NCBI RefSeq assembly: GCF_003925875.1
Contig: NZ_AP019309.1
Span: 2,790,001 to 2,854,000, forward strand
Source of the DNA: Intestinibaculum porci
Lineage (GTDB): Bacteria > Bacillota_I > Bacilli_A > Erysipelotrichales > Coprobacillaceae
Direction of reading: 5' to 3'
Length of the DNA: 64,000 nucleotides
How positions within the stretch are numbered: the first letter of the stretch is position 1; the number at the start of each line of letters is the position of its first letter. The notes below the pieces were generated by a model. It was not told the origin of the DNA. It searched no databases and saw only the letters and a program-made list of their open reading frames with translations. A program made the position numbers and the translations under genes. This document shows positions 1-64,000 of the stretch, piece by piece.

Positions 1-57
1 TGGTGTCAGAGAGAAGTCAAAGAAGCTTTAAAAAACATTCACTTATCGACATTTTAA
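1..57 (+). CDS. 3' end of an unidentified upstream gene (partial)
   Basis: Frame 1 reads through 18 codons to a TAA at 55-57, ending in the residues KNIHLSTF. A hairpin terminator follows at once, which fits a real gene end. Too little is present to name a family. The call rests only on the open frame plus the terminator and could be wrong. Confidence 0.4.
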   Translation, partial: WCQREVKEALKNIHLSTF

Positions 58-81
58 AAGCCAGGAAAGCCTGGCCTTTTT
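56..81. terminator. Hairpin terminator between convergent genes
   Basis: Stem GCCAGG / CCTGGC with loop AAAG, followed by a T run on the plus strand and preceded by a short A run that serves the minus strand. It lies between the partial plus-strand gene and the minus-strand PAP2 gene. Confidence 0.75.
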
Positions 82-655
82 ACGTGTTTTTCATTTTCAC
101 AAATCTATTGACGACAAAGTAAGAAAATAAGCCGCAAACTGCGCCTAAACATAAACCGGCTAAAACATCGGTTGGATAATGGACCATCAGATAGTTACGA
201 CTAAAGCCTACTAACAAAGCAAAGAGAAGAAATAACCATGAGTATTTCTTATTGAGACTCAGGAATAGCACCATCATTGCGGCCATGATGGAAGTTGAAT
301 GACCAGAGGGAAAGGAATAGATTTCTCCTTCGACCGTTGCCCCGGTATATTTCCACCACCGCACATACTCGGCAATATGGGCATTATACGGACGACTGCG
401 TCCAACCACATTTTTAATAAAAATGTTGGTGAAGAGAACGCCTAAAACAATAGCCGCTAATAACGCTAATCCCGTTTTTCTTGTTTTCTTGAAAAACAAA
501 AGGATAATACCTAAGATTAAGACCGGATAACCTTTACTTAAATCACAGGAATAGGATACAAAACGCATAAAGGGCGTGAAAAAACCGTGGGTTGCCACGG
601 CAAAGGCATGAATCGCTTTTAAAATGTTGTAATCAAATGCTTGATGAATCATCAT
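80..655 (-). CDS. PAP2-family membrane phosphatase
   Basis: A 191-residue protein of the type 2 phosphatidic acid phosphatase family. These enzymes dephosphorylate lipid phosphates such as undecaprenyl pyrophosphate or phosphatidic acid at the membrane. All three family signatures are visible: KNVVGRSRP near residue 82, the PSGHST motif near 116, and SRNYLMVHYPTD near 153 with the catalytic His and Asp. About five hydrophobic segments surround them. An AAGGAG lies just upstream; the second of two adjacent ATGs (652) is the better spaced start. It overlaps the 3' end of the upstream gene by 23 bases, so the two are probably cotranscribed. The exact lipid substrate cannot be told from the sequence. 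Confidence 0.88.
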   Translation of the reverse strand: MMIHQAFDYNILKAIHAFAVATHGFFTPFMRFVSYSCDLSKGYPVLILGIILLFFKKTRKTGLALLAAIVLGVLFTNIFIKNVVGRSRPYNAHIAEYVRWWKYTGATVEGEIYSFPSGHSTSIMAAMMVLFLSLNKKYSWLFLLFALLVGFSRNYLMVHYPTDVLAGLCLGAVCGLFSYFVVNRFVKMKNT

Positions 656-1220
656 CTTCTCCTTTCACAAAATCTAAAATTTGTTTGAAAAGCTGCGCAC
701 AGTCATAAGATGCAAAGACTTGTGGAGCGATGGGCTCCACATGCGCCTGCGGGACGCTTTCCTGAATCTGCGTAAGCGCATAACGCATTTGCGGGGCAAC
801 GAGCACGAGTTCATGATCGTTTACCATGTCTTTGACTTCATCATAAGCGGCCGCTTCCACGCTATAAGGGGCGTGGTTATACTTTAAGAACGTGTTCATC
901 TTTTGTGTAAAATAAGCTGATGTCAATCCCCCGCTGCAACAGATAATCACTTTCTTAAGCGGATTTTCTTTCCGAAAGACGCGCATCATGCCATCGAAAT
1001 TCTTTTTCGCATAGGCATAGCTGGAAAACTGATAATATAAATAGAAGATCACCTGATCATGATACAAAATGATTTCTTCGACAAAGCCATGATCATAGAA
1101 AAGAATCTTTCCCACTTTGTCCTGATCATAGAAAAGATATTCGTGATCAGTGACAATAAGATGATCATTTTTCAGTTGTCCTCGTAAATAGTATTTAAAG
1201 ATTTCCAGACAATCGCGCAT
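633..1220 (-). CDS. Orphan protein with C-terminal PTS lactose/cellobiose IIB-like domain
   Basis: With the ATG at 1220, which follows AGGGGG by 8 bases, the protein has 195 residues. Residues 1-88 are an unrecognised domain rich in Tyr, Phe and Asp. Residues 89-190 resemble an EIIB of the lactose/cellobiose PTS type: a first beta strand KKVIICCSGG with Cys94/Cys95 where the phosphorylated Cys sits, then LTSAYFTQKM, and later LVLVAPQMRY like the conserved LLxPQ region. No IIA, IIC or sugar hydrolase is next to it; it is followed by a PAP2 phosphatase. It may be a regulatory rather than a transport IIB. The IIB call is by motif and fold pattern; the role is unknown. Confidence 0.65.
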   Translation of the reverse strand: MRDCLEIFKYYLRGQLKNDHLIVTDHEYLFYDQDKVGKILFYDHGFVEEIILYHDQVIFYLYYQFSSYAYAKKNFDGMMRVFRKENPLKKVIICCSGGLTSAYFTQKMNTFLKYNHAPYSVEAAAYDEVKDMVNDHELVLVAPQMRYALTQIQESVPQAHVEPIAPQVFASYDCAQLFKQILDFVKGEDDDSSSI

Positions 1221-1301
1221 AATAAGCCCCCTCTTCATTATATCAATTTTTTATACGCATGTAAAAAAGGTATTCCCTGCCCTTCTCGAGAAATAGCGTG
1301 C

Positions 1302-1307
1302 TATAAT
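1302..1307 (+). promoter_or_regulatory. Candidate -10 box for the peptidase gene
   Basis: A perfect TATAAT lies only 17 bases before the preferred ATG. No good -35 is seen at the usual distance. If it is used, the mRNA leader would be very short and begin around the AGGTG Shine-Dalgarno sequence. Confidence 0.45.
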
Positions 1308-1324
1308 AGGGGCAGGTGATAAAA

Positions 1325-3061
1325 ATGAAAGAATTACAGAAAATATTAAAAGAAAGACATATTAAATATTACATTATTCCAACGGATGATGATCATCAGA
1401 GTGAAATGGTTGGTGATTTCTATCAGTTCCGTCGTTACCTCTCCCACTTTACCGGTTCTGCCGGGACCCTTTTAGTTGGTCAGGATGACGCTTATTTATG
1501 GACGGATGGCCGTTATTTCCTGCAGGCACAGGAGCAGCTGCCAAATGATATTACACTCATGAAAATGCGTATGCCCGGGGTGCCAACCTTAAGTGAATTT
1601 CTCGCACAGCACTTAGAAGAAGATGATGTCTTAGGCTTTGATGGTCAGGTTATGAACGCTTCTTTTATTCTTGATTTAGAAGAAGAATTACCTTTTGACT
1701 TAAAGTTTGAAGATGTCGACCTCAGCTATATCTGGAAAGATCGTCCAAAGCGCTCTCATGAAGCGGTTTATTTATATGATGATACTTATAATGGCATGGA
1801 TTATAAGATCAAATTAGAATGGGTGCGTGATTATATGGATGCCAATGAGATCAATCATCATTTAATTGCCTCATTAGATGATATTGCCTGGCTCTTTAAT
1901 ATCCGCGGAAATGATATTCCATGTACCCCCGTTGCCCTCGCCTTTGCGATCGTCCACGAAACAACCGCCACATTGTATTTGCAGAAAGGGACATATGATC
2001 AGGAATTCATTGATCATTTCAAAGACAACGTGATCATTAAAGATTATGAAGATGTTTATAAAGACGTCGCCAATCTCAATGGCACGCTCTTGGTTGATTT
2101 AAGCCATATTAACTATCAGCTTTTCAATCATATTAACTGTGAATTCTATGATGAACCTAACCCTACCCAGTGGTTTAAAGCGATCAAAAATGAAACCGAA
2201 ATCAAGAATACCACTTGGGCTCATATTAAAGATGGTGTCGCGGTCACAAAGTTTATGTATTACCTGAAAAATAACATTCAGGAAGGCACTCATACAGAAA
2301 TGAGCTTAGCCCAAAAACTGCAAGACTTCAGAAAAGAGCAGGTCAATTATATTGAACCTTCATTTGATACAATTTGTGCCTATAAAGAAAATGGCGCTAT
2401 TATCCATTATCAGGCTACTAAGGAACATAACAGCGTAGTTAAGCCTGAAGGCTTATTAATGATTGATAGCGGCGGTCAGTATTTAGAAGGGACGACGGAT
2501 ATTACCCGCACCTTTGTTTTAGGTGATTTGACAAACGAAGAACGGCGTGACTTTACCTTAGTAGCGAAATGCTGGCTAGGCTTAATGAATCTGAAATTCC
2601 CCTATGGCATGACTGGGGTCAACGTTGATACTGTAGCCCGCGCGCCTTTATGGGCTTATGGTTTAGATTTCAGACATGGCACAGGCCATGGCGTAGGCCA
2701 CTTCTTAAGCGTCCATGAAGGACCACAAGGTATTCGTCCATTTGATGAAGAAAGCGTTAAAATCGAACCGGGGATGATCACTTCTGATGAACCAGGTGTG
2801 TATATTGAAGGCAGTCATGGCATTCGTCACGAAAACCTCCTGCTTTGTGTCAAAGCGGAAAAAACTGATTATGGTCAGTTCTTAAAGTTTGTCCCATTAA
2901 CGATGGTGCCATTAGACTTAGATGGCTTAGATGTCAGCCTCTTAAGCGAGCAGGAAAAAGCTCAGCTCAACAGCTACCACGATCAGGTTTATAAAACCAT
3001 CTCTCCTTATTTAACGAAGGAAGAAAGGGAATGGCTAGCCATTTATACAAGGGCTATTTAA
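1325..3061 (+). CDS. pepP: Xaa-Pro aminopeptidase, M24 family
   Basis: A 578-residue cytoplasmic metallopeptidase that removes an N-terminal residue preceding proline. It has the long three-domain layout: two creatinase-like N-terminal domains (to about residue 310) and a C-terminal pita-bread domain. The dinuclear metal site is visible: Asp in MIDSGG (about 381), Asp in GTTDITRTF (about 392), His in HGTGHGVGH (about 455), and Glu in DEPGVYIEG and RHENL. The ATG at 1325 follows AGGTG by 6 bases; an in-frame GTG at 1316 overlaps that site and is less likely. A small membrane-protein gene starts 1 base after the stop, so the two form an operon. Confidence 0.92.
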   Translation: MKELQKILKERHIKYYIIPTDDDHQSEMVGDFYQFRRYLSHFTGSAGTLLVGQDDAYLWTDGRYFLQAQEQLPNDITLMKMRMPGVPTLSEFLAQHLEEDDVLGFDGQVMNASFILDLEEELPFDLKFEDVDLSYIWKDRPKRSHEAVYLYDDTYNGMDYKIKLEWVRDYMDANEINHHLIASLDDIAWLFNIRGNDIPCTPVALAFAIVHETTATLYLQKGTYDQEFIDHFKDNVIIKDYEDVYKDVANLNGTLLVDLSHINYQLFNHINCEFYDEPNPTQWFKAIKNETEIKNTTWAHIKDGVAVTKFMYYLKNNIQEGTHTEMSLAQKLQDFRKEQVNYIEPSFDTICAYKENGAIIHYQATKEHNSVVKPEGLLMIDSGGQYLEGTTDITRTFVLGDLTNEERRDFTLVAKCWLGLMNLKFPYGMTGVNVDTVARAPLWAYGLDFRHGTGHGVGHFLSVHEGPQGIRPFDEESVKIEPGMITSDEPGVYIEGSHGIRHENLLLCVKAEKTDYGQFLKFVPLTMVPLDLDGLDVSLLSEQEKAQLNSYHDQVYKTISPYLTKEEREWLAIYTRAI

Positions 3062-3062
3062 A

Positions 3063-3473
3063 ATGCCAGGCTTATCAGATTATTCTCAATATTCCTGGGT
3101 CATCGCCCTATTATTAATCATCGCCTGGTGGAAAATTTTTAAAAAAGCTGGACGCTCAGGGATTTTATCCCTGATCCCCATTGTCAATACGTGGACGCTC
3201 TTTTCAATTGCCGGGTTATCCGGTGTAACATCCCTCTTTGGCTATCTAGGCGCTTTCTGCTTATCTTATGCGACTATCGCTTTTAGTGAGATGATGTCTA
3301 TTTTAGGCAGCGTGCTGATGCTGATTTTCCTTGTTCAGGCGGTGCGGGTCAGCTTTAACTTAGCCCGTAAGTTTGGCCATGGACTCGGTTTTGGCTTCGG
3401 TTTGCTTTTCTTAGCCCCAATCTTTTCCTTGATCATCGCCTTCAGTGATGATGCTTATCTCCCTCAAGCTTAA
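3063..3473 (+). CDS. Small integral membrane protein, DUF5684-like
   Basis: A 136-residue hydrophobic protein with about four membrane segments. Its opening half, including AWWKIFKKAGRSG followed by LIPIVNTW, matches the pattern of DUF5684-type proteins, sometimes found near signal peptidases. It starts 1 base after the peptidase stop codon and is followed by a strong terminator, so it ends a two-gene operon. The function is unknown. Confidence 0.6.
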   Translation: MPGLSDYSQYSWVIALLLIIAWWKIFKKAGRSGILSLIPIVNTWTLFSIAGLSGVTSLFGYLGAFCLSYATIAFSEMMSILGSVLMLIFLVQAVRVSFNLARKFGHGLGFGFGLLFLAPIFSLIIAFSDDAYLPQA

Positions 3474-3495
3474 AACGCCACTTGCGTGGCGTTTT
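3472..3495. terminator. Bidirectional hairpin terminator
   Basis: Ten-base-pair stem AAAACGCCAC / GTGGCGTTTT with loop TTGC, overlapping the end of the membrane-protein gene and lying directly before the end of minus-strand queT. The A and T arms make it usable in both directions. Confidence 0.85.
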
Positions 3496-3496
3496 C

Positions 3497-3979
3497 TTAT
3501 TTCGCATGAAGAACTTTCATGACAGCACTATTTTTTTCAACCAGGCCAAAGACGATAGCCCCGATCATCAGAATGACAACTTCTCCTACAAAGACATAGA
3601 ATGCATTGAGATAGAATGGTAATTCCTTAAAGACTAAAGTTAATTCCGCCCCAACGATTAAACCATTAAAGACACCGCCTAATAACGCGCCTAAATAACG
3701 GTTCTGCACTTTCCACATGGCAATGACCGCTAAAAGCGTTGCACAGGTGCCAAAGACAATATCATAAACACCTAAAGGTGAGGCTAAGTTCGATAAGAAA
3801 CAGCCTAAGACCAAACCAGGAATATACTTCTTATTATAAAATGCTAAGAAGATCATTAATTCACTGATGCGCATCTGGATACTGCCATAAGAAATCGGCG
3901 CTAATAATAATGTCAGTGCTGCATAAGCAGCGGCGATAATGCCATTGACGGCAATCGTCTGGATGTCAATCTTTTTCAT
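3497..3979 (-). CDS. queT: QueT family queuosine-precursor transporter (ECF substrate-binding subunit)
   Basis: A 160-residue membrane protein with five or six hydrophobic segments. It resembles QueT, the S component of an energy-coupling-factor transporter thought to import queuosine precursors for tRNA modification. Family features are the N-terminal AVNGIIAAAYAALTLL, the SYGSIQMRISE stretch and a central PGLVLGCFLSNL. The assignment is backed by a preQ1 class I riboswitch directly upstream. The general ECF module is not nearby, as is usual for group II ECF S components. The start ATG follows AGGGGG closely. Confidence 0.9.
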   Translation of the reverse strand: MKKIDIQTIAVNGIIAAAYAALTLLLAPISYGSIQMRISELMIFLAFYNKKYIPGLVLGCFLSNLASPLGVYDIVFGTCATLLAVIAMWKVQNRYLGALLGGVFNGLIVGAELTLVFKELPFYLNAFYVFVGEVVILMIGAIVFGLVEKNSAVMKVLHAK

Positions 3980-4000
3980 TTCTACATACCCCCTAAAAAA

Positions 4001-4062
4001 CTAAAAAAAGCGGCATGTAGCCACTTCGATAGTTTTTTTATCCTGGGTGACTACTACCAGTT
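4001..4062 (-). promoter_or_regulatory. PreQ1-I riboswitch with terminator, controlling queT
   Basis: Read on the minus strand, 4062-4028 carries the class I preQ1 aptamer: a short stem with CTGG and CCAG arms, a loop with TAGTAGTCAC, then the A-rich tail ATAAAAAAACTA, closely like the Bacillus queC aptamer. Directly after it (4026-4001) is an intrinsic terminator with arms AAGTGGC / GCCGCTT, loop TACAT and a run of T. This is the arrangement of a transcriptional off-switch. A further inverted repeat, GTGACTA / TAGTCAC (4047-4053 and 4067-4073), overlaps the aptamer and could be a competing fold. Confidence 0.85.
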
Positions 4063-4092
4063 GACTTAGTCACTATAACATAGAAAAGAGAT

Positions 4093-4443
4093 TTAGGAAA
4101 CACTTTCGATGATTATTTCTCCTAAATGATGGACGCAAAGACAGGTTTCACCATAAATGCTTGTCCCTAAAATGATCACATATCCCGTCCCGACAGTAAA
4201 ACCATCAATATGGAGATCTAAATGATGCAAAGAGGATAAGCTATGTTTTCGCTTTTTATAATAGAGAAAACTATCCTTATGCAGATTGGTCATTTGTAAC
4301 GCTCCGCCTACTAGCTTCTCTCCTTTATAAAAGCCCGCTAGAAAAGATAAAGTTAATGTCCGTCTTTTGATCGTGAGATGACTGATGGTGCAGTCTTCAA
4401 AATGATAAGAGCATTCGCATGCAGGATAAATCGTCTGTCTCAT
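4093..4443 (-). CDS. Hypothetical protein, last gene of the pseudoenzyme operon
   Basis: A 116-residue protein that I do not recognise. It is mostly beta-strand-like, with alternating hydrophobic and polar residues and no signal peptide or membrane segment, and is rich in His and Cys near the start (ACECSYHFEDC). Its start overlaps the stop of the degenerate GH1 gene by 4 bases, so translation is probably coupled and it should share that gene's role. No clear terminator follows. Confidence 0.6.
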   Translation of the reverse strand: MRQTIYPACECSYHFEDCTISHLTIKRRTLTLSFLAGFYKGEKLVGGALQMTNLHKDSFLYYKKRKHSLSSLHHLDLHIDGFTVGTGYVIILGTSIYGETCLCVHHLGEIIIESVS

Positions 4444-5471
4444 AGCTCTTCTCCGTTTGACATGATCAGCTGTTTATAATAAGCACTGCTTTTCTTAAAG
4501 CTGCTTGTTTGATCGATCATAAAGCCTAAGATCTGACTGCCATCACCAACCGCTTTTTTCATTTCTTTGACATGTTCCCGTAAATCATCGATCGTATCAA
4601 AATCATCATCCCCTTGATGCTCTTTAAGATGAAAATTAATCAGAATTGGACAGTCATAACGGGAAGTCATCGTGCGCATCGCTAAACGTAAACCTAATGG
4701 ATCACGACGGCCCGAAGAGATTTGATAGGCTCCTAAGATTCCTGAAGTATAACTCCCGCTTAAAGAATTAAAGCCGACTAAGACGCACATTTCATAATGC
4801 AGACCCATAAAATCGGTCAAAGCAGCCGCCTGTTTTAAAACCTGGCGATCACTTAGCGTCATATCTAACTGAATATCTTGGTTTGCAAGATAACGGCGCA
4901 CCAAAGCCGGATAACGGCCATAGCCGTAAATATCCATCATACTGTAGTTTTCAATCTCGTTATAATCACTTAACGCTAAGGCGTCAAGAGGACGCGCATG
5001 CGGCAGGCCGACGATATCATTAACCATCGAGCCTACACAAAGGCTAGGATCATGCGCTTTGAGACATAAAACAGCCTGGGCCTGCGCCACAAATATATAA
5101 TGCATGACCTGATACAGTTTTGATAATGAAGTATCGGGTAAGAAATGGGGCTGATCAAAGATCACAAAGTGATGAACCTGATCTTTATAAGCGGTATAAA
5201 CCTTTTCAACATAATCGACAAAACGCTTAATAATAGAACGTTCTTCCCAGTTGCCTAAGTCTTTTAAATAATCGCCATAGGAAATGGTTAGAATCGGGGT
5301 GATATGGGCCTGTAAACATGTCTGTAATAAGGCATGAAGATCTTCACCAGGATGAAGGGCGATCTGACAGGCGGTCACATGCATCTCTTTAAGGATTTTG
5401 AGATCGCTATATCCCTCATTGAGATAAACTCCCCAAAGAAGGTCTTTGGGGAGTTTGGTATCAAAATACAT
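4440..5471 (-). CDS. Glycoside hydrolase family 1 homologue lacking both catalytic glutamates
   Basis: A 343-residue protein. The start LPKDLLWGVYLN matches the family opening [23 protein letters not shown] matches the DFLGINYY region; and the end aligns with the genuine GH1 enzyme at 57196-58641 (IDDLREHVKEMKKAVGDG against [18 protein letters not shown]). The acid/base site TFNE is IFDQ here (Gln107), and the nucleophile region VVENG is INFHL (Phe280 at the Glu position). The protein is also about 130 residues shorter than active members. It is therefore probably not a glycosidase of the retaining type; it may bind a sugar or act in regulation. It lies in a tight operon with a similarly degenerate hydrolase. 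Confidence 0.75.
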   Translation of the reverse strand: MYFDTKLPKDLLWGVYLNEGYSDLKILKEMHVTACQIALHPGEDLHALLQTCLQAHITPILTISYGDYLKDLGNWEERSIIKRFVDYVEKVYTAYKDQVHHFVIFDQPHFLPDTSLSKLYQVMHYIFVAQAQAVLCLKAHDPSLCVGSMVNDIVGLPHARPLDALALSDYNEIENYSMMDIYGYGRYPALVRRYLANQDIQLDMTLSDRQVLKQAAALTDFMGLHYEMCVLVGFNSLSGSYTSGILGAYQISSGRRDPLGLRLAMRTMTSRYDCPILINFHLKEHQGDDDFDTIDDLREHVKEMKKAVGDGSQILGFMIDQTSSFKKSSAYYKQLIMSNGEEL

Positions 5472-6352
5472 TAGGCGTTATCCTTTAAGAAATCCGATAA
5501 AATCTTTGAGTAATCATCATCCTGGTTCATATCATAGAAATGTAATTCTTTGATTGGGAAAAGCACGGCTTTTCCGCCATTGCTGTTGTAAAGTTCAAAG
5601 ACATCTCTAAATGGCACATCCGCATCTTCTTTCGAATGCATGAAAATGGTTGGGATCATGTTATTCTTCACTAAACGGACCGTGTCCATATCCGCAATAT
5701 CCATACCCGCTTCATTCTTGAAGATATTCTTCATCACAATTGGCGATAACTTAGGTGTTACTTTATACTTCTTAAAAATATGATAAGACAGATATCCTGA
5801 GACATTATCATAAGCGCCATTAGAGACAATGGCAGTGACATTTTTTAATTTGCCTAAACCAGACGCATTTAAGATAGTATTGGCGCCCATCCCTTCACCA
5901 TACATGACAATCTTCATATCTTCGCCAAACTGTTCGATCAGATAATTATTCCATTCTTCTAAATCATCAGCATCTTTATAACCAAAGCCGCGAATATATC
6001 CATCACTGGTGCCATGCGCAGCCGCATCTAATAAAAGAATATTCGTTTCTGGTAAAAGTTTTTCAAAGGCCTGGGCAGCAGTTTTGAGACTGCCGGCATT
6101 TTCGCCTAAGCGATGACACATTACTAACGTTCTTTGCGCATTGTCATGTTTTCTTAAATAACCATAGAGCACTAAGCCTCGGCTATTTTTAAGACGGATG
6201 ACATCAACGTCTAAATCATCCACGTTGGTACGTTCAATTTCATTACGATAAAGCATATTTTTGGTAAAATCTACCGTTGCTTTGTACATTGCAGCTGCGC
6301 CTGTCACAGCGCCTGCCACGATCGATCCTAATACTAATTTACTCTTTTTCAT
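5471..6352 (-). CDS. Alpha/beta-hydrolase homologue with the nucleophile Ser replaced by Gly
   Basis: A 293-residue protein with an N-terminal hydrophobic segment (about residues 6-23) that may anchor it in the membrane, then an alpha/beta-hydrolase fold of the YqkD/FrsA-like type: TLVMCHRLGENAGS, ILLLDAAAHGTSDG, MHSKEDADVPF and KELHFYD. The acid Asp243 and His271 are present. The nucleophile elbow, normally GxSxG, reads GEGMG at residues 152-156, so Gly154 replaces the Ser. That should prevent ordinary hydrolase chemistry. Its stop overlaps the start of the degenerate GH1 gene by 1 base. Confidence 0.75.
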   Translation of the reverse strand: MKKSKLVLGSIVAGAVTGAAAMYKATVDFTKNMLYRNEIERTNVDDLDVDVIRLKNSRGLVLYGYLRKHDNAQRTLVMCHRLGENAGSLKTAAQAFEKLLPETNILLLDAAAHGTSDGYIRGFGYKDADDLEEWNNYLIEQFGEDMKIVMYGEGMGANTILNASGLGKLKNVTAIVSNGAYDNVSGYLSYHIFKKYKVTPKLSPIVMKNIFKNEAGMDIADMDTVRLVKNNMIPTIFMHSKEDADVPFRDVFELYNSNGGKAVLFPIKELHFYDMNQDDDYSKILSDFLKDNA

Positions 6353-6367
6353 TAAATAATCTCCTTC

Positions 6368-7588
6368 CTAGTTATACCAGTCACCAAAGTTATCAAGTAA
6401 TAAGCGGTTAATATTAACGATCTGTTCAAATGATGACTGACGATATTTTTCATTTTCCATCCGCCCGGCAAAGAAACGAATGGCTGCCACTAAATCCTTA
6501 CGGATCTGCGGACGATATTCACTGGGGAATGATTTGATGGGGAAACAAGTGAAGATAAAGGTATTGTAATCGGTATTGAAAAGATCGATTAAGACCCCAT
6601 AACCATCACTTTGTAAGAGGGAATTCCCTAAAGCCAAATCTAAATCACTATCCGCTAACGATAACATGTTATTCATAATGCGTCTGAAGACACATTTAAC
6701 GACCCCATAATAGTTATCATAATCATTAATGTAAATATAATAGAGATAAGAGAATACTAAATTCACATTGGTATTGCGATCATCCTCTTTATCGTAGAGA
6801 ACGAGTTTTTCTCTTAAATGAGCAATAATTGCATTCATGACATGGACATTTGATAACGTTAAAGCGCCAAAGTCGGTCATGATCGCAAAGGTAAATCGTT
6901 CCCACTTACATAACAGTTCAATCACTTCCAGCAGACGCTCTTTAGCGGTTGAGAAATAATCCTCTAAATGATCACAGACCACCCGAATAATCTCACGGAT
7001 ATAGTATAAGTGATACTGATATTCGGTATCGAGATATTTGGTGCTGTTGGAGTCCCATTCATTTTCATAGAGGATATTCTGGAATAACAGAATTAAGGTC
7101 TCTAAGTAAGCATCATAACGTTTGCGTTCACGTAAATGTTTCATGGCCGGAACGAAGATCTTATAAAATTCATCGATTGTTTTCGCATTGATGCCATGAT
7201 GATATTTCATATATTCCAAGACATTGATATAGTCGATTGGCGACATATGTGTATCAAAAGGAACCGATGCATTCACATAGCTTTCATAAAGCGAATAATG
7301 TAATAAACGCGGATAGCTTTCATTATGAATGACATGACGCAGCGCGTCATTAATGATATGCTGCTTCTCCTGTTCATTTAAGTTTTCCGAAAACGTGGCG
7401 GAAACGGTATCGGTATAAGACAGGTCGACAAAGATATCGATGCGGCGGAAATTGACATCGAGCATGTAGTAATGACATTTGAAGTCATGTTCGCCGCTGC
7501 GATAGCCGGACATATATTTATATTTGCCGTTGTAGGAACTTTTATGTTCCTGCAGATACTGTTCTAAGATTTTCTTATTAAATGGCAT
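6368..7588 (-). CDS. Hypothetical 406-residue protein
   Basis: I do not recognise the family. The protein is soluble, rich in Tyr, Asp and Leu, and from about residue 120 on appears all-helical with repeated amphipathic helices, suggesting an armadillo- or TPR-like scaffold. Residues 1-110 look mixed alpha/beta. There is no signal peptide or membrane segment. It sits 13 bases after an 82-residue gene and 15 bases before the degenerate hydrolase in the same operon. Confidence 0.65.
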   Translation of the reverse strand: MPFNKKILEQYLQEHKSSYNGKYKYMSGYRSGEHDFKCHYYMLDVNFRRIDIFVDLSYTDTVSATFSENLNEQEKQHIINDALRHVIHNESYPRLLHYSLYESYVNASVPFDTHMSPIDYINVLEYMKYHHGINAKTIDEFYKIFVPAMKHLRERKRYDAYLETLILLFQNILYENEWDSNSTKYLDTEYQYHLYYIREIIRVVCDHLEDYFSTAKERLLEVIELLCKWERFTFAIMTDFGALTLSNVHVMNAIIAHLREKLVLYDKEDDRNTNVNLVFSYLYYIYINDYDNYYGVVKCVFRRIMNNMLSLADSDLDLALGNSLLQSDGYGVLIDLFNTDYNTFIFTCFPIKSFPSEYRPQIRKDLVAAIRFFAGRMENEKYRQSSFEQIVNINRLLLDNFGDWYN

Positions 7589-7601
7589 ACATCATCATCC
7601 T

Positions 7602-7850
7602 TTAAAGCTGGCCTCTTATTTTCTTAAAACGATAATAGAAATTATTTTTGATATATTCCTGGGCATAGAAACGGATGTTTTCTTCATCCACATCCCCGCC
7701 GACACTTTCACACGTTAACATAATTTCCTGTGTCAGCTCTTTAAAATCCTGTTCACTTAAATCGTAGAGTTCATCTTTGAAAACATCTCTGACAATCGCA
7801 TAAGACGAGATGAAATCTGGATCTTTTTCTAAGTCTTTCAATTCAGTCAT
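7602..7850 (-). CDS. Small acidic hypothetical protein, first gene of the operon
   Basis: An 82-residue acidic, probably helical protein of unknown family. GAGGTG lies 6 bases before the ATG. It is the first gene of the five-gene operon running down to 4093. Confidence 0.6.
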   Translation of the reverse strand: MTELKDLEKDPDFISSYAIVRDVFKDELYDLSEQDFKELTQEIMLTCESVGGDVDEENIRFYAQEYIKNNFYYRFKKIRGQL

Positions 7851-7870
7851 TATATCACCTCATGGCTCTC

Positions 7871-7879
7871 ATTATATCA
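7871..7879 (-). promoter_or_regulatory. Extended -10 promoter for the five-gene operon
   Basis: The minus strand reads TGATATAAT, a TG-extended -10 hexamer, about 20 bases before the start of the 82-residue gene. The -35 at 17 bases (TATCAA) is weak. Confidence 0.5.
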
Positions 7880-7944
7880 TGCGCGCTTCAACTTTGATAC
7901 TTTTCTTTGTGATTATGCCATATTCCTATGAAGTCTTGATGAAC

Positions 7945-7966
7945 AAAAAAAGGGAGAAACCTCCCC
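7945..7966 (-). terminator. Terminator of the Pth2/PHP gene pair
   Basis: Minus-strand stem GGGAG / CTCCC followed by seven T, overlapping the stop of the PHP phosphatase gene. Confidence 0.8.
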
Positions 7967-8727
7967 TAACGTAAAAAATGAATATCTTCGGTAACTTCTA
8001 AGCCTAACTGATCTAAGACAAAGCGCGCCTGTTTATAAGTGGCGACATCGCTTAAAGCGGTTGGTTCATGGGCATCCGTGCCGATGATAATGCGGTTGCC
8101 ATGTTTTTTGCATAAGGCAAAAAACGGAATCGATGGATAATCACGGCCTTCTTTAAAGCCTAATAAGTTAAATTCTAATGGCATATCTAATAATTTTGCT
8201 TTGGCGCAGATCTTTTCCATCTCTAATAAATGACGAGGATCTTTTTGATCGTAGGCAATGACATCCGGATGTGCAACATAACTGTATAACCCCGTATCCA
8301 TCGCTCTTAACACCTGATGGACATACGTTTTCACCGTGGTTAAATCTTTCTGGGGAAAGCCATAGTATTCCCCATATTCATCACTTTCATTATAGTGATG
8401 CCCTAAAATCAGATAATCAATGGGATAATCTTTGAGGACTTGTTTCATGCCATCCAGCATTTCGGGAAAGTATTCCGCTTCAAAGCCGATTTTAATAGAA
8501 ATCTGATCTTTGTATTTCTCTTTTAGCGCTAATAGTATTGAGACATAATCATCAATCTGACTCTCTTCCATACGCATGGTTGGATGATAACCAGAGGCAT
8601 AATGCCAAGGGGCATGATCACTAAAACCTAATTCTGTGTAACCAGCTTTCATGGCATTTAAAATATAGTCTTCTTCTTTGCCGATGGCATGATGACAGCG
8701 CGGGGTATGGGTATGATAATTCTTCAT
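7966..8727 (-). CDS. PHP-domain phosphatase, histidinol-phosphatase-like
   Basis: A 253-residue protein of the PHP superfamily, close in pattern to HisK/HisJ histidinol-phosphate phosphatase. The metal-binding motifs occur in order: HTHTPRCHH at residue 5, GFSDHAP at 35, FEAEYF at about 84, GHHYNE at about 109, AHPD at about 157 and GTDAHEP at about 217. No other histidine biosynthesis gene is in the window, so the substrate is uncertain. It lies 9 bases downstream of the pth2 gene and shares its terminator. Confidence 0.8.
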   Translation of the reverse strand: MKNYHTHTPRCHHAIGKEEDYILNAMKAGYTELGFSDHAPWHYASGYHPTMRMEESQIDDYVSILLALKEKYKDQISIKIGFEAEYFPEMLDGMKQVLKDYPIDYLILGHHYNESDEYGEYYGFPQKDLTTVKTYVHQVLRAMDTGLYSYVAHPDVIAYDQKDPRHLLEMEKICAKAKLLDMPLEFNLLGFKEGRDYPSIPFFALCKKHGNRIIIGTDAHEPTALSDVATYKQARFVLDQLGLEVTEDIHFLR

Positions 8728-8736
8728 AAGGCCCTC

Positions 8737-9153
8737 CTAGTATAATGGCAGATCGCCCGTAATCTTATTGGCATCCTCGATATATAGTGGCTCTAATGCC
8801 ATACAGGTATAAGTCGGCTGACCATGGAATTCGGTAAAACCGGCATCTAAGATTAACGCAGTAATATAACCTAGCTCTTTCGCTTTTTTGTTTAAGGCTA
8901 AAAGTTCTTCCTCACTATCCACATAGACACAGACTTTCGCCACGCCTTTTTGAAACCACTGGGTTAATGGCGTGACATCATTGGTTTCTAAAGTCATATA
9001 ATCATCCACTTCGGTGAGCTGATCAAAGCGGTTTTCATGTTTTAAGGCTTTTAAGACGGCTTCCACGCAGGCATGTGAAGCCTGAGCCGCAATTTTGCCT
9101 TTACGCATCTTCAGATCACGACGCATAATAATCATTTGTTTTGCTTCATACAT
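8737..9153 (-). CDS. Peptidyl-tRNA hydrolase, PTH2 type
   Basis: A 138-residue protein of the archaeal/eukaryotic-type peptidyl-tRNA hydrolase (PTH2) family, which releases peptides from stalled peptidyl-tRNA. The family motif KMRKGKIAAQASHA is near residue 15, and TALILDAGFTEF with the C-terminal TCMALEP is typical. AAGGA precedes the ATG by 7 bases. Most bacteria rely on the unrelated Pth1; PTH2 in bacteria is patchy. Confidence 0.88.
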   Translation of the reverse strand: MYEAKQMIIMRRDLKMRKGKIAAQASHACVEAVLKALKHENRFDQLTEVDDYMTLETNDVTPLTQWFQKGVAKVCVYVDSEEELLALNKKAKELGYITALILDAGFTEFHGQPTYTCMALEPLYIEDANKITGDLPLY

Positions 9154-9206
9154 AACATGTTCCTTCTTTCGCTCCCTACTGTATCATATTTTTCTAAATG
9201 ACATCA

Positions 9207-9241
9207 AGAAAAAAGGTATCAGGAAAATCCTCATACCTTTA
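9207..9241 (-). terminator. Terminator of the thrC-thrB operon
   Basis: Long stem with arms AAAGGTATGAGGA / TCCTGATACCTTT (one mismatch) and a T run on the minus strand, starting at the thrB stop codon. Confidence 0.85.
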
Positions 9242-10135
9242 TAAGAAATCACACGTGTAGCCGCGGGTATCTAATTCTAATTTTTCGACGCGCCAGCCTT
9301 CAATCAAGTCACCTAATTCTTCTTTAATGCGGACGACACCTTTGGTATCATCAGCGCGAATCAAGGCCATAATCGTTGGTCCAGCCCCGGATAAATAAGC
9401 CCCTAAGACGCGTTCATCTTTTTCTAAGGTTTCCATAATCGGGAAGAAGTTTTTAATCAGTTTCCCACGATAAGGCTGATGGAAACGGTCTTTAAAGCCT
9501 AACTTTAAACCATGATCGTAGCCGTTGATAATCGAAGCGACCATCAAAGCTAAATGTGAGACATTCGCAATCGCATCTTTACGATCTAAAGTATCCGGTA
9601 AAACCGCACGGGCTTTTTTAGTGGATAAAGTAAATGGCGGAATTAAAGCCACAAAACGATAGTCATGTTTAACAGGTAAGGATAACGTCGTGACCTGATA
9701 GTCATCTTCCATGACGGAAACCGTCATCCCGCCAAAGATCGCTGGGGCTACGTTATCTGGATGGCCTTCGATCTTCGTCGCTAAATTGAGGATCTCACGG
9801 CGCTCCTCATAGCGATCTTTAAAGGCATAAGCGCCGACAATCCCCGCTACAATACAGGTGGAAGAAGAGCCTAAACCGCGGGTGTAAGGGACATCACCAC
9901 TAGTGACAATGCGTACACCTTTATAGTCTAAACCGATCTTTTTCGCAGCTTCATCGAAAGCCTGAAACGTCATATTATCGCGATTGGCAAACTGCTCTGG
10001 GCAGCCAAGAATTTCCAACCCTTCATCAATTAATTCAAAAGTGAAAGTATTATATAAAGTGACTGCTAACCCGGCCACATCAAAGCCTGGGCCTAAGTTG
10101 GCACTCGTCGCTGGGACTCTTACTTTAACGTACAT
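9239..10135 (-). CDS. thrB: Homoserine kinase
   Basis: A 298-residue GHMP kinase that phosphorylates L-homoserine in threonine synthesis. It begins VKVRVPATSANLGPGFD, has the ATP loop RGLGSSST near residue 90, and ends with the third GHMP motif LGAYLSGAGPTIMAL. The ATG at 10135 follows AAGGAG by 7 bases; that Shine-Dalgarno site lies in the last codons of thrC, whose stop is at 10137, so the two genes are translationally coupled. Confidence 0.95.
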   Translation of the reverse strand: MYVKVRVPATSANLGPGFDVAGLAVTLYNTFTFELIDEGLEILGCPEQFANRDNMTFQAFDEAAKKIGLDYKGVRIVTSGDVPYTRGLGSSSTCIVAGIVGAYAFKDRYEERREILNLATKIEGHPDNVAPAIFGGMTVSVMEDDYQVTTLSLPVKHDYRFVALIPPFTLSTKKARAVLPDTLDRKDAIANVSHLALMVASIINGYDHGLKLGFKDRFHQPYRGKLIKNFFPIMETLEKDERVLGAYLSGAGPTIMALIRADDTKGVVRIKEELGDLIEGWRVEKLELDTRGYTCDFL

Positions 10136-10136
10136 C

Positions 10137-11621
10137 TTATAACTCCTTAATACGATCACCGATCGTCTTTAAGATGTCATCTCTCTTGATCACACCTTTA
10201 TGTAAGATCTCACGATCTTTAATGCCCTTTAATGGATAAGGAATCTCGACACCCGTGAAAGCATGTAATTTTTCAATAGCTGTATAAACATCCACTTTTT
10301 CACCAGTTAAGGCTTCATAAACTGATTCTGGGAATTTATAAGGAGAAGCCGTTGATAATAAGATATTAGGAGTGGTATCACCAGTTTCTTTGACGTAGTT
10401 CTGGTAAACCCCATAACCGCAGGCTGTATGGGTATCTAAGACATAATGATTCTTTTCATAGCAGTCTTTGATATTCGCCAATACTTCTTCTTCACTCTGA
10501 TAGCCAGCAGTAAATTCTTTTTGAATACGCGCTAACGTATCCGCATCAACTTTATATTCACCACTGGTATTTAATTCATGATAGAATGCATCTACTTTTT
10601 CACTGTCACCATCAACCATGAACCAGACTAAACGTTCTAAGTTACTTGAGACAAGAATATCCATCGCTGGAGCATTAGTCTTATAGAATTCACGATGGGT
10701 ATCATAAACCCCCGTCGTAAAGAAATCGGTTAAGATCTTGTTTTTATTCGATGCCACAATAAATTTATGCACCGGTACACCCATGTTCTTCGCAATCCAG
10801 CCAGCTAAGCAGTCCCCAAAGTTACCAGATGGTACAGTGAAGTTCACTTCATCACCCATCTTCAGATCACCACGTTTGACTAAGCTTAAATAAGCATGGA
10901 AATAGTATACAATTTGTGGAATCAGACGCCCGATATTGATTGAGTTCGCACTTGATAAGAAGACATCATGCTGATCACACAATGCTTTTAATTCTGCTGA
11001 ACCAAAAGCCTTCTTCACGGCTGTTTGCGCATCATCGAAGTTTCCTTCGATCCCAATAATTTCCACATTTGAACCGGTGGTGGTGATCATCTGCTGTTTC
11101 TGAATAGCACTGACCCCATCAATCGGATAGAACACTTTAATGCATGTCCCTTCCACATCTTTGAAACCTTCTAAGGCTGCCTTACCCGTATCACCAGAGG
11201 TCGCCGCTAAGATCATAACTTCGCGGTTTTCCCCTTTTTTCTTTAAAGATAAAGTCATAAATCTTGGTAAGATAGATAACGCTAAATCTTTGAAGGCAGC
11301 GGTTGGCCCCTGGAATAATTCCATTACATATTCATTACCGGCTTTCACTACTGGCACAACGCCTTCTTTAAATAAACCAGAATCGTAAGCACCCTGCGCG
11401 CAGCGGCGAATATCTTCTTTAGCATCTTCAGGAACGAAACTGCCGATCACTTCCGTTGCTAAATCAACGTAATTTAAATCTAATAATGCATTAAGATCCT
11501 TCTTTTCAAAAGGGAATGCTGGCACCAGTAACCCCCCATCGTTAGCGATGCCCTGTAAGATTGATGTATAGAAATCTAAAGGCTGCTGATGACCTCTTGT
11601 ACTCTTGTATAACTTTTCCAT
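10137..11621 (-). CDS. thrC: Threonine synthase
   Basis: A 494-residue PLP enzyme that turns O-phosphohomoserine into threonine. It has the long form's N-terminal YKSTRGHQQPLDFYTSILQG, the PLP lysine in TAAFKDLAL (about residue 105), and the glycine-rich phosphate loop SGNFGDCLAGW. The ATG at 11621 follows GGAGG by 6 bases. It is transcribed ahead of thrB from a good promoter. The aspartate pathway genes upstream of homoserine are not in the window. Confidence 0.95.
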   Translation of the reverse strand: MEKLYKSTRGHQQPLDFYTSILQGIANDGGLLVPAFPFEKKDLNALLDLNYVDLATEVIGSFVPEDAKEDIRRCAQGAYDSGLFKEGVVPVVKAGNEYVMELFQGPTAAFKDLALSILPRFMTLSLKKKGENREVMILAATSGDTGKAALEGFKDVEGTCIKVFYPIDGVSAIQKQQMITTTGSNVEIIGIEGNFDDAQTAVKKAFGSAELKALCDQHDVFLSSANSINIGRLIPQIVYYFHAYLSLVKRGDLKMGDEVNFTVPSGNFGDCLAGWIAKNMGVPVHKFIVASNKNKILTDFFTTGVYDTHREFYKTNAPAMDILVSSNLERLVWFMVDGDSEKVDAFYHELNTSGEYKVDADTLARIQKEFTAGYQSEEEVLANIKDCYEKNHYVLDTHTACGYGVYQNYVKETGDTTPNILLSTASPYKFPESVYEALTGEKVDVYTAIEKLHAFTGVEIPYPLKGIKDREILHKGVIKRDDILKTIGDRIKEL

Positions 11622-11647
11622 TTTAAGCCTCCTCTTATGTTGCATTT

Positions 11648-11676
11648 ATTGTATTAGAATAAGACCATCAAGTCAA
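11648..11676 (-). promoter_or_regulatory. Promoter of thrC-thrB
   Basis: Minus-strand -35 TTGACT (11676-11671), a 17-base spacer and -10 TACAAT (11653-11648), ending 27 bases before the thrC ATG. I see no T-box or attenuator in the short leader. Confidence 0.8.
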
Positions 11677-11852
11677 TGAAAAACAAGGTTGCTTTATGAT
11701 AAGACAAAAATATTTTCTAAACATTCGTTAAAAGCATAATTTCACTCTTGTATTTCATCTTTTATGGCATTTCTTTCTTCTATTATACTAGAAAGCGAAG
11801 CTGAGCCGATAAAAATCTCATGATTACGCAAAAAAATGTCCTTCGAACATTC

Positions 11853-11881
11853 TTGCCATTCGCTCTCCCTTCCTATATAAT
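11853..11881 (+). promoter_or_regulatory. Promoter of asnA
   Basis: The -35 TTGCCA and -10 TATAAT are separated by exactly 17 bases and lie 23 bases before the asnA ATG, leaving only a very short leader with no room for a riboswitch. Confidence 0.85.
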
Positions 11882-11904
11882 GGCCTTGCACATAAGGAGG
11901 AACT

Positions 11905-12921
11905 ATGAATACATTAACAATTCCTGATCATTATCAGTCACCGCTTGATCTAATCGAAACCGAAGTTGCGGTAAAAATGATCAAAGATACTTTTGAAAGA
12001 AGATTAGCAGAACAGTTACGTTTAACCCGTGTTTCGGCACCATTATTCTTATTAAAGAATACAGGTTTAAACGATAACCTAAACGGTGTTGAACGTCCCG
12101 TAGCGTTCAAAGCACCCTCATTAAATGATGATGATGAAATTGAAATCATCCATTCTTTAGCAAAGTGGAAGAGAGACGCCCTCCACAGATATCACTTTGA
12201 AGCCCATACTGGTCTTTATACCGATATGAATGCCATTCGTCGTGATGAAGATCTCGACAACATTCATTCGATGTATGTCGATCAGTGGGACTGGGAAATG
12301 GTTATTACCAAAGAAGATCGTAACCTTGATTTCTTAAAGAAAACTGTCCGTAAAATCTATCGTGCTCTCTTAGATGTGGAATTCACAATGTTAAGACATT
12401 ATCCACAGTTAGGAGAACCAATCTTACCAGAAGAGATCACTTTTATAACCACTCAGGAATTACTCGATCTTTATCCTGATGATACGCCAAAAGAAAGAGA
12501 AAATAAGATTGTCAAACAGCACAAAGCTGTTTGCATTATGCAAATTGGTGATCTCCTTTCTAATGGAACAAAACATGATGGCCGTGCTCCTGATTATGAT
12601 GACTGGGCCTTAAACTGTGACATTCTTGTCTACAACAAAGTGCTCGATCAGGCATTAGAACTTTCATCTATGGGGATCCGTGTCGATGCCGACAGTTTAA
12701 AAGCACAGCTTGAAAAAGTTCATGCCAATGAACGTCTTTCTTTACCATTCCATCAGAATATCATCAATGGTGTTTTACCATTATCAATCGGTGGCGGAAT
12801 TGGTCAGTCACGTCTCTGCATGTTCTTTTTAAGAAAATGTCATATTGGTGAAGTCCAGGCTTCTTTATGGGATCAGGATACATTAAAGACCTGTGAAGAA
12901 AAAGGTGTTCACTTATTATAA
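11905..12921 (+). CDS. asnA: Aspartate-ammonia ligase (asparagine synthetase A)
   Basis: A 338-residue enzyme, the usual length for AsnA, forming asparagine from aspartate, ammonia and ATP. It belongs to the class II aminoacyl-tRNA-synthetase-like fold. Recognisable stretches are ETEVAVKMIKDTFE at the start, the VERPVAFK loop, SLAKWKRDAL, MNAIRRDE and the C-terminal motif 3-like GGGIGQSRLCMFFL. A strong AAGGAGG precedes the ATG. It has its own promoter and terminator. Confidence 0.95.
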   Translation: MNTLTIPDHYQSPLDLIETEVAVKMIKDTFERRLAEQLRLTRVSAPLFLLKNTGLNDNLNGVERPVAFKAPSLNDDDEIEIIHSLAKWKRDALHRYHFEAHTGLYTDMNAIRRDEDLDNIHSMYVDQWDWEMVITKEDRNLDFLKKTVRKIYRALLDVEFTMLRHYPQLGEPILPEEITFITTQELLDLYPDDTPKERENKIVKQHKAVCIMQIGDLLSNGTKHDGRAPDYDDWALNCDILVYNKVLDQALELSSMGIRVDADSLKAQLEKVHANERLSLPFHQNIINGVLPLSIGGGIGQSRLCMFFLRKCHIGEVQASLWDQDTLKTCEEKGVHLL

Positions 12922-12946
12922 AAGCTATTTTATATAGCTTTTTTAT
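12920..12946 (+). terminator. Terminator of asnA
   Basis: Stem AAAGCTAT / ATAGCTTT followed by T residues, directly after the asnA stop. The next gene has its own ribosome site 10 bases later and may be reached by read-through. Confidence 0.75.
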
Positions 12947-12964
12947 TTACAAGGAGGAATCACA

Positions 12965-13444
12965 ATGCCTTTTAAAGACAATTTTATAGCCCATCCTCAG
13001 CGTCATCCTGGCATAAGTTATGATGATATTAAAAATCTCATCGATCCAGCAACGCTCGCCTATCTTGAAGACCCCGATGTCTTAGCCTATCAGGGACATC
13101 TCTATCTTGTTGACTTCTCACATGAATCCCCTTCGCGTCGCTCTGTCTGTTATGACAAAGAAGCAAGAGTCCAACGCAAGAAGAACCCGCCGATCACCAG
13201 TGCGATGGAAGAAGCACAAAAACATGGTCTTTCCTTAGTTGATGAAGACATGTATATGTATATGCAGTCACTTGCACCTTTAGATGAAAAAAGCCAAAGC
13301 TGGATCGCTACCCCTTCCTCGATCAGAGAATTAGGTGGTGCCTTATTTGGCAGCTATAAATATGGCCGTGCTTTTATCTTTTATAATGGTGCTGATGCCT
13401 ATTATGCAACGCGTGGTTTCCGTTGCTGTTTATTGATTAAATAA
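12965..13444 (+). CDS. DUF4256 family protein
   Basis: A 159-residue soluble protein matching the DUF4256 pattern: HESPSRRSVCYDKEAR near residue 52, SWIATPSSIRELGGALF near 116, and the C-terminal NGADAYYATRGFR. AAGGAGG lies 7 bases before the ATG. The function of this family is not known to me. It is shorter at the N terminus than typical members of about 185 residues. No promoter of its own is obvious between it and the asnA terminator. Confidence 0.75.
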   Translation: MPFKDNFIAHPQRHPGISYDDIKNLIDPATLAYLEDPDVLAYQGHLYLVDFSHESPSRRSVCYDKEARVQRKKNPPITSAMEEAQKHGLSLVDEDMYMYMQSLAPLDEKSQSWIATPSSIRELGGALFGSYKYGRAFIFYNGADAYYATRGFRCCLLIK

Positions 13445-13537
13445 TCCTATGGCTTCTTTAGCATTTGAGAGAAAACTTCCCGAAAATAAGTGAGCATATC
13501 TTTTGCAGGATTATTTTTCATATGTTATTATGGCATT

Positions 13538-13592
13538 GGTTAGAGAATACTAACCGCTATAGATCAGCTTTCCTCCTGCCTACCATCAGGAG
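13538..13592 (+). other. Two perfect hairpins upstream of eno
   Basis: GGTTAG / CTAACC around AGAATA (13538-13555) is followed by CTCCTG / CAGGAG around an 8-base loop (13573-13592). They lie after the DUF4256 gene and before the eno promoter. Neither has a T tract, so they do not look like terminators. Confidence 0.5.
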
Positions 13593-13623
13593 TGAAAATT
13601 TCCATAACAACTTTAAATGCATA

Positions 13624-13652
13624 TTGATTGCGAAGATTTCAAAAAGTATGTA
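13624..13652 (+). promoter_or_regulatory. Candidate promoter of eno
   Basis: TTGATT and TATGTA are separated by 17 bases and lie about 70 bases before the eno ATG. The match is moderate. Confidence 0.45.
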
Positions 13653-13697
13653 AAGTAAGAGTTGTAAAGAAAACCTACTGAATTAGTGGGTGAATAG

Positions 13698-15014
<1,317 letters not shown>

Positions 15015-15101
15015 ACACGTAGGGGCCATCACGAAATAATGTAAATCAAGGCATTTCTTAGAATTATCCAAAATCTACATTTTTCGTTAATCCTCTAAAA
15101 T

Positions 15102-15141
15102 AAAAAAGCGTTGGAATATTCATTATTCCTTCGCTTTTTTT
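15102..15141 (+). terminator. Terminator of eno
   Basis: Long interrupted stem AAAAAGCG-TT-GGAATA / TATTCC-TT-CGCTTTTT with loop TTCAT and a T run. Confidence 0.85.
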
Positions 15142-15155
15142 GGTATCATCAAGAT

Positions 15156-16357
15156 ATGAAAGAATCAGATTTAAGTAAGTATTTAAAAAGGCTACGATTT
15201 AGAAGTTATGCTGCAGAGTCTTCTTTATGCGTATATCGATGAAAGCCAGATTTCTTATGCAAAGCTTAAAACGCTTTGCAAGGAAACTATTCCCTCTATT
15301 TTGATGGCAGACGAAAAATACCATCACTGATTTTAAAGGTGTCTCATAATACCGTAAAGTCTTATACAACGGCATTTAAGCTCTTATTAGATTTTCTATA
15401 TGAGGAAATGGGAATGAATCCAGATCGGATTGAATGCGATGATATTAATTCAGAAGTTATAATAGAATATCTTGAATGGATGGAAAAGACCAGAAATATA
15501 AGTATATCTACAAGGAACCAGCGTCTAGCCGCAATAAAGTCTTTCTATAAGTATGTTTCAAAAAAGTCACCATCAATGATTTATACATGCTCAAGCATTA
15601 TCGGATTAGACGCTAAGAAAGGTTCCAACAGAATGATAGCATATTTGGATATGGATCAAATAACGATTTTGATTGAATATTTAAAAGAATACAGAAGTAT
15701 GAAGGAACTTCTCCTGTTTTCTGTTCTTTATGAGACAGGCGCCCGAGTGAGTGAATTGATTTCTATCCATGTTTCTGATCTTAGATTAGATTAGACAAAG
15801 AGCACTCAATGATTGTACTCCATCGCAAAGGAAACAAAGTGCGCAGACTGCCGATCTCTAAAGATCTTAGCACGATGATAACATGTTATTTAAAAGGTGA
15901 TGATTATGTGGACTGGGATGGACTTGGCTATCTATTCTATTCACAGCAGCACGCACCTTATACAAGATTTGCAATCAATTATATGATAAACAGCTGGAAA
16001 AAAGGTGTGAATGAAATCTATCCTAATGCTCTTCCTGAACATATTCATCCACATATGATCAGACATTCAAAGGCAACACATCTTCTCGATGAAGGTGTAG
16101 ATCTCTATGAGATCAAAATGTTTTTAGGTCATGCCAGCATTGAAACCACTCAATTCTATGCAACCCCAAATTTAGGAAAAATCAAAGAAGATATTGAGAA
16201 AGCTGCAGCAAATATTCAGATAAATAATAAATATGATGAACTTAAAACAGGAGAGCTGATAAATTTCTTAGAGAACCTACTTAACATAAACACAAAAAGC
16301 TCCTCTTCTGTTTATCTATTTGAATTAATAATTCCTTCGATATCTCGTCCACCGTAG
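15156..16357 (+). pseudogene. Tyrosine recombinase (phage-integrase family), frameshifted
   Basis: Two fragments in different frames (15276-15794 and 15809-16357) together give a tyrosine recombinase: an N-terminal SAM-like core-binding part (NTVKSYTTAFKLLLDFL), the first catalytic Arg in ETGARVSELISIHV, then HPHMIRHSKATHLL, LGHASIETTQFYA with His-x-x-Arg, the second His and the Tyr. The break is at three tandem TTAGA copies (15781-15795); with two copies the frame reads LRLDKEHSMIVLHRKG without interruption. A further short frame from ATG 15156 suggests that the N terminus is also damaged. It lies beside a toxin-antitoxin pair in a small accessory region. Confidence 0.8.
15781..15795 (+). 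repeat. (TTAGA)3 pentanucleotide repeat causing the frameshift
   Basis: Three perfect copies of TTAGA inside the recombinase gene. The third copy creates a stop (TAG at 15792-15794). Deleting one copy joins the frames on both sides. Confidence 0.85.
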
Positions 16358-16641
16358 AATATTCGTGCTACTGTAACAGTCCTCTCCTTATCATCGACAA
16401 GATAATACACAATAAAGTTGTCTACCGGAAGCTGATGCATTTTCATCGAATGCCAAGGCTCCCATTCAACTAACGTATAACGAGCTGGCATGAAATCCAA
16501 TGAACGAACTTCCTTTCGTATGCGCCTCATCTGAGCTGCGGCTGTCTCCGGAACAAGAAGTTCATTCGCAATATATGAATAGATTTCACGTAAATCACCA
16601 AGTGCATCTACAGAATAGCCGACATTGTAGCTATCCGTCAT
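16312..16641 (-). CDS. RelE/ParE-family toxin
   Basis: A 109-residue protein of the RelE/ParE superfamily with the typical N-terminal GYSVDALGDLREIYSYIAN helices and the C-terminal strand RTVTVARIFYGGRD. Such toxins cleave mRNA on the ribosome (RelE type) or poison gyrase (ParE type); the sequence does not settle which. Its ATG overlaps the antitoxin stop by 4 bases. The 3' end overlaps the tail of the broken recombinase frame on the other strand. Confidence 0.85.
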   Translation of the reverse strand: MTDSYNVGYSVDALGDLREIYSYIANELLVPETAAAQMRRIRKEVRSLDFMPARYTLVEWEPWHSMKMHQLPVDNFIVYYLVDDKERTVTVARIFYGGRDIEGIINSNR

Positions 16642-16943
16642 ATGCCAAACTCCTTTGCAAGTACCGCATCGACTTCATCTGCAGAATATACCTTTCCTGC
16701 TTTGATGGAATCAACACCCTTTTGGAGTTCTGCATCAAGTTCTTCTCTGGTCATTGCACCAACAGCTAATGGCTTAGAAGAAGGAAGTTTCAATTCAAAC
16801 GGCATACCTTTTTTCAGTACGATCTGGCTATAAAGCATCTGAATTGCACTGGATGGAGAAATGCCAAGCTGAGAAAGAATGCTTTCGGCATTATCCTTGA
16901 GATTAGTATCTATTCTTGCATAGACAACGGATGTATTTGCCAT
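16638..16943 (-). CDS. RelB/DinJ-family antitoxin
   Basis: With the ATG at 16943, 7 bases after GGAGG, the protein has 101 residues. Its N-terminal half is a ribbon-helix-helix domain (TSVVYARIDTNLKDNAESIL, then ISPSSAIQMLYSQI) of the RelB/DinJ type, and its C-terminal half is the acidic toxin-binding tail. It precedes the toxin in an overlapping pair and should repress its own promoter at the palindrome upstream. Confidence 0.88.
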   Translation of the reverse strand: MANTSVVYARIDTNLKDNAESILSQLGISPSSAIQMLYSQIVLKKGMPFELKLPSSKPLAVGAMTREELDAELQKGVDSIKAGKVYSADEVDAVLAKEFGI

Positions 16944-16964
16944 AGTATCGCCTCCTTTTTCTTT

Positions 16965-16996
16965 ATTATATTTGCTTTTGCTTGCAATCGCAAGCA
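16965..16996 (-). promoter_or_regulatory. Toxin-antitoxin promoter with palindromic operator
   Basis: On the minus strand -35 TTGCGA (16993-16988), a 17-base spacer and -10 TATAAT (16970-16965) precede the antitoxin. The -35 lies inside a perfect palindrome, TGCTTGC-GATT-GCAAGCA (16979-16996), the expected place for an autoregulatory ribbon-helix-helix operator. Confidence 0.75.
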
Positions 16997-16999
16997 TTT

Positions 17000-17440
17000 G
17001 GATAGATTATTTGGAGATTATTTTGTGCATTTATTATATTTACATCTAGGGAGGCGATATTTATGGTTAAGGAGATTATGCAGTATCACAAAATATTAGG
17101 GACAATTGCAAAAAGATTCACTTAAATACGGTCAGTAGGCATTGGCTTATTCTGTGAGTGTATCTGTTTTTGAAAACCTACACAGGAATTCAATCCTATT
17201 GATGCGAAAACCATTTATTTTATAGCAGTTTGCAGTTTCGTAAACGGCTATACCTATCTTTGCGACTACAGGGCTTTCTTTGATCGGTCTCATCAGTCAT
17301 TGGCGTTTAACAGCTGATCTATGTCATGTGAATATCTTTCTCAGTTTATTGCGAGAGAAAAGAAACACGGCCTCTAAAGTTCCAGATGTTTCTTATTAAT
17401 GAGTCCTCAAAGTAGCTGGCGATAAGTGGTCAGAAATTAA
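17000..17440. other. Gene-poor remnant between toxin-antitoxin pair and deacetylase
   Basis: About 440 bases without a convincing gene. The only notable item is a 20-codon frame at 17063-17125 (MVKEIMQYHK...) with a good GGGAGG 9 bases upstream, which may be the stump of a lost gene. The rest has short frames broken by stops, as expected for decayed mobile DNA. No inverted repeats of an IS were seen. Confidence 0.4.
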
Positions 17441-17469
17441 AAATAACGATAGAATAGCTCTATCGTTAT
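17436..17469 (-). terminator. Terminator of the sigma/anti-sigma/deacetylase operon
   Basis: Minus-strand stem ATAACGATAGA / TCTATCGTTAT with a 5-base loop and T-rich tail, just after the deacetylase stop codon. Confidence 0.85.
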
Positions 17470-17478
17470 ATATGCATC

Positions 17479-18174
17479 TTAGTTTGCTGGTTTAAAACGG
17501 CATCTGGTATTGGCATTCACCTTTTTAAAGGTGTAGCCACGATCTTTATAATACTGAATGATCATTGGCAAAGCTTTAACTGTGTTATCTTTAGCGGACG
17601 TATCATGCATTAAAATGACAACGTTCTTCATTGGTACACAAGCATTTTTAGCGAGCTGTGTAGGTGATAATGGACGCCCCGTCGCATCACCTGTTTCCAC
17701 ATTCCAGTCAATATAGTTATACCCTTGAGCATTCATTGATCGCGTCAGTTTAGTCATCACTTTATAGCCATAATGACGAGAAACCGTATTGTTTGTGCCA
17801 CCAGGGAAACGGACTAATTTAGACTGATGTCCAGTTTCTTTGACTACAACTTTCTGAATTTGATCTAAATCCTTATTAAAAGCATTAACAGAGGCATAAA
17901 CCTTTGCATAGTTATGAGAATACGTATGAAGACCAATGGCATGCCCTTTTTGTGCCATCATCTTAATATAAGGGAAACACTGAGGCTGCTGACCAGTCAC
18001 AAAGAATGTCCCTTTAACATGATTTTTATCTAAAATATTTAAGACTTTTAACGTGTTGCGAGATGGTCCGTCATCAAATGTTAGATACACTGTCTTTTGT
18101 GTCTTAGCCAGCGCTGTTTGCGGGGCCATAAGCATCATCGCGGCCATGGCACTGATCATCATTTTTTTCATCAT
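17479..18174 (-). CDS. Secreted polysaccharide (peptidoglycan) deacetylase
   Basis: A 231-residue NodB-domain protein with an N-terminal signal peptide (KKMMISAMAAMMLMAPQTALA, cleavage about residue 23). Motifs of active carbohydrate esterase family 4 enzymes are present: TFDDGPS, the metal-binding HTYSH, RFPGG, and LMHDTSA near the C terminus. GGAGG lies upstream of the ATG. It is the last gene after an ECF sigma factor, an RsiV-like anti-sigma factor and two secreted RsiV-like proteins. In Enterococcus faecalis SigV controls the deacetylase PgdA in lysozyme resistance, so N-deacetylation of peptidoglycan is the likely job here. Confidence 0.87.
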   Translation of the reverse strand: MMKKMMISAMAAMMLMAPQTALAKTQKTVYLTFDDGPSRNTLKVLNILDKNHVKGTFFVTGQQPQCFPYIKMMAQKGHAIGLHTYSHNYAKVYASVNAFNKDLDQIQKVVVKETGHQSKLVRFPGGTNNTVSRHYGYKVMTKLTRSMNAQGYNYIDWNVETGDATGRPLSPTQLAKNACVPMKNVVILMHDTSAKDNTVKALPMIIQYYKDRGYTFKKVNANTRCRFKPAN

Positions 18175-18224
18175 TTTATTGCCTCCAAAAATTCATTTTT
18201 TTATGTCTGTTTTGATACATCCCT

Positions 18225-18256
18225 AAGCAATCATCTTTTGCCCATGATGACTGCTT
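18225..18256 (-). other. Intercistronic hairpin, copy 2
   Basis: On the minus strand the stem AAGCAGTCATC / GATGATTGCTT encloses the loop ATGGGCAAAA, between the second secreted RsiV-like gene and the deacetylase. It has no T tract. It resembles the hairpin at 18885-18918 in stem and loop. Confidence 0.6.
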
Positions 18257-18264
18257 CAATCCTT

Positions 18265-18858
18265 TTAAATATTCACTGTATACTGTAGTTCACCCTGGCT
18301 GTAAGGCGCGATCTGTCCTTCATCAAAGACGACCACCAGTTTATTATGCTTATTCATATAGAAGTTCGTCTTCGTATTAACAGAAGTAAATGACGTTCCT
18401 TTCGCCTGTTTCTTGATAGCTTTATTAACCATCACTTTGAAATCTTTTTTCTTAAACAGGTCCTTCATATTCACCTGTCTGCCATATAATTTATTGATCG
18501 TGTAATAACGTGACTGTGAAGCTGAGTCCCCAGCCGTGGTGGTGGCGGTGACTTTTAGTGAGAGATACTTATTATTATTTGTGAGAACGGTATAACCAAA
18601 GTCATAAGCCGCATGTTTTGACTTTCCATAGTCTTTCACAAAAGCTTTGTAGGTCTGTTTATTAAAAGCTTTGATCTGCTTATTAACACTTGCGGTATGA
18701 CTGCCTTTTAAGACGGGCATCATCATGGCCACGTTATTGCCTTTATTAAATGTCGTTGGGGTAATACTGTAACTGTGACTGACCGCCGCATTAGCTGCAG
18801 CTGGTCCGGCAAACATTGTTGCTACGACAACCGCTGATCCTAATAATTTCTTCATCAT
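18265..18858 (-). CDS. Secreted stand-alone RsiV-like (DUF3298/DUF4163) protein, copy B
   Basis: A 197-residue protein from the ATG at 18858, 7 bases after GAGGAGG. A signal peptide (KKLLGSAVVVATMFAGPAAANA) is followed by one domain matching the extracytoplasmic part of RsiV-type anti-sigma factors: VLTNNNKYLSLKVTATT, YYTINKLYGRQVNMKDLF, TNFYMNKHNKLVVVFDEG and IAPYSQGELQY. It has no transmembrane or sigma-binding part. It is about half identical by eye to its neighbour at 18926-19510 and related to the ectodomain of the anti-sigma factor at 19488-20312. It may bind lysozyme as a decoy or inhibitor; that is inference. Confidence 0.75.
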   Translation of the reverse strand: MMKKLLGSAVVVATMFAGPAAANAAVSHSYSITPTTFNKGNNVAMMMPVLKGSHTASVNKQIKAFNKQTYKAFVKDYGKSKHAAYDFGYTVLTNNNKYLSLKVTATTTAGDSASQSRYYTINKLYGRQVNMKDLFKKKDFKVMVNKAIKKQAKGTSFTSVNTKTNFYMNKHNKLVVVFDEGQIAPYSQGELQYTVNI

Positions 18859-18884
18859 ATTCAATCCTCCTCAATTTCATGTAT

Positions 18885-18918
18885 GCAGCGGTCATCTTTT
18901 ACCCACAATGACCGCTGC
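18885..18918 (-). other. Intercistronic hairpin, copy 1
   Basis: Perfect 11-base-pair stem GCAGCGGTCAT / ATGACCGCTGC with loop TGTGGGTAAAAG on the minus strand, between the two secreted RsiV-like genes, without a T tract. The same kind of hairpin follows the second copy, so the gene and its hairpin were probably duplicated together. Confidence 0.6.
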
Positions 18919-18925
18919 GTCCCTT

Positions 18926-19510
18926 TTAAATATTAACGGTATAACTTAATGCACCCTCGCTGTAAGGAGCGATTTCTCCTTCATCAAAGGTAAGCACTAA
19001 TTTATTGTGCTTATTAACATAGAACTTTGTTTCTTTATTAATAGATTTGAAAGACGTCCCTTTGGCCTGTTTCTTGACAGCTTTATTAATGATCTTCTTA
19101 TAATCTTTGCCTTTACCATAAAGAGACGCTAACGTCACCTGTTTACCGGTATCTTTATTTAAGGTGTAATACTTTGAAACCGTTGCACTATCACCGGCGG
19201 TTACAGTCGAAGAAACCTGCAAAGCTAAATACTTTTTGTTGTTGGTAAGCACTTTATAGTTAAAGTCGTAAGACGCGTACTTAGAGCCTTTGAATGTTTT
19301 CTTATAATCCTGGTACTGGGCTTTCTGAAAAGCCTGGATCTGCTTATTCATCGCAGCGGTGCCATAACCTTTCACCGTTGGCACTTTCATTGTAACCTGC
19401 TTCGTATTGGTATTTTGTGAGCTTACTTTGTATGAGTGTGTCGCTGCATGCACGACTGGGGCGCCAATAACCATAGCGGCTACGGTACTAATAAATAATT
19501 TTTTTAACAT
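18926..19510 (-). CDS. Secreted stand-alone RsiV-like (DUF3298/DUF4163) protein, copy A
   Basis: A 194-residue protein with a signal peptide (KKLFISTVAAMVIGAPVVHA) followed by a single RsiV-ectodomain-like domain: VLTNNKKYLALQVSST, KYYTLNKDTGKQVTLASLY, TKFYVNKHNKLVLTFDEG and IAPYSEGALSY. It lacks any membrane anchor or cytoplasmic part. Its ATG lies inside the end of the anti-sigma gene (23-base overlap), so the genes are cotranscribed and probably translationally coupled. It belongs to the same cassette as copy B. Confidence 0.75.
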   Translation of the reverse strand: MLKKLFISTVAAMVIGAPVVHAATHSYKVSSQNTNTKQVTMKVPTVKGYGTAAMNKQIQAFQKAQYQDYKKTFKGSKYASYDFNYKVLTNNKKYLALQVSSTVTAGDSATVSKYYTLNKDTGKQVTLASLYGKGKDYKKIINKAVKKQAKGTSFKSINKETKFYVNKHNKLVLTFDEGEIAPYSEGALSYTVNI

Positions 19511-20312
19511 GTTCTTTAAGTCCTTTCATTACTGTTTTGGTGGAAATTGTAAATTCTGGAGTGCCTGAACTCATTGGTCCAATGTCTCCCTGCTGGAATA
19601 CCATCACCAGCTGATGTTTGTTATTGATATAAAATTGTGTATTCTGATCAATTGTCTTGAATGGAGTTACTAAATCATCACCTTCTTTAAAATACTGTCC
19701 TTTGGTATCACTATTGATCACTTTTAAAACAGAGCTATTGATCACCTTCTTATAATCATACCCTTGTTTAAATAAGTCTTTGATCGTTACTGTTTTACCG
19801 GTTGCTTTATCAATGTTGTAATAGTATACTTTACGGTCGCTATCGGCTGCTGTCGTCAATGATTCTACCTTTAAGGTAAACCAGTATTTGTTGTTGGTGA
19901 CAACCTTATAATCTATCTTTAAAGATGCATTCTTCGCATTGCCAACAGCTTTCTTGAATTCACTTAAGGCCTGCGTCGTCCATTCTTTCACTGATTTATT
20001 GATATAAGTCACGCTCTGTGAATGTTTCTTGACCTGCGGAATATTTACATCCGTATTATCATCCTGATAGTGATAAATTGATGTCACCTTGAAGATCTCA
20101 CCAACGACCGGCAGATCATATAAATGCTGAGCAACACTCGCATTGATATTAGGCAGGACGAATAATACTAAGGCAAAGACCGCGATCACTAATCCTTTAT
20201 AATGTTTTTTCTTATGTGGCAAAGCTGCCTCAAACTTGCGCTTACCGCTCGTACTCATCTGCGGTGCGTGAGCGCGTAAATCCTTTTGCAGCTGGCGATC
20301 AAACTTATCCAT
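19488..20312 (-). CDS. RsiV-like membrane anti-sigma factor
   Basis: A 274-residue protein with a short cytoplasmic N terminus (MDKFDRQLQKDLRAHAP, the sigma-binding part), one membrane segment (YKGLVIAVFALVLFVLPNI, about residues 38-57) and an extracytoplasmic DUF4163/DUF3298 region (ITYKVVTNN-like strand, YYYNIDKATGKTVTIKDLF, TQFYINNKHQLVMVFQQG, IGPMSSGTPEF). This is the layout of RsiV, which binds lysozyme outside the cell and is then cleaved to free SigV. The start overlaps the sigma factor stop by 8 bases. Confidence 0.85.
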   Translation of the reverse strand: MDKFDRQLQKDLRAHAPQMSTSGKRKFEAALPHKKKHYKGLVIAVFALVLFVLPNINASVAQHLYDLPVVGEIFKVTSIYHYQDDNTDVNIPQVKKHSQSVTYINKSVKEWTTQALSEFKKAVGNAKNASLKIDYKVVTNNKYWFTLKVESLTTAADSDRKVYYYNIDKATGKTVTIKDLFKQGYDYKKVINSSVLKVINSDTKGQYFKEGDDLVTPFKTIDQNTQFYINNKHQLVMVFQQGDIGPMSSGTPEFTISTKTVMKGLKEHVKKIIY

Positions 20313-20793
20313 AATAACCCTCCAAATCGCTTTTTAATTCTTTCCTGGCGCGTGATAATCGCTGTTTAACATTATCACGACTAATTTCTAAGGCTTCTGC
20401 AATGTCAGGAATCTTCAATCCCTGATAGTAGTAGAGAACCACCACTTCCCGATATTTACGATCTAATTTATTAACCGCATCCCAAACTGTCATATTCTGT
20501 TCATGATCAATATCACTGTGGGGATCCTCTATTTCGATTTCATCATCTAAACTCAGATTCCTGAGTTTGATGATTCTGTAACATTCATTCTTTAGAATTC
20601 TAAAGATCCATGGCTTAAACTTATCTTTCGATGATAACGCATCAAGATTTTTATAAGCCTTCATCACTGCATTCTGCACCGCATCTTCCGCATCACTTTC
20701 ATTTCTCAAAATGCTTAAAGCGGTGACATACAAGCCATCCTGTAAAGCTTTGGCCTGCTTGCTAAACCAGCGATCTCTTAACAACATCTGCAT
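20305..20793 (-). CDS. ECF RNA polymerase sigma factor, SigV-like
   Basis: A 162-residue group IV sigma factor. Region 2 has ILRNESDAEDAVQNAVMKAY and FKPWIFRILKNECYR; region 4 has KLDRKYREVVVLYYYQGL followed by the helix-turn-helix IPDIAEALEISRDNVKQR. It heads a five-gene operon with an RsiV-like anti-sigma factor and a peptidoglycan deacetylase, as SigV systems do. A SigV-type -35 core (GGAAAC at about 20831-20836, minus strand) lies upstream, but I cannot find a -10 at the correct spacing. Confidence 0.88.
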   Translation of the reverse strand: MQMLLRDRWFSKQAKALQDGLYVTALSILRNESDAEDAVQNAVMKAYKNLDALSSKDKFKPWIFRILKNECYRIIKLRNLSLDDEIEIEDPHSDIDHEQNMTVWDAVNKLDRKYREVVVLYYYQGLKIPDIAEALEISRDNVKQRLSRARKELKSDLEGYYG

Positions 20794-20810
20794 TTCATGT
20801 TTCTCCCTTC

Positions 20811-20851
20811 ATCAGACAATCATCTGATGTTTCCAATTTATAGAGCTCTAT
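20811..20851 (-). promoter_or_regulatory. Inverted repeats upstream of the ECF sigma gene
   Basis: ATCAGA / TCTGAT around 6 bases (20811-20828) and a perfect 12-base palindrome ATAGAGCTCTAT (20840-20851) lie within 60 bases of the sigma factor start. They are possible regulator or leader structures; no factor can be named. Confidence 0.35.
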
Positions 20852-20860
20852 ATTTGCGGA

Positions 20861-21265
20861 AAGGTGACAAACTTTTTCATCTTCGCCGAAAATTTTTGCA
20901 TCACTTGTAAAGACTTCTTTTCGTCTTCACTTATAAGAGCAGCTTCACCAGCCTTTGGTGACAAACTTTTATAAAGTTTTTTAACTCCGTAAAGACTTCT
21001 CTCGTCTTCACTTATAAGAGCAGCTTCACCAGCCTTTGGTGACAAACTTTTATAAAGTTTTTTAACTCCGTAAAGACTTCTCTCGTCTTCACTTATAAGA
21101 GCAGCTCCACCAGCATTTGGTGACAAACTTCTGTAAAGTTTTTCTTTCCTAGCCCTTACACTTATAAGAGCAGCTCCACCAGCATTTGGTGACAAACTTC
21201 TGTAAAGTTTTTCTTTCCTAGCCCTTACACTTATAAGAGACATAGAGATCATCAAAGGTGACAAA
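20861..21265. repeat. Tandem repeat array between the sigma operon and rpoD
   Basis: GGTGACAAA occurs six times, at 20863, 20957, 21038, 21119, 21188 and 21257, giving periods of 94, 81, 81, 69 and 69 bases. The partner block ACTTATAAGAG occurs at 20929, 21010, 21091, 21160 and 21229. Each unit contains small hairpins, TCACCA / TGGTGA and AAACTTT / AAAGTTT. The 81- and 69-base units share their cores but differ in the linker. Because the periods are multiples of three, the minus strand stays open for 142 codons (LYKSLSPKAGEAAL repeated), but its only start is a TTG in the rpoD terminator, so I read it as DNA repeat, not a gene. Confidence 0.85.
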
Positions 21266-21290
21266 AAGATCTGCAAAAACTGCAGATCTT
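21261..21290 (-). terminator. Terminator of rpoD
   Basis: Perfect 10-base-pair stem AAGATCTGCA / TGCAGATCTT with loop GTTTT on the minus strand, followed by TTTG. It overlaps the rpoD stop codon. Confidence 0.85.
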
Positions 21291-22431
21291 ACTGTACATT
21301 CAAGAAATCATGTAATTGTCCCTTCGCAAAGCGACGTAATTTACGTAATGCTTTCGCTTCAATCTGACGAATACGTTCCCGGGTGACATTAAATTCTTTC
21401 CCCACTTCTTCTAAAGTCTGAGGATTTTGTCCATCTAAGCCAAAACGCATCCGAATAACCTGTTCTTCACGGGGATCCAAACGTTTGAGCGCTTCATCCA
21501 TTTCATCTTTTAACGCTTCATTATCCGTAAACTGCGTTGGAGAAATGGTATTATCATCAGAAATGAAATCCCCTAAAGAAGAATCTTCTTCATCTCCAAC
21601 CGGTGTTTCTAATGATGTTGGTTCTAGTGACAGGTCTAAAAGCTTACGAACCTTTTCTTCACTCACTCCTAAAGCCGTGGCTAATTCCTTTTCTGTTGGT
21701 TCACGGCTTAACTTCTGCGCTAAGTCACGCTGCACCTTTTTGGCCTTATTAATGTTTTCAAACATATGTACCGGAATACGAATCGTGCGCCCGCTATCAG
21801 CGATGGCGCGTGTCATCGCCTGTTTGATCCACCAGGTCGCATACGTTGAAAACTTAAAACCCATATCCGGATTATACTTTTCCGCTGCTCGCTCTAAACC
21901 GATATTGCCTTCCTGAATCAGGTCCATCAAAGCCAAGCCACGGCCACGGTAACGTTTCGCAATCGAAACCACCAAACGTAAGTTGGCATTAATCAATTCA
22001 TCTTTCGCTTTCTTATCGCCCTGCTGGATGCGTTTGCCTAAAGCTACTTCCTGATCATGTGATAATAATGGGTATTCCCCAATCGCACTCAAGTAGTTTT
22101 TAACGTTATCACTGGTCTTGACTTCCTGACTCATCTGATAGTCCGGCGTATAAACCTTCTTGTCATCATGAATATCATCAACGGATAAATCTACATCAAA
22201 GTCAAGATCATCAGTCTCATCACTTGCCTCATCATCCATCTCGTCTTCTCCAAGATTGAAATCCGATCCCTGCAAATACCCTTTGTCAATAATATAATCA
22301 ATCAGCTGTGATGAAACATCATCATCTAAATCATATTTTTCTAAAATGTAATCAACGTTTTGCGCCGTTAATTGGTTATTATGTCTTTCCGCATAGTCAT
22401 CAATAGCTTTTTCAATATCACTCAGTACCAT
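21289..22431 (-). CDS. rpoD: Primary (housekeeping) RNA polymerase sigma factor
   Basis: A 380-residue RpoD/SigA. The N-terminal region 1.1 is followed by an acidic stretch (residues about 58-85), then region 1.2 [15 protein letters not shown], region 2 with [24 protein letters not shown] and [17 protein letters not shown], region 3, and region 4 with RFGLDG and [20 protein letters not shown]. The usual NIGLMKAVEKF is [11 protein letters not shown] here. dnaG, the common upstream neighbour in Bacillota, is absent; the upstream neighbour is the divergent addB. Confidence 0.95.
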
Positions 22432-22673
22432 ATTTCATCACTCCTCTTATGGTTTCATTTTATCATTTTTTAAAATCATTGAGAAGTCATTCTATCCGGA
22501 ATATTCACCGTATTTCCATTTTCGCATATGCTTAATAAGCATGCCTATAAGCCCTTTAGAGAAATCTTTATATTATAACACAAATCTTTAAAAATATTTT
22601 TTATTTTCGTATATGAAAGGGAGTTTTCTCCTTTTCATTTACGATTTTTCACTTTTTTTCAAAAAGCGTATTA

Positions 22674-22679
22674 TATAAT
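22674..22679 (+). promoter_or_regulatory. -10 box of the addBA promoter
   Basis: A perfect TATAAT 21 bases before the preferred addB ATG. The upstream stretch is T-rich and a -35 is not clear. Confidence 0.5.
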
Positions 22680-22700
22680 AAGGTTAAAGGAGAAATGAAC

Positions 22701-25304
22701 ATGAACATTGTACTCGGAAAAAACTTTCAAGAAAAAGCCAATCAGTTAGCCATCTCCCTCAGAGATGTCCATGAACCTCTTACTATTATTACAGAACATG
22801 GCACTTATATGGAAGACTTATTATTAAGTCAGCGAGATGTCCTCTTTAATATTGAAGTCAAAACCCTGCATCAGTTTGAAAAAGACTTGCTCGTAGAAAG
22901 ACGCATGTTTAAACGTCATTTATATAATCAGACCCAGCTGGTAATGGCGATTCGGACTATTTTATCGCATCAGGATTTCACTTTCTTTAAAATCAGTGAA
23001 AATCCCTATCCTTTGATTGGAGAAATCATCACAACTTTAAAAAGACTCCATGAAGAAGATATTGATCTTAATACCTTACCTGATCACTTATTACCCTTAA
23101 CAAAGCAGAAATGTTTAGAAATCAATACCATTGATCAGTTATTAAAACAAACAGATTCCTATATGAACTTAGAAGAGGCGACCATCGATTTAGTCGATCA
23201 GGTTTCTGCTCGGATCATCGTCTTAGGCGATGATTATCCTTATCGCAAACAGCGCGCCTTCTTTACTGCCTTGGATCGTGTCACGGATGTCACAATGTAT
23301 TTAAGTCATGAAGAAGATGACTTTGTGAAAAGCTATTATCCTGGTGCAATCTCCTTTGTCGGTGAAGAAACGACGCTGACAAAGCATCTCTATGATCAGG
23401 AGAAAGTCAATCCCATAGAAAAAGCCTCTGTCATTATTGGTGGCTCACCAATGCATGAAGTCTTAAAAGTCACCAGTGATATCAAAAGAAGACTAGTCGA
23501 TGAAAAAGCCCATTATGAAGATTTCATGATCGTCACGCATTCCAATGATATGAAAGATTATCTCAAAGATGTCTTCGATCGCGAACACATCCCCCATCTC
23601 TTACCCGAGACCACGCACTATGACTATGATGAAAGCTATCAGGCGATCACTAAGGCTTTAGCCTCTTCTCAGGCGCATACCTTTACGGATCTTACCAATG
23701 AACTGCTTTTATTACCCTTAGATGAAAACTATCGCAGCTTATTAAAAGAAGTGATCAGCGATGAAGAGATTACCCCAGAAGAATACTTACTCTTCTTACA
23801 GATGATCATTCCAAACAAAGCTGCACGTCAGCCGATGCATGATGCGATTATGATCTGTGACTTCGCTGAAGCTTTGTCAGTCACCCCGCGCTATCTCTAT
23901 TTCTTAGGCTTAAACGAAGGTGAAGTGCCGGCCGTCATGGGAGAAAGCGGCCTGCTTTTAGAAGAAGACTTCCTGCAGTTAAAGACGCAGCCATTATCCT
24001 TAAGTGAACAGTTATCCTTACATGAAATGGAGATTATGAAGGCCATCTTAAATCCTCATAAGCATCTGACATTCTCTTATGCCCAGGCCGATATGGACGG
24101 GAAAGAAAAGATGCCTAGTACATTAATGAAACGCCTTTATGAATTATATGATTTGGAAAACTGTATTCCTGACTTAACTTTACATGATGTCTATCTCTAT
24201 TTGAATAGTTCCCAGCTGCCTGATTATCCCCTCAATGAGGCGATTGATCACTATGATAATAAGCCTGTTCTCATCAAGGAAGACTATCGTCATTTACTAG
24301 GTAAAGGGATGAGTGTCTCCCGTTTAGAAACTTACAATAAGTGTCCCTTTGCCTACTTCATGCAGTATGGCCTAAAAGTGACAAAGCAGTATGATCATGC
24401 CTTAGCCGCTTATGATATCGGTCATCTCGCCCATTATATTATGGAAACATCAATTGATGATGAAGAGCATATGAAAGACCATGCCTATACTTATGTCAAA
24501 GAACACTTACAGGATAAATATGATGATAACCCCCTCAATCAATTCTTTATCGATCATATGATTGATGATATGGCCATGAACTTAAAGATTGTGAAAGAAC
24601 AGTTAGGAGACTTCACAATCGCCGCCAAAGAATATGAAGTGACTGGGGATCTTGGCGAAATTCCTGTTTTAGGTATGATTGACCGTGTCGATACAATCGA
24701 CGATCACGTTCGCATTATCGACTACAAGTCATCCACCAAAACACTCGATTTATCCTTTGCGATGCAGGGATTCAATATTCAGATGTTAGTCTACATGGAC
24801 TTACTCATCAAAAACAAACCTGATTTAAAACCCGGGGCAGTACTGTACTTTGCGATGAAACGTCGCGTCATTACGAAAGCTTTATCAAAGACTTTATCTT
24901 TACATAAACCGCTCTCTGATAAGGATGTCTTTAAGCAGTATCGCATGGAAGGCTATGCCTTTGATGAAGAGCCCTACGATTTTTGCAAACAGCTCGTCGA
25001 TTCTTCTACCAAAGTACGGATCAAGAAAGATGGAACACCTTATTCAGGCGCACCGATTCTTTCTCATGATCAGTTAAAGACTGTCATGGCGCAGATCGTC
25101 AGCTATATGACCGCTTTGTATGAAGAGTTACGTAACGGTCATATCGATATCCTGCCAGCGAAAGCTGATAATAATGCGGCGGGGATTTATCCATGTGATT
25201 ACTGTGACTATCGCTCGGTATGTCTCTTTGATGTCTTTGTCAATGAAAATAAAGTCATCAAATCAAACCTGAAAAACGAAATTCTCAAGGAGGAAAAACA
25301 ATAA
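22701..25304 (+). CDS. addB: AddB/RexB subunit of the AddAB helicase-nuclease
   Basis: A 867-residue partner of AddA in double-strand-break repair. The C-terminal RecB-like nuclease domain has GMIDRVDTIDDHVRIIDYKSS, and the iron-sulfur cysteines are visible as Cys in NKCPFAYFM (about residue 548) and CDYCDYRSVC (about 832). The ATG at 22701 is 8 bases after AAAGGAG; an ATG at 22695 is too close. It is shorter than Bacillus AddB (over 1,100 residues), and the N terminus VLGKNFQEKANQL lacks a Walker A motif, as in streptococcal RexB. It overlaps addA by one base. Confidence 0.9.
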   Translation: MNIVLGKNFQEKANQLAISLRDVHEPLTIITEHGTYMEDLLLSQRDVLFNIEVKTLHQFEKDLLVERRMFKRHLYNQTQLVMAIRTILSHQDFTFFKISENPYPLIGEIITTLKRLHEEDIDLNTLPDHLLPLTKQKCLEINTIDQLLKQTDSYMNLEEATIDLVDQVSARIIVLGDDYPYRKQRAFFTALDRVTDVTMYLSHEEDDFVKSYYPGAISFVGEETTLTKHLYDQEKVNPIEKASVIIGGSPMHEVLKVTSDIKRRLVDEKAHYEDFMIVTHSNDMKDYLKDVFDREHIPHLLPETTHYDYDESYQAITKALASSQAHTFTDLTNELLLLPLDENYRSLLKEVISDEEITPEEYLLFLQMIIPNKAARQPMHDAIMICDFAEALSVTPRYLYFLGLNEGEVPAVMGESGLLLEEDFLQLKTQPLSLSEQLSLHEMEIMKAILNPHKHLTFSYAQADMDGKEKMPSTLMKRLYELYDLENCIPDLTLHDVYLYLNSSQLPDYPLNEAIDHYDNKPVLIKEDYRHLLGKGMSVSRLETYNKCPFAYFMQYGLKVTKQYDHALAAYDIGHLAHYIMETSIDDEEHMKDHAYTYVKEHLQDKYDDNPLNQFFIDHMIDDMAMNLKIVKEQLGDFTIAAKEYEVTGDLGEIPVLGMIDRVDTIDDHVRIIDYKSSTKTLDLSFAMQGFNIQMLVYMDLLIKNKPDLKPGAVLYFAMKRRVITKALSKTLSLHKPLSDKDVFKQYRMEGYAFDEEPYDFCKQLVDSSTKVRIKKDGTPYSGAPILSHDQLKTVMAQIVSYMTALYEELRNGHIDILPAKADNNAAGIYPCDYCDYRSVCLFDVFVNENKVIKSNLKNEILKEEKQ

Positions 25305-28300
25305 TGCCTTTCAATAAAGAACAGCAGGCCGCTATCGATGCCCGCGGTAAAACCATTTTAGTTTCCGCCCCTGCCGGCAGCGGGAAAACCCGTATCTTAG
25401 TCTCCCGGATGGATAGTCTGATCAAAAATGATGGCTATGATATGCATGCCTTCCTCGTTTTAACATTCACTGATGCAGCCGGTCAGGAAATGAAGCAGCG
25501 ACTCAATATCCAGCTTCACGAAGATCTTCATGATCCTTCCCTAACTGAGAGTCAAAGAGCCCATATTCTCACCTGCATCGAGCAGCTGCCTCATGCTTAT
25601 ATGACAACCTTTGACTCATTCTGTAAATCACTCTTAGAGAAATATGGTTATCTCGTTGATGTCATGCCTGGCTTCAGCGTCGAAAGTACCCCTGACTTAT
25701 TAAAAAGTCAGATCTTAGATGAGTGTATTGAAACCTGGATTCACGAAGAGGCCTTCATTGATTATATGAAACGCCATAATACCCAGAATAACTTCGACAG
25801 CTTTAAGGAGTCCTTATTATCTTATGATAATACCACTAACTCTTATGTCAGCTTTGTCGATACCTTAGAAGCGTTCTATGAAAAATATTATCAATTTGAC
25901 GATATGAATGATGCGCAGATCTTTAAACTGATGCAGCCTTTATATGTCGAAAGTCTGCAGGATGCCATCAGCGCTTTTAATACCTTACAGATGTTCGCAG
26001 AAAAACATCACTTAGAGAGCTTTACCGCCGAAAATGAAGAGGGACTCTCCGTTGCTGGAAGTCTCTATAACTTCCTCAGTGAACACTTGCAGGCGTTCTC
26101 CCAGCCCCAGACCTATGATACTTTCAACAGTTTATTGGCGGATAAACCAATGAAAGCCCCGCGCATGGACTGGGACGGCGTAGAACCAGCGATCAGGAAA
26201 GAATTCACCAGTTTAAAAAACAATGTCTTAGCCCCTTATAAAAAGATGAAAGAAGACTTAGCCATTGAAGATGAAGAAGCCTTCAAAGAAATCTTACAGA
26301 TGTCCTACAAAGATATTTATTATATCTTAGGACGAGGCGGATTATTAGAACGCTTCCACGAAGCGTACAGCGCCGCTAAAAAGAAAAAAGGCATCTTAGA
26401 CTTCCATGACCTAGAAGCCTATGCGACCGCTTTATTAAGCGAAGACTTACCCGTCCTCGCTACTCTTAATAACACTTTTAAAGAAATCATGCTTGATGAA
26501 TATCAGGATACCAACCAGATTCAGGAAAACCTTGTCACCCGCATTGCCGGCCAGGCCGGCTTACCAGGCTACAAAGAAATTCCGATGTTCATGGTTGGCG
26601 ATATGAAACAATCGATCTATCGTTTCCGTCAGGCTGATCCGCGAATCTTCAAAGAAAAGTTTGATACTTATAAAGCTTATGATGAAGCGACTGATCAGGA
26701 TACACATATCCGTATTGATTTACGATTTAACTATCGTAGTGAAAAAGCCGTCCTGGATAGTATCAACTACATCTTTGATTCGATTATGGATACATCCATT
26801 GGCGGCCTGGAATACTATCGAGATGAATTTGCGATCTTACGTTATGATCATCAGGCCAAAGGTAAAACCTTAGCGGAGTTAGAACCGCTTCATGATTTTG
26901 ATTCCGAGATCCTCTTAGCGATGAATCATAATCATAAGGAACATACGAAATCCGAATTAGAAGCCCATATGGTAGCCCAGAAGATTCTCACCATGTGCCA
27001 TCAAGGCTATCACTATCGCGACTTCTGCGTGTTAATGCGTAATGCCTCTGACTTTATTACTTATAAGAAAGTCTTTGAAAGCTATGGCATCAATGCAAAT
27101 ATCACGTTATCTAAAGGCCTGTTAAGCGGGATTGAAGTTTTATCTATGAAAGCTTTACTGACAACGTTAGTGAATCCTTATGATGATATTGCGATGGTCA
27201 GTGTCTTACACAATCACTTTATCTTCTCGCAGTTTGATGAAAACAAACTGTTAGAAATCCGTCAGTTTGATGAGCCGATGCATTCCGTCTATGAGGACTT
27301 ATTGGCACATCGCGATGACTCACAGGTTGCCTCTTTCTTAGAAGCTTTTGAAACATTACGTAAATATACATACAGCCATTCACCTTATGAGATCCTCAAA
27401 GCCTGCTTTGAAGCAACTGGTTATCGTAACTTTGTGGCAGCCTTAATTAACGGCGAGCAGCGCGTGGCCAACTTAGATACCTTATTAGAATTAGCCCGCA
27501 GTGTCTCGGATGATTATCCATACCTTAAAGACTTTGTAGATTTCTTAGATAGCGGAATTGAAAAATCACCAGGTAAGATTTCCAGTGATGATACCAACGC
27601 CGTTGAATTCATGACGATTCATAAATCCAAAGGGTTACAGTTTAAAGTTGTCTTTGTATCCGGCTTACATCATCAGTTCAATGCGGCTGATGAACGTAAT
27701 AACTTACTGCTTGATCAGGATAAAGGCATCGCCTCGACGCTGCGTTTCTATAAAGACTCTAAAGAATATGGACAGGTCTTATGTGCCTTAGATCATCCCT
27801 ATCGCGCCCTCATTGGCAAATACATTCATAAAGAAGCGATCAATGAAGAAATGCGTATCTTATACGTTGCGTTAACCCGTGCTGAATCAAAACTTATTAT
27901 GACCGGGGTTCTTGATGATGAAAAGAAACTCTATAGCCTCGCTAAACAAGTTCAGGCCAATGATACTGATGAATCCGTTAAGGATGTTGTTTATAATCAT
28001 AAACTGCGCTCTTCTCGTAACTATTTAGACTGGATCCTCATGGCTTGTATGCGTCATGAAGATGTGATCAGCGATTTGGTGAACGCTTATCCTGATTTAG
28101 CGCCTGACTTAAAGTTAAATCGCAAGAAATTCGCTGGTTTATACAATGAACATACCCGTTTAGCACGTTTCCACTTAGCGATTTCCCATTATGATGATAT
28201 CTTTGCGAATGCCTCTACGATGAGTCATCCCCAGATTGCGAATCGCTATGAAGAAGTGGCTCCTTACTATACATATGCCTATCCTTATCCGGATCAGCAG

Positions 28301-28849
28301 CGCTCGGTCGCGGTCACTACTCTGCAGGCCTTAGAAGATGAAAAACACTTTGATTACCTCGATGGTGATACCCTGACAAGAGAAGAAGCAACCAGCTTAG
28401 GGACTCTCGTCCATAATGTCTTATCTTATTTATCATTTAAAAATGATAATATCAAAGACTTAATTGAAGCGTTAAACCAGGCCGGCATGTTTACTTCGCA
28501 GGAATATGCCTTAATCACAAACTATGCGCCGCATATTCAAAACTTCATCGAAAGTCCGATCTATCAGGAAGCAGCCTTAGCCAAGGCTATTTATAAAGAA
28601 AAGATGTTCCGCTTCAAAGAAGCTCAGGTTATTAATGGGATCTTCGACTTAGTCTTTGTCAGTGATGATCATATTACCGTCTTAGACTATAAAACAGATC
28701 ATATTTCTAAATCTAATAAAAAGTCTTCCCTCATTAAAAAACATCAGTTACAATTAGATTACTACAAGAAAGTATTACAGGAATACTTTCATCAGGATGT
28801 CAAAGGGTATGTTTATTACCTTGAGACAAATCAATGTGTGGAGGTCTAA
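25304..28849 (+). CDS. addA: AddA helicase-nuclease subunit
   Basis: A 1181-residue UvrD/Rep-family helicase with a C-terminal nuclease. Motifs in order: Walker A VSAPAGSGKTRILV (about residue 20), Walker B IMLDEYQDTNQIQ (about 396), GDMKQSIYRFRQADP, RFNYRS, VEFMTIHKSKGLQFK (about 770), LYVALTRAESKL, and the RecB-type nuclease residues in GIFDLVFV and VLDYKTDHI (about 1110-1130). Together with AddB it processes broken DNA ends and recognises Chi. The start overlaps the addB stop. Confidence 0.96.
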   Translation: MPFNKEQQAAIDARGKTILVSAPAGSGKTRILVSRMDSLIKNDGYDMHAFLVLTFTDAAGQEMKQRLNIQLHEDLHDPSLTESQRAHILTCIEQLPHAYMTTFDSFCKSLLEKYGYLVDVMPGFSVESTPDLLKSQILDECIETWIHEEAFIDYMKRHNTQNNFDSFKESLLSYDNTTNSYVSFVDTLEAFYEKYYQFDDMNDAQIFKLMQPLYVESLQDAISAFNTLQMFAEKHHLESFTAENEEGLSVAGSLYNFLSEHLQAFSQPQTYDTFNSLLADKPMKAPRMDWDGVEPAIRKEFTSLKNNVLAPYKKMKEDLAIEDEEAFKEILQMSYKDIYYILGRGGLLERFHEAYSAAKKKKGILDFHDLEAYATALLSEDLPVLATLNNTFKEIMLDEYQDTNQIQENLVTRIAGQAGLPGYKEIPMFMVGDMKQSIYRFRQADPRIFKEKFDTYKAYDEATDQDTHIRIDLRFNYRSEKAVLDSINYIFDSIMDTSIGGLEYYRDEFAILRYDHQAKGKTLAELEPLHDFDSEILLAMNHNHKEHTKSELEAHMVAQKILTMCHQGYHYRDFCVLMRNASDFITYKKVFESYGINANITLSKGLLSGIEVLSMKALLTTLVNPYDDIAMVSVLHNHFIFSQFDENKLLEIRQFDEPMHSVYEDLLAHRDDSQVASFLEAFETLRKYTYSHSPYEILKACFEATGYRNFVAALINGEQRVANLDTLLELARSVSDDYPYLKDFVDFLDSGIEKSPGKISSDDTNAVEFMTIHKSKGLQFKVVFVSGLHHQFNAADERNNLLLDQDKGIASTLRFYKDSKEYGQVLCALDHPYRALIGKYIHKEAINEEMRILYVALTRAESKLIMTGVLDDEKKLYSLAKQVQANDTDESVKDVVYNHKLRSSRNYLDWILMACMRHEDVISDLVNAYPDLAPDLKLNRKKFAGLYNEHTRLARFHLAISHYDDIFANASTMSHPQIANRYEEVAPYYTYAYPYPDQQRSVAVTTLQALEDEKHFDYLDGDTLTREEATSLGTLVHNVLSYLSFKNDNIKDLIEALNQAGMFTSQEYALITNYAPHIQNFIESPIYQEAALAKAIYKEKMFRFKEAQVINGIFDLVFVSDDHITVLDYKTDHISKSNKKSSLIKKHQLQLDYYKKVLQEYFHQDVKGYVYYLETNQCVEV

Positions 28850-28851
28850 AG

Positions 28852-29202
28852 ATGTTAGTCATGCAATATCCCAAATGTACAACATGTAAGAAAGCATTAA
28901 AATGGTTAGATAATCATGGCATCACCTATGAAAGCCGTGATATTAAAGAAAACAATCCCACCGCTGAGGAATTAAAAGACTGGTATCAGCGCAGCGGGAT
29001 GCCTTTAACGAAATTCTTCAATACTCGCGGCACCTTATATCGTGAGATGCACTTAAAAACCAAACTGCCAACAATGAGTGAAGAAGACATGATCCAGTTA
29101 TTAGCCACCGATGGTATGTTAGTGAAACGTCCGTTAGTCATCTTAGATGATCAGGTGCTCATTGGCTTTAATGAAAAAACATGGAGTGAAACGCTACTTT
29201 AA
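28852..29202 (+). CDS. ArsC/Spx-family thioredoxin-like protein
   Basis: A 116-residue protein from ATG 28852, 7 bases after GGAGG. It has the CxxC motif in YPKCTTCKKALKWL (residue 8-11), RDIKENNPTAEEL, the FNTRGTLYRE loop and RPLVILDDQVLIGF, all typical of the ArsC/YffB/Spx fold. It could be a glutaredoxin-like arsenate reductase homologue or a Spx-type regulator; the length and the RPLV region lean to the YffB/ArsC side. It is the last gene of the addBA operon. Confidence 0.8.
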   Translation: MLVMQYPKCTTCKKALKWLDNHGITYESRDIKENNPTAEELKDWYQRSGMPLTKFFNTRGTLYREMHLKTKLPTMSEEDMIQLLATDGMLVKRPLVILDDQVLIGFNEKTWSETLL

Positions 29203-29228
29203 AACCAGCTCGCTTGAGCTGGTTTTCC
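29200..29228. terminator. Bidirectional terminator after addBA
   Basis: Stem AAAACCAGCTC / GAGCTGGTTTT with loop GCTT, between convergent genes. Confidence 0.85.
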
Positions 29229-29939
29229 TTTACTTGACGGTTACTTTAATTTTTACTTTTACACCACTGACTGAGGCAATAATCGTCGTAGATCCTTTCT
29301 TTAGCCCCTTGATCCTGCCTTGCACAACCTTCGCAATCTTTTTATTCTGTGAGGTCCATTTCACTTTTCCATTACTTTGCGCCTTGATCTTAAGACTCTT
29401 CCCTTTTTTCAAAGTAACCTTTTTCTTATTCACCTTTAACATCGGTTTCTTTACATTCAATATATAAGTATAAGTATGACCATTGACTTTAGCCTCAATC
29501 TTCACTGTGCCATAGCCTTTGATCTTAACTTTACCTTTGCTTACTGTGGCCACTTTCTTATTACTTGTCTGCCATTTTACCTGCCCTTTTTCTGGCGCTT
29601 TGAGTGTAATATTCTTCTTCCCAATCACAGTTTTCTTAGTGCTCGTCGTATAAGCTTTGCCGGTCACCGGTTTAGTCACTGCCTTACTTTTAACCGATGA
29701 CGTCACCGTGTATTCACCGATGTATCTGCCTGCTTTTGAGTGATCGTCGAAGCTGCCGCAGGGGCTGGTGACGGATTGTCTGAAGATGTTTCTTTCACAA
29801 CTATCTTAGGTAATTTCGCAATTGCTTCAGTTTTAGTAGCGCCGCAGTCTTTACATGTATACGTGCGCACACCTTCCTGATCTTCCGTCGCTTCTTTCGT
29901 GACCGTCCCTTCATCCCATTCATGACTTTGCTGACTGCT

Positions 29940-30157
29940 CCCCACGGCAAGCCGTGGGGGTTCTCTGGCGGCATTCTGCAGAAGTCGTACAATCGCACGG
30001 CACTATTTCGCGAAGGAAACAGTGCGGACTTCAGCACATCTGTCTTTCTGCCGGAGCAGCTAACCTGACGGTCAAGCATCCCACTGGACACATTATCGGC
30101 CGTCTTTGTGCTTTCACACGGGAAACGCAGTCAGGTTCCCCTCGGCACTGAACATCT
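29940..30157 (-). ncRNA. Candidate omega (re) RNA region at the right end of the IS
   Basis: The 218 bases between the tnpB stop and the element's right end are GC-rich, structured and non-coding. They end in the hairpin CCCCACGGC / GCCGTGGGG exactly at the border. In TnpB systems the guide RNA comes from this position, with the guide being the flanking host sequence. The location is as expected; expression is not shown. Confidence 0.4.
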
Positions 30158-31780
30158 CTAAAATCTTATTCCGCTGTTCAACACCCGAATCTTATTCTTT
30201 ATAATCCAGCTGATCATAGCACGTTCCTTTGCGTACTTGTCACTGAATCCAGTAATGCATTTTGATTTGTCAATCGTCATGTTCACAGTATCAATACTGT
30301 AGAGCAGATATGAGGAATACCAGTCTCTCTGAACAGCCGTTCCGTCCGAAAGACTGTACATGCGCTGCGACAGCTCTTTTTTAATATAGCTGTCTGATGT
30401 GTGATCGTACTGGCTTGCACGATAGTTATTAGGAACTTCTATATAGCAGGCAAACTTTTGTTCTGCCTGCATCTGAAAATAGCCGGGGCATCTGTTCTTA
30501 ACAGACTTTCCAAACCGCTTCTTTCTGGTGCATCTGCCGTTTTTATCTGTGCCATCCTTTGTGGAGCGCTTCTGAAGCTTCTTCGTGTTCTTCGGCTCTG
30601 TTACAAAGATATCACCAAGGCTTCTCAGATGATTAACCTCCTCGTTAATAGCAAGATGCCTGTTGACCGCATTGATGCGGCAGAGCTCGGTATGCTTTGC
30701 TTTCAGCTTCATATATCTGCGGGAGAACTTCCATTTCTTGGGCCCTTTTCTGATCGTGCCGTCAGCGTTGTAGTTGTCAGGATTCGTAGCTCTTTTCGAC
30801 CTATCCATTGAGCGAAGGAGCAGACGCTCTTTTCTTTCATTCTCTGAGACAGAAGAGCCTCTTTCGGCAAGATTCCTAAGACCAACTTCAGTATCAGATG
30901 TATAGGCAATTGTCTGAGTGCCGATGTCACATCCTACAACGCCATGTCCCAGCTTATGTCTTCTGCATCCGAATCTGTTGTATTTTGTAACGGATCTGCC
31001 TTCGATTGTTATGTGAACGAAGACTCTCATTTTTCCTCTGATGACTGAGCATGACAAAGATACGTAACACGGTCTATATGTGCTGATAATTTCGCCGGAA
31101 GCATTCATCGCGCTGACTGCAGCTCTGTCGCTGGCTTCAGGATCGTTCATGTACGAAAGAACAGCACTGACTTCATCGCTTTCAAATCTGTCCTTTACCA
31201 GAACGCCAAATGTCATTCCATGAAACGAAAATGTCAGAGAGTCTTCCCTCGCTTTCATGATGATGCCTCTGTTAATCTGTTTTGCTCTGATGCATGGAAG
31301 ATCCCCACGCTTTGAAAAGTGAATGTCTTTTCCACCTGAATACAGGCATTTTTCAACTCCGCGCCACACATCCTCGGCTTTTGTGAGTCCGAATACTGCA
31401 TCAATGCCATACTTATTATCAAGAGGAACCATAGCCTTTCTGCAGAAGTCAAATGTAACATTATATGACTGCTGAAGCTCCTTTAGCTTTTTGGCAGCAG
31501 CCTTAAGACCGTCCTCGTCTTTAGCCGCCTTGCATTTCCCATATTCCCTGTTGAAATATCTGTATTTCTTTGTGCGTGTCAGCTGCTCAAGATTATTTTT
31601 CATAATTCCGACAAGTTCGTTGCCGGCTTTGCGCACAAGATCAGCATAGTGAAAAATTCTGCATCTGTCCTAGTAGGGGATATCCGCCTCAAGGACAAGA
31701 ACGTGTCTTGGCGAGTTTTTATGGTACTGGCGCAGCTGCTTTTGGTAATCTGTCAGCTTACATTTCTTTCTTTCTCTCAT
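30158..31780 (-). pseudogene. tnpB: TnpB-family RNA-guided nuclease gene with an in-frame amber stop
   Basis: The frame starts at ATG 31780, overlapping tnpA, and reads MRERKKCKLTDYQKQLRQYH before TAG at 31672-31670 (codon 37). It continues in the same frame to 30158, 540 codons in all. The RuvC-like residues are kept: Asp in VGCDIGTQTIAY, Glu in IFVTEPKN, Asp in VQRDWYSSYLL. The usual four-cysteine zinc finger between the second and third motifs is replaced by YRASQYDHTSDSYIKKELSQ. A GTG at 31636 could restart translation to give 492 residues without the N terminus. Either the gene is dead or a shortened form is made. Confidence 0.8.
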
Positions 31781-32189
31781 GGCTCTTCTGCTCCTCTATA
31801 TATTTTTGAACCGTCGTTTCGCTTATATGACCGACAGTTGATATAAAATATCCGTCAGACCACAGTTTCCCGCATTTCGCATAAAAACGCTTCAGTTTGG
31901 GAAAGGCTCTGAACATTTCAACTGCACTTAATGATTTGAGGGTTCTGACTATGTCGCACGGCGCTACAGTCTGGGGGCAGTCCACAAAAATATGAATGTG
32001 GTCAGGCATGACTTCCAGCGCTTTAATGCTGTAGCTGTATTTGCTGCAAATGTCTGCAAGTATTTTCTTGAGCATGTCTCCGGCTTCATCGCCGAGCACT
32101 GAATATCTGAATTTTGGGCACCATATAATATGGTACTGTGTCAGATACCGGCAGTGTGCTGCGCTGTGATACTGATCACCGTTTCTCAT
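31758..32189 (-). CDS. tnpA: IS200-type Y1 HUH transposase
   Basis: A 143-residue protein from ATG 32189 with the IS200/IS605 transposase pattern: YHIIWCPKFRYSVL near the start, the HUH metal motif in MPDHIHIFVDCP (about residue 60), LWSDGYFISTVGH, and the catalytic Tyr in VQKYIEEQ near the C terminus. It cuts and joins single-stranded DNA at the terminal hairpins. It appears intact. Its start overlaps the end of a small ribbon-helix-helix gene and its end overlaps tnpB, so all three are read from one promoter. Confidence 0.9.
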   Translation of the reverse strand: MRNGDQYHSAAHCRYLTQYHIIWCPKFRYSVLGDEAGDMLKKILADICSKYSYSIKALEVMPDHIHIFVDCPQTVAPCDIVRTLKSLSAVEMFRAFPKLKRFYAKCGKLWSDGYFISTVGHISETTVQKYIEEQKSHERKKEM

Positions 32190-32355
32190 CAGGATCACCA
32201 AGCTGGTACTTTTCCTGAATGCCTCTTCGCATCAGCTCAAGAAAAGTTACCTTCTTTCCTTCTTCAACTGAATAGATGCGAGCAATATTTTCAAGCTCGT
32301 CCTTCCATTCTTTGGGAATTGATATATTAACCTGAACGTTTTTTGATTTAGACAT
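32176..32355 (-). CDS. Small ribbon-helix-helix-like protein encoded in the IS, upstream of tnpA
   Basis: A 59-residue frame starting at ATG 32355, 7 bases after AAGGAGG, reading SKNVQVNISIPKEWKDELEN and then a second helix ending FLELMRRGIQEKYQ. The beta strand followed by two helices fits a ribbon-helix-helix DNA-binding fold. It ends 14 bases inside tnpA in another frame, so translation is probably coupled. It may repress the element's promoter. Such a gene is not part of the basic tnpA-tnpB pair. Confidence 0.7.
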   Translation of the reverse strand: MSKSKNVQVNISIPKEWKDELENIARIYSVEEGKKVTFLELMRRGIQEKYQLGDPDEKR

Positions 32356-32380
32356 AGCATATCCTCCTTAATCTATCTAT

Positions 32381-32409
32381 ATTATATAGCCTCTCTATAT
32401 GTCTGTCTA
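32381..32409 (-). promoter_or_regulatory. Promoter of the IS element genes
   Basis: Minus-strand TAGACA (32409-32404), 17 bases, TATAAT (32386-32381), 26 bases before the ribbon-helix-helix start codon. Confidence 0.65.
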
Positions 32410-32417
32410 CAAAATCA

Positions 32418-32468
32418 TAAAAAAAAGCGGCTTTCATCCCCACGGCAAGCCGTGGGGTTTTCGCCGCT
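32418..32468 (-). terminator. Left-end nested hairpin of the IS, terminator-like
   Basis: The terminal hairpin is enclosed by a second stem, AGCGGC / GCCGCT, followed on the minus strand by a run of eight T. It may both mark the left end for the transposase and block transcription entering from the host gene. Confidence 0.55.
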
Positions 32469-33514
32469 GATTTATAACCAATAATCTTTCCGCACAAATC
32501 ACAAACCTTATTATGATATGCACCTTGCGGCGCATAATGCGTCTTTTCGTGACTGCAGTATACCGTTAAGGCCGCATCCTGAGAAACTGTATAGCCGCCA
32601 AAAGTCGCCTGTGCCTGTAAAGTGGCCTCACGATTGCCTAAATTAGGATTTGCAATGAACGTTGACCCTTCAACGCGGCCTATTTCCGCATTAGCCTGCT
32701 ATGATGTCGTCGCCTCAACCGGTAAAGTGGTAACTCCATCCTTGAAGGTCAAAAAGGCTTTAATTTCCGGTAATGTAAGTGTTGCTCCGCTATTAACCTG
32801 TCCAGCGTAATAACTGTTAATGGTTAAGCCGGCAATCTGACTTTTTGGAATCGATAACGTTGCATGACTATATCATCACGAGCTGCGCTCTTCATTTCAC
32901 TTTGGCATGGAAAAGCACTAAAATCCTGAACCCAGCAGTCAACCCCATTAATGGTCACATGACCAATCCCAACGGACTGAAAGTCAGTCGCTAACACGTT
33001 ACGACGATGGCCCTGTCCGTCAAAAGGCTGATCTTCTTCCTTCCACTTTTCAAACGCCTCGGCAGCGTTAATGCCGGTGCCGGCCGCAATATTTTCACCA
33101 TGAAGTCTGTTACTTAAGGCAAAGATATCCTGTCCATCAGGCTGCTGATGAGCAAATAGGATGGCGATCTGTTTAGCCCGCGTCATCGCAATGCTTTCTA
33201 ATTCATCATCATAAGATAACGATGGCAATGCCCCCGTATCAGCTTTTGAACCATCTTCCTGGTAATACCAGGCGCCGGCATTACGCCAGTCATTCATCAT
33301 TTTTAACATCGACAATGCCTCACTTTGACTATAGGTAATGGTCGTCTTGACATCCATATTCTCATTCTCTTGAGCGTAAGCAGGCATACATACTGATAAA
33401 ACCATCAGTAAGCTGACGAGAAGTCCTATCCATTTCTTCATCTTGTTTTCTCCCTTGTTAGTCTTATTTTATCGCGATAAAGAAGCGGATACCACGAAAA
33501 TCATCGGACAGACG

Positions 33515-33540
33515 AAAAGAACGCCGGAGCGTTCTTTTAC
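33515..33540 (-). terminator. Terminator of the ABC exporter operon
   Basis: Minus-strand stem AAAGAACGC / GCGTTCTTT with a TCCG loop, overlapping the stop of the second ABC gene. Confidence 0.8.
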
Positions 33541-35279
33541 ATATGCGTCGTATCAAACTGTGAATAGTAGAGCTTAGAATAGAAGCCTTTCTTCTTAAGT
33601 AAGCTTTGATGCGTCCCTTGTTCCACGATATGACCATCACGCATGACGACGATCTGATCGGCTTTCTGAATCGTAGATAAACGATGGGCGACGATGAAAG
33701 TTGTACGTCCTTCCATCATCGTATCAAAAGCATCCTGAATTTGTCTTTCGGTACGCGTATCGATTGAAGAGGTCGCTTCATCTAGTATTAACATTGGTGG
33801 ATCGGCGAGCATAATCCGGGCAATGCATAATAACTGACGCTGGCCTTGTGATAAGTTAGACCCTTCTTCTGATAACATGGCATTATAGCCGTCTTTTAAC
33901 TGCATAATGAATTTATGAGCATGGGCATTTTTCGCGGCTTCGATAATCGCTTCATCAGTAGGATGATCAGACCCGAAGGCAATATTGTCTTTAATCGTGC
34001 CTTTAAATAACCAGGAATCCTGTAAAACCATCCCATACATAGCACGTAAATCATGACGACGCATATTCATTGTATTGATGCCATCAATCATGATTTCTCC
34101 TGCTTTAGGATCATAGAAACGCATTAATAAGTTGATTAAAGTTGTCTTCCCACAGCCGGTCGGACCAACAATGGCAATGGTTTGACCAGGATGGACATGC
34201 AGATTGAAATCTTCAATCAAATGCTGGGATGGGGTATAAGAGAACTTTAAATCATTAATATGGATGGAGCCGCGTGGGTTTTCATCAATCTGCGGCTGAC
34301 TTGGTTCAACAAGATCATCCTGATCTAAGATATCAAAGACACGGTCCGCGCAGGCTAAGGCTGTTTCTAACTGGGTAAAGACATTGGAAATATCATTGAA
34401 TGGTTTCGTATACTGGTTGGCATAAGTCAGGAAGGATGATAAGGCCCCAACAGTTAAGCCGCCGCTTAATACCGTGAAGGCACCAAAGATGGCTACGGAA
34501 CCATAAACGATCGCATTGACAAAACGTGTTGTAGGATTGACTAAAGCGCCAAAGAACTGCGATTTGACTCCTGAAATAAATAACCGCTGGTTGATTTCAT
34601 CAAAGTCTTGTTTGTTTTCTTCTTCATGGAAGAAAGCCGTGACAACTTTCTGGGAGCCGATCATTTCTTCGACATAACCAGATAATTCCCCACGGATCTT
34701 TAACTGCACCTGGAAATATTTATAAACACGGGTCGCAATCATAGATGAGACAATGAGTGATAAGGGGGTTAAGACAATAACCACTAAAGCTACTTTGACA
34801 TTGATCGCTAACATAAACCCAATCGTCCCAATAATTGTGGCCACCCCAGAAAATAAGTTGGTAAAGCCTTGTAATAAACCATCTGAAATCAGATCGATAT
34901 CCGCAATCATACGATCCATTAAATCACCATGAGAATGGGAATCGATAAAAGATAATGGTAAGTGATGATATTTATCAAAGAGCTGATTACGTAAATCACG
35001 GGTGATATTGTAGGTCATCTTATTGGAGAAACGCACCACTAATAAACCAAAGAGAGCCGTCATCGCCGTCGAAAAGGCAATCAGACCAATTTTCGTAAAG
35101 AGGATGGGGAAATGGACTTTGCCTTTCCCCAGCATCGTATCGATGGCCTGACCGATGAGAACTGGCGTCCATAAGGTAAAGATGATATTGACGGCTGAGC
35201 AAATCAAAGCCATGATCCAGAATTTTTTATAAGGCGCGACAAACGCTAATAAACGATGTAATGTTGATTTATGCTTCAT
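33537..35279 (-). CDS. ABC exporter subunit, catalytically complete half
   Basis: A 580-residue half-transporter from ATG 35279, which overlaps the upstream ABC gene by 11 bases and has AAGGTG upstream. Six membrane segments (residues about 20-310) are followed by a nucleotide-binding domain with Walker A GPTGCGKTTL, the unusual signature NLSQGQRQ, and Walker B LILDEATSSID with the catalytic Glu. This pattern is typical of the competent partner of heterodimeric exporters of the LmrCD/BmrCD type. The substrate is unknown; such pairs often export drugs or lipids. Confidence 0.9.
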   Translation of the reverse strand: MKHKSTLHRLLAFVAPYKKFWIMALICSAVNIIFTLWTPVLIGQAIDTMLGKGKVHFPILFTKIGLIAFSTAMTALFGLLVVRFSNKMTYNITRDLRNQLFDKYHHLPLSFIDSHSHGDLMDRMIADIDLISDGLLQGFTNLFSGVATIIGTIGFMLAINVKVALVVIVLTPLSLIVSSMIATRVYKYFQVQLKIRGELSGYVEEMIGSQKVVTAFFHEEENKQDFDEINQRLFISGVKSQFFGALVNPTTRFVNAIVYGSVAIFGAFTVLSGGLTVGALSSFLTYANQYTKPFNDISNVFTQLETALACADRVFDILDQDDLVEPSQPQIDENPRGSIHINDLKFSYTPSQHLIEDFNLHVHPGQTIAIVGPTGCGKTTLINLLMRFYDPKAGEIMIDGINTMNMRRHDLRAMYGMVLQDSWLFKGTIKDNIAFGSDHPTDEAIIEAAKNAHAHKFIMQLKDGYNAMLSEEGSNLSQGQRQLLCIARIMLADPPMLILDEATSSIDTRTERQIQDAFDTMMEGRTTFIVAHRLSTIQKADQIVVMRDGHIVEQGTHQSLLKKKGFYSKLYYSQFDTTHM

Positions 35280-36981
35280 GAGTGTCACCTTCTTCCTGTG
35301 AATGGACAATTTCCTGATAGAGGCTGCTTGTCTGCATGAGTGTATCGTGTGAGCCAATCGCTGAAACAGCCCCATGATCTAAGACAATAATTGCATCGGC
35401 ATGGCGCAAAGCAGAGACACGCTGCGAAACGATAATGGTGGTTGTATCTAACGTTTTGAGAGCGCGACGTAATTTCGCATCAGTCGCAAAGTCTAAAGCA
35501 CTCGCGGAGTCATCTAAAATTAAGATTTCTGGTTGACGGACTAAAGCCCGGGCAATGGTTAAACGCTGTCGCTGACCGCCGGAAACGTTTTTCCCACTCG
35601 CTTCGATGCGCGTATCTAACCCTTCCTTCATCTTATCAACGATTTCCTTCGCCTGCGAGATTTCTAAGGCTTTTTGAATGTCTTCTTCAGAAGCTTCTTT
35701 ATTCCCCCACAGGAGATTTTCCCGGATCGTACCGCTAAATAATGTAGCAGCCTGGGGAACGAAACCAATCATCTTTCTTAAAGCCGCAAAAGTATAATCT
35801 TTGATATCCTGATCTTTGATCGTAATACGACCTTTCTGGGCTTCATAGAAACGCGGAATCAGATTGACTAAGGTTGATTTTCCCGAACCGGTCCCGCCGA
35901 TGATACCGATTGTCTGATGCGGCTTAATGGTAAAGCTGACATCAGTTAAAGCATCACTTTCCTGATAAGAGAAAGACACATGCTCAAAAGTAATCATATG
36001 AGTATAAGAAGCAGGCGCTTCTTTTTCTCCTTGGGTAAAGGAAGGCTTCGTATCCAACACCTGGCTGATTCGTTTATAAGACGCCGAACCTTTAATATAG
36101 AGTAAAATGACATTTGAAAAGACATACATGGATAAAAGAATCTGGTTCATGTAATTGATTAAGGCAATCACATCGCCCTGACTTAATGAACCGGCATTAA
36201 TCTTCATCCCTGAGACATATAAGATGAAGATGATTCCAACATTGACAATAATGGTTGTAGCTGGATTAAGTAAAGCCGCAATATTCCCAGCGTGCACCTG
36301 CTCATTTCGCTGCGCTTCGGTCGTCTGATCAAAACGTGCGACTTCACTGCTCTGTTTATTAAAAGCGCGAATGACACGAACGCCGGATAAGTTTTCTCTG
36401 GTAATCAGGGAAACCTGATCGAGGATGTGCTGCACTTTCATATAAAGCGGCTGAGTATGGGACATAACCAAATAAATCGATAAGGCGATTAATGGTGAAA
36501 TGACTAAGAAAATAATGGCCACCTGGACATTGATTAAGAAAGCAGCCACTAAGGAACCGACAATTAAGAATGGTGAACGTGACACCAAACGAATGGTCAT
36601 CGCCACTAAATCCTGCATCTGATTGACATCACTGGTGATACGGGTAATGAGGGTTGGGGTCCCCATTTCATCTAAGTTGTCATAATCATAGGCATTGATC
36701 GCTTCGAACATGTCCTTACGCATCAGGGTACCAAATCCCTGTGAGGTGACAGAAGCGAAATACTGACAAACCAGCGCGCAGGCATAGCCTGCCATCGCTA
36801 AGCCAAAAAGCTTGATCGCACACATCATAATATAATGAGTGTCGCCTTTAGCGACGCCGTTGTCAACGAGCTGAGCGATCACCATTGGAACACATAATTC
36901 CAGTAGAGCTTCAGCTAATTTAAAGATAAACCCAATAACCGCTTTATAGCGATATGGATGAATAAATTTCTTCCAGTACAT
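35269..36981 (-). CDS. ABC exporter subunit, half with degenerate catalytic site
   Basis: A 570-residue half-transporter with six membrane segments and a nucleotide-binding domain: Walker A GGTGSGKSTL, signature NVSGGQRQR, Walker B LILDDSASALD. Asp stands where the catalytic Glu is expected, as in the degenerate-site subunit of heterodimeric exporters. With the next gene it should form one transporter. It is transcribed divergently from a LysR-type regulator gene 91 bases away, the likely regulator. Confidence 0.9.
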   Translation of the reverse strand: MYWKKFIHPYRYKAVIGFIFKLAEALLELCVPMVIAQLVDNGVAKGDTHYIMMCAIKLFGLAMAGYACALVCQYFASVTSQGFGTLMRKDMFEAINAYDYDNLDEMGTPTLITRITSDVNQMQDLVAMTIRLVSRSPFLIVGSLVAAFLINVQVAIIFLVISPLIALSIYLVMSHTQPLYMKVQHILDQVSLITRENLSGVRVIRAFNKQSSEVARFDQTTEAQRNEQVHAGNIAALLNPATTIIVNVGIIFILYVSGMKINAGSLSQGDVIALINYMNQILLSMYVFSNVILLYIKGSASYKRISQVLDTKPSFTQGEKEAPASYTHMITFEHVSFSYQESDALTDVSFTIKPHQTIGIIGGTGSGKSTLVNLIPRFYEAQKGRITIKDQDIKDYTFAALRKMIGFVPQAATLFSGTIRENLLWGNKEASEEDIQKALEISQAKEIVDKMKEGLDTRIEASGKNVSGGQRQRLTIARALVRQPEILILDDSASALDFATDAKLRRALKTLDTTTIIVSQRVSALRHADAIIVLDHGAVSAIGSHDTLMQTSSLYQEIVHSQEEGDTHEA

Positions 36982-37072
36982 TGATAAAATTTCCTCCCTT
37001 TTCTTGCACCATTATAACTCTTTTGATATGCTTAGTATAATATTTACTTTATATGTTATATATGGAGGTCGT
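36982..37072. promoter_or_regulatory. Divergent promoter region of ABC exporter and LysR gene
   Basis: A 91-base AT-rich gap. Minus strand: TATAAT close to the ABC start, with TTATAC 18 bases upstream. Plus strand: several TATA-like hexamers, including TATAAT in TTAGTATAATATT. A GGAGG precedes the regulator start. LysR proteins usually act from such shared regions. Confidence 0.5.
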
Positions 37073-37927
37073 ATGGAACTTAAACAAATGCGTTACTACG
37101 TGACGATTGTCGAGGAAGGGACAATTTCTCAGGCTGCCAAGAAGCTAAATATGGCTCAGCCCCCTTTATCCGTCCAGTTAAAGTCTTTAGAAGAAGAGTT
37201 AGGGGTCGAACTGGTTATTCGTGGTCGTCGTAAATTAACTTTAACGGAGGCGGGCAAGCTTTTTTATAAACGCTGCCAGCAGGTATTAAACCTCATTGAC
37301 CTCTCGGTCAATGAGATGAAGGATATTAAAAAACAAACGCTGAGAATTGGTATTACATCTTCCAACTCAGCGCTCATCCAGCAGAAACATATTCTTTTAT
37401 TTATGCGTAATCACCCGAATCTCAATGTGCGCATCAAAGAAGGACCAACCACGGAAATGATTGAATTACTCTTGGCGCATGATATTGATTTGGGGATTGT
37501 CCGCACCCCTTTTGATGCCTCTCGCGTCAATGTCAATTATCTTTCCATTGATCCAATGGTAGCCGTTGGGCCGGCTTCCATTGTGAAAGATGATATGGAT
37601 CATATCAGTGATTATCGCGACTATCCGCTGATCGTTCACCGTCGCTATACTTCACTTATTTCCGATTACTGCCTCAATGCGATGCAGTTTACACCGAATA
37701 TTCATATTCAGAGTGATGACTGCCGTACTTCCTTAATATGGGCGGAAACCTTAGGCGGGGTGGCTATTATTCCAAAAACGGCTTTGACCTTTGTCCATCC
37801 GAATATCAAAACGGTCATTTTAAAAGACAAAGAACTCTACACATCCGTGGCTTTGATCTCCCGTCGTCAGGAAGATCTCCCCCTCGTGACGGAAGAGTTC
37901 ATGCATTTATTTACAGAATCAGATTAA
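37073..37927 (+). CDS. LysR-type transcriptional regulator
   Basis: A 284-residue regulator from ATG 37073, directly after GGAGGTCGT. The N-terminal winged helix is clear (MELKQMRYYVTIVEEGTISQ, AAKKLNMAQPPLSVQLKSLE), followed by a LysR substrate domain starting KKQTLRIGITSSNSAL. It faces the ABC exporter operon and probably controls it. Its last 17 bases overlap the end of the convergent lipid kinase gene. Confidence 0.88.
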   Translation: MELKQMRYYVTIVEEGTISQAAKKLNMAQPPLSVQLKSLEEELGVELVIRGRRKLTLTEAGKLFYKRCQQVLNLIDLSVNEMKDIKKQTLRIGITSSNSALIQQKHILLFMRNHPNLNVRIKEGPTTEMIELLLAHDIDLGIVRTPFDASRVNVNYLSIDPMVAVGPASIVKDDMDHISDYRDYPLIVHRRYTSLISDYCLNAMQFTPNIHIQSDDCRTSLIWAETLGGVAIIPKTALTFVHPNIKTVILKDKELYTSVALISRRQEDLPLVTEEFMHLFTESD

Positions 37928-38771
37928 GCGATTTTTCAATGAGTCTGAGATGGTAAGAAGAAGCGACTATTTCCTCCCCATCAAGATTCATTGCGGCCGG
38001 CGTATAAACGGTGCATTTCTTGACCTTCTTATGGAAGGTCTTTTCGTTATCCGTTAGACGTTTCGTAACGATCTGAGAAAAATAAAGCGGCGCAGTGATT
38101 TTTCTGATCTTAGGTAAAATAATGAGATCCATATAACCATCATTGAGATAACTCTTGGGCGAAATCTCAAAACCGCCGCCATAATAACGGCCGTTACAAC
38201 AGGCACATAACGTGACCGGTCCATGATAGAAGAGCTCCCCTTCGGTTTCGATTTTGACATCATAGAAGGGATAACTGCGTATGTTTTTAAGCAGTGAATA
38301 GAGATAAGCACTCTTTTTGGGGACCTTAATATCATTATGAAGATGGACGGTATTAGCGATGCAGGCATCAATGCCAAAACAGCCGACATTGACATAATAA
38401 TGCGCATCGTTGACTAAAATCGTATCAATCGGGGTCGGTTGATGATGTAAGCTTTCCTTGAGAATCGTTGCGGCATTTTGATGATGATGAATCAAACGGA
38501 CAAAATCATTGCCGGTGCCAAAAGGAAGCACCACAATTTCATGTTTTGTGCTAACTAAAGCCTGAATGATCTGATTAAGAAAGCCGTCGCCGCCGACACT
38601 GTAAAAGCGGGTTTTTTCTGGATACTGGGCAATAATCTCACGGACATGATCTTTATAAGCACTGAAATGTATCTCATAATCATAATCTTTCATGATCTCT
38701 TTAATCACCGGGACAAAAGGATGGGTATCATACGTATCCTTAACGGGTTTAATGAGAAAGACATGTTTCAT
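37911..38771 (-). CDS. Diacylglycerol/lipid kinase family protein
   Basis: A 286-residue protein with the DAGK catalytic domain: the nucleotide loop SVGGDGFLNQ (about residue 60), LPFGTGNDFVR (about 83), and the C-terminal beta domain with KSYLNDGYMDLIIL. It belongs to the YegS/DgkB-like family that phosphorylates lipids. ATG 38771 follows GGAGG by 7 bases. It overlaps the end of the methyltransferase gene upstream by a few bases, so the two form an operon. Confidence 0.85.
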   Translation of the reverse strand: MKHVFLIKPVKDTYDTHPFVPVIKEIMKDYDYEIHFSAYKDHVREIIAQYPEKTRFYSVGGDGFLNQIIQALVSTKHEIVVLPFGTGNDFVRLIHHHQNAATILKESLHHQPTPIDTILVNDAHYYVNVGCFGIDACIANTVHLHNDIKVPKKSAYLYSLLKNIRSYPFYDVKIETEGELFYHGPVTLCACCNGRYYGGGFEISPKSYLNDGYMDLIILPKIRKITAPLYFSQIVTKRLTDNEKTFHKKVKKCTVYTPAAMNLDGEEIVASSYHLRLIEKSLNLIL

Positions 38772-38773
38772 AA

Positions 38774-39706
38774 TCAAGCCTCCTTTTCACATAAGGAAAT
38801 ATAACGTGTAAACTGACCTTTGGTATAAGTACACTGAGCCGTAATCGTAAAACCGATGCGCGCAATCGCTTCATTTAATAAAACATGGGTAATCACCACT
38901 AAGCGATCAGCGATCCGATAAGCTTCATGAATCAGATCAATCTGCTCTTCTATCGTAAATGGCGCATAGACGCCATAAGGAACATCGAGAATACAGACAT
39001 CATAATGGGCTGTAATATCATGGATATCTTTTTTGGTAATGCGCATCGGATCAAAGCCAAAGTGAGCAATATTCTGTCTTCCTTTATAGGAAACATAGCG
39101 ATTGATATCACTGCCGACAATATCTAGCCCCATTCCTAAGCCTTCTAAGACCACCGTACCGACGCCGCAGGCCGGATCGATAACGCTCGCCTTTAACTGA
39201 CTGCCAACCCCTAAGTTCAAGGCGCAGCGAGCAACTTTTAAAGGTAAGGAATGGGAATAGGAATAAGGTTTCACTTCATAGCGATCCCAGTCTTTATTAC
39301 GTTCCAATAACCCAAAGTAATACGTTCCGCTGATATAGGTAAAGGCAAATTCAAGCTTGGGGTTTGTTAGAGAAGTTGTGCCATCAATAACTTCACTGAT
39401 CGCACTCGCTTCCCGCAATGAGGTGCGATAATCATAATGGGTAAGATCATTTTTATAATAGACAACTTTAAAGTCTTCATAATAGAGATGATCCTTTGCC
39501 AGTAAAGCGATCAGCTCTTCTACCGAAGAAGCTTCATGAAAAAGCGTCAGCTTCACTTTGATAAATACAGAGCGATCATAAGCAATATCAATATCAGTGA
39601 AATGATATTTCTCATAAGGCGCATGAAAGAACCGTTCAAACTCTAACAGAGCCATCGATTCCTCATACTGGGGATAATAATTATAGACATATAAAAATTT
39701 TTTCAT
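38774..39706 (-). CDS. Class I methyltransferase, UPF0020/TRM11-like
   Basis: A 310-residue protein. The N-terminal half resembles a THUMP-like or unknown RNA-binding part; the C-terminal half has a Rossmann methyltransferase with the SAM loop VIDPACGVGTVVLEGL and the catalytic motif ILDVPYG, in place of the usual N/DPPY. This points to N-methylation of a guanine or adenine in RNA, as in the TRM11/RlmL (UPF0020) family. The start at 39706 follows GAGGT. Confidence 0.75.
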   Translation of the reverse strand: MKKFLYVYNYYPQYEESMALLEFERFFHAPYEKYHFTDIDIAYDRSVFIKVKLTLFHEASSVEELIALLAKDHLYYEDFKVVYYKNDLTHYDYRTSLREASAISEVIDGTTSLTNPKLEFAFTYISGTYYFGLLERNKDWDRYEVKPYSYSHSLPLKVARCALNLGVGSQLKASVIDPACGVGTVVLEGLGMGLDIVGSDINRYVSYKGRQNIAHFGFDPMRITKKDIHDITAHYDVCILDVPYGVYAPFTIEEQIDLIHEAYRIADRLVVITHVLLNEAIARIGFTITAQCTYTKGQFTRYISLCEKEA

Positions 39707-39795
39707 AATATACCTCACAGCCTATTATAGCATAAAGCCACAAAAGAATTGTCTCGTATAATCTTTCAGTGTAAAATACTCTCGGGAGGACAACA

Positions 39796-40974
39796 ATGAT
39801 TGAACAATTAAAAAACTATCATGAGCAGGAAAAACTGATGGCCTTAATCATCTTATCACTCTTTGTCCCGATGATTCCAAGTGTCATCATCATGCTCATT
39901 GTACTGATAATCGCCTTACGCAAAGGCTACCTGCAATCAGCTTATCATCATACCAAAGCGAGTCGCTTTGTCCTGATCTTTGGGGTATTAGAAATGATTG
40001 TCTCACTTTTCTACCGCAACTTTCCAGGCTTTGGCTTCTGCTTTCTGATTGTGATCTTTTTCTCGGTAGCGATCTTCTTTCGCGAGTATCTCACGGAAGC
40101 GTTCTTTGAAAAGATGACCAAAGCGATTTTGATCTTAAGCGTCATCGCGGCGCTCGCGGGGTTCATTCAATATATTGTGATCTTGCAGAGCTTTCACATT
40201 CATGAACCATTATTAGTCGTCTTTAATACGCCGATGCATCGCATCAATGCCTTTTACTTTAACTCAAACTATTATGCGATGATGATTAACTTCTTCATAG
40301 GGATCGGCTTTTATAAGATCCTAAAAGCCATTCAGAAGAAACGCGTCAAAACAATTCTTGGTATCTTAGCGATCATTCTCATCAATATGTTTGCCTTATA
40401 TTTATCAGGCTGTCGAACAGCCTGGCCAGCTTTAGCCTTAGGCCTGATCGTCATGTTATTCTTTGCGAAGTTTTATAAACTCTTTGCCGGTATTGCCGTT
40501 TTATCGGCCGGCGGGGCAGGCCTCATGGCGACGCATCCGCAGCTGATTTCCCGTTTCTCTAATATTCATAAATATATTGGTGTACGTCGTAATATCTGGC
40601 GCGTTGCGATTCTCAACATCAAAAGTCATCCTCTCTTTGGCGAAGGGCCGATGACTTACTGGCATATTTATAAAAATTATAAACATGCCCACCCAACGCA
40701 GCATGCCCACAATGTCTTTATTGATCCTGTTTTAAGTTTTGGGATTGTCGGGATCTGCACAATTGCCCCTTACTTCATCACCAGTATTGCCGGCTTGCAT
40801 CGCATGCATAAAAAACATTGTAATGATGCTTTAGTTGGCTTAATGATCGGCATGATTGTCATGACCTTAGTCCATGGTTTACTGGATTACACGATTTTCT
40901 TTGTCCATACAGCCACATTATTCTTAATTATCATGGGCAGTTTTGATATGTATACGAAAGACACGGAAGCGTAA
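39796..40974 (+). CDS. O-antigen ligase/polymerase-like membrane protein (Wzy_C)
   Basis: A 392-residue membrane protein with about ten to twelve hydrophobic segments. The central part carries the Wzy/WaaL family features: SGCRTAWPALALG, then in the large loop GEGPMTYWHIY and HAHNVFIDPVLSFG. Such proteins polymerise or ligate surface glycans. No other polysaccharide gene is nearby, so the substrate is unknown. GGGAGG precedes the ATG; a terminator follows. Confidence 0.78.
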   Translation: MIEQLKNYHEQEKLMALIILSLFVPMIPSVIIMLIVLIIALRKGYLQSAYHHTKASRFVLIFGVLEMIVSLFYRNFPGFGFCFLIVIFFSVAIFFREYLTEAFFEKMTKAILILSVIAALAGFIQYIVILQSFHIHEPLLVVFNTPMHRINAFYFNSNYYAMMINFFIGIGFYKILKAIQKKRVKTILGILAIILINMFALYLSGCRTAWPALALGLIVMLFFAKFYKLFAGIAVLSAGGAGLMATHPQLISRFSNIHKYIGVRRNIWRVAILNIKSHPLFGEGPMTYWHIYKNYKHAHPTQHAHNVFIDPVLSFGIVGICTIAPYFITSIAGLHRMHKKHCNDALVGLMIGMIVMTLVHGLLDYTIFFVHTATLFLIIMGSFDMYTKDTEA

Positions 40975-40990
40975 GCCTCCGTGTTTTTTA
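40959..40990 (+). terminator. Terminator of the Wzy_C-like gene
   Basis: Stem ACACGGA / TCCGTGT around AGCGTAAGCC and a T run, overlapping the stop codon and shared with the convergent HAD-like gene. Confidence 0.8.
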
Positions 40991-41746
40991 AATCAGATGA
41001 TGTTTTTTAAATTCCTCAGCCATGTTTCCATCCATCACAATAGCCTCGGGCAAAGCATCTTTCAAGCCTAAATCATCCACCATTTCACATAAAGAAATGG
41101 CATCTTTGATCGATGCGTTTTCAAACTGCAGGACTGCTTTGACACCATCTGCCACGGTCACATTTTTCATGCGAATTTCCCCAGCAATGCCTGAAGCGTC
41201 TTCATGAAAATAAACAAACTGATAATCATTGCCATAAGCTTCTTCGACGAATTTGATCTTTTTTAAAGCATCCGTTTTAAAACCGATTTTATGAACGGCT
41301 TCTCCGCTGTATTTAGAAAGTTCGCAGATGCCTTCCTGCTCTTCAAAAGCTTTCACCCGTCGGCCGGTTTCGACATTGATCTGAGCCCCTTCTAATAATT
41401 TCCATAAACGTTTCTTAAGTAAGCGCACATCCATATAAATAATATCCGTTGTCTCTAACTGATACATTACGCCAACCCCATTGAGGGCTGCTTCTAGTTT
41501 ATAAACATCTTCATTGGATAAGTTTTCATTCATTAATTCCTGAGCATGATCTTCGATATAACTGCCTGCACTCGCAATCACCCCATCTACCGGTAAAGGC
41601 AGATTTTTGAGCGCGCCGCGATTGTGTCGCGTACATAAATAAATTTTATGGCCTTGCTGGTGGAGAGCCAGAAAAGCATGAATAATGGCATCATCAACTT
41701 TGTGATGGGCTAGGAAAAGATCCATCTCAATAAATACATACTTCAT
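40988..41746 (-). CDS. Degenerate HAD-superfamily (Cof-like) protein
   Basis: A 252-residue protein that aligns in layout with Cof-type HAD phosphatases: an opening strand, IYLCTRHNRGALKNL (motif II Thr), DGVIASAGSYIED, a C2B-like cap, then FKTDALKKIKFVEE (motif III Lys). The opening motif DxDGT reads FIEMDLFL, so the nucleophile Asp is Glu, and motif IV GDxxND is not recognisable. It is therefore probably not an active phosphatase, though a ligand-binding role is possible. Confidence 0.6.
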   Translation of the reverse strand: MKYVFIEMDLFLAHHKVDDAIIHAFLALHQQGHKIYLCTRHNRGALKNLPLPVDGVIASAGSYIEDHAQELMNENLSNEDVYKLEAALNGVGVMYQLETTDIIYMDVRLLKKRLWKLLEGAQINVETGRRVKAFEEQEGICELSKYSGEAVHKIGFKTDALKKIKFVEEAYGNDYQFVYFHEDASGIAGEIRMKNVTVADGVKAVLQFENASIKDAISLCEMVDDLGLKDALPEAIVMDGNMAEEFKKHHLI

Positions 41747-41794
41747 GATATCACCACTTCTATTTTACTCAAAAGTACCTTTTGACTCAATCCC

Positions 41795-42487
41795 TTAACG
41801 ATGTTCATCTTTCTTTTCCACCAGCGTTAAGGTAAAGAGAATGAGATAAATGACAATGACAACTAAAATAAAGCTCATATTGTCATTCACCATTAAGACA
41901 TAATCATAAATACCATGGAAAATGATCGATAAAACAAGGCCAATGGCGAAATCTAAAGTATAAGGTCGATGGGCTAACTGTTTTCTTTTCGCATTAGCGA
42001 AAAAGATTCCCATCGGAATGGCAAATGACATATGTCCAGGAATGGAAGTGAGGGCGCGGACAAAGGCCGTACTGATTCCGCCAAGATAGACATACTTGAC
42101 ATTTTCTAAAATGGCAAAACCAAGTGAGACAAAAACCGCATAAACAATCCCATCGAAGCGATAATCAAAGGACGGGGCATCAAAGCTGATCTTCTTAAGG
42201 GCAAAGAATTTACAGCCTTCCTCAATCAAAGCGACACCAAAAAAGGCTTCAATAAAATAATGGAAACGACTGTTCCCGGGACCGATGATCATGTTAGCGA
42301 GCCATTCTAAGGCAATGGCGGGAATGATACAGGCCATCCCGCCGATCAGCAAGCGTCCAAGCAGGGACTTGGGCTCATGTTCGACTTCATCTAATTCATA
42401 AATGTACTTTAAAAGAATAATCGCTGGGACGACGGCCGCCGCCATATAAATAAAATTAATCGAGGCTAATGGATATAAGATAAACAT
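41795..42487 (-). CDS. PrsW-family intramembrane metalloprotease
   Basis: A 230-residue membrane protein with about seven hydrophobic segments and the PrsW motifs: ALIEEGCKFFAL (EExxK), GFAILENVKYV, SIPGHMSFAIPMG and FHGIYDYVL. In Bacillus PrsW starts the cleavage of the anti-sigma factor RsiW. No anti-sigma gene is adjacent, but the RsiV-like protein at 19488-20312 is in the same window; any link is speculative. Confidence 0.85.
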   Translation of the reverse strand: MFILYPLASINFIYMAAAVVPAIILLKYIYELDEVEHEPKSLLGRLLIGGMACIIPAIALEWLANMIIGPGNSRFHYFIEAFFGVALIEEGCKFFALKKISFDAPSFDYRFDGIVYAVFVSLGFAILENVKYVYLGGISTAFVRALTSIPGHMSFAIPMGIFFANAKRKQLAHRPYTLDFAIGLVLSIIFHGIYDYVLMVNDNMSFILVVIVIYLILFTLTLVEKKDEHR

Positions 42488-42549
42488 GTAATTTTTCCTT
42501 TCTTTCTCATTAAAAGATGCGTATATTATAGCATATAAGGAGTGATATT

Positions 42550-43368
42550 ATGAAACTATATGAAGAAAGCATGCCCGCTTCCATCGGTAATGCCATCTAT
42601 CAGTATGGTGATAATTCTATTACCAAAATTATTCAGTACTTAGAAGTCGATGATGAGCATGGTTATATCTTAACCCCTGATGCTTTTTATTATGCCTTTA
42701 AAACCAAGGGTTCCTTCTTGTTAAAGGATTTAACTGACGTGATGATTCGCAAAGTCCGCCATCAGGAAAAAGAATTGATTTTAGTCGTCCATGGCATTCA
42801 TCATATGTTCTATGCACATGACTTTGATTTTGGCGATTTATTAGACGCTTTAGAAGATCAAAAAGCCTTCACAATTACTTATCCGATGGCTTTAGATGAC
42901 CGCATTCTCTATTTAATTGATGTCATTCTTCATGATATCGATGATGATGTCTATGAAGATACGACGCTCAATGACTTACAGAAAGAGCAGCTCAACAGTT
43001 ATTTAGAAACAGTAAAAAATGCGGAAAGCCTCGATGATACCCATTTCCATATTGAGATGGAATTACTCGTCGATCATGTCATGGATCTATGCAATGCACT
43101 AGAACTCGATAGTGAAGAAATTGATGCATTAGCGCAGGCTCAGGAAGAAATGAATCAACAGGAAGATCAGATGTTTGATTCATTCAAAGATATGTATGCC
43201 CAAAACAAAGATAAAATCAAAGATGTAACCGGCATCGATATGGATGATCTGCAAAACAAATCACCAGAAGAACTCAATAGTATGGTTGATGATCTTTGCA
43301 CCCGTTTCAACATTTCCAAAGATCAGTTGACAGAGTTAGCCAGCCGTTTTGCATCAAAACACAAATAA
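42550..43368 (+). CDS. Acidic hypothetical protein
   Basis: A 272-residue soluble, strongly acidic protein. Residues about 1-110 look like a compact beta-rich domain (HGYILTPDAFYYAFKT, ILVVHGIHHMFYA), possibly a bacterial PH-like fold; the rest is helical and charged, with DQMFDSFKDMYAQNKDKI. No family is recognised. AAGGAG precedes the ATG. It is divergent from prsW and has a terminator after it. Confidence 0.65.
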   Translation: MKLYEESMPASIGNAIYQYGDNSITKIIQYLEVDDEHGYILTPDAFYYAFKTKGSFLLKDLTDVMIRKVRHQEKELILVVHGIHHMFYAHDFDFGDLLDALEDQKAFTITYPMALDDRILYLIDVILHDIDDDVYEDTTLNDLQKEQLNSYLETVKNAESLDDTHFHIEMELLVDHVMDLCNALELDSEEIDALAQAQEEMNQQEDQMFDSFKDMYAQNKDKIKDVTGIDMDDLQNKSPEELNSMVDDLCTRFNISKDQLTELASRFASKHK

Positions 43369-43389
43369 GCGCCTAAGCGCTTATTTTTT
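43364..43389. terminator. Bidirectional terminator
   Basis: Stem ATAAGCGC / GCGCTTAT with loop CTAA and a T run; it also supplies the A run for the convergent LysR gene. Confidence 0.85.
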
Positions 43390-44301
43390 TGTAAACAAAG
43401 TATTCACAATGGCAATATATTGTTTGCCTAATTCAGAAAGCTGATGATCTTTTCCTAAGATATAACCAATTTGCATATTCTGGTTGGGATGTTCCGGATC
43501 TTCCTGGAAAGGAATAATGACATTTTCTTTCCCATTGAGATCTTCCTCAATAATTGATGAGCATAAAGTATAGCCATGAAGAGCATGCATGAAATTTAAC
43601 ATGGTAGCGCGATCATTGACTTTAATCGTCCGCGGATAGTGATGATCACTGAGAATTTCTTCCGCTAAGAAAGCGGAATCTGTTTCCCCCTGTTCAAAAG
43701 AAAGACATGGATAAGGTAAAAGCTCGTCAAAGGTAAGCGTCTGATGATGAGCTAAAGGATGATCACTCGCTAAATAGACATGAGCCCGGCATTCATAAAG
43801 GGCGTGGAACTGGACATTATAATCATCAAATAATCGTTTCAGAACTTTCTTATTGTACTTAGACAAAAAGAGAATGCCGATATCACTGCGATGACTCGCC
43901 ACATCTTTAATCACTTCTTTGGTCTGCGTTTCCCGAAAGGCAAAATCATAATTAAGCGTATCATAACTTGATACCAGCTTTTCAAAAGCGCGCACCGCAA
44001 AGGTGTAATGTTGCGTCGAAACGGCAAATTTTGTTTTCAGCTGCCGTTTTCCGCCATAAGCATACTTCAGATTCTCATACTGAGAATATAACTCCTGCGC
44101 CTGGGTCAGGAAGGTGCTGCCTTCCCGAGTGAGAATAACCCCTTTTGAGGTTCTTTCAAAAATTCTAATCCCAATCTCTTCTTCGAGATCTTTGATCGCA
44201 TTGGTTAAGGTCGGCTGAGAAATATAGAGATTTTCAGCGGTTTTATTCATCGAGCCATTTTCTGCCACCTTTAAGGCATAATAGATTTGTGTGAGTTTCA
44301 T
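43381..44301 (-). CDS. LysR-type regulator downstream of the sulfur cluster (CysB/CysL-like candidate)
   Basis: A 306-residue regulator from ATG 44301, after GGAGGGG. The winged helix (MKLTQIYYALKVAENGSMNK, ENLYISQPTLTNAIKDLEEE) and the substrate domain from about residue 90 are typical. It lies directly downstream of the sulfur assimilation genes on the same strand, behind their terminator. LysR proteins commonly control cysteine and methionine genes, so it is the prime candidate to control this cluster. Confidence 0.85.
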   Translation of the reverse strand: MKLTQIYYALKVAENGSMNKTAENLYISQPTLTNAIKDLEEEIGIRIFERTSKGVILTREGSTFLTQAQELYSQYENLKYAYGGKRQLKTKFAVSTQHYTFAVRAFEKLVSSYDTLNYDFAFRETQTKEVIKDVASHRSDIGILFLSKYNKKVLKRLFDDYNVQFHALYECRAHVYLASDHPLAHHQTLTFDELLPYPCLSFEQGETDSAFLAEEILSDHHYPRTIKVNDRATMLNFMHALHGYTLCSSIIEEDLNGKENVIIPFQEDPEHPNQNMQIGYILGKDHQLSELGKQYIAIVNTLFTKK

Positions 44302-44353
44302 CACGATCCCCTCCTTTTGAACATCATAGCGAACTTCTATTAACCTATCAATA

Positions 44354-44366
44354 CTATTTATAATAG
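44354..44366. promoter_or_regulatory. Palindrome in the LysR promoter region
   Basis: CTATT-TAT-AATAG, a perfect inverted repeat about 55 bases upstream of the LysR start. It could be the regulator's own site; it fits an AT-rich LysR-type box only loosely. Confidence 0.35.
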
Positions 44367-44380
44367 GGTTTATAATAAAC

Positions 44381-44415
44381 AAAAAGAAAAGACATGCCGG
44401 GAAAAGCATGCCTTC
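44381..44415 (-). terminator. Terminator of the sulfur operon after tusA
   Basis: Minus-strand stem AAGGCATGC / GCATGTCTT (one G-T pair) with loop TTTTCCCG, followed by TTCTTTTTG. Confidence 0.7.
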
Positions 44416-44545
44416 TGATGTCCATTATTATTATGACATCTTTGTTTACATTTTAGGGATAGGGAAATTTTATATGTTTGCTTATTGTCAGTCTCCTGAC
44501 AAAATTACTATACGTAAGTTTTATGAATGGGATATGAACTTTTTG

Positions 44546-44791
44546 TTAATCTTCAACCTTACGGACAATCAAATCATAAGTTCCATCTTCATTGTTAATG
44601 AGCTTTAAGATCTGATGCCCTTCATCTTTAATACTGCGAGGGACATTCTGAACGGGTTCTCCATCGTTCATATGAACGGATAAAACCTGACCATCATCTA
44701 ATTCTTCTAAAGCAACTTTCGCTTTCACAAAAGTAACGGGACAGACAACATCAGTAATGTCGACTGTTTCATCAATTTTAATATCAGCCAT
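44546..44791 (-). CDS. TusA-family sulfur carrier
   Basis: An 81-residue protein with the TusA/SirA signature DVVCPVTFVKAKVALEELDD, where the Cys at about residue 17 carries persulfide sulfur. It is the last gene of the sulfate-to-homocysteine cluster and overlaps the sulfite reductase gene by 8 bases. It may carry sulfide-level sulfur from the reductase to the thiocarboxylate carrier. Confidence 0.88.
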   Translation of the reverse strand: MADIKIDETVDITDVVCPVTFVKAKVALEELDDGQVLSVHMNDGEPVQNVPRSIKDEGHQILKLINNEDGTYDLIVRKVED

Positions 44792-45644
44792 TGTATGCCT
44801 CCTTTAATGCTTTTTCTAAGCTGTCTTTGCCAACGCGCTGGATTGTAAAATAGAAACGTTCACTTGGTTTGGCATTGTCTTTAAACCAGTTAATGCAGGC
44901 ATCGCAGACTCTTAATAAAGTATCATGATCTTTAATAAAAGGAACCATCGGTTCACCTTTGGTAATGGTATTGCCAAAGAGACCGCCAAAGCTTAACATG
45001 TAGCCCTGCTCTCCTGCATAAGCTGAAGTTGGACAGGCAAAGAAGCAGCGACCGCAGTTATTACATTTCTCATAATCTACCGTGATCTTGCCATCTTCTA
45101 AAGTAATGGCCCCTTTACGGCAGGCTTTTACACAGACCCCACACGAAATGCAGTCTTCTTCCTTCCAGGTCACCTGGATGCCGCCTTTAATACCTAAATC
45201 ATTTTCTTCGGCTTTTAAACAGTTATTCTGACAGCCTGTTACCCCAAATTTAAACTTATGAGGCAGCTCTTTCCCAAAATAACGTTCCGCCAGTTCTTTA
45301 GCGATCGGCTGCGTCGCAATACAGCCATTAGGACAGGTTTCATTGCCCTGACAAGCTGTAATCGTACGCACACGCGGACCACAGACACCATTTCGGGCCC
45401 CGCCTTTGGCTAATGTTTCCTTAACGGCTTCAATATCTTTCAACTGAATAAAAGGAATTTCAATACCTTGACGGCTGGTTAAATGAATATAGCCGTGACC
45501 ATAAGTATTGGCCACTTCCATAATGGCAGCTAATTCTTTGGCAGAGACCTGACCACCGGTTGTGGCCAAACGCATTGAGAAACAGTTTTTCTGTTTCTGA
45601 CGCATAAATCCTCCTGCTTTTAATTCACTATAGTTAACGGCCAT
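44784..45644 (-). CDS. Siroheme sulfite/nitrite reductase with two ferredoxin clusters (AsrC-like)
   Basis: A 286-residue protein from ATG 45644, 7 bases after GGAGG. Residues 1-70 match the N-terminal half-domain (GGFMRQKQKNCFSMRLATTG, THLTSRQG-like). The siroheme-[4Fe-4S] cysteines follow the pattern C-x5-C (CQGNETC) and C-x3-C (CQNNC). An inserted ferredoxin part has CISCGVCVKAC and CNNCGRCFFAC. This is the short clostridial layout like AsrC. Expected reaction: sulfite to sulfide. The gene lies between a JAMM protease and tusA. Confidence 0.88.
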   Translation of the reverse strand: MAVNYSELKAGGFMRQKQKNCFSMRLATTGGQVSAKELAAIMEVANTYGHGYIHLTSRQGIEIPFIQLKDIEAVKETLAKGGARNGVCGPRVRTITACQGNETCPNGCIATQPIAKELAERYFGKELPHKFKFGVTGCQNNCLKAEENDLGIKGGIQVTWKEEDCISCGVCVKACRKGAITLEDGKITVDYEKCNNCGRCFFACPTSAYAGEQGYMLSFGGLFGNTITKGEPMVPFIKDHDTLLRVCDACINWFKDNAKPSERFYFTIQRVGKDSLEKALKEAYNG

Positions 45645-45657
45645 AATCATTCCTCCC

Positions 45658-46068
45658 TTAAATAATATTTAAATCTTCTTTTGTAGACTGACCATTTTCT
45701 ACATGGAATGAATGAAGAACAGGTTCTTCGTTCATTAATGATAAAATCAAATAACTCGCTGATGAATCATAGGCCAAACGGATATCTTCCTGTGATGAAC
45801 GGGAAGGTGATTCCGGATGTGAATGCCAGTTGCCAAGCGGCTTTAAACCATTCTGGCGCATATTCTTAATGGCCTCTAGCTGCGCTTTTGGGGTAATGGT
45901 AAAGTGCTCATTGGTATGATCGACATTTTCAATCAGATACACTTTTTCAATAACCCGGACGCCGTCTTCATCATGACCGGCAATTAAGCCGCACGCTTCT
46001 TCTGGCAAATTGGCCTTAGCGTGGGCAACCATCTTGTCATAATCAGCTTTTTTGAGTAAGACTTTCAT
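45658..46068 (-). CDS. JAMM/MPN metalloprotease (HcyD/Mec-like)
   Basis: A 136-residue JAB1/MPN-domain zinc protease. The motif is complete: Glu in LPEEACGLIAG, and HSHPESPSRSSQED as HxH-x7-S-x2-D. In Wolinella HcyD removes a C-terminal residue from the carrier HcyS to expose Gly-Gly; in Mycobacterium Mec frees cysteine from CysO. Here it sits between the activating enzyme and sulfite reductase, and the carrier ends in Gly-Gly-Gly-Cys, so trimming that Cys is a likely task. Confidence 0.85.
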   Translation of the reverse strand: MKVLLKKADYDKMVAHAKANLPEEACGLIAGHDEDGVRVIEKVYLIENVDHTNEHFTITPKAQLEAIKNMRQNGLKPLGNWHSHPESPSRSSQEDIRLAYDSSASYLILSLMNEEPVLHSFHVENGQSTKEDLNII

Positions 46069-46069
46069 C

Positions 46070-46885
46070 TTAATGCCCCGCTTTCAAATCACAGGCAGCC
46101 TGTTCATAATCAATTAATTTGGTAATTGTTGGATGATCACTGCAAACCGCGCAGCCTTTTCCTCTTGACGGTAATTTAATCGTATGAAATTCCATCTTTA
46201 ACGCATCATATGTTAATAGTTTGCCAACTAACAATTCACCGACACCAGTAATATACTTGATCGCTTCCATCGCCTGCAGGCTGCCGATCACGCCGCCCAT
46301 CGCCCCGATGACGCCTGCCTGTTTACAAGTTGGCACAGCATCTTTTGGTGGGGGTGATTTGAAGACACAGCGGTAACATGGACCTTCCCCCGGTACGACC
46401 GTCATTAACTGACCTTTAAAGCGGATAATACCGGCATGTGAGAAAGGCTTTTTCGCCATCACGCAAGCATCATTAATAAGGAACTTAGCTGGGAAGTTGT
46501 CGGTTCCATCTAAGATAAAATCATAATCCTTGATAATATCCATGATGTTATAAGATGTCATATATTCTTTATAAGTAATGACATTGACGTCAGGGTTAAT
46601 GGCCTGCATCGTTTCTTTAGCACTTTCGACTTTGTCTTTACCAATATCGGCAGTCGTATGGATGACCTGTCTTTGCAGATTGGAGAGATCCACCACATCG
46701 GCATCGACAATACCGATGGTACCAACACCCGCGGCAGCCAGATAGAGGGCAGCTGGTGCCCCCAGACCCCCGGCGCCAATGATCAGCACTTTCGCATTGA
46801 GCAGTTTTTTCTGCCCCTTCACACCGATTTCTTTGAGGATGATGTGACGGGAATAACGCTCCAATTGTTCGTTTGTAAAACCCAC
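46070..46885 (-). CDS. ThiF/MoeB/HesA-family carrier-adenylating enzyme (HcyF-like)
   Basis: A 271-residue E1-like enzyme: ATP loop IIGAGGLGAPAAL (about residue 34), DxVDLSNLQRQ, DGTDNF, zinc cysteines in CYRC and CAVC, and the Cys in VPTCKQAGVIG used in thiocarboxylate transfer. It should adenylate the C terminus of the carrier encoded just upstream. The start is GTG 46885, 7 bases after the GGAGGAGG that forms the last codons of the carrier gene, so the pair is tightly coupled. Confidence 0.9.
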   Translation of the reverse strand: MGFTNEQLERYSRHIILKEIGVKGQKKLLNAKVLIIGAGGLGAPAALYLAAAGVGTIGIVDADVVDLSNLQRQVIHTTADIGKDKVESAKETMQAINPDVNVITYKEYMTSYNIMDIIKDYDFILDGTDNFPAKFLINDACVMAKKPFSHAGIIRFKGQLMTVVPGEGPCYRCVFKSPPPKDAVPTCKQAGVIGAMGGVIGSLQAMEAIKYITGVGELLVGKLLTYDALKMEFHTIKLPSRGKGCAVCSDHPTITKLIDYEQAACDLKAGH

Positions 46886-47092
46886 TTAGCATCCTCCTCC
46901 CATGAAATATAAGAATTCCACTTCATCTCCATCTTTTAAAATTGTGGTATCAAAATTTTCCTGGTCAATAAATTCTTCATTGACAGAAACAGTCACATAT
47001 AAAGGCATTTCAACCTTTTCCTCTTCTAATAATGAAGTAATATTTAAACCATCCTGATATTCTTTCTTTTCTCCAGATACGGTAATTTTCAT
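46886..47092 (-). CDS. ThiS/MoaD-like sulfur carrier ending in Gly-Gly-Gly-Cys (HcyS-like)
   Basis: A 68-residue ubiquitin-fold protein (MKITVSGEKKEYQDGLNITS, ILKDGDEVEFLYFMGGGC). Ordinary ThiS and MoaD end in Gly-Gly, whose carboxylate becomes a thiocarboxylate. Here a genomically encoded Cys follows three Gly. In the Wolinella homocysteine pathway the carrier carries an extra residue after Gly-Gly that a JAMM protease removes; the neighbours here (MetY, E1-like enzyme, JAMM protease, sulfite reductase) are the same set. The triple-Gly codons also serve as the ribosome site of the next gene. Confidence 0.88.
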   Translation of the reverse strand: MKITVSGEKKEYQDGLNITSLLEEEKVEMPLYVTVSVNEEFIDQENFDTTILKDGDEVEFLYFMGGGC

Positions 47093-47095
47093 TGT

Positions 47096-48295
47096 TTATT
47101 CTCCTTTGATCGCCTGATCGAAATCAGCCTTTAAATCTTCAATATCTTCAATCCCTACCGACACGCGAATAGTGCCTGGGTAAACGCCGGCACGTTCCTG
47201 CTCTTTGATTGTGTTATGCACGGCAATGGTACTAGCCGGATGGACTACTAAAGTTTTCACATCACCGATATTAGACACAATATGTGCCAGTTTTAAGCGA
47301 TTAATAACCTGAAAAGCTTTTTCTTTATCGCCGACATCGCATGTTAATAAGCCGCCGCCATGACCATTTAATAAAGCGGTTAACGGGTCGTGTAAAGCGG
47401 GATAATTCACTTTAACGCCTAAGCTTTCTAAATGCTTAGCTAGGGCTAAGGCATTTTCACAGATGCGCTGCATGCGTAAACCTAATGTCTCTAAACCTAA
47501 GACATTGAGATAGGCATTCTGCGGGCTTAGACAGGCCCCGATGTTTTGTGATAAATCATCACGCAGACGCATGTAATAGGCCATCTTTTTGTATTTGCCA
47601 TAAGCCTGTAAAGAAGGATACTGAGCGATATCCCAGGGAAAACGGCCCCCATCAATGATGACGCCGCTAATGGCATTAGAGGTGCCATTAATATACTTTG
47701 ATGAGGAATGAATGACCACATCAGCGCCATGCTTTAAGGGCTGAATCAGATACGGCGTCGCAGCCGTATTATCGACAAAAAGCGGTAAGCCATGATCATG
47801 GGCGATGCTGCTCACTTTTTCCACATCTAAGATCTCTAATGATGGATTACTTAACATTTCCCCAAAGATCACTTTAGTATGAGCGTTGATTGTGCTTTCT
47901 AAAACAGCTGCATCATTTAAAGAAATGAAATGCGTGGTAATGCCATAATGGGCTAAATCCTTAAACAGTTCGATTGTGCCGCCATAAAGATTCCAGCCGG
48001 CGATAATTTCATCACCAGGCTGACAGATATTCAGGAAGGCTAAGGATAAAGCCGCCATCCCCGAGCTGCAGGCTAAGGCGCCGCGTCCGCCTTCAATGGC
48101 ATTGATTTGACTTTCAAAAGCGGTAATTGTCGGATTGCCAATGCGGGTATAGGCATAACCCATCTTCTTATGGGCAAAGACTTTTTCCTGATCTTCCGCA
48201 CTTTCAAATGTGAAAGCACTGCTTTGGACAATTGGAGGCAGAGTGGATTTCATGACACTTTCTCCCCCGTGTACTAATTGTGTATTAAATTTCAT
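47096..48295 (-). CDS. metY: O-acetylhomoserine sulfhydrylase (MetY type), PLP-dependent
   Basis: A 399-residue Cys/Met-metabolism PLP enzyme. It has TQLVHGGE at the start, YAYTRIGNPT, SSGMAALSL, the PLP lysine in HSSSKYINGTSNAISG (about residue 202) and TIRVSVGIEDIEDL near the end. It makes homocysteine from O-acetyl- (or succinyl-) homoserine and a sulfur donor; in this setting the donor is probably the carrier thiocarboxylate encoded next, 3 bases downstream. AAAGGAGG precedes the ATG. A 92-base gap separates it from cysN. Confidence 0.9.
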   Translation of the reverse strand: MKFNTQLVHGGESVMKSTLPPIVQSSAFTFESAEDQEKVFAHKKMGYAYTRIGNPTITAFESQINAIEGGRGALACSSGMAALSLAFLNICQPGDEIIAGWNLYGGTIELFKDLAHYGITTHFISLNDAAVLESTINAHTKVIFGEMLSNPSLEILDVEKVSSIAHDHGLPLFVDNTAATPYLIQPLKHGADVVIHSSSKYINGTSNAISGVIIDGGRFPWDIAQYPSLQAYGKYKKMAYYMRLRDDLSQNIGACLSPQNAYLNVLGLETLGLRMQRICENALALAKHLESLGVKVNYPALHDPLTALLNGHGGGLLTCDVGDKEKAFQVINRLKLAHIVSNIGDVKTLVVHPASTIAVHNTIKEQERAGVYPGTIRVSVGIEDIEDLKADFDQAIKGE

Positions 48296-48387
48296 GTCTG
48301 CCTCCTTTCGCCTCCATTATACATTACCTACTAAACTAGCGTATATATAGATTTATAAGAACGTGTTATAAGATTTTTTTAGAACGC
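48296..48387 (-). promoter_or_regulatory. Internal promoter region ahead of metY
   Basis: This is the only gap of size within the sulfur cluster. The minus strand has TATAAT about 24 bases before the metY start, with only a poor -35 (TATACG at 18 bases), as is common at activator-dependent promoters. The symmetric CTAGTTTAG lies just upstream and could bind a regulator. Confidence 0.5.
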
Positions 48388-50007
48388 TTAAATATAATCT
48401 TTAAATTCACTGAGATCTTTTGATAACACCGTTAAATTCTTAAGCAGTGAGACAACGTCCTCTTCACTTAAAGCTTGATCATTGAAACTATTGAAATAGT
48501 TATCTACATGTAAGTTTGCCTCCTGCTTGGCATCTAAATAAACTAAGACAATGATACCCGCCGCATTGAGATGTTTGATCACTGTATTCACATCTTCATC
48601 AGCCTTAGGCTGATAAAGATACGTATGACGACCATAACGATATAATTCTCGTTCGATATACTGAACTGCTTCTAATGAGTAAACCTCTTTTCTTAGTCCG
48701 ACATTAATCACTTTCTGACCATTTAAAGAGGCGCGTGCATCATCATCAATGATAGCCTCACGATTGTCATCGATCACGCCATTAACAACCCCGCAGGCAC
48801 TTGTCATATTAGTAATACGGTCAATGAGAATAAATTCTCCCATGGTCTTATGGACATCAAAATCATCTAGGACGATATCATCGGTTAAGCTGACTTCAAT
48901 TTCCGCTATTTCATTTTTGTGTAAAACATCCGCTTGATGTTTTTCCCCCGTGTTGACATCAATCAGATGATCGATCGCCGTCACCGTTCCAGGAATCAGC
49001 TTTGTGCCTAACTTGACAAAGAATGGCTTCTGATTGGTTAAAGGTTCCTGATCCATCCATAAGATGGTGCCTTTGAATGCATGCGTCACTCTTAATGTCG
49101 TATCTTTAACGAGAACGCAGCCACGCGATACATCGACTTCTTTATCTAAAGTGATCGTGACCGGATCGCCTAAAGAGGCGATATCTGATGCGCGATCACC
49201 AATAAAGATCTGTTTGACATGGGCTTTTTCCCCGCTTGGTAAAATGGTTAAAGGATCACCAACACGAATATGTCCGGCTTCAATCTGCCCCTGGAAACCA
49301 CGGAATGTATGATCAGGACGACTCACGCGCTGCACTGGCATGTAGAAGCCTTCTTCCTGCGCTTCATCATCAACATCAACTATTTCTAAAAATGGTAAGA
49401 GCGCCTGTCCATGATACCAAGGCGTATGATCCGATAATGTGGTGACATTATCTCCAGCCGTGGCACTTAACGGAATAATGGTGACATTCTCTAAGTGTAA
49501 TTCTTCTTTTAAATCTGCAATTTGGGCACTGATTTCATCAAAACGTTCCTGCGCATAATCCACTAAGTCCATCTTATTGACTGCGAAGACAAAGTGACGA
49601 ATCCCCATCAACGCACAGATGCGGGCATGACGTTTGGTCTGGATTAATACGCCGGCGCTCGCATCAATCAAAATCACCGCTAAAGACGCAAAGGAAGCTC
49701 CTACCGCCATGTTGCGGGTATATTCTTCATGACCTGGTGTATCAGCAACGATGAAGGAACGATGATCAGTCGTAAAGTAACGATAAGCGACATCGATCGT
49801 GATCCCCTGTTCACGCTCTTCCGTTAAGCCATCTAAAAGAAGAGAATAATCAATGGCGCCGCCGCGGCTGCCAACTTTCGAATCTAATTCTAACGCTTTC
49901 TCCTGATCGGCATAGATGAGCTTTGAATCATAAAGAATATGACCAATTAATGTCGATTTGCCATCATCAACCGAACCACAGGTAATAAATTTAAGTAATC
50001 CTTTCAT
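48388..50007 (-). CDS. cysN: Sulfate adenylyltransferase subunit 1 with decayed C-terminal APS-kinase domain
   Basis: A 539-residue GTPase subunit of ATP sulfurylase. G motifs GSVDDGKSTLIG (residue 10), DTPGHEEYTRNM and NKMDLVDY are intact, followed by EF-Tu-like beta domains to about residue 420. The last 110 residues align with APS kinase of CysNC fusions: YIERELYRYGRHTYLYQP against ALEKRLHEAGRHTYLLDG, and LNAAGIIVLVYLDA. The kinase P-loop (GLSGSGKST) is missing, replaced by VINVGLRKEVYS. It should make APS but not PAPS. It overlaps cysD by one base. Confidence 0.9.
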   Translation of the reverse strand: MKGLLKFITCGSVDDGKSTLIGHILYDSKLIYADQEKALELDSKVGSRGGAIDYSLLLDGLTEEREQGITIDVAYRYFTTDHRSFIVADTPGHEEYTRNMAVGASFASLAVILIDASAGVLIQTKRHARICALMGIRHFVFAVNKMDLVDYAQERFDEISAQIADLKEELHLENVTIIPLSATAGDNVTTLSDHTPWYHGQALLPFLEIVDVDDEAQEEGFYMPVQRVSRPDHTFRGFQGQIEAGHIRVGDPLTILPSGEKAHVKQIFIGDRASDIASLGDPVTITLDKEVDVSRGCVLVKDTTLRVTHAFKGTILWMDQEPLTNQKPFFVKLGTKLIPGTVTAIDHLIDVNTGEKHQADVLHKNEIAEIEVSLTDDIVLDDFDVHKTMGEFILIDRITNMTSACGVVNGVIDDNREAIIDDDARASLNGQKVINVGLRKEVYSLEAVQYIERELYRYGRHTYLYQPKADEDVNTVIKHLNAAGIIVLVYLDAKQEANLHVDNYFNSFNDQALSEEDVVSLLKNLTVLSKDLSEFKDYI

Positions 50008-50903
50008 TAGAAATAACCTTCTTTCTTACGTCTTTCCATTGAGCCGCTTTCCTCATGATCGATAACACGGCTGGTACGTTCACTTTCGACCGCACTTAAT
50101 GTTTCTTCAATAATTTCATCTAGCGTCTCGGCATTACTTTCAATGGCCCCCGTTAATGGGTAACAGCCTAAAGTTCTGAAACGCACTTTCTTCATCTCAA
50201 TCTTTTCCCCTGGACGCAGCTTCAGACGATCATCATCCACCATGATGAGGTTGCCGTCTCTTTCAATAACTGGACGCTGCTTGGCGAAGTATAATGGTAC
50301 AATTTCAATGTTTTCACGTTTGATATACTGCCAGATATCCTTTTCTGTCCAGTTGGAAATTGGGAAGACACGCATACTTTCGCCTTTATGAATGCGGGTG
50401 TTGTACAGTTTCCACATTTCCGGACGCTGGTTTTTTGGATCCCAGGCTTGGGCTTCATTACGGAACGAGAAGATACGTTCCTTGGCACGTGATTTTTCTT
50501 CATCACGACGCCCGCCGCCAAAGGCTGCCGTAAAACCATATTTCTTTAAAGCCTGTTTGAGCGCCTGGGTTTTCATAATGTCGGTATACGATGAACCGTA
50601 ATCAAACGGATTGACACCGGCTTTAACGCCTTCCTGATTGGTGTAGGCGATCATTTCAATGCCTAACTCTTTAGCGATACGATCACGGAATGCAATCATT
50701 TCGTGAAATTTCCAGGTCGTATCGACATGCAAGAATGGAAAAGGCGGTTTTTCTGGATAGAATGCTTTTAATGCCAGGTGCAGCATCACTGAACTGTCTT
50801 TCCCAATCGAATAAAGCATCACCGGATTCTCGCATTCCGCCGCTACTTCTCGAATAATATATATAGCCTCAGCTTCTAAGGCATCTAAGTGCGATTGACT
50901 CAT
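50007..50903 (-). CDS. cysD: Sulfate adenylyltransferase subunit 2
   Basis: A 298-residue PP-loop ATP pyrophosphatase with [18 protein letters not shown] (about residue 31), [30 protein letters not shown] and the C-terminal [20 protein letters not shown]. With CysN it activates sulfate to adenosine 5'-phosphosulfate. It follows the aprBA pair and overlaps cysN, so activation and reduction genes are in one operon. Confidence 0.95.
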
Positions 50904-50914
50904 GATGATTCCTC

Positions 50915-51214
50915 CTAATATTGATTTGATTCTTTCTTATTGATCGTGATCGTCTGGTCTTTAAAGCGCCAGTAGGCATGATCCCCTTTTTCTTCATAAT
51001 GCAGCGTGCCGCCGCGGCCGCCGATATCAGCACCGAGGAAAAAGGCGATCGCATCAAAATGACAAGCCTTTAAACAAGACGTACAGCCCCAGCAGTCACG
51101 GACACGATCAATATGCGCCTTGCCGTCTTCTTTGATTTTAATCAGATTGCCAGGGCAGGCTTCCACGCAGCCCTTGCAGCCGACACATTTTTCATCATTG
51201 ATTTTAATGCTCAT
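50915..51214 (-). CDS. aprB: AprB-like ferredoxin subunit of adenylylsulfate reductase
   Basis: A 99-residue protein with two [4Fe-4S] binding motifs, [14 protein letters not shown] (residue 10) and [11 protein letters not shown] (about 41), and a C-terminal extension with [16 protein letters not shown]. It resembles AprB, the electron-transfer subunit of APS reductase, shorter than the dissimilatory form. It overlaps aprA by 11 bases and lies just before cysD. Confidence 0.85.
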
Positions 51215-52850
51215 AAGACCCTCCTAGCTTACGTTTGATGATCGTGATGTCCCCATCGCGATAAACGGAATTGATAAAGACATCGTAATCGTGAGAAACA
51301 TCTGGATAATCTTTATTTTCCGCAAAGCTATGCCATCTTGTCTCTTTCCGCGCCGCTAAGTGAGCGATCACTGAGAGGCAGACAACCAAACGTTCTTTTA
51401 ATTCATATATTCTTAATAAGTCATCCGTATTTTTGGCGACTAACTGATCAGATAGCGGAATCAGTTCCTGGATATGGGCTTTCGCTAACGTAAGTGACGC
51501 TTCATTATACTGATAGTAACTGCCAATCCCACCAGCATACTGATCCATGATCTTCTGCATCGTTTCTTCTAAATCATCGACGCTAAATAACGCTTCTTGA
51601 TTGGTAAAGAAATGTTCGTATTCCTGATCATCAAAAGAGACATGCAAAGGCAAAGATAATGAGGATAAATCCTGCAGGATGGTCTCCGCCGCGATCTCTC
51701 CTTCCGCTAAGCCGCCGGTGACATATTTCTGTGGCGCGCCGCCGGCTACATCCCCAGCCGCGTAGAGCCCTGTAAGCGTGGTGCGACGCTTATTATCAAT
51801 CCAGTAGCCGCTAGCGGTATGACCGCCGACAATATAAGGTTCGGTGCCTTGAATTTCCACGTTCCGCTTGCTTGGGCCAATGCCCGCTTCTAACCATTTC
51901 AGCGTCTGACTTGGCGCCATGTTGAGGTAAGCCTTATAGAGATCTTCTTCCGCTTCCGAAGAAATCCCCTTTGTCCCCAGGTAACAAGGGCCGCGTCCTT
52001 CCAAAGTTTCATTCACCGTGCCATAAAGACGCTGAGAGGTTGTTAAACCATACTTCGTTTCATAGATTTCGCCTTTACTGTTTAACTGTTTCGCGCCAAC
52101 GCCCTGCGCAATCGTCCCCGTAGGAGCGATCGTATCTTTACAGCGTAAAGCAATAAAACGCATTTCGAAGGTCGTCATCTCGGCGCCATTGAGAATCCCC
52201 ATCGCATAACCGGCACCGGTATTAAATGGCGGATACCACATCTTATGACGAGAGAAGCCAGGATTATTGGGACGATAGAGGCCGCTCGCTCCGCCGGTCG
52301 CAATCAACGTCGCTTTGGCTTTGATGACATAGGCTTTCTTTTCATTAACATCAAAGCCATAAGCGCCCTTTACAGCCCCATCTTCCATCAGATAATTGGT
52401 AATATTGACATGATTGATAACTTTGATATGCGGATCTTTCACCATCGAAGCGAGGATCGGTTTGATGTTTTCCCCATTAATTTTGATATTCCGATTTCCT
52501 CTTGTGACATAGTCGCCATTTTCATCTTTCAAAATGACTAAACCATGATCTTCTAATTCCTTAACCGTCTGATTGACCCGTTCACACATCGATAACAGTA
52601 AGTCTTCCCGCGCGATGCCATGGGCATCTTTCATCGCATAATCGACATAGAATTGGGGATCATGCCTTTTGGTGATATAACAGTTAATCGCATTGACGCC
52701 GGCAGCTAAACAGCCAGAGCGTTTGATGTTGGCCTTTTCGGCGATGATCACCTGGACATCGGACTTTTTCGCTAACGTATACGCCGCATAGCAGCCGGCC
52801 GTGCCGCCGCCGATAATGAGTACATCGGTTTCTAATATTTCTCTTTCCAT
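51204..52850 (-). CDS. aprA: AprA-like adenylylsulfate (APS) reductase flavoprotein subunit
   Basis: A 548-residue FAD protein of the fumarate-reductase/AprA family: FAD loop VLIIGGGTAGCYAAY, AEKANIKRSGCLAAGVNAIN, LIATGGASGLYRPNN, FEMRFIALRCKDT, GGHTASGYWID and LYAAGDVAGGAPQKYV. The RSGCLAAGVNAIN and GLYRPNN stretches point to AprA, not succinate dehydrogenase. It reduces APS to sulfite and AMP. The enzyme is usually linked to dissimilatory sulfate reduction; here it lies among importer, activation and methionine genes, implying an assimilatory role. Confidence 0.88.
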   Translation of the reverse strand: MEREILETDVLIIGGGTAGCYAAYTLAKKSDVQVIIAEKANIKRSGCLAAGVNAINCYITKRHDPQFYVDYAMKDAHGIAREDLLLSMCERVNQTVKELEDHGLVILKDENGDYVTRGNRNIKINGENIKPILASMVKDPHIKVINHVNITNYLMEDGAVKGAYGFDVNEKKAYVIKAKATLIATGGASGLYRPNNPGFSRHKMWYPPFNTGAGYAMGILNGAEMTTFEMRFIALRCKDTIAPTGTIAQGVGAKQLNSKGEIYETKYGLTTSQRLYGTVNETLEGRGPCYLGTKGISSEAEEDLYKAYLNMAPSQTLKWLEAGIGPSKRNVEIQGTEPYIVGGHTASGYWIDNKRRTTLTGLYAAGDVAGGAPQKYVTGGLAEGEIAAETILQDLSSLSLPLHVSFDDQEYEHFFTNQEALFSVDDLEETMQKIMDQYAGGIGSYYQYNEASLTLAKAHIQELIPLSDQLVAKNTDDLLRIYELKERLVVCLSVIAHLAARKETRWHSFAENKDYPDVSHDYDVFINSVYRDGDITIIKRKLGGSYEH

Positions 52851-52859
52851 AAACTCCTC

Positions 52860-53930
52860 CTAAATAACAACGGATTCATCTGTCGTGATATTCGGATTAC
52901 AGATGACTTGTAAGGTATTATGTTCACCATAGACAAACAGACGATAAATAAGCACTTTCACCGCTTCACCGACTTCTAACATCGCCTCTTCGACCTGTCT
53001 GGTGCCGGTGATCTCCTGCCCTTTAACCGTAATGGTATATTCAATCTCTTTTCCTCTAAATAACCGTTTCTTGACGATCCCGTCTTCCACAGCATTGATA
53101 TATTTGATGTATTCCCCCGCTTTATAGATCGCTATATTTTCACTGCGCAAAACCGCCTGATGGGCCTTTAAATCTTCAAAGCCTTTGAAGCGGCCCGGCT
53201 GATGAATGCGGTTAGGATGCCCGATAAATTCCACTACGAAACTGCTTTCTGGCTGTTTATAAATAGCGATCGGACTGCCTTTTTGTTCAATCCGGCCATG
53301 ATTGGTAACGATAATTTCATCAGCCACTTCAATCGCTTCTTCCTGATCATGCGTCACAAAGATACTCGTAATTCCGACTTTGCGAATCATCTCTTTAAGC
53401 CAGGTTCGCAGTTCAATACGGACTTTCGCATCGATCGCCGCAAACGGTTCATCGAGTAAAAGCAATTCTGGATTGGGGGCTAAAGCGCGGGCAAAAGCGA
53501 CACGCTGACGCTGTCCGCCGGAAAGCTCATAAGGATAACGATTGCCGAGCCCTTCTAAGTTCACGAGTTTTAATAACTCCTGCACCCGCTCATCGATCTC
53601 TTTGCGTTTCCACTTAGCCACCTTTAAGCCAAAAGCGATATTGTCATAGACAGTCATATAGCGAAAGAGCGCATAGTTCTGAAAGACAAAGCCAATCCCG
53701 CGCTTGGCAGCGGGGATATCATTGACTTTCTTGCCATCAATGAGAATCTCTCCGCTATCGGCATTCTCTAAACCGGCAATCATTCTCAGGATCGTGGTTT
53801 TCCCGGATCCTGAAGGACCTAATAATGCAATCAGCTGTCCTTTCTGAATAGAAAAGGAAATATCATCACTGGCTTTATAATCGTTATACATTTTATTGAT
53901 ATGACGTAATTCAACATAGCTTTGATCCAT
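52860..53930 (-). CDS. cysA: Sulfate/thiosulfate ABC transporter ATP-binding protein
   Basis: A 356-residue ATPase with Walker A LLGPSGSGKTTILR, Q-loop FVFQNYALF, signature YELSGGQRQRVAFARAL, Walker B LLLLDEPFAAID and a C-terminal regulatory extension from about residue 235. FVVEFIGHPNRIH is typical of CysA. It works with the two permeases and binding protein encoded just upstream. Confidence 0.93.
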   Translation of the reverse strand: MDQSYVELRHINKMYNDYKASDDISFSIQKGQLIALLGPSGSGKTTILRMIAGLENADSGEILIDGKKVNDIPAAKRGIGFVFQNYALFRYMTVYDNIAFGLKVAKWKRKEIDERVQELLKLVNLEGLGNRYPYELSGGQRQRVAFARALAPNPELLLLDEPFAAIDAKVRIELRTWLKEMIRKVGITSIFVTHDQEEAIEVADEIIVTNHGRIEQKGSPIAIYKQPESSFVVEFIGHPNRIHQPGRFKGFEDLKAHQAVLRSENIAIYKAGEYIKYINAVEDGIVKKRLFRGKEIEYTITVKGQEITGTRQVEEAMLEVGEAVKVLIYRLFVYGEHNTLQVICNPNITTDESVVI

Positions 53931-54734
53931 TTAGAGATCCCCCTTTCGCAGCGCAATCAGCTGCCTGAAAAATAACATGATGAGGGCCATAAAGACGAGC
54001 ACGCTTGATAAAGCAAAGGCGCCAACGAAATCATACCCCTGATATAAGAATTCGATATATAAAGGCATCGTCATCGTCTTGCCAAGCAAATGACCGGAAA
54101 TAATTGAGACCGCGCCAAATTCTCCCATCGCTCTGGCCATCGTTAAAACGATGCCATAAAGAAGCAGTCCTTTCACCTGTGGGTAGGTGATCTTCTTAAA
54201 GATCGTCCAGGCGCTTGCGCCCATCAAAGCAGCGGCTTCTTCTTCATCAGTGCCGCGCGTATTTAAGACAGGGATGATTTCCCTTGAGACAAAAGGAAAG
54301 GTCACGAAAATTGTGACTAACACAATCCCTAAAGGAGCAAACATTACTTCTAAATTAAGCTTCTCCAATAGCGAATAAAGAATACTCTGACGCCCATACG
54401 TCAGGACATAGACAAGTCCGCCAACAACAGGTGAAATCGTTAATGGTAAATCAATGAGTGCTGAGATGACTCGTTTGCCTTTAAATTGATAACGCGTTAG
54501 TAAGTTAGAGGCGAGCAAACCGAAGAGCGTATTAACGAGGACACAGATGACAGACACGACTAATGTCAGCACAATGGCATCGATCGCATAAGTCGTGAAG
54601 ACGGCCTGCGAAAAGGTTTTCCAGCCTTTTGAAAAAGCGGTCCCCAGGCAATAAAGCAAGGGCAATATCAGCATGAAAAAGACAAAGAGATACGTTATCA
54701 AAATAAGTATTTTTGCGGTTTTAGATTTTTTCAT
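53931..54734 (-). CDS. cysW: Sulfate ABC transporter permease
   Basis: A 267-residue permease with six membrane segments and the EAA loop EEEAAALMGASAWTIFKKIT about residue 162. LPLTISPVVGGLVYVLTYG and ARAMGEFGAVSIISGHLLGKT are characteristic of CysW. Its stop adjoins the cysA start and it begins 12 bases after cysT. Confidence 0.93.
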   Translation of the reverse strand: MKKSKTAKILILITYLFVFFMLILPLLYCLGTAFSKGWKTFSQAVFTTYAIDAIVLTLVVSVICVLVNTLFGLLASNLLTRYQFKGKRVISALIDLPLTISPVVGGLVYVLTYGRQSILYSLLEKLNLEVMFAPLGIVLVTIFVTFPFVSREIIPVLNTRGTDEEEAAALMGASAWTIFKKITYPQVKGLLLYGIVLTMARAMGEFGAVSIISGHLLGKTMTMPLYIEFLYQGYDFVGAFALSSVLVFMALIMLFFRQLIALRKGDL

Positions 54735-54746
54735 AAGCGCACCTCC

Positions 54747-55574
54747 TTAAATCGTTGCTTTGACGCTTTCTTTTGACTGTATAAAAGCATTTAAGAATAA
54801 AATGAGAAATGACATGGCTAACATGACTAACGCAATCGCTGTAGCACTAGCATAATCGAATGACTGCAGTTTACTCATCACGAGAATCGCGGTGATTTCG
54901 GTTTTAAAGGGCTGATTGCCGGCGATAAAGACAACCGCGCCATATTCCCCGATACCGCGGGCAAAGCTCATGGTCACGCCGCTGACTAAAGCAGGAAAGA
55001 TTTCTGGTAAAAGAACATGGCGAAAGGTATAGCCTTCATCCGCTCCCAGCATTTCCGCCGCTTCCTCATAGGCATGATCAATCTTTTCTAAAACTGGCTG
55101 CAGGGTTCTCACGACAAAGGGAAAACCGACAAAGATTAAGGCAACGATCATCCCTAAGCGGGTATATGCAATCTTAATTCCAAAAAGACCGGCAAACTGT
55201 CCGACGATCCCATGCCTGCTTGTCAGATAAGCTAAGGAAATTCCCGCCACCGCCGTCGGTAAGGCAAAGGGCAATTCAATGACGCTATTGACGAAGCTTT
55301 TAAAAGGAAAGTCATAACGGACTAACACCCAGGCGACGATCAAGCCCATCACCCCATTGACCAGGGCGGCGATCAAAGCTGTTTCTAAAGTTACGCCGTA
55401 ACTAGCCATCACCCGCGCATCCGTCACAATCTTCACAAATTCAGAAAAACTGATGTGTGAGGTGTAGATGATAATCGAACACAAGGGCATTAACACAACC
55501 AAGCTTAACATGATTATGGTGAGGGAAAAATTCACCCCAAAGCCAGGAATGACACGTTTATTTGTAGATTTCAT
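54747..55574 (-). CDS. cysT: Sulfate ABC transporter permease
   Basis: A 275-residue permease from ATG 55574, 7 bases after GGGGG. Six membrane segments, ELPFALPTAVAGISLAYLTS and the EAA loop YEEAAEMLGADEGYTFRHVL, followed by SFARGIGEYGAVVFIAGN, match CysT/CysU. The start lies 17 bases inside the end of the binding-protein gene, so the two are coupled. Confidence 0.93.
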   Translation of the reverse strand: MKSTNKRVIPGFGVNFSLTIIMLSLVVLMPLCSIIIYTSHISFSEFVKIVTDARVMASYGVTLETALIAALVNGVMGLIVAWVLVRYDFPFKSFVNSVIELPFALPTAVAGISLAYLTSRHGIVGQFAGLFGIKIAYTRLGMIVALIFVGFPFVVRTLQPVLEKIDHAYEEAAEMLGADEGYTFRHVLLPEIFPALVSGVTMSFARGIGEYGAVVFIAGNQPFKTEITAILVMSKLQSFDYASATAIALVMLAMSFLILFLNAFIQSKESVKATI

Positions 55575-56589
55575 CAAAATACCCCCCATCCTGAAAATGG
55601 ACTTTCGTTGCTTTTGCCCAGCCGCCAAAATGCTCAATCGTTGTCATCGAAAGATCATCGACAATCCAGCATTTCGTTAATTTTTTAATGGTATGGCTTT
55701 GATGCGTCGCGCGCTGCTTTTGATAAATCGTTTGATTCACCGGACGATAATAATTTTGCGCAATCAGACGCTGCGCCGAGGCACTATAAAGATGTTTGAT
55801 ATAGACATTAGCCACCTTGCGCGTGCCTTTTTCTTTAACAACTTCATCGACTAACGCCACTGTTGGCTGACATAAAATACTGGCGCTAGGAATAATCATT
55901 TCATAATCCCCAGGATTTTCTTTCATCGTTAAATAGGCTTCATTTTCCCAGGTTATCAAAACATCCCCTTCACCGTTTTCACAGAAAGTGGTTGTGGAAG
56001 CCCTTGAGCCAGAATCTAAGACCAACACGTTATGATACAAAGCTTTCATCTGTTTTTTGATCTGCGTCACCCTTAACCCTTGTTTTTCAAACGCATACCA
56101 GGCTGCCAGATAGTTCCAGCGGGCCCCGCCGCTCGTTTTCGGATTAGGGGTAATGACACCGACATTCTTTTTCGTTAAGTCCTGCCAGTCATGAATCTTT
56201 TTGGGATTGCCTTTTCTTACTAAAAAGACGATCGTTGATGTATAAGGTGCTGACTGATGCGGATAATGGTGCATATATCCTTGTTTGATTAAGCCGCTTT
56301 TCATGAGCGTATCCACATCACTTTGAACCGCTAAGGAGACAACATCACCTTTAAGACCATTATCGACTTCTAAGGCCTGTTTACCGCTGCCGCCATGGGA
56401 CTGCACCACGGTTACAGCCTGGTGATACGTTTTCTGATAATAGTGGATAAACTGCTTATTATATGCACTGTATAATTCTCTTGTCGGATCATAGGAGACA
56501 TTAGTGATCGACAATTTTTGCGTTTTCTGACAGCCGCTTAAGCTTGCCATCATCACAAAGCAGGTAACGATATATTTCAAGAATTTCAT
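55558..56589 (-). CDS. sbp: Sulfate-binding lipoprotein
   Basis: A 343-residue binding protein from ATG 56589, 8 bases after AAGGAG. It has a lipoprotein signal with lipobox ASLSGC (Cys about 20) and the Sbp/CysP features NVSYDPTRELY, QSHGGSGKQA, NPKTSGGARWNYLAAW, LDSGSRASTTTF and GEGDVLITWENEA. It is the first gene of the sulfate operon. The promoter region upstream has a TATCAT-like -10 and no clear -35, which suits activator control. Confidence 0.93.
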   Translation of the reverse strand: MKFLKYIVTCFVMMASLSGCQKTQKLSITNVSYDPTRELYSAYNKQFIHYYQKTYHQAVTVVQSHGGSGKQALEVDNGLKGDVVSLAVQSDVDTLMKSGLIKQGYMHHYPHQSAPYTSTIVFLVRKGNPKKIHDWQDLTKKNVGVITPNPKTSGGARWNYLAAWYAFEKQGLRVTQIKKQMKALYHNVLVLDSGSRASTTTFCENGEGDVLITWENEAYLTMKENPGDYEMIIPSASILCQPTVALVDEVVKEKGTRKVANVYIKHLYSASAQRLIAQNYYRPVNQTIYQKQRATHQSHTIKKLTKCWIVDDLSMTTIEHFGGWAKATKVHFQDGGYFDEIYK

Positions 56590-56664
56590 TGTCTTCACTC
56601 CTTCCTATTTTCCTACTGTTTTATTGTGTTTATGATAGCACAAAAGGAGAATACGGTGTTCTAT

Positions 56665-56711
56665 GAAAAAAAGAGAGCCAGTCATAAAATAATTTTATAA
56701 CTGACTCTCAT
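56665..56711 (-). terminator. Terminator of the 64-residue gene
   Basis: Minus-strand stem of about 17 pairs (GAGAGTCAGTTATAAAA against TTTTATGACTGGCTCTC) with seven T after it. It also insulates the sulfur operon from upstream transcription. Confidence 0.88.
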
Positions 56712-56736
56712 TACCTCATAAATTGTCGACGCTTCA

Positions 56737-56931
56737 TTATAAATCACTATTCGTGAGTTCTTCGTTTTCGTAAGTTGTTCGCTTTGACTGATCTTTTTTG
56801 ACTTCCCCAGCATCAAACTTTACGACCTTAGGTGTGTCTGAAGATGTATCAAATAAATTGACGCCTAAAGACCATTCTTCTAATTCTTTTTCTTTAGTAT
56901 CTTCATCTTTTGCTTTTACTTTAATAGCCAT
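56737..56931 (-). CDS. Small charged hypothetical protein
   Basis: A 64-residue hydrophilic protein rich in Lys, Glu and Asp (VKAKDEDTKEKELEEWSLGV), probably partly disordered. GAGAGGGG lies upstream of the ATG and a strong terminator follows, so it looks like a real single-gene unit. No family is recognised. Confidence 0.55.
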   Translation of the reverse strand: MAIKVKAKDEDTKEKELEEWSLGVNLFDTSSDTPKVVKFDAGEVKKDQSKRTTYENEELTNSDL

Positions 56932-57000
56932 ATGATTTCACCCCTCTCATCAATATTATACATAAGAGCTAATATCTTTCAAAGAAATTCTCTATTTAAA

Positions 57001-57029
57001 TTGAATATTAGTATCAAGGATGTTATAAT
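57001..57029 (+). promoter_or_regulatory. tRNA promoter
   Basis: TTGAAT, 17 bases, TATAAT, ending 20 bases before the tRNA. Confidence 0.8.
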
Positions 57030-57048
57030 AACTTAGCACTTGAAAAAA

Positions 57049-57123
57049 GCCGAAGTAGCTCCAATCGGTAGAGCAGCTCACTCGTAATGAGAAGGTTTGT
57101 GGGTTCGAGTCCCATCTTCGGCA
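57049..57123 (+). tRNA. tRNA-Thr (anticodon CGT)
   Basis: A cloverleaf can be drawn: acceptor GCCGAAG / CTTCGGC, D arm GCTC / GAGC, anticodon stem CTCA / TGAG around loop CTCGTAA (anticodon CGT, reading ACG), T arm GTGGG-TTCGAGT-CCCAT. The CCA end is encoded (57124-57126). A promoter precedes it and a terminator follows. Confidence 0.93.
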
Positions 57124-57134
57124 CCACTTGTTTA

Positions 57135-57161
57135 TGACCATCACGTTGTGATGGTTTTTTC
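57135..57161 (+). terminator. Terminator of the tRNA gene
   Basis: Stem ACCATCAC / GTGATGGT with loop GTT and six T. Confidence 0.88.
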
Positions 57162-57171
57162 TTATGTCAAA

Positions 57172-57195
57172 AGAAAACCTGGTCAAATGACCAGG

Positions 57196-57197
<2 letters not shown>
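57172..57197 (-). terminator. Terminator of the beta-glucoside operon
   Basis: Minus-strand stem AACCTGGTCA / TGACCAGGTT with a 2-base loop core and TTTTC after it, overlapping the bglA stop. Confidence 0.85.
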
Positions 57198-58665
<1,468 letters not shown>

Positions 58666-60567
58666 CTAGGCAATCACTTCCAGCATTTCTGCTTTCGCTG
58701 TGATCTTTCCTTTCTTTTTTATCATAACATCTTTAAATGCACTTGTATTGGTAATGACAACCGGCGTCTGAATTACGTAGCCTTCTTTCACTAACATGGC
58801 AAAATCCACCTCCATCAGCAGATCCCCCTGATTCACATGATCACCCTGTTTAATATGAGGTGTAAAGCCTTTGCCTTCAAGCTGAACAGTATTGAGACCA
58901 ATATGAATCAGAACTTCTACACCATCATCAGATGTTAAACCGATAGCATGCAGGGTTGGGAATAAAGTGGATACAGTTCCTGATACGGGTGCATAAATAG
59001 GTGTAGCTGAACTGATTGATGGCATAATACCACAGCCTTTTCCTAAAGCACCGCTGGCAAAAGCCGCATCTTTTAATTCTTCTAAAGCGATCACTTCGCC
59101 ATCCACAGGACTGTCGATGCTTGCATCACGTACTGTCTTGGTATCCTCTTTCGCGGAGTCGATCGCTGCTGCAGTGTCATCTTTCCATAAGAAATAAGTA
59201 AGAACAAAACCGATCACCATAGCCACAGCAATCCCAATGAGAACATTCATCATGCCTGATGCATCACCTTTTGGGGAGATATAGTTTGTCACACCAAAGA
59301 TACCTAAACCACCATAAATATAACATTTTGTGCCTAAAGCATTGATCAGACCGCCGGCTACACCGCCACCGATCATTGATGCGATAAATGGCGTTTTAGC
59401 TGGTAATGTGAAACCATAGATAGAAGGTTCAGTAACCCCGCATAAACCAGAAATAACAGCAGGTAATGCTAGATTCTTTCTCTTCTTATCCTTCATCTTC
59501 AGATACATCGCAAATAAAGCGGCGGTCTGGGCAAAAGAGGCACCAAAGAAACCAGTAAAGAGAATCGTATCATAGCCTAATTGTGATAAGTTGAGTAATC
59601 CGAGTGGTACTAAAGCCCAATGTAAGCCAAAGATGACTAATGCCTGCCAGAAGAAACCAACAACAGCACCGGTGGCAACTGGTGATGCTTTATATAACAT
59701 TGAAAAGAATCCTGATAATAAGTTGGTCAGTAAAGTGACAACTGGACCGATGATAAGGAAGCCTAAAGGTAAGGTAATCAGTAAGACAAAGAATGGCACA
59801 AAGAAATTCTGTAACATCTCCGGCACGATCTTTTTTGCAACTTTTTCAATCTTTGCAGCTAAGGCTGTAAGTAATAAAACAGGTACGACCGTTGACGTAT
59901 AATTACCGGCTAAGAAAGGAATGCCAGCAAATGTCTTATAGTATTTACCAAAGACTGGCAGTGTGCCTAACGCCTTGCCACTACTGAACGCACTCAACTG
60001 AATAGTTGGATAGCACAGGGCTAAACCGATGACCATCCCGATCATTGGATTCAGTTTGAATTTTTTAGCTGATGCAAAGCCTAAAGCAACTGGTAAGAAA
60101 TAGAAGATTGCATCTCCGGTCGCATTTAAGATCGCATACGTTCCCGTTGCACTATAGCTGCTCCCCATTAAAAAAGATAAGAGAGCATTGAGGCCCTTAA
60201 TAATACCTGCCGCACACATCACCCCTAAAATAGGTGAGAAGCAGCCAGAAATGATATCCATGAGTTTATTGAAAACACCTTTTGGTGCTTCTTCCTCTTC
60301 TTCAGCACCTTGTGCGGCAATACCAGCCACCGCACAGACATCTTCATACACATAAGGCACTTTATTGCCAATAACGACCTGGTACTGACCAGCTGAATGC
60401 ATGACAGTTACGACTTCATCCATAGCTTCAATCTTCTTATCATTCGCTTTACTTTCATCCTTTAAGCGAAATCTTAATCTCGTAATACAATGTGTGACAC
60501 TATTAATGTTTTCTGTTCCGCCAACTTCTTTGACGATTTCTTTTGCAAGTTGTTCATATTTTCCCAT
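58666..60567 (-). CDS. bglP: PTS beta-glucoside-specific enzyme IIBCA
   Basis: A 633-residue PTS permease. The IIB domain has the phosphorylated Cys in SVTHCITRLRF (about residue 26); a IIC domain of about ten membrane segments spans residues 100-460 (GVTEPSIYGFTLP is typical); the IIA domain at the C terminus has the active His in VEVLIHIGLNTVQLEG. The preferred ATG is 60567, 10 bases after GGAGG. It lies between the licT-type regulator gene and the hydrolase. Confidence 0.94.
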   Translation of the reverse strand: MGKYEQLAKEIVKEVGGTENINSVTHCITRLRFRLKDESKANDKKIEAMDEVVTVMHSAGQYQVVIGNKVPYVYEDVCAVAGIAAQGAEEEEEAPKGVFNKLMDIISGCFSPILGVMCAAGIIKGLNALLSFLMGSSYSATGTYAILNATGDAIFYFLPVALGFASAKKFKLNPMIGMVIGLALCYPTIQLSAFSSGKALGTLPVFGKYYKTFAGIPFLAGNYTSTVVPVLLLTALAAKIEKVAKKIVPEMLQNFFVPFFVLLITLPLGFLIIGPVVTLLTNLLSGFFSMLYKASPVATGAVVGFFWQALVIFGLHWALVPLGLLNLSQLGYDTILFTGFFGASFAQTAALFAMYLKMKDKKRKNLALPAVISGLCGVTEPSIYGFTLPAKTPFIASMIGGGVAGGLINALGTKCYIYGGLGIFGVTNYISPKGDASGMMNVLIGIAVAMVIGFVLTYFLWKDDTAAAIDSAKEDTKTVRDASIDSPVDGEVIALEELKDAAFASGALGKGCGIMPSISSATPIYAPVSGTVSTLFPTLHAIGLTSDDGVEVLIHIGLNTVQLEGKGFTPHIKQGDHVNQGDLLMEVDFAMLVKEGYVIQTPVVITNTSAFKDVMIKKKGKITAKAEMLEVIA

Positions 60568-60611
60568 TTTTCTTTTTCCTCCGTTAATCATGAACTTCAA
60601 TTCTTATACGA

Positions 60612-60639
60612 AGGTTTGGCCAACTCAATGTTACCATCC
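60612..60639 (-). promoter_or_regulatory. Weak candidate RAT site between regulator and bglP
   Basis: On the minus strand GGATGGTAACATTG is followed by GGCCAAACCT, partly like the BglG-family RNA antiterminator (RAT). No terminator hairpin is seen to overlap it, so its function is doubtful. Confidence 0.3.
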
Positions 60640-60692
60640 ATGAAAAACTTTAATCCTTACCCTTAGCCTCAACTCCTTTACACATCAAATAT

Positions 60693-61529
60693 CTATCCTT
60701 TCGTAATCAGTCGTTCAATATGAATCGTCAGATACATTTGTTCTTCTGATGAAAGATCATATTTATACGTTTTTTTGCAGTACACAGCAATCTTTTCAGT
60801 GCAGGCACTGGCTTCTTTATATTTCAATTTGATCAGATCATAAAGATCCTGATCACCCGTATCATCAAAAGTTTTCTTTTTAATTAAACGCTGAGCAAAA
60901 AAGCGCAAGTGTGTCATAAAGCGATAGTAATAAACGCTTTCGGTGTTAAATTCACGATGGAAACTATACTTGATGATATTCATCACTTCCTGCATGACCT
61001 TAGTGATATCATAGATATTTTCAATATTACCTTCAGAAAGTTCCGCATTAACAAAGTGCAAAGCAATAAAACCTGCTTCATCCTTAGGCAGTGCAACATC
61101 AAACTTTTCCTCAATCTTTTTTAAAGCATATTCACCAACTTCAAATTCATAAGGATAAAACTTTTCAATATCCCAAAGCAAAGCATTCTTTACTGTAATA
61201 CCATCTTTAAATCTTTTGATGGAACCATACATATGATCCGTTAAATCAATATTAATTTTTTCATCTAACTTATTACCGAGCGTGGTCTTGGCATAGTTAA
61301 TAATCTCCTGAGAGAGATCAATATATTCATAAGGAATCTCAGAAAAGAGATGAATATACATATCAAACGTTTTAGGGGTAGAGGATACAAATGTCTTATT
61401 GACTTTTGATTCATCAATTTCATCACCTGCATGTTTCGAGAAATAAATGCCTTTCCCCATTACAATCTTTTCTTGACCTTCACTTTCAATAATAGCCACA
61501 TTGTTATTGAGAACACGCTTAATTTCCAT
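60693..61529 (-). CDS. licT: BglG/LicT-family transcriptional antiterminator
   Basis: A 278-residue RNA-binding regulator: an N-terminal CAT domain (MEIKRVLNNNVAIIES, MGKGIYFSKHAGDEID) followed by two PTS regulation domains. The regulatory histidines are in place: LTDHMYGSIKRF and FIALHFVNAE in PRD1, FMTHLRFFAQRL and LTIHIERL in PRD2. It should be phosphorylated by the PTS and open transcription of its own operon when beta-glucosides are present. Confidence 0.93.
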   Translation of the reverse strand: MEIKRVLNNNVAIIESEGQEKIVMGKGIYFSKHAGDEIDESKVNKTFVSSTPKTFDMYIHLFSEIPYEYIDLSQEIINYAKTTLGNKLDEKINIDLTDHMYGSIKRFKDGITVKNALLWDIEKFYPYEFEVGEYALKKIEEKFDVALPKDEAGFIALHFVNAELSEGNIENIYDITKVMQEVMNIIKYSFHREFNTESVYYYRFMTHLRFFAQRLIKKKTFDDTGDQDLYDLIKLKYKEASACTEKIAVYCKKTYKYDLSSEEQMYLTIHIERLITKG

Positions 61530-61545
61530 CTATATCTCCTTTCCA

Positions 61546-61643
61546 AAAGAAAAATACCTACAAACACCTAAAATCTGCATACGAAAAGAATCATAGACAC
61601 ATTCTATTTGTTTATAGGTATAGCTCTTTCGATTACTATCCTT
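61546..61643 (-). promoter_or_regulatory. RAT-terminator leader of the beta-glucoside operon
   Basis: The minus strand reads AAGGATAGTAATCGAAAGAG then CTATACC (61643-61617), similar to the RAT hairpin bound by LicT/BglG proteins. Its 3' part overlaps the 5' arm of a terminator: ATACCTATAAAC (61621-61610) pairs with GTTTGTAGGTAT (61565-61554), followed by TTTTCTTTT. Mutually exclusive folds of this kind are how BglG-family antitermination works. Confidence 0.6.
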
Positions 61644-61658
61644 GCAGGCATTACTTTA

Positions 61659-61673
61659 TCATAACGCTTTCAT
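61659..61673 (-). promoter_or_regulatory. Candidate cre (CcpA) site
   Basis: The minus strand reads ATGAAAGCGTTATGA, one mismatch from the catabolite-responsive element consensus WTGNAANCGNWNNCW, at the expected promoter position before the licT leader. Confidence 0.5.
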
Positions 61674-61715
61674 CTTTGCAACAACTTTTTAAGCGTTTTC
61701 AAAAGAAATGTCATA

Positions 61716-62043
61716 TTATTCAACAGTAATGAAAGAATAACATAAGAGGAATCACTAAAACATGATAGGATTTCATAGCAGTCATCCTCGTGCGTTTCTT
61801 TTGCTTCTTTAATACTTATCGACAGTAATGGTGGATTTCTTATCACATTGGAGTTCCTGTTCACATAAATGGTGACTTTCTTCTTTGCTCAGAGCTCTTT
61901 TCCACCGTCATTGTGCGTTACTTCCCCTTTTTTATGTTTATCGACAGCGTTGGTGGATTATTTGTGTTTCTGAATGTGTTATTCACTGCTTTAGTGGATA
62001 AATATGATTATCAGAAATGATGTTCACATTTCATGAGCGCAAT
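61716..62043. repeat. Degenerate array with about 41-bp period
   Basis: A 23-base motif of form TTATCGACA-N6-GTGGATT recurs at 61816, 61858, 61898, 61938, 61979 and weakly 62021 and 61775, at spacings of 40-42 bases. The copies at 61816 and 61938 are the best matched; that at 61979 (TTATTCACTGCTTTAGTGGAT) is an imperfect inverted repeat. No gene in this stretch is convincing. It lies between the licT leader and the rRNA operon terminators. Confidence 0.55.
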
Positions 62044-62044
62044 T

Positions 62045-62073
62045 AAAAAAGCGTGAGGTATAAATCTCACGCA
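62045..62073 (-). terminator. rRNA operon terminator 2
   Basis: Minus-strand stem GCGTGAG / CTCACGC with an 8-base loop and six T. Confidence 0.88.
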
Positions 62074-62100
62074 AAACAAAAGCACCTCATCTGAGGTGCT
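62074..62100 (-). terminator. rRNA operon terminator 1
   Basis: Minus-strand stem AGCACCTCA / TGAGGTGCT with a 2-base loop and TTTGTTTT, 3 bases beyond the 5S gene. Confidence 0.88.
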
Positions 62101-62103
62101 ATC

Positions 62104-62213
62104 GACCGGCAGCGTTCTATTGTCGCCATTTCTGACTATCGTCGACGCTGTGATGCTTAACTTCCGTGTTCGGCATGGGTACGGGTGTCTCCATCACGCC
62201 ATCGCTACCGGAT
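62104..62213 (-). rRNA. rrf: 5S ribosomal RNA
   Basis: The minus strand carries the 5S core: CCGGTAGCGATGGCG at the start, GGAGACACCCGTACCCATGC, CGAACACGGAAGTTAAGC, and the closing CGCTGCCGG that pairs with the start. Ends are accurate to a few bases. Confidence 0.93.
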
Positions 62214-62250
62214 CTCAGGATCTCCCCTGAAAACCGCACACAATCTCTTC

Positions 62251-64000
<1,750 letters not shown>

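Follow-up and report, generated by a model that had tools for sequence, protein, structure and literature searches.

A SigV-RsiV-type operon of Intestinibaculum porci with two secreted copies of the sensor ectodomain: candidate LbpA-like traps of independent origin

To our knowledge, few dedicated lysozyme inhibitors are known in Gram-positive bacteria. The ectodomain of the anti-sigma factor RsiV, for which a structure with bound lysozyme is available (PDB 5jen), by itself inhibits lysozyme in a 1:1 ratio (PMC5014341), and a guard of the RsiV signal-peptidase site has been described as well (PMC6066255). Lysozyme binding is not shared by all DUF4163/DUF3298 proteins, Rv1980c being one that does not bind it (PMC5014341). 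The closest described system is found in Clostridioides difficile, where the operon, as retrieved by us, has the order pdaV-prsA-csfV-rsiV-lbpA, with lbpA directly behind rsiV. LbpA, described as membrane-bound, is reported to be an RsiV-like protein without the sigma-binding domain, which binds lysozyme, confers low-level resistance and plays no part in the activation or regulation of sigma-V (PMC9044953). The sequence-only reading that preceded this work knew of no described system arranged like the one analysed here, a statement that has to be withdrawn in view of csfV-rsiV-lbpA (PMC9044953).

In the window, i.e., the whole 64,000-nucleotide stretch analysed here (contig NZ_AP019309.1, positions 2,790,001 to 2,854,000), five genes on the minus strand form a single tight operon in the order sigV, rsiV, copy A, copy B and deacetylase, with overlaps of 8 bp (sigV/rsiV) and 23 bp (rsiV/copy A) and gaps of 67 bp (copy A/copy B) and 90 bp (copy B/deacetylase gene). 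The first gap contains a hairpin on the minus strand (GCAGCGGTCAT...ATGACCGCTGC, 18885..18918; RNA fold -21.7 kcal/mol), and a related hairpin on the same strand (AAGCAGTCATC...GATGATTGCTT, 18225..18256) lies in the second gap, whose fold as RNA reaches -17.6 kcal/mol; no Rfam family has been found between positions 16900 and 22700. The same layout recurs at 49-82% protein identity in G019, the sole further genome from this genus, where three secreted copies are encoded instead of two, and in both species the copies are followed by the deacetylase gene. Because of this conservation, the arrangement cannot be ascribed to chance. Together with the coordinates and the profile matches, it confirms the gene content initially proposed, namely an ECF sigma factor, an RsiV-like anti-sigma factor, two secreted ectodomain proteins and a deacetylase.

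The SigV-like ECF sigma factor (162 aa, 20305..20793, minus strand) contains Pfam Sigma70_r2 and Sigma70_r4_2 and reaches 85.9 bits against the NCBIfam SigV model, which is under the curated cut-off of 190, as compared to 204 for C. difficile CsfV. The RsiV-like protein (274 aa, 19488..20312, minus strand) matches PF11738 with 56 bits, DUF4179 weakly and PDB 5jen with an E-value of 3e-16; against NCBIfam RsiV it scores 146.7 bits (E 8.7e-43), below the cut-off of 250. It consists of a cytoplasmic part, one membrane segment, a signal-peptidase-like site (SVA/Q), an LPVVGEIFKV segment and the DUF3298 ectodomain, and, as judged from its sequence, an anti-sigma factor with a membrane segment, a guarded signal-peptidase site and a DUF3298 ectodomain thus adjoins the sigma gene. 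The wall-modifying resistance enzyme expected of a sigma-V/RsiV operon is present as a secreted polysaccharide (peptidoglycan) deacetylase (231 aa, 17479..18174, minus strand; PF01522, 98.9 bits) with the motifs TFDDGP, HTYSH, RFPGG and LMHD. One site-2 protease homologue is encoded in the genome.

Copy A (194 aa, 18926..19510, minus strand) has a signal peptide extending to about residue 22 and matches PF11738 with 35.5 bits and 5jen with an E-value of 4e-10; copy B (197 aa, 18265..18858, minus strand; ATG start, a TTG six bases earlier being judged less likely) matches PF11738 with 35.4 bits and shows a weak PdaC (DUF4163) match. Both PF11738 scores exceed the cut-off, both signal peptides end in an AxA-type site, and cysteines and an anchor are missing from both proteins, which bears out that they are made of a signal peptide and the RsiV-type ectodomain alone; the profile and 5jen matches likewise uphold the view of a SigV-RsiV-type operon carrying free sensor-domain copies. 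PF11738 occurs in three genes genome-wide, i.e., rsiV and the two copies, and a scan of genome contigs with copy A as the query has found no relative. The copies are 56-58% identical to each other. Nonsynonymous changes (pN 0.25-0.31) are well under synonymous ones (pS about 0.8); since synonymous sites are saturated, no dN/dS ratio is given. For copy A, AlphaFold has given a poor model (pLDDT 51) on the basis of three window sequences, and the Foldseek ranking obtained with it (5jen first, then 4e72, 3s5t and 3cyg) carries little weight but agrees with the sequence search. The mature copies are strongly basic, with net charges of +19 (copy A, pI 9.8) and +18 (copy B, pI about 9.95), as opposed to -8 for B. 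subtilis RsiV. Lysozyme itself is cationic.

The copies share with LbpA the make-up of an RsiV ectodomain without the sigma-binding domain, encoded in a sigV operon. They are not orthologues of LbpA: in a tree that left out PdaC/PgdA-type fusions, they group with the genus's own rsiV lineage (support 100/100 and 99/95), and a single clade of the free copies of this genus and of Clostridioides is rejected (AU test, p-AU 1.56e-05). Free copies have therefore arisen independently in the two genera, with at least two origins within such operons, and a third case, again with a deacetylase in the operon, is found in a genome of another family (G374). Such repeated origination suggests a useful role, and by analogy the copies may act like LbpA.

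On balance, we consider it probable that the copies serve as LbpA-like traps or inhibitors, which bind and disarm the wall-attacking enzyme sensed by RsiV, the ligand most likely being lysozyme or another muramidase. Binding of this ligand to membrane-bound RsiV would lead to its destruction by signal peptidase and the site-2 protease, and the freed sigma factor would then activate the promoter-like array ahead of sigV, as well as an unlinked DUF4300 gene, yielding more RsiV, two traps and the deacetylase. The traps would sequester the enzyme, with the deacetylase rendering the wall resistant at the same time. As the copies possess neither a cytoplasmic domain nor the guarding amphipathic segment of RsiV, their constitutive export and cleavage is expected. 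The trap reading is supported by the domain and profile matches, the layout in G019, the LbpA precedent, the 1:1 inhibition by the RsiV ectodomain, the repeated origins, the contact residues S169 and P259 retained in the window RsiV and both window copies, the deacetylases in the C. difficile and G374 operons, the site-2 protease homologue and the excess of pS over pN. It is weakened by lost contacts (see below), the basic charge, the non-binding Rv1980c, the scores of the sigma factor and RsiV below the curated cut-offs, and the apparent lack of an anchor as against membrane-bound LbpA.

The putative array is based on a two-box motif, TTTGTCACC-N17-CTCT(ATAA), found by motif search on the minus strand at 20842..20871 nearest to sigV and, in tandem, five further times on that strand in the rpoD-sigV interval (20936-20965, 21017-21046, 21098-21127, 21167-21196 and 21236-21265), with repeats of 81 and 69 bp. 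Six matches in the window compare with 0 in 100 shuffles, and seven in the whole 3.2-Mb genome with 0 in the control; the seventh precedes a secreted DUF4300 gene, which makes DUF4300 a candidate regulon member of the response. G019 repeats this pattern before sigV and before its DUF4300 gene, the outgroup G011 has a variant of the motif, and in another genome the DUF4300 gene lies inside the rsiV operon. A motif-like match antisense within an ORF (G000:C1:741908) has been taken as chance, and a 142-aa ORF over the array (20848-21276) has been ruled out as a gene, the motif spacings in G019 (152, 59 and 83 bp) not being multiples of three.

Which enzyme would be trapped is less certain. In both species, RsiV and all free copies carry G in place of Y255 and S in place of Y261, the two tyrosines that contact the catalytic Glu35 of lysozyme, whereas G011 retains Y261 and most relatives retain YE(V/I)APGYMG; the D225 loop is moreover missing from the copies, which have a tyrosine at position 260 that may stand in for Y261. 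Taking into account these losses, the basic charge and the precedent of Rv1980c, lysozyme is an uncertain ligand and its binding cannot be assumed. Of the initial proposal that the copies could be lysozyme inhibitors, a lysozyme-binding role stands as the best supported function by analogy to LbpA. A sub-case of the trap reading, in which sensor and copies have jointly exchanged animal c-type lysozyme for another ligand, e.g. a bacterial, phage or non-c-type muramidase, would account for the shared Y255G and Y261S replacements, but S169 and P259 are retained, Y261A alone does not weaken binding by B. subtilis RsiV (PMC5014341), and the changes may be mere inheritance from the common ancestor of sensor and copies; we regard it as possible but tentative. 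Somewhat more doubtful is the extended version, a matched set of sensor and soluble traps that has left the c-type interface for a different wall-attacking enzyme and is driven by up to six sigma-specific promoters also controlling the unlinked secreted DUF4300 protein.

The charge of the copies and their lost lysozyme contacts would also suit basic proteins retained in the anionic wall, where they shield peptidoglycan or partner the deacetylase in a split PdaC/PgdA architecture, for which lysozyme binding is unnecessary. The weak PdaC match of copy B, DUF3298-deacetylase fusions in two relatives (L098 and L099) and the shared copies-deacetylase gene order point in the same direction. However, the copies stem from the rsiV lineage (in the tree without PdaC/PgdA-type fusions), lbpA and pdaV are the last and the first gene of the C. 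difficile operon, and the deacetylase is equally basic (+18), so that exported proteins of this organism may generally be basic; this explanation is thus unlikely. Less likely still are the initially proposed threshold-setting decoys, which would compete with RsiV and delay its activation or end the response as negative feedback, with survival a secondary effect: ligand trapped by the copies would be withheld from RsiV, as both have the same fold and operon, and the tandem copy number varies by species (two and three), but LbpA, the only studied analogue, reportedly contributes neither to activating nor to regulating sigma-V (PMC9044953).

If the trap reading is true, the operon of a lysozyme sensor would repeatedly and independently have given rise to free, secreted forms of the sensor's outer domain, and receptor-derived traps would be a general Gram-positive answer to wall-attacking enzymes. 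Through the shared interface change, it could be examined directly whether the specificities of sensor and trap evolve in concert.

Compared with known systems, the locus shares with B. subtilis sigV-rsiV-oatA the ECF sigma factor, a sensor, RsiV, that has both a signal-peptidase site and a segment guarding it, and a wall-modifying enzyme in the operon, which in B. subtilis is an O-acetyltransferase instead of a deacetylase and, according to the literature on operon content, is unaccompanied by a free ectodomain (PMC5014341). PdaC/PgdA-type deacetylases likewise tie DUF4163/DUF3298 to peptidoglycan deacetylase but within one fused protein, as in L098 and L099, whereas the window encodes separate, rsiV-derived proteins. 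The stand-alone DUF3298 structures 3CYG, 3S5T and 4E72 as well as Rv1980c/Mpt64 represent the same fold in secreted or exported form, as far as known outside sigma-factor operons, and Rv1980c does not bind lysozyme. The csfV operon is most similar, combining sigV, rsiV, a peptidoglycan deacetylase and a free ectodomain without sigma-binding domain; its deacetylase and a PrsA-like gene are located upstream, and its single LbpA is 70% identical to its own RsiV, retains the main lysozyme-contact tyrosines and is membrane-bound by description, whereas the genus studied here has two or three basic, apparently unanchored copies with an altered interface and a separate origin. While a free copy in such an operon is already known from LbpA, the independent origin, the shared interface changes together with the basic copies, and the repeated promoter-like motif are new.

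Five genes lie on the minus strand. Read in the direction of transcription, they encode an ECF sigma factor (sigV, 20793-20305), an RsiV-like anti-sigma factor (rsiV, 20312-19488), the secreted proteins A (19510-18926) and B (18858-18265), each made of a signal peptide and an RsiV-type ectodomain, and a polysaccharide deacetylase (18174-17479). The sequence-only reading had described these genes correctly; concordant domain assignments have been obtained from Pfam, NCBIfam and PDB searches. Since sigV/rsiV and rsiV/A overlap and the other gaps measure only 67 and 90 bp, the five genes very probably constitute a single operon. The sequences of A and B contain no cysteine and no visible anchor. 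Apart from these two genes and rsiV, the 3.2-Mb genome has no PF11738 gene. Two related hairpins (18225-18256 and 18885-18918), one 3' of each secreted-copy gene, look as if gene and hairpin had been duplicated as one unit; in G019, the only other genome of the genus, the intergenic gaps are too short for such hairpins. Immediately downstream of the operon is a pair of small overlapping genes (16312-16997), which by eye resemble a RelE/ParE toxin (16312-16641) and a RelB/DinJ antitoxin (16638-16997). An integrase-like tyrosine recombinase frame (15276-16357), likewise seen by eye, is split into two ORFs (15276-15794 and 15809-16357) and probably broken.

As long as RsiV has no lysozyme bound, a segment past its membrane helix shields the signal-peptidase site (PMC6066255). 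A guarding segment of this kind is present in the window RsiV (SVA/QHLYDLPVVGEIFKV) and missing from A and B, for which reason both should be cleaved and exported constitutively.

Of the 43 genomes of the family, 13 carry PF11738; in samples of 295 genomes from the order and 392 from the phylum, the counts are 45 and 19. The window layout has been found again only in G019, where three tandem secreted copies stand between rsiV and the deacetylase gene (sigV-rsiV-SEC1-SEC2-SEC3-deacetylase); G011, the closest outgroup to carry a related sensor, has just the sigV-rsiV pair. Elsewhere, a deacetylase gene adjoins sigV-rsiV (loci L030 and L031), or sigV-rsiV directly follows genes for an MBOAT acyltransferase and a GDSL lipase-like protein (confirmed with Pfam in L028, with similar neighbourhoods in L035 and L040); these two may act together in O-acetylation of the wall. 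Between the window and G019, nonsynonymous differences are far below the saturated synonymous ones, and the secreted copies show the faster evolution, with pN at 0.25-0.31 against 0.13 for sigV and the deacetylase.

Between rpoD and sigV, a tandem array of 81- and 69-bp repeats carries a recurring two-box motif, TTTGTCACC-N17-CTCTTATAAG or close to it. The pattern TTTGTCACC-N13-18-CTCT occurs 6 times in the window, against 0 in 100 shuffles, and 7 times in the whole genome (control matches 0). The seventh, sole copy elsewhere (G000:C1:3210212-3210241) ends 22 bp upstream of the start of a gene that follows jag and encodes a secreted DUF4300 protein (L082 644-1483, minus strand; PF14133, 262 bits). 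The orthologous G019 gene carries the same motif in a different neighbourhood, the G019 array has four irregularly spaced first boxes, and in another genome, G519, a DUF4300 gene sits between rsiV and the deacetylase gene. Together, these findings agree with a small regulon comprising the sigV operon and DUF4300, with the motif as putative promoter of the window sigma factor. The B. subtilis sigma-V consensus is TGAAAC / CGTC, which the motif does not resemble. The structure of one DUF4300 relative has been solved (9ow2, 'Exported protein', E 3e-47), and no paper has been found that describes what this protein does.

Lysozyme had been suggested as the ligand. According to the co-crystal study, S169, P259 and Y261 of RsiV are critical, Y255 is among the further contacts, and the ectodomain is a 1:1 inhibitor of lysozyme (PMC5014341). 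In the window RsiV, A and B, S169 and P259 are retained, whereas Y255 and Y261, both contacting the catalytic Glu35, are replaced by G and S; the D225 loop is absent from A and B. C. difficile RsiV and its RsiV-like protein LbpA retain both tyrosines. The net charge is +19 for mature A, +18 for mature B, +5 and +6 for the RsiV ectodomains of the genus, -8 for that of B. subtilis and -14 to -34 for most others. Y261A by itself does not weaken binding by B. subtilis RsiV, so the window proteins may still bind lysozyme; one DUF4163/DUF3298 protein, however, has been shown not to (PMC5014341), and binding should not simply be assumed.

A maximum-likelihood tree inferred from the ectodomains groups the copies of the window and of G019 together (100/100); their sister is the RsiV of the same genus (99/95), and G011 RsiV falls outside both (98/92). 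C. difficile LbpA is nested within C. difficile RsiV (100/100), and the copy of G374, a genome of another family, pairs with G374 RsiV (94/86). Grouping the genus copies with LbpA is rejected (p-AU 1.6e-5), as is adding the G374 copy (p-AU 1.1e-7). Gene conversion between neighbours could mimic separate origin in C. difficile; indeed, strain 173070 (L063 3660-4532, minus strand) lacks lbpA and has an rsiV with an lbpA-type 3' end, which suggests a deletion by rsiV x lbpA recombination. As the window RsiV is only 34-37% identical to A and B, recent conversion is no issue there.

The arrangement had been thought to be without described precedent, a view that fails on the C. difficile csfV (sigma-V) operon, where lbpA encodes an RsiV-like protein without sigma-binding domain that binds lysozyme and confers resistance at low lysozyme levels (PMC9044953). 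The same paper states that LbpA has no role in activating or regulating sigma-V (PMC9044953), which disfavours the idea of decoys setting the sensor's threshold; most likely, A and B would be LbpA-like traps or inhibitors of the enzyme sensed by RsiV. In named C. difficile genomes the order is pdaV, prsA-like, csfV, rsiV, lbpA, and LbpA, judged by its sequence, consists of a signal peptide and an ectodomain 70% identical to that of its own RsiV. G374 adds a third case, in which an RsiV-like protein of 238 aa that lacks the cytoplasmic domain is encoded just upstream of sigV-rsiV-deacetylase. New here are the origin of the genus copies independently of LbpA, their tandem arrangement, the altered binding face common to sensor and copies, and the array of promoter-like repeats linked to DUF4300. 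C. difficile has a single lbpA behind rsiV, whereas the window has two tandem copies and G019 three.

What the first reader, a model, noticed from the sequence alone, without database searches (positions are those of the whole stretch)
44546..48295. Protein-thiocarboxylate homocysteine module with a carrier ending in Gly-Gly-Gly-Cys
Six adjacent genes encode MetY, a ThiS-like carrier, a ThiF/MoeB-like activating enzyme, a JAMM protease, a siroheme reductase and TusA. This is the gene set of the Wolinella HcyS/HcyF/HcyD pathway, in which a JAMM protease trims a residue after Gly-Gly before sulfur loading. Here the extra residue is Cys. That invites two models: the Cys is a removable cap, or the encoded Gly-Cys end mimics the CysO-cysteine adduct that Mec cleaves in mycobacteria.
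Basis: partly seen in the sequence, partly recalled or inferred. Interest (0 to 1): 0.85.

Follow-up and report, generated by a model that had tools for sequence, protein, structure and literature searches.

The report
Capped sulfur carrier for homocysteine synthesis
A bacterium carries a known set of genes that loads sulfur made from sulfate onto a small carrier protein to build homocysteine, and the carrier's odd last amino acid (cysteine) is best read as a removable cap of the kind that related carriers also carry, often with a different residue.

Summary
The six genes are present as described, at the end of a sulfate-assimilation cluster (transporter, AprAB, CysDN, MetY, carrier, E1, JAMM, sulfite reductase, TusA). 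It is operon class 4e of Iyer 2006 and fits the Wolinella HcyS/HcyF/HcyD pathway (recalled; paper not held). The carrier ends FLYFMGGG-C. Of relatives with a JAMM in the same stretch, 81 of 81 carry something after MGGG (one only a fourth Gly): C, R, Q, H, AR, QL, SVR, up to carrier-E1 fusions. All 43 bare ends found lie in stretches with no JAMM or close E1 (presumed thiamine type). So Cys is one removable cap among many; the nearest E1 relatives have Arg, and a Cys-capped carrier with a needed JAMM gene is in print (PtmS3, PMC6006322). The genome has no ThiG or MoaE. New here: the E1 start overlaps or abuts the carrier stop in 60 of 68, so cap length mostly follows reading frame at a tight junction; one-residue caps near a JAMM are C/R/Q/H in 33 of 34, and in none of 10 without one nearby. 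Cleavage, thiocarboxylation and MetY substrate are inferred. Ordinary as a system; the cap rule is testable.

The parts
47096..48295 (-). MetY (O-acetylhomoserine sulfhydrylase family, 399 aa), cluster-linked subclass
   Evidence: PF01053 E 1e-104; falls in a 29-row clade of cluster-linked MetY (SH-aLRT 96, quick tree), apart from the genome's second, canonical MetY
46886..47092 (-). HcyS-type ThiS-like sulfur carrier, 68 aa, ends MGGG-C; the only ThiS-family match in the genome
   Evidence: PF02597 and TIGR01683, genome search, C-terminus compared with relatives
46886..46900 (-). Codons of the end: GGA GGA GGA (Gly3), TGC (Cys cap), TAA; the GGAGG run can double as Shine-Dalgarno for the next gene, whose GTG start is 46885-46883
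   Evidence: sequence; SD-like run in the Gly codons in 52 of 68 non-fused JAMM-linked carriers
46070..46885 (-). HcyF-type E1-like adenylyltransferase, 271 aa, no rhodanese domain
   Evidence: PF00899 E 4e-88, the only Pfam family found; Cys170, 173, 187, 245, 248 conserved in at least 83 of 84 rows
45658..46068 (-). HcyD-type JAMM/MPN metalloprotease, 136 aa
   Evidence: PF14464 E 5e-24; invariant E24,H82,H84,S92,D95; model pLDDT 95, fold matches 2kks and Pyrococcus JAMM1
44784..45650 (-). Small siroheme/4Fe-4S sulfite reductase with ferredoxin domain, 288 aa
   Evidence: PF01077, PF03460, Fer4; most of its cysteines conserved in 45-46 rows
44546..44791 (-). TusA-like sulfurtransferase, 81 aa, Cys17 in CP-x-TFVK
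   Evidence: PF01206; C17 in 40 of 40 rows
48388..50007 (-). CysN sulfate adenylyltransferase large subunit
   Evidence: TIGR02034 over cut-off
50007..50903 (-). CysD sulfate adenylyltransferase small subunit
   Evidence: TIGR02039 over cut-off
50915..51214 (-). AprB-like ferredoxin subunit of APS reductase
   Evidence: Fer4 families, position next to AprA
51204..52850 (-). AprA adenylylsulfate reductase alpha
   Evidence: NF005331 over cut-off
52860..56598 (-). Sulfate/thiosulfate-type ABC transporter: ATPase, two permeases, binding protein
   Evidence: ORFs; assigned by reading and by homologous linked genes in L034, L035 and L050; not scanned with Pfam
43381..44409 (-). LysR-family regulator just downstream
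   Evidence: NCBIfam LysR hits; LysR matches in 5 of the 42 loci

Best explanation
This is a sulfate-to-homocysteine module of the HcyS/HcyF/HcyD (protein thiocarboxylate) kind. Sulfate is imported, activated (CysDN), reduced to sulfite (AprAB) and on to sulfide or persulfide (sulfite reductase, TusA). The carrier is made with a one-residue cap (Cys) after MGGG. The JAMM protein cuts the cap off; the E1-like enzyme adenylates the freed Gly, and sulfur turns it into a thiocarboxylate. MetY joins that sulfur to O-acetylhomoserine, and the JAMM protein frees homocysteine from the carrier. Cap length is mostly a by-product of the tight junction between the carrier and E1 genes. Shown: gene content, intact active sites, a cap that is always there but variable, no ThiG or MoaE client in the genome. 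Inferred: every catalytic step, the cut site, the sulfur route.
For: Gene set and intact motifs. Carrier, E1 and JAMM together in 37 of 42 loci, all six genes in 20. Caps: 71 of 71 unique carriers with a JAMM in the same fetched stretch (adjacent to about 7 kb away), 9 of 9 more (one, L180, ends GGGG and may count as bare), and one fragment (L045, Cys). All 43 bare ends (25, 17, 1) lie in stretches with no JAMM and no close E1 found. Three carrier-E1 fusions (L065/L132, L111, L114), each with a JAMM gene 28-230 nt away, would need a cut after MGGG to free the carrier. Window MetY groups with cluster-linked MetY. No ThiG, no MoaE, one ThiS-family match; a MetA-type acyltransferase could make the acceptor. 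JAMM model matches Pyrococcus JAMM1 bound to the ubiquitin-like SAMP2 (5lda). PMC6006322 (passages): carriers capped with MV or C; loss of the JAMM gene ptmS1 abolishes the thiocarboxylic products; QbsD cited as a tested cap protease (its in vitro work used carriers cloned without caps).
Against: No biochemistry. Ten one-residue-capped carriers lie in clusters with E1, SiR, TusA or MetY genes but no JAMM found nearby (8; L186/L209 and L187/L210). Of the eight genomes, two have a JAMM elsewhere (G484, G686), two have no PF14464 match (G465, G524) and four only matches of 21-28 bits in other-sized proteins: a cap can exist without this protease. The genome also has a canonical MetY and a CysK, so homocysteine can probably be made from free sulfide too, and the window's MetY may do the same. 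Some cluster-linked MetY proteins (L137, L140-L142, L169, L173) fall outside the window's MetY clade. The cap-versus-bare contrast is between two carrier subfamilies, so it is not phylogenetically independent, and the 'thiamine type' of the bare ones is presumed, not checked.
Confidence: 0.82

Rival explanations
1. The encoded Gly-Cys end is a deliberate mimic of the amide adduct that the JAMM protein cleaves (CysO-Cys, or here carrier-homocysteine), so the cap is chosen by the pocket that also releases the product.
For: One-residue caps with a JAMM in the stretch are C, R, Q or H in 31 of 31, 33 of 34 with later rows (the other is Gly), with at least 11 changes among 30 such rows on the E1 tree; none of 10 one-residue caps without a JAMM nearby has such a residue (N,N,K,I,W,F,L,V; M,I). 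Longer caps start with A or S in 26 of 40.
Against: The actinobacterial CysO-type carrier in L162 is encoded bare although a JAMM gene is next to it. Subfamily confounding. Two capped carriers (N, K) have a JAMM elsewhere in the genome.
Confidence: 0.25
2. The cap has no function of its own: it is the codon space needed to place the E1 start at the right distance from a Shine-Dalgarno sequence lying in the Gly codons, tolerated because a JAMM protease is present anyway.
For: The E1 start overlaps or abuts the carrier stop (3 nt or less) in 60 of 68 non-fused JAMM-linked carriers. SD-like run in the Gly codons in 52 of 68.
Against: The eight JAMM-linked carriers without that tight junction (E1 start 12 or 70 nt after the stop in three, no E1 within 240 nt in five) are all capped; in some of these another gene starts close by, so they may be coupled to that one. 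Four further carriers followed by MetY are capped (junction not analysed). Bare ThiS also carry the SD-like run (21 of 25).
Confidence: 0.3
3. The carrier is an ordinary ThiS for thiazole or a MoaD for molybdopterin, and MetY uses free sulfide.
For: TIGR01683 thiS hit over cut-off; a second canonical MetY shows that free-sulfide chemistry is likely present.
Against: No ThiG (the PF05690 hit is a FabK-like protein beside FabH, by reading), no MoaE; cap; operon position.
Confidence: 0.05
4. The terminal Cys is itself the sulfur carrier (a persulfide on Cys), with no cleavage.
For: A thiol at the end of a sulfur carrier is chemically able to hold a persulfide; TusA is present.
Against: Arg, Gln and His replace it in close relatives; E1 and JAMM would have no role.
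Confidence: 0.03

Closest known systems
[quoted passage not shown] not held, known here from citations in other papers and recall)
   Same: Carrier, E1 without rhodanese, JAMM, MetY and sulfate-reduction genes in one cluster; capped carrier (Ala, recalled)
   Different: Cap is Cys; MetY is a separate subclass (the 3ri6 sequence, recalled as the Wolinella enzyme, falls outside its clade)
Operon class 4e of Iyer, Burroughs and Aravind 2006 (PMC1779556, section 12 read, table rows seen in passages)
   Same: ThiS/MoaD-like + JAB + E1 + SirA/TusA + SiR + O-acetylhomoserine sulfhydrylase + sulfate uptake, listed in low-GC Gram-positives
   Different: No cap described in the section and passages that I read
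PtmS2/PtmS3 with JAMM PtmS1 (Nat Commun 2018, PMC6006322, passages read) and QbsE/QbsD (QbsD cited there)
   Same: Carriers capped after GG with MV or a single C; JAMM gene needed in vivo
   Different: Serve thiocarboxylic acid natural products, not homocysteine; partner PtmS4 is a MoaZ homologue
CysO/CysM/Mec cysteine synthesis (actinobacterial type; L162)
   Same: Carrier plus JAMM plus PLP enzyme; product freed by JAMM (recalled)
   Different: L162 carrier is encoded bare (...VAGG), no cap; PLP enzyme is a cysteine synthase

Membership tests
HcyS/HcyF/HcyD homocysteine pathway | Carrier, E1-like enzyme, JAMM and MetY genes adjacent, with sulfate-reduction genes | tested here: met
   all six genes in 20 of 42 related loci
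HcyS/HcyF/HcyD homocysteine pathway | Carrier made with residues after the Gly stem | tested here: met
   MGGG-C; 81 of 81 JAMM-linked carriers (one is only a fourth Gly)
HcyS/HcyF/HcyD homocysteine pathway | Intact JAMM zinc motif E...HxH(x7)SxxD | tested here: met
   E24, H82, H84, S92, D95; model and fold match
HcyS/HcyF/HcyD homocysteine pathway | JAMM removes the terminal residue and frees homocysteine | not testable with these tools
   needs protein
HcyS/HcyF/HcyD homocysteine pathway | MetY uses carrier thiocarboxylate with O-acetylhomoserine | not testable with these tools
   MetY is in a cluster-linked clade; MetA-type acyltransferase present
HcyS/HcyF/HcyD homocysteine pathway | MetY grouping with the Wolinella enzyme | tested here: inconclusive
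   3ri6 (identity as Wolinella recalled) has a long branch and groups with L087/L137, not with the window (quick tree)
CysO/CysM/Mec | Cysteine synthase partner and bare encoded GG | tested here: not met
   Partner is MetY; end is GGGC
Thiamine ThiS | Bare GG end and a ThiG client in the genome | tested here: not met
Molybdopterin MoaD | MoaE in the genome | tested here: not met

The most novel reading that the evidence does not exclude
The cap is a licence. A carrier cannot be loaded until the same JAMM enzyme that must later free homocysteine has cut it, so sulfur is never stranded on a carrier that cannot be unloaded. Clusters that lost the JAMM lost the rule as well, and in some an M20-family metallohydrolase may have taken over the trimming.
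Probability: 0.17. Interest if true: 0.6.

Novelty: new member of a known kind. Interest (0 to 1): 0.42.

Why it matters
It shows how a ubiquitin-like processing step (a JAMM protease trimming a pro-form before E1 activation) would be used in ordinary sulfate assimilation of anaerobes, where a family model such as TIGR01683 calls the carrier ThiS. The comparative table turns 'why cap a carrier at all' into a set of simple tests: cap identity, cap presence with gene coupling removed, and trimming in clusters without a JAMM.

Tried and rejected
Strict Cys-adduct mimicry: rejected because Arg, Gln and His caps and fusions occur in close relatives. Thiamine or molybdopterin role: rejected. An Rfam riboswitch or T-box near the cluster: none reached threshold in 42000-58000 (only a tRNA at 57049-57123). 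Searching the window's own GTDB family and phylum gave almost nothing: E1 in 2 of 43 genomes, the own one and one match of 38% identity; JAMM in 1 of 392, the own one. Plasmid collection: only distant JAMM proteins, all under 60% identity. My first reading that 12 carriers escape the tight junction was wrong: one search leaves 8. My idea that M20 proteins generally replace the JAMM is weakened: no M20 near L209 and L210, nor in the stretches of G428 and G711.

Carriers were found in 37; of the other five, L045 holds a fragment ending GGGC at the contig edge, L021 looks internally deleted (MetY start joined to E1), L030 is a JAMM with no recognised partner, L046 and L052 end at contig edges. 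L188/L215 (CRGL) could not be classed for JAMM because the contig ends. Near-identical carriers count once (104 unique of 135). One search listed more low-scoring matches than I fetched and its list was itself cut; searches took 40 regions (38 low-scoring). Of the matches only those with loci, and one more fetched, were analysed. JAMM presence was judged within stretches of about 3 to 20 kb. Trees are 'quick' ones without bootstrap. Fisher tests are not corrected for kinship.
Full report
OBSERVATION. The carrier (46886-47092, 68 aa) ends FLYFMGGGC, codons GGA GGA GGA TGC TAA; the E1 gene starts with GTG directly after the stop. The genes are the downstream end of a run that begins with a sulfate-type ABC transporter (52860-56598, assigned by reading and by homologous linked genes in L034, L035 and L050) and continues with AprA, AprB, CysD and CysN; a LysR regulator follows.

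PATHWAY CLASS. Iyer and co-workers (PMC1779556; [quoted passage not shown] They suggested that sulfur from sulfate might end on the carrier. The biochemical work in Wolinella (Krishnamoorthy and Begley 2011) was not held; it is cited for thiocarboxylate-dependent methionine synthesis in PMC6225789 and PMC5764234 (passages). From memory, its carrier ends in an extra Ala that HcyD removes, and HcyD also frees homocysteine.

RELATIVES. Carriers were found in 37, each with E1 and JAMM; all six genes were seen in 20 of 42. Some lack SiR near the JAMM. Carrier searches of 398 genomes of the phylum of L014 and 395 of the phylum of L042 gave more.

CAP TABLE. 'JAMM-linked' means a JAMM profile match over 60 bits in the same fetched stretch, from adjacent to about 7 kb away. 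Of 104 unique carriers, 71 are JAMM-linked and all 71 have at least one residue after MGGG; 33 are not, 25 bare and 8 capped (Fisher p 2e-17, not corrected for kinship). None of the 25 bare ones has a strong E1 or SiR in its stretch; they are presumed thiamine-type ThiS. Above 60 bits to the carrier profile, 65 of 65 in that set have a JAMM and none is bare. The second phylum added 12 carriers above 60 bits, none bare: nine JAMM-linked (G, RQWA, AV, AV, AEVDHTS, ENK, RL, AP, R; the G one, L180, may be read as a bare four-Gly end), two with no JAMM in 11-12 kb (M, I) and one undecided (CRGL). Its 17 lower-scoring ThiS are all bare; one more bare ThiS is L217. A fragment in L045 adds one more Cys cap. 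One-residue caps in the first set: Cys 12, Arg 11, Gln 6, His 2 of 31.

CAP EVOLUTION. On a quick tree of 76 E1 proteins the first cap residue changes at least 38 times (shuffled labels: mean 52, least 46 of 200, so the cap also follows kinship), Cys versus other at least 7 times. The window (Cys) sits with L013, L014 and L024 (all Arg; SH-aLRT 92). Cys is thus not unique to this lineage.

JUNCTION. In 60 of 68 non-fused JAMM-linked carriers an E1 start codon overlaps the carrier gene or lies within 3 nt of its stop. The stretch from the GGG codons to the E1 motif RYSR is 28-38 nt in 58 of 66 junctions, whatever the cap length (Spearman -0.05, p 0.68 over 63 non-fused rows). Many short caps go with TAATG or TGATG; longer caps often run in another frame into the E1 gene; with no stop in frame the two genes are fused (L065/L132, L111, L114). 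The Gly codons carry a Shine-Dalgarno-like run in 52 of 68. This explains much of cap length without chemistry. It does not by itself explain why bare ends are missing: the eight carriers without the tight junction (L034, L050, L130 with a later E1 start; L087, L092, L093, L104, L123 with none within 240 nt) are capped too, though some may be coupled to another gene, and so are four carriers followed by MetY.

RESIDUE RULE. One-residue caps with a JAMM are C/R/Q/H in 31 of 31, or 33 of 34 with the later rows (Gly the exception). Eight one-residue caps without a JAMM in the locus are N, N, K, I, W, F, L, V (Fisher p 2e-8, uncorrected), and two found later are M and I. Longer caps start with A or S in 26 of 40. 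At least 11 changes among 30 one-residue rows stay within the four residues. The codons of the four are linked by single-base steps, and subfamily confounding is real, so this is a lead.

EXCEPTIONS. Of the eight genomes with a capped carrier and no JAMM in the locus, two have a JAMM elsewhere (G686 for L094, G484 for L096), two have no PF14464 match (G465, G524) and four only matches of 21-28 bits in proteins of about 197-264 aa, two of them just over the cut-off (G428, G501; the others G711, G537). In four of the latter six an M20-family gene lies in the cluster or within about 6 kb (L163, L166, L167, L168); a search with one of these M20 proteins at E 1e-10 found it in no other locus and in none of the second-phylum loci, including L209 and L210, which are capped without a JAMM. 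So M20 goes with 4 of 8 such clusters.

THIS GENOME. The carrier is the only ThiS-family match. There is no MoaE, and the ThiG hit is a FabK-like protein beside FabH (by reading). A MetA-type acyltransferase, a CysK and a second, canonical MetY are present. The window's MetY groups with 28 cluster-linked rows, the second one with canonical solved enzymes; other cluster-linked MetY (L137, L140-L142, L169, L173) fall elsewhere. A close E1 is absent from the other 42 genomes of the family except one match of 38% identity and the JAMM from 391 of 392 genomes of the phylum, while Lachnospiraceae copies reach 70% (JAMM) and 88-89% (E1) identity: horizontal gain is likely (inference).

MECHANISM AND STRUCTURE. 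The JAMM active-site residues are invariant. The AlphaFold model (pLDDT 95) matches 2kks, the Desulfitobacterium protein DSY2949, and Pyrococcus JAMM1 with SAMP2. The E1 keeps four paired Cys and Cys187; TusA keeps Cys17. Whether sulfur arrives as sulfide or through TusA persulfide is open; a 2026 paper reports zero-valent sulfur as a product of the assimilatory sulfite reductases that it tested (PMC13188885, abstract and passages).

NOVELTY. A carrier with a one-residue Cys cap, and genetic need for a JAMM gene with capped carriers, are in print (PMC6006322, passages). The module is a new member of a known kind. In the listings and the passages opened from them I saw no account of the cap table, the fixed junction or the C/R/Q/H rule, but the library lacks the key subscription papers, so this is weak evidence of novelty.

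Noticed in passing
L163:9274-10500, L166:5901-7241, L167:5720-7006, L168:8666-9925: M20-family metallohydrolase genes in or near capped-carrier clusters that lack a JAMM (4 of 8 such clusters examined; absent near L209, L210 and in the stretches of G428, G711). Possible replacement trimming enzyme, or a cysteine-related deacylase.
   Followed up: partly
L132:5718-6800, L111:2971-4029, L114:2950-4002: Carrier fused in frame to the E1-like enzyme with a JAMM gene next door: natural polyproteins that would need a cut after MGGG.
   Followed up: partly
L025:8630-8968, L022:8616-8990: A thioredoxin-like protein (CVPCK / CIPCK, by reading) is encoded just before the carrier in the two relatives looked at; the window lacks it at that place.
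   Followed up: no
L014:3193-7893: By reading: a second JAMM, a MoaD/CysO-like domain fused to an E1, and a cysteine desulfurase-like protein lie between MetY and the carrier: two carrier systems in one cluster.
   Followed up: no
L160:5974-8304: Aliarcobacter plasmid CysO-like carrier ends SIAGG-I near a cysteine synthase and a JAMM: a capped carrier in a cysteine-type cluster, with an IS110 transposase gene between JAMM and carrier.
   Followed up: partly
L171:9547 (same as L093): Carrier with a cysteine-rich tail, MGGG-CCQPKCC.
   Followed up: no
window 44546-56598: The cluster looks horizontally gained: near-absent in the window's own family and phylum, close to Lachnospiraceae copies.
   Followed up: partly
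window 46070-46885, residue Cys265: A cysteine near the C-terminus of the E1 protein is conserved in 84 of 84 rows, besides the four paired Cys and Cys187; role unknown.
   Followed up: no
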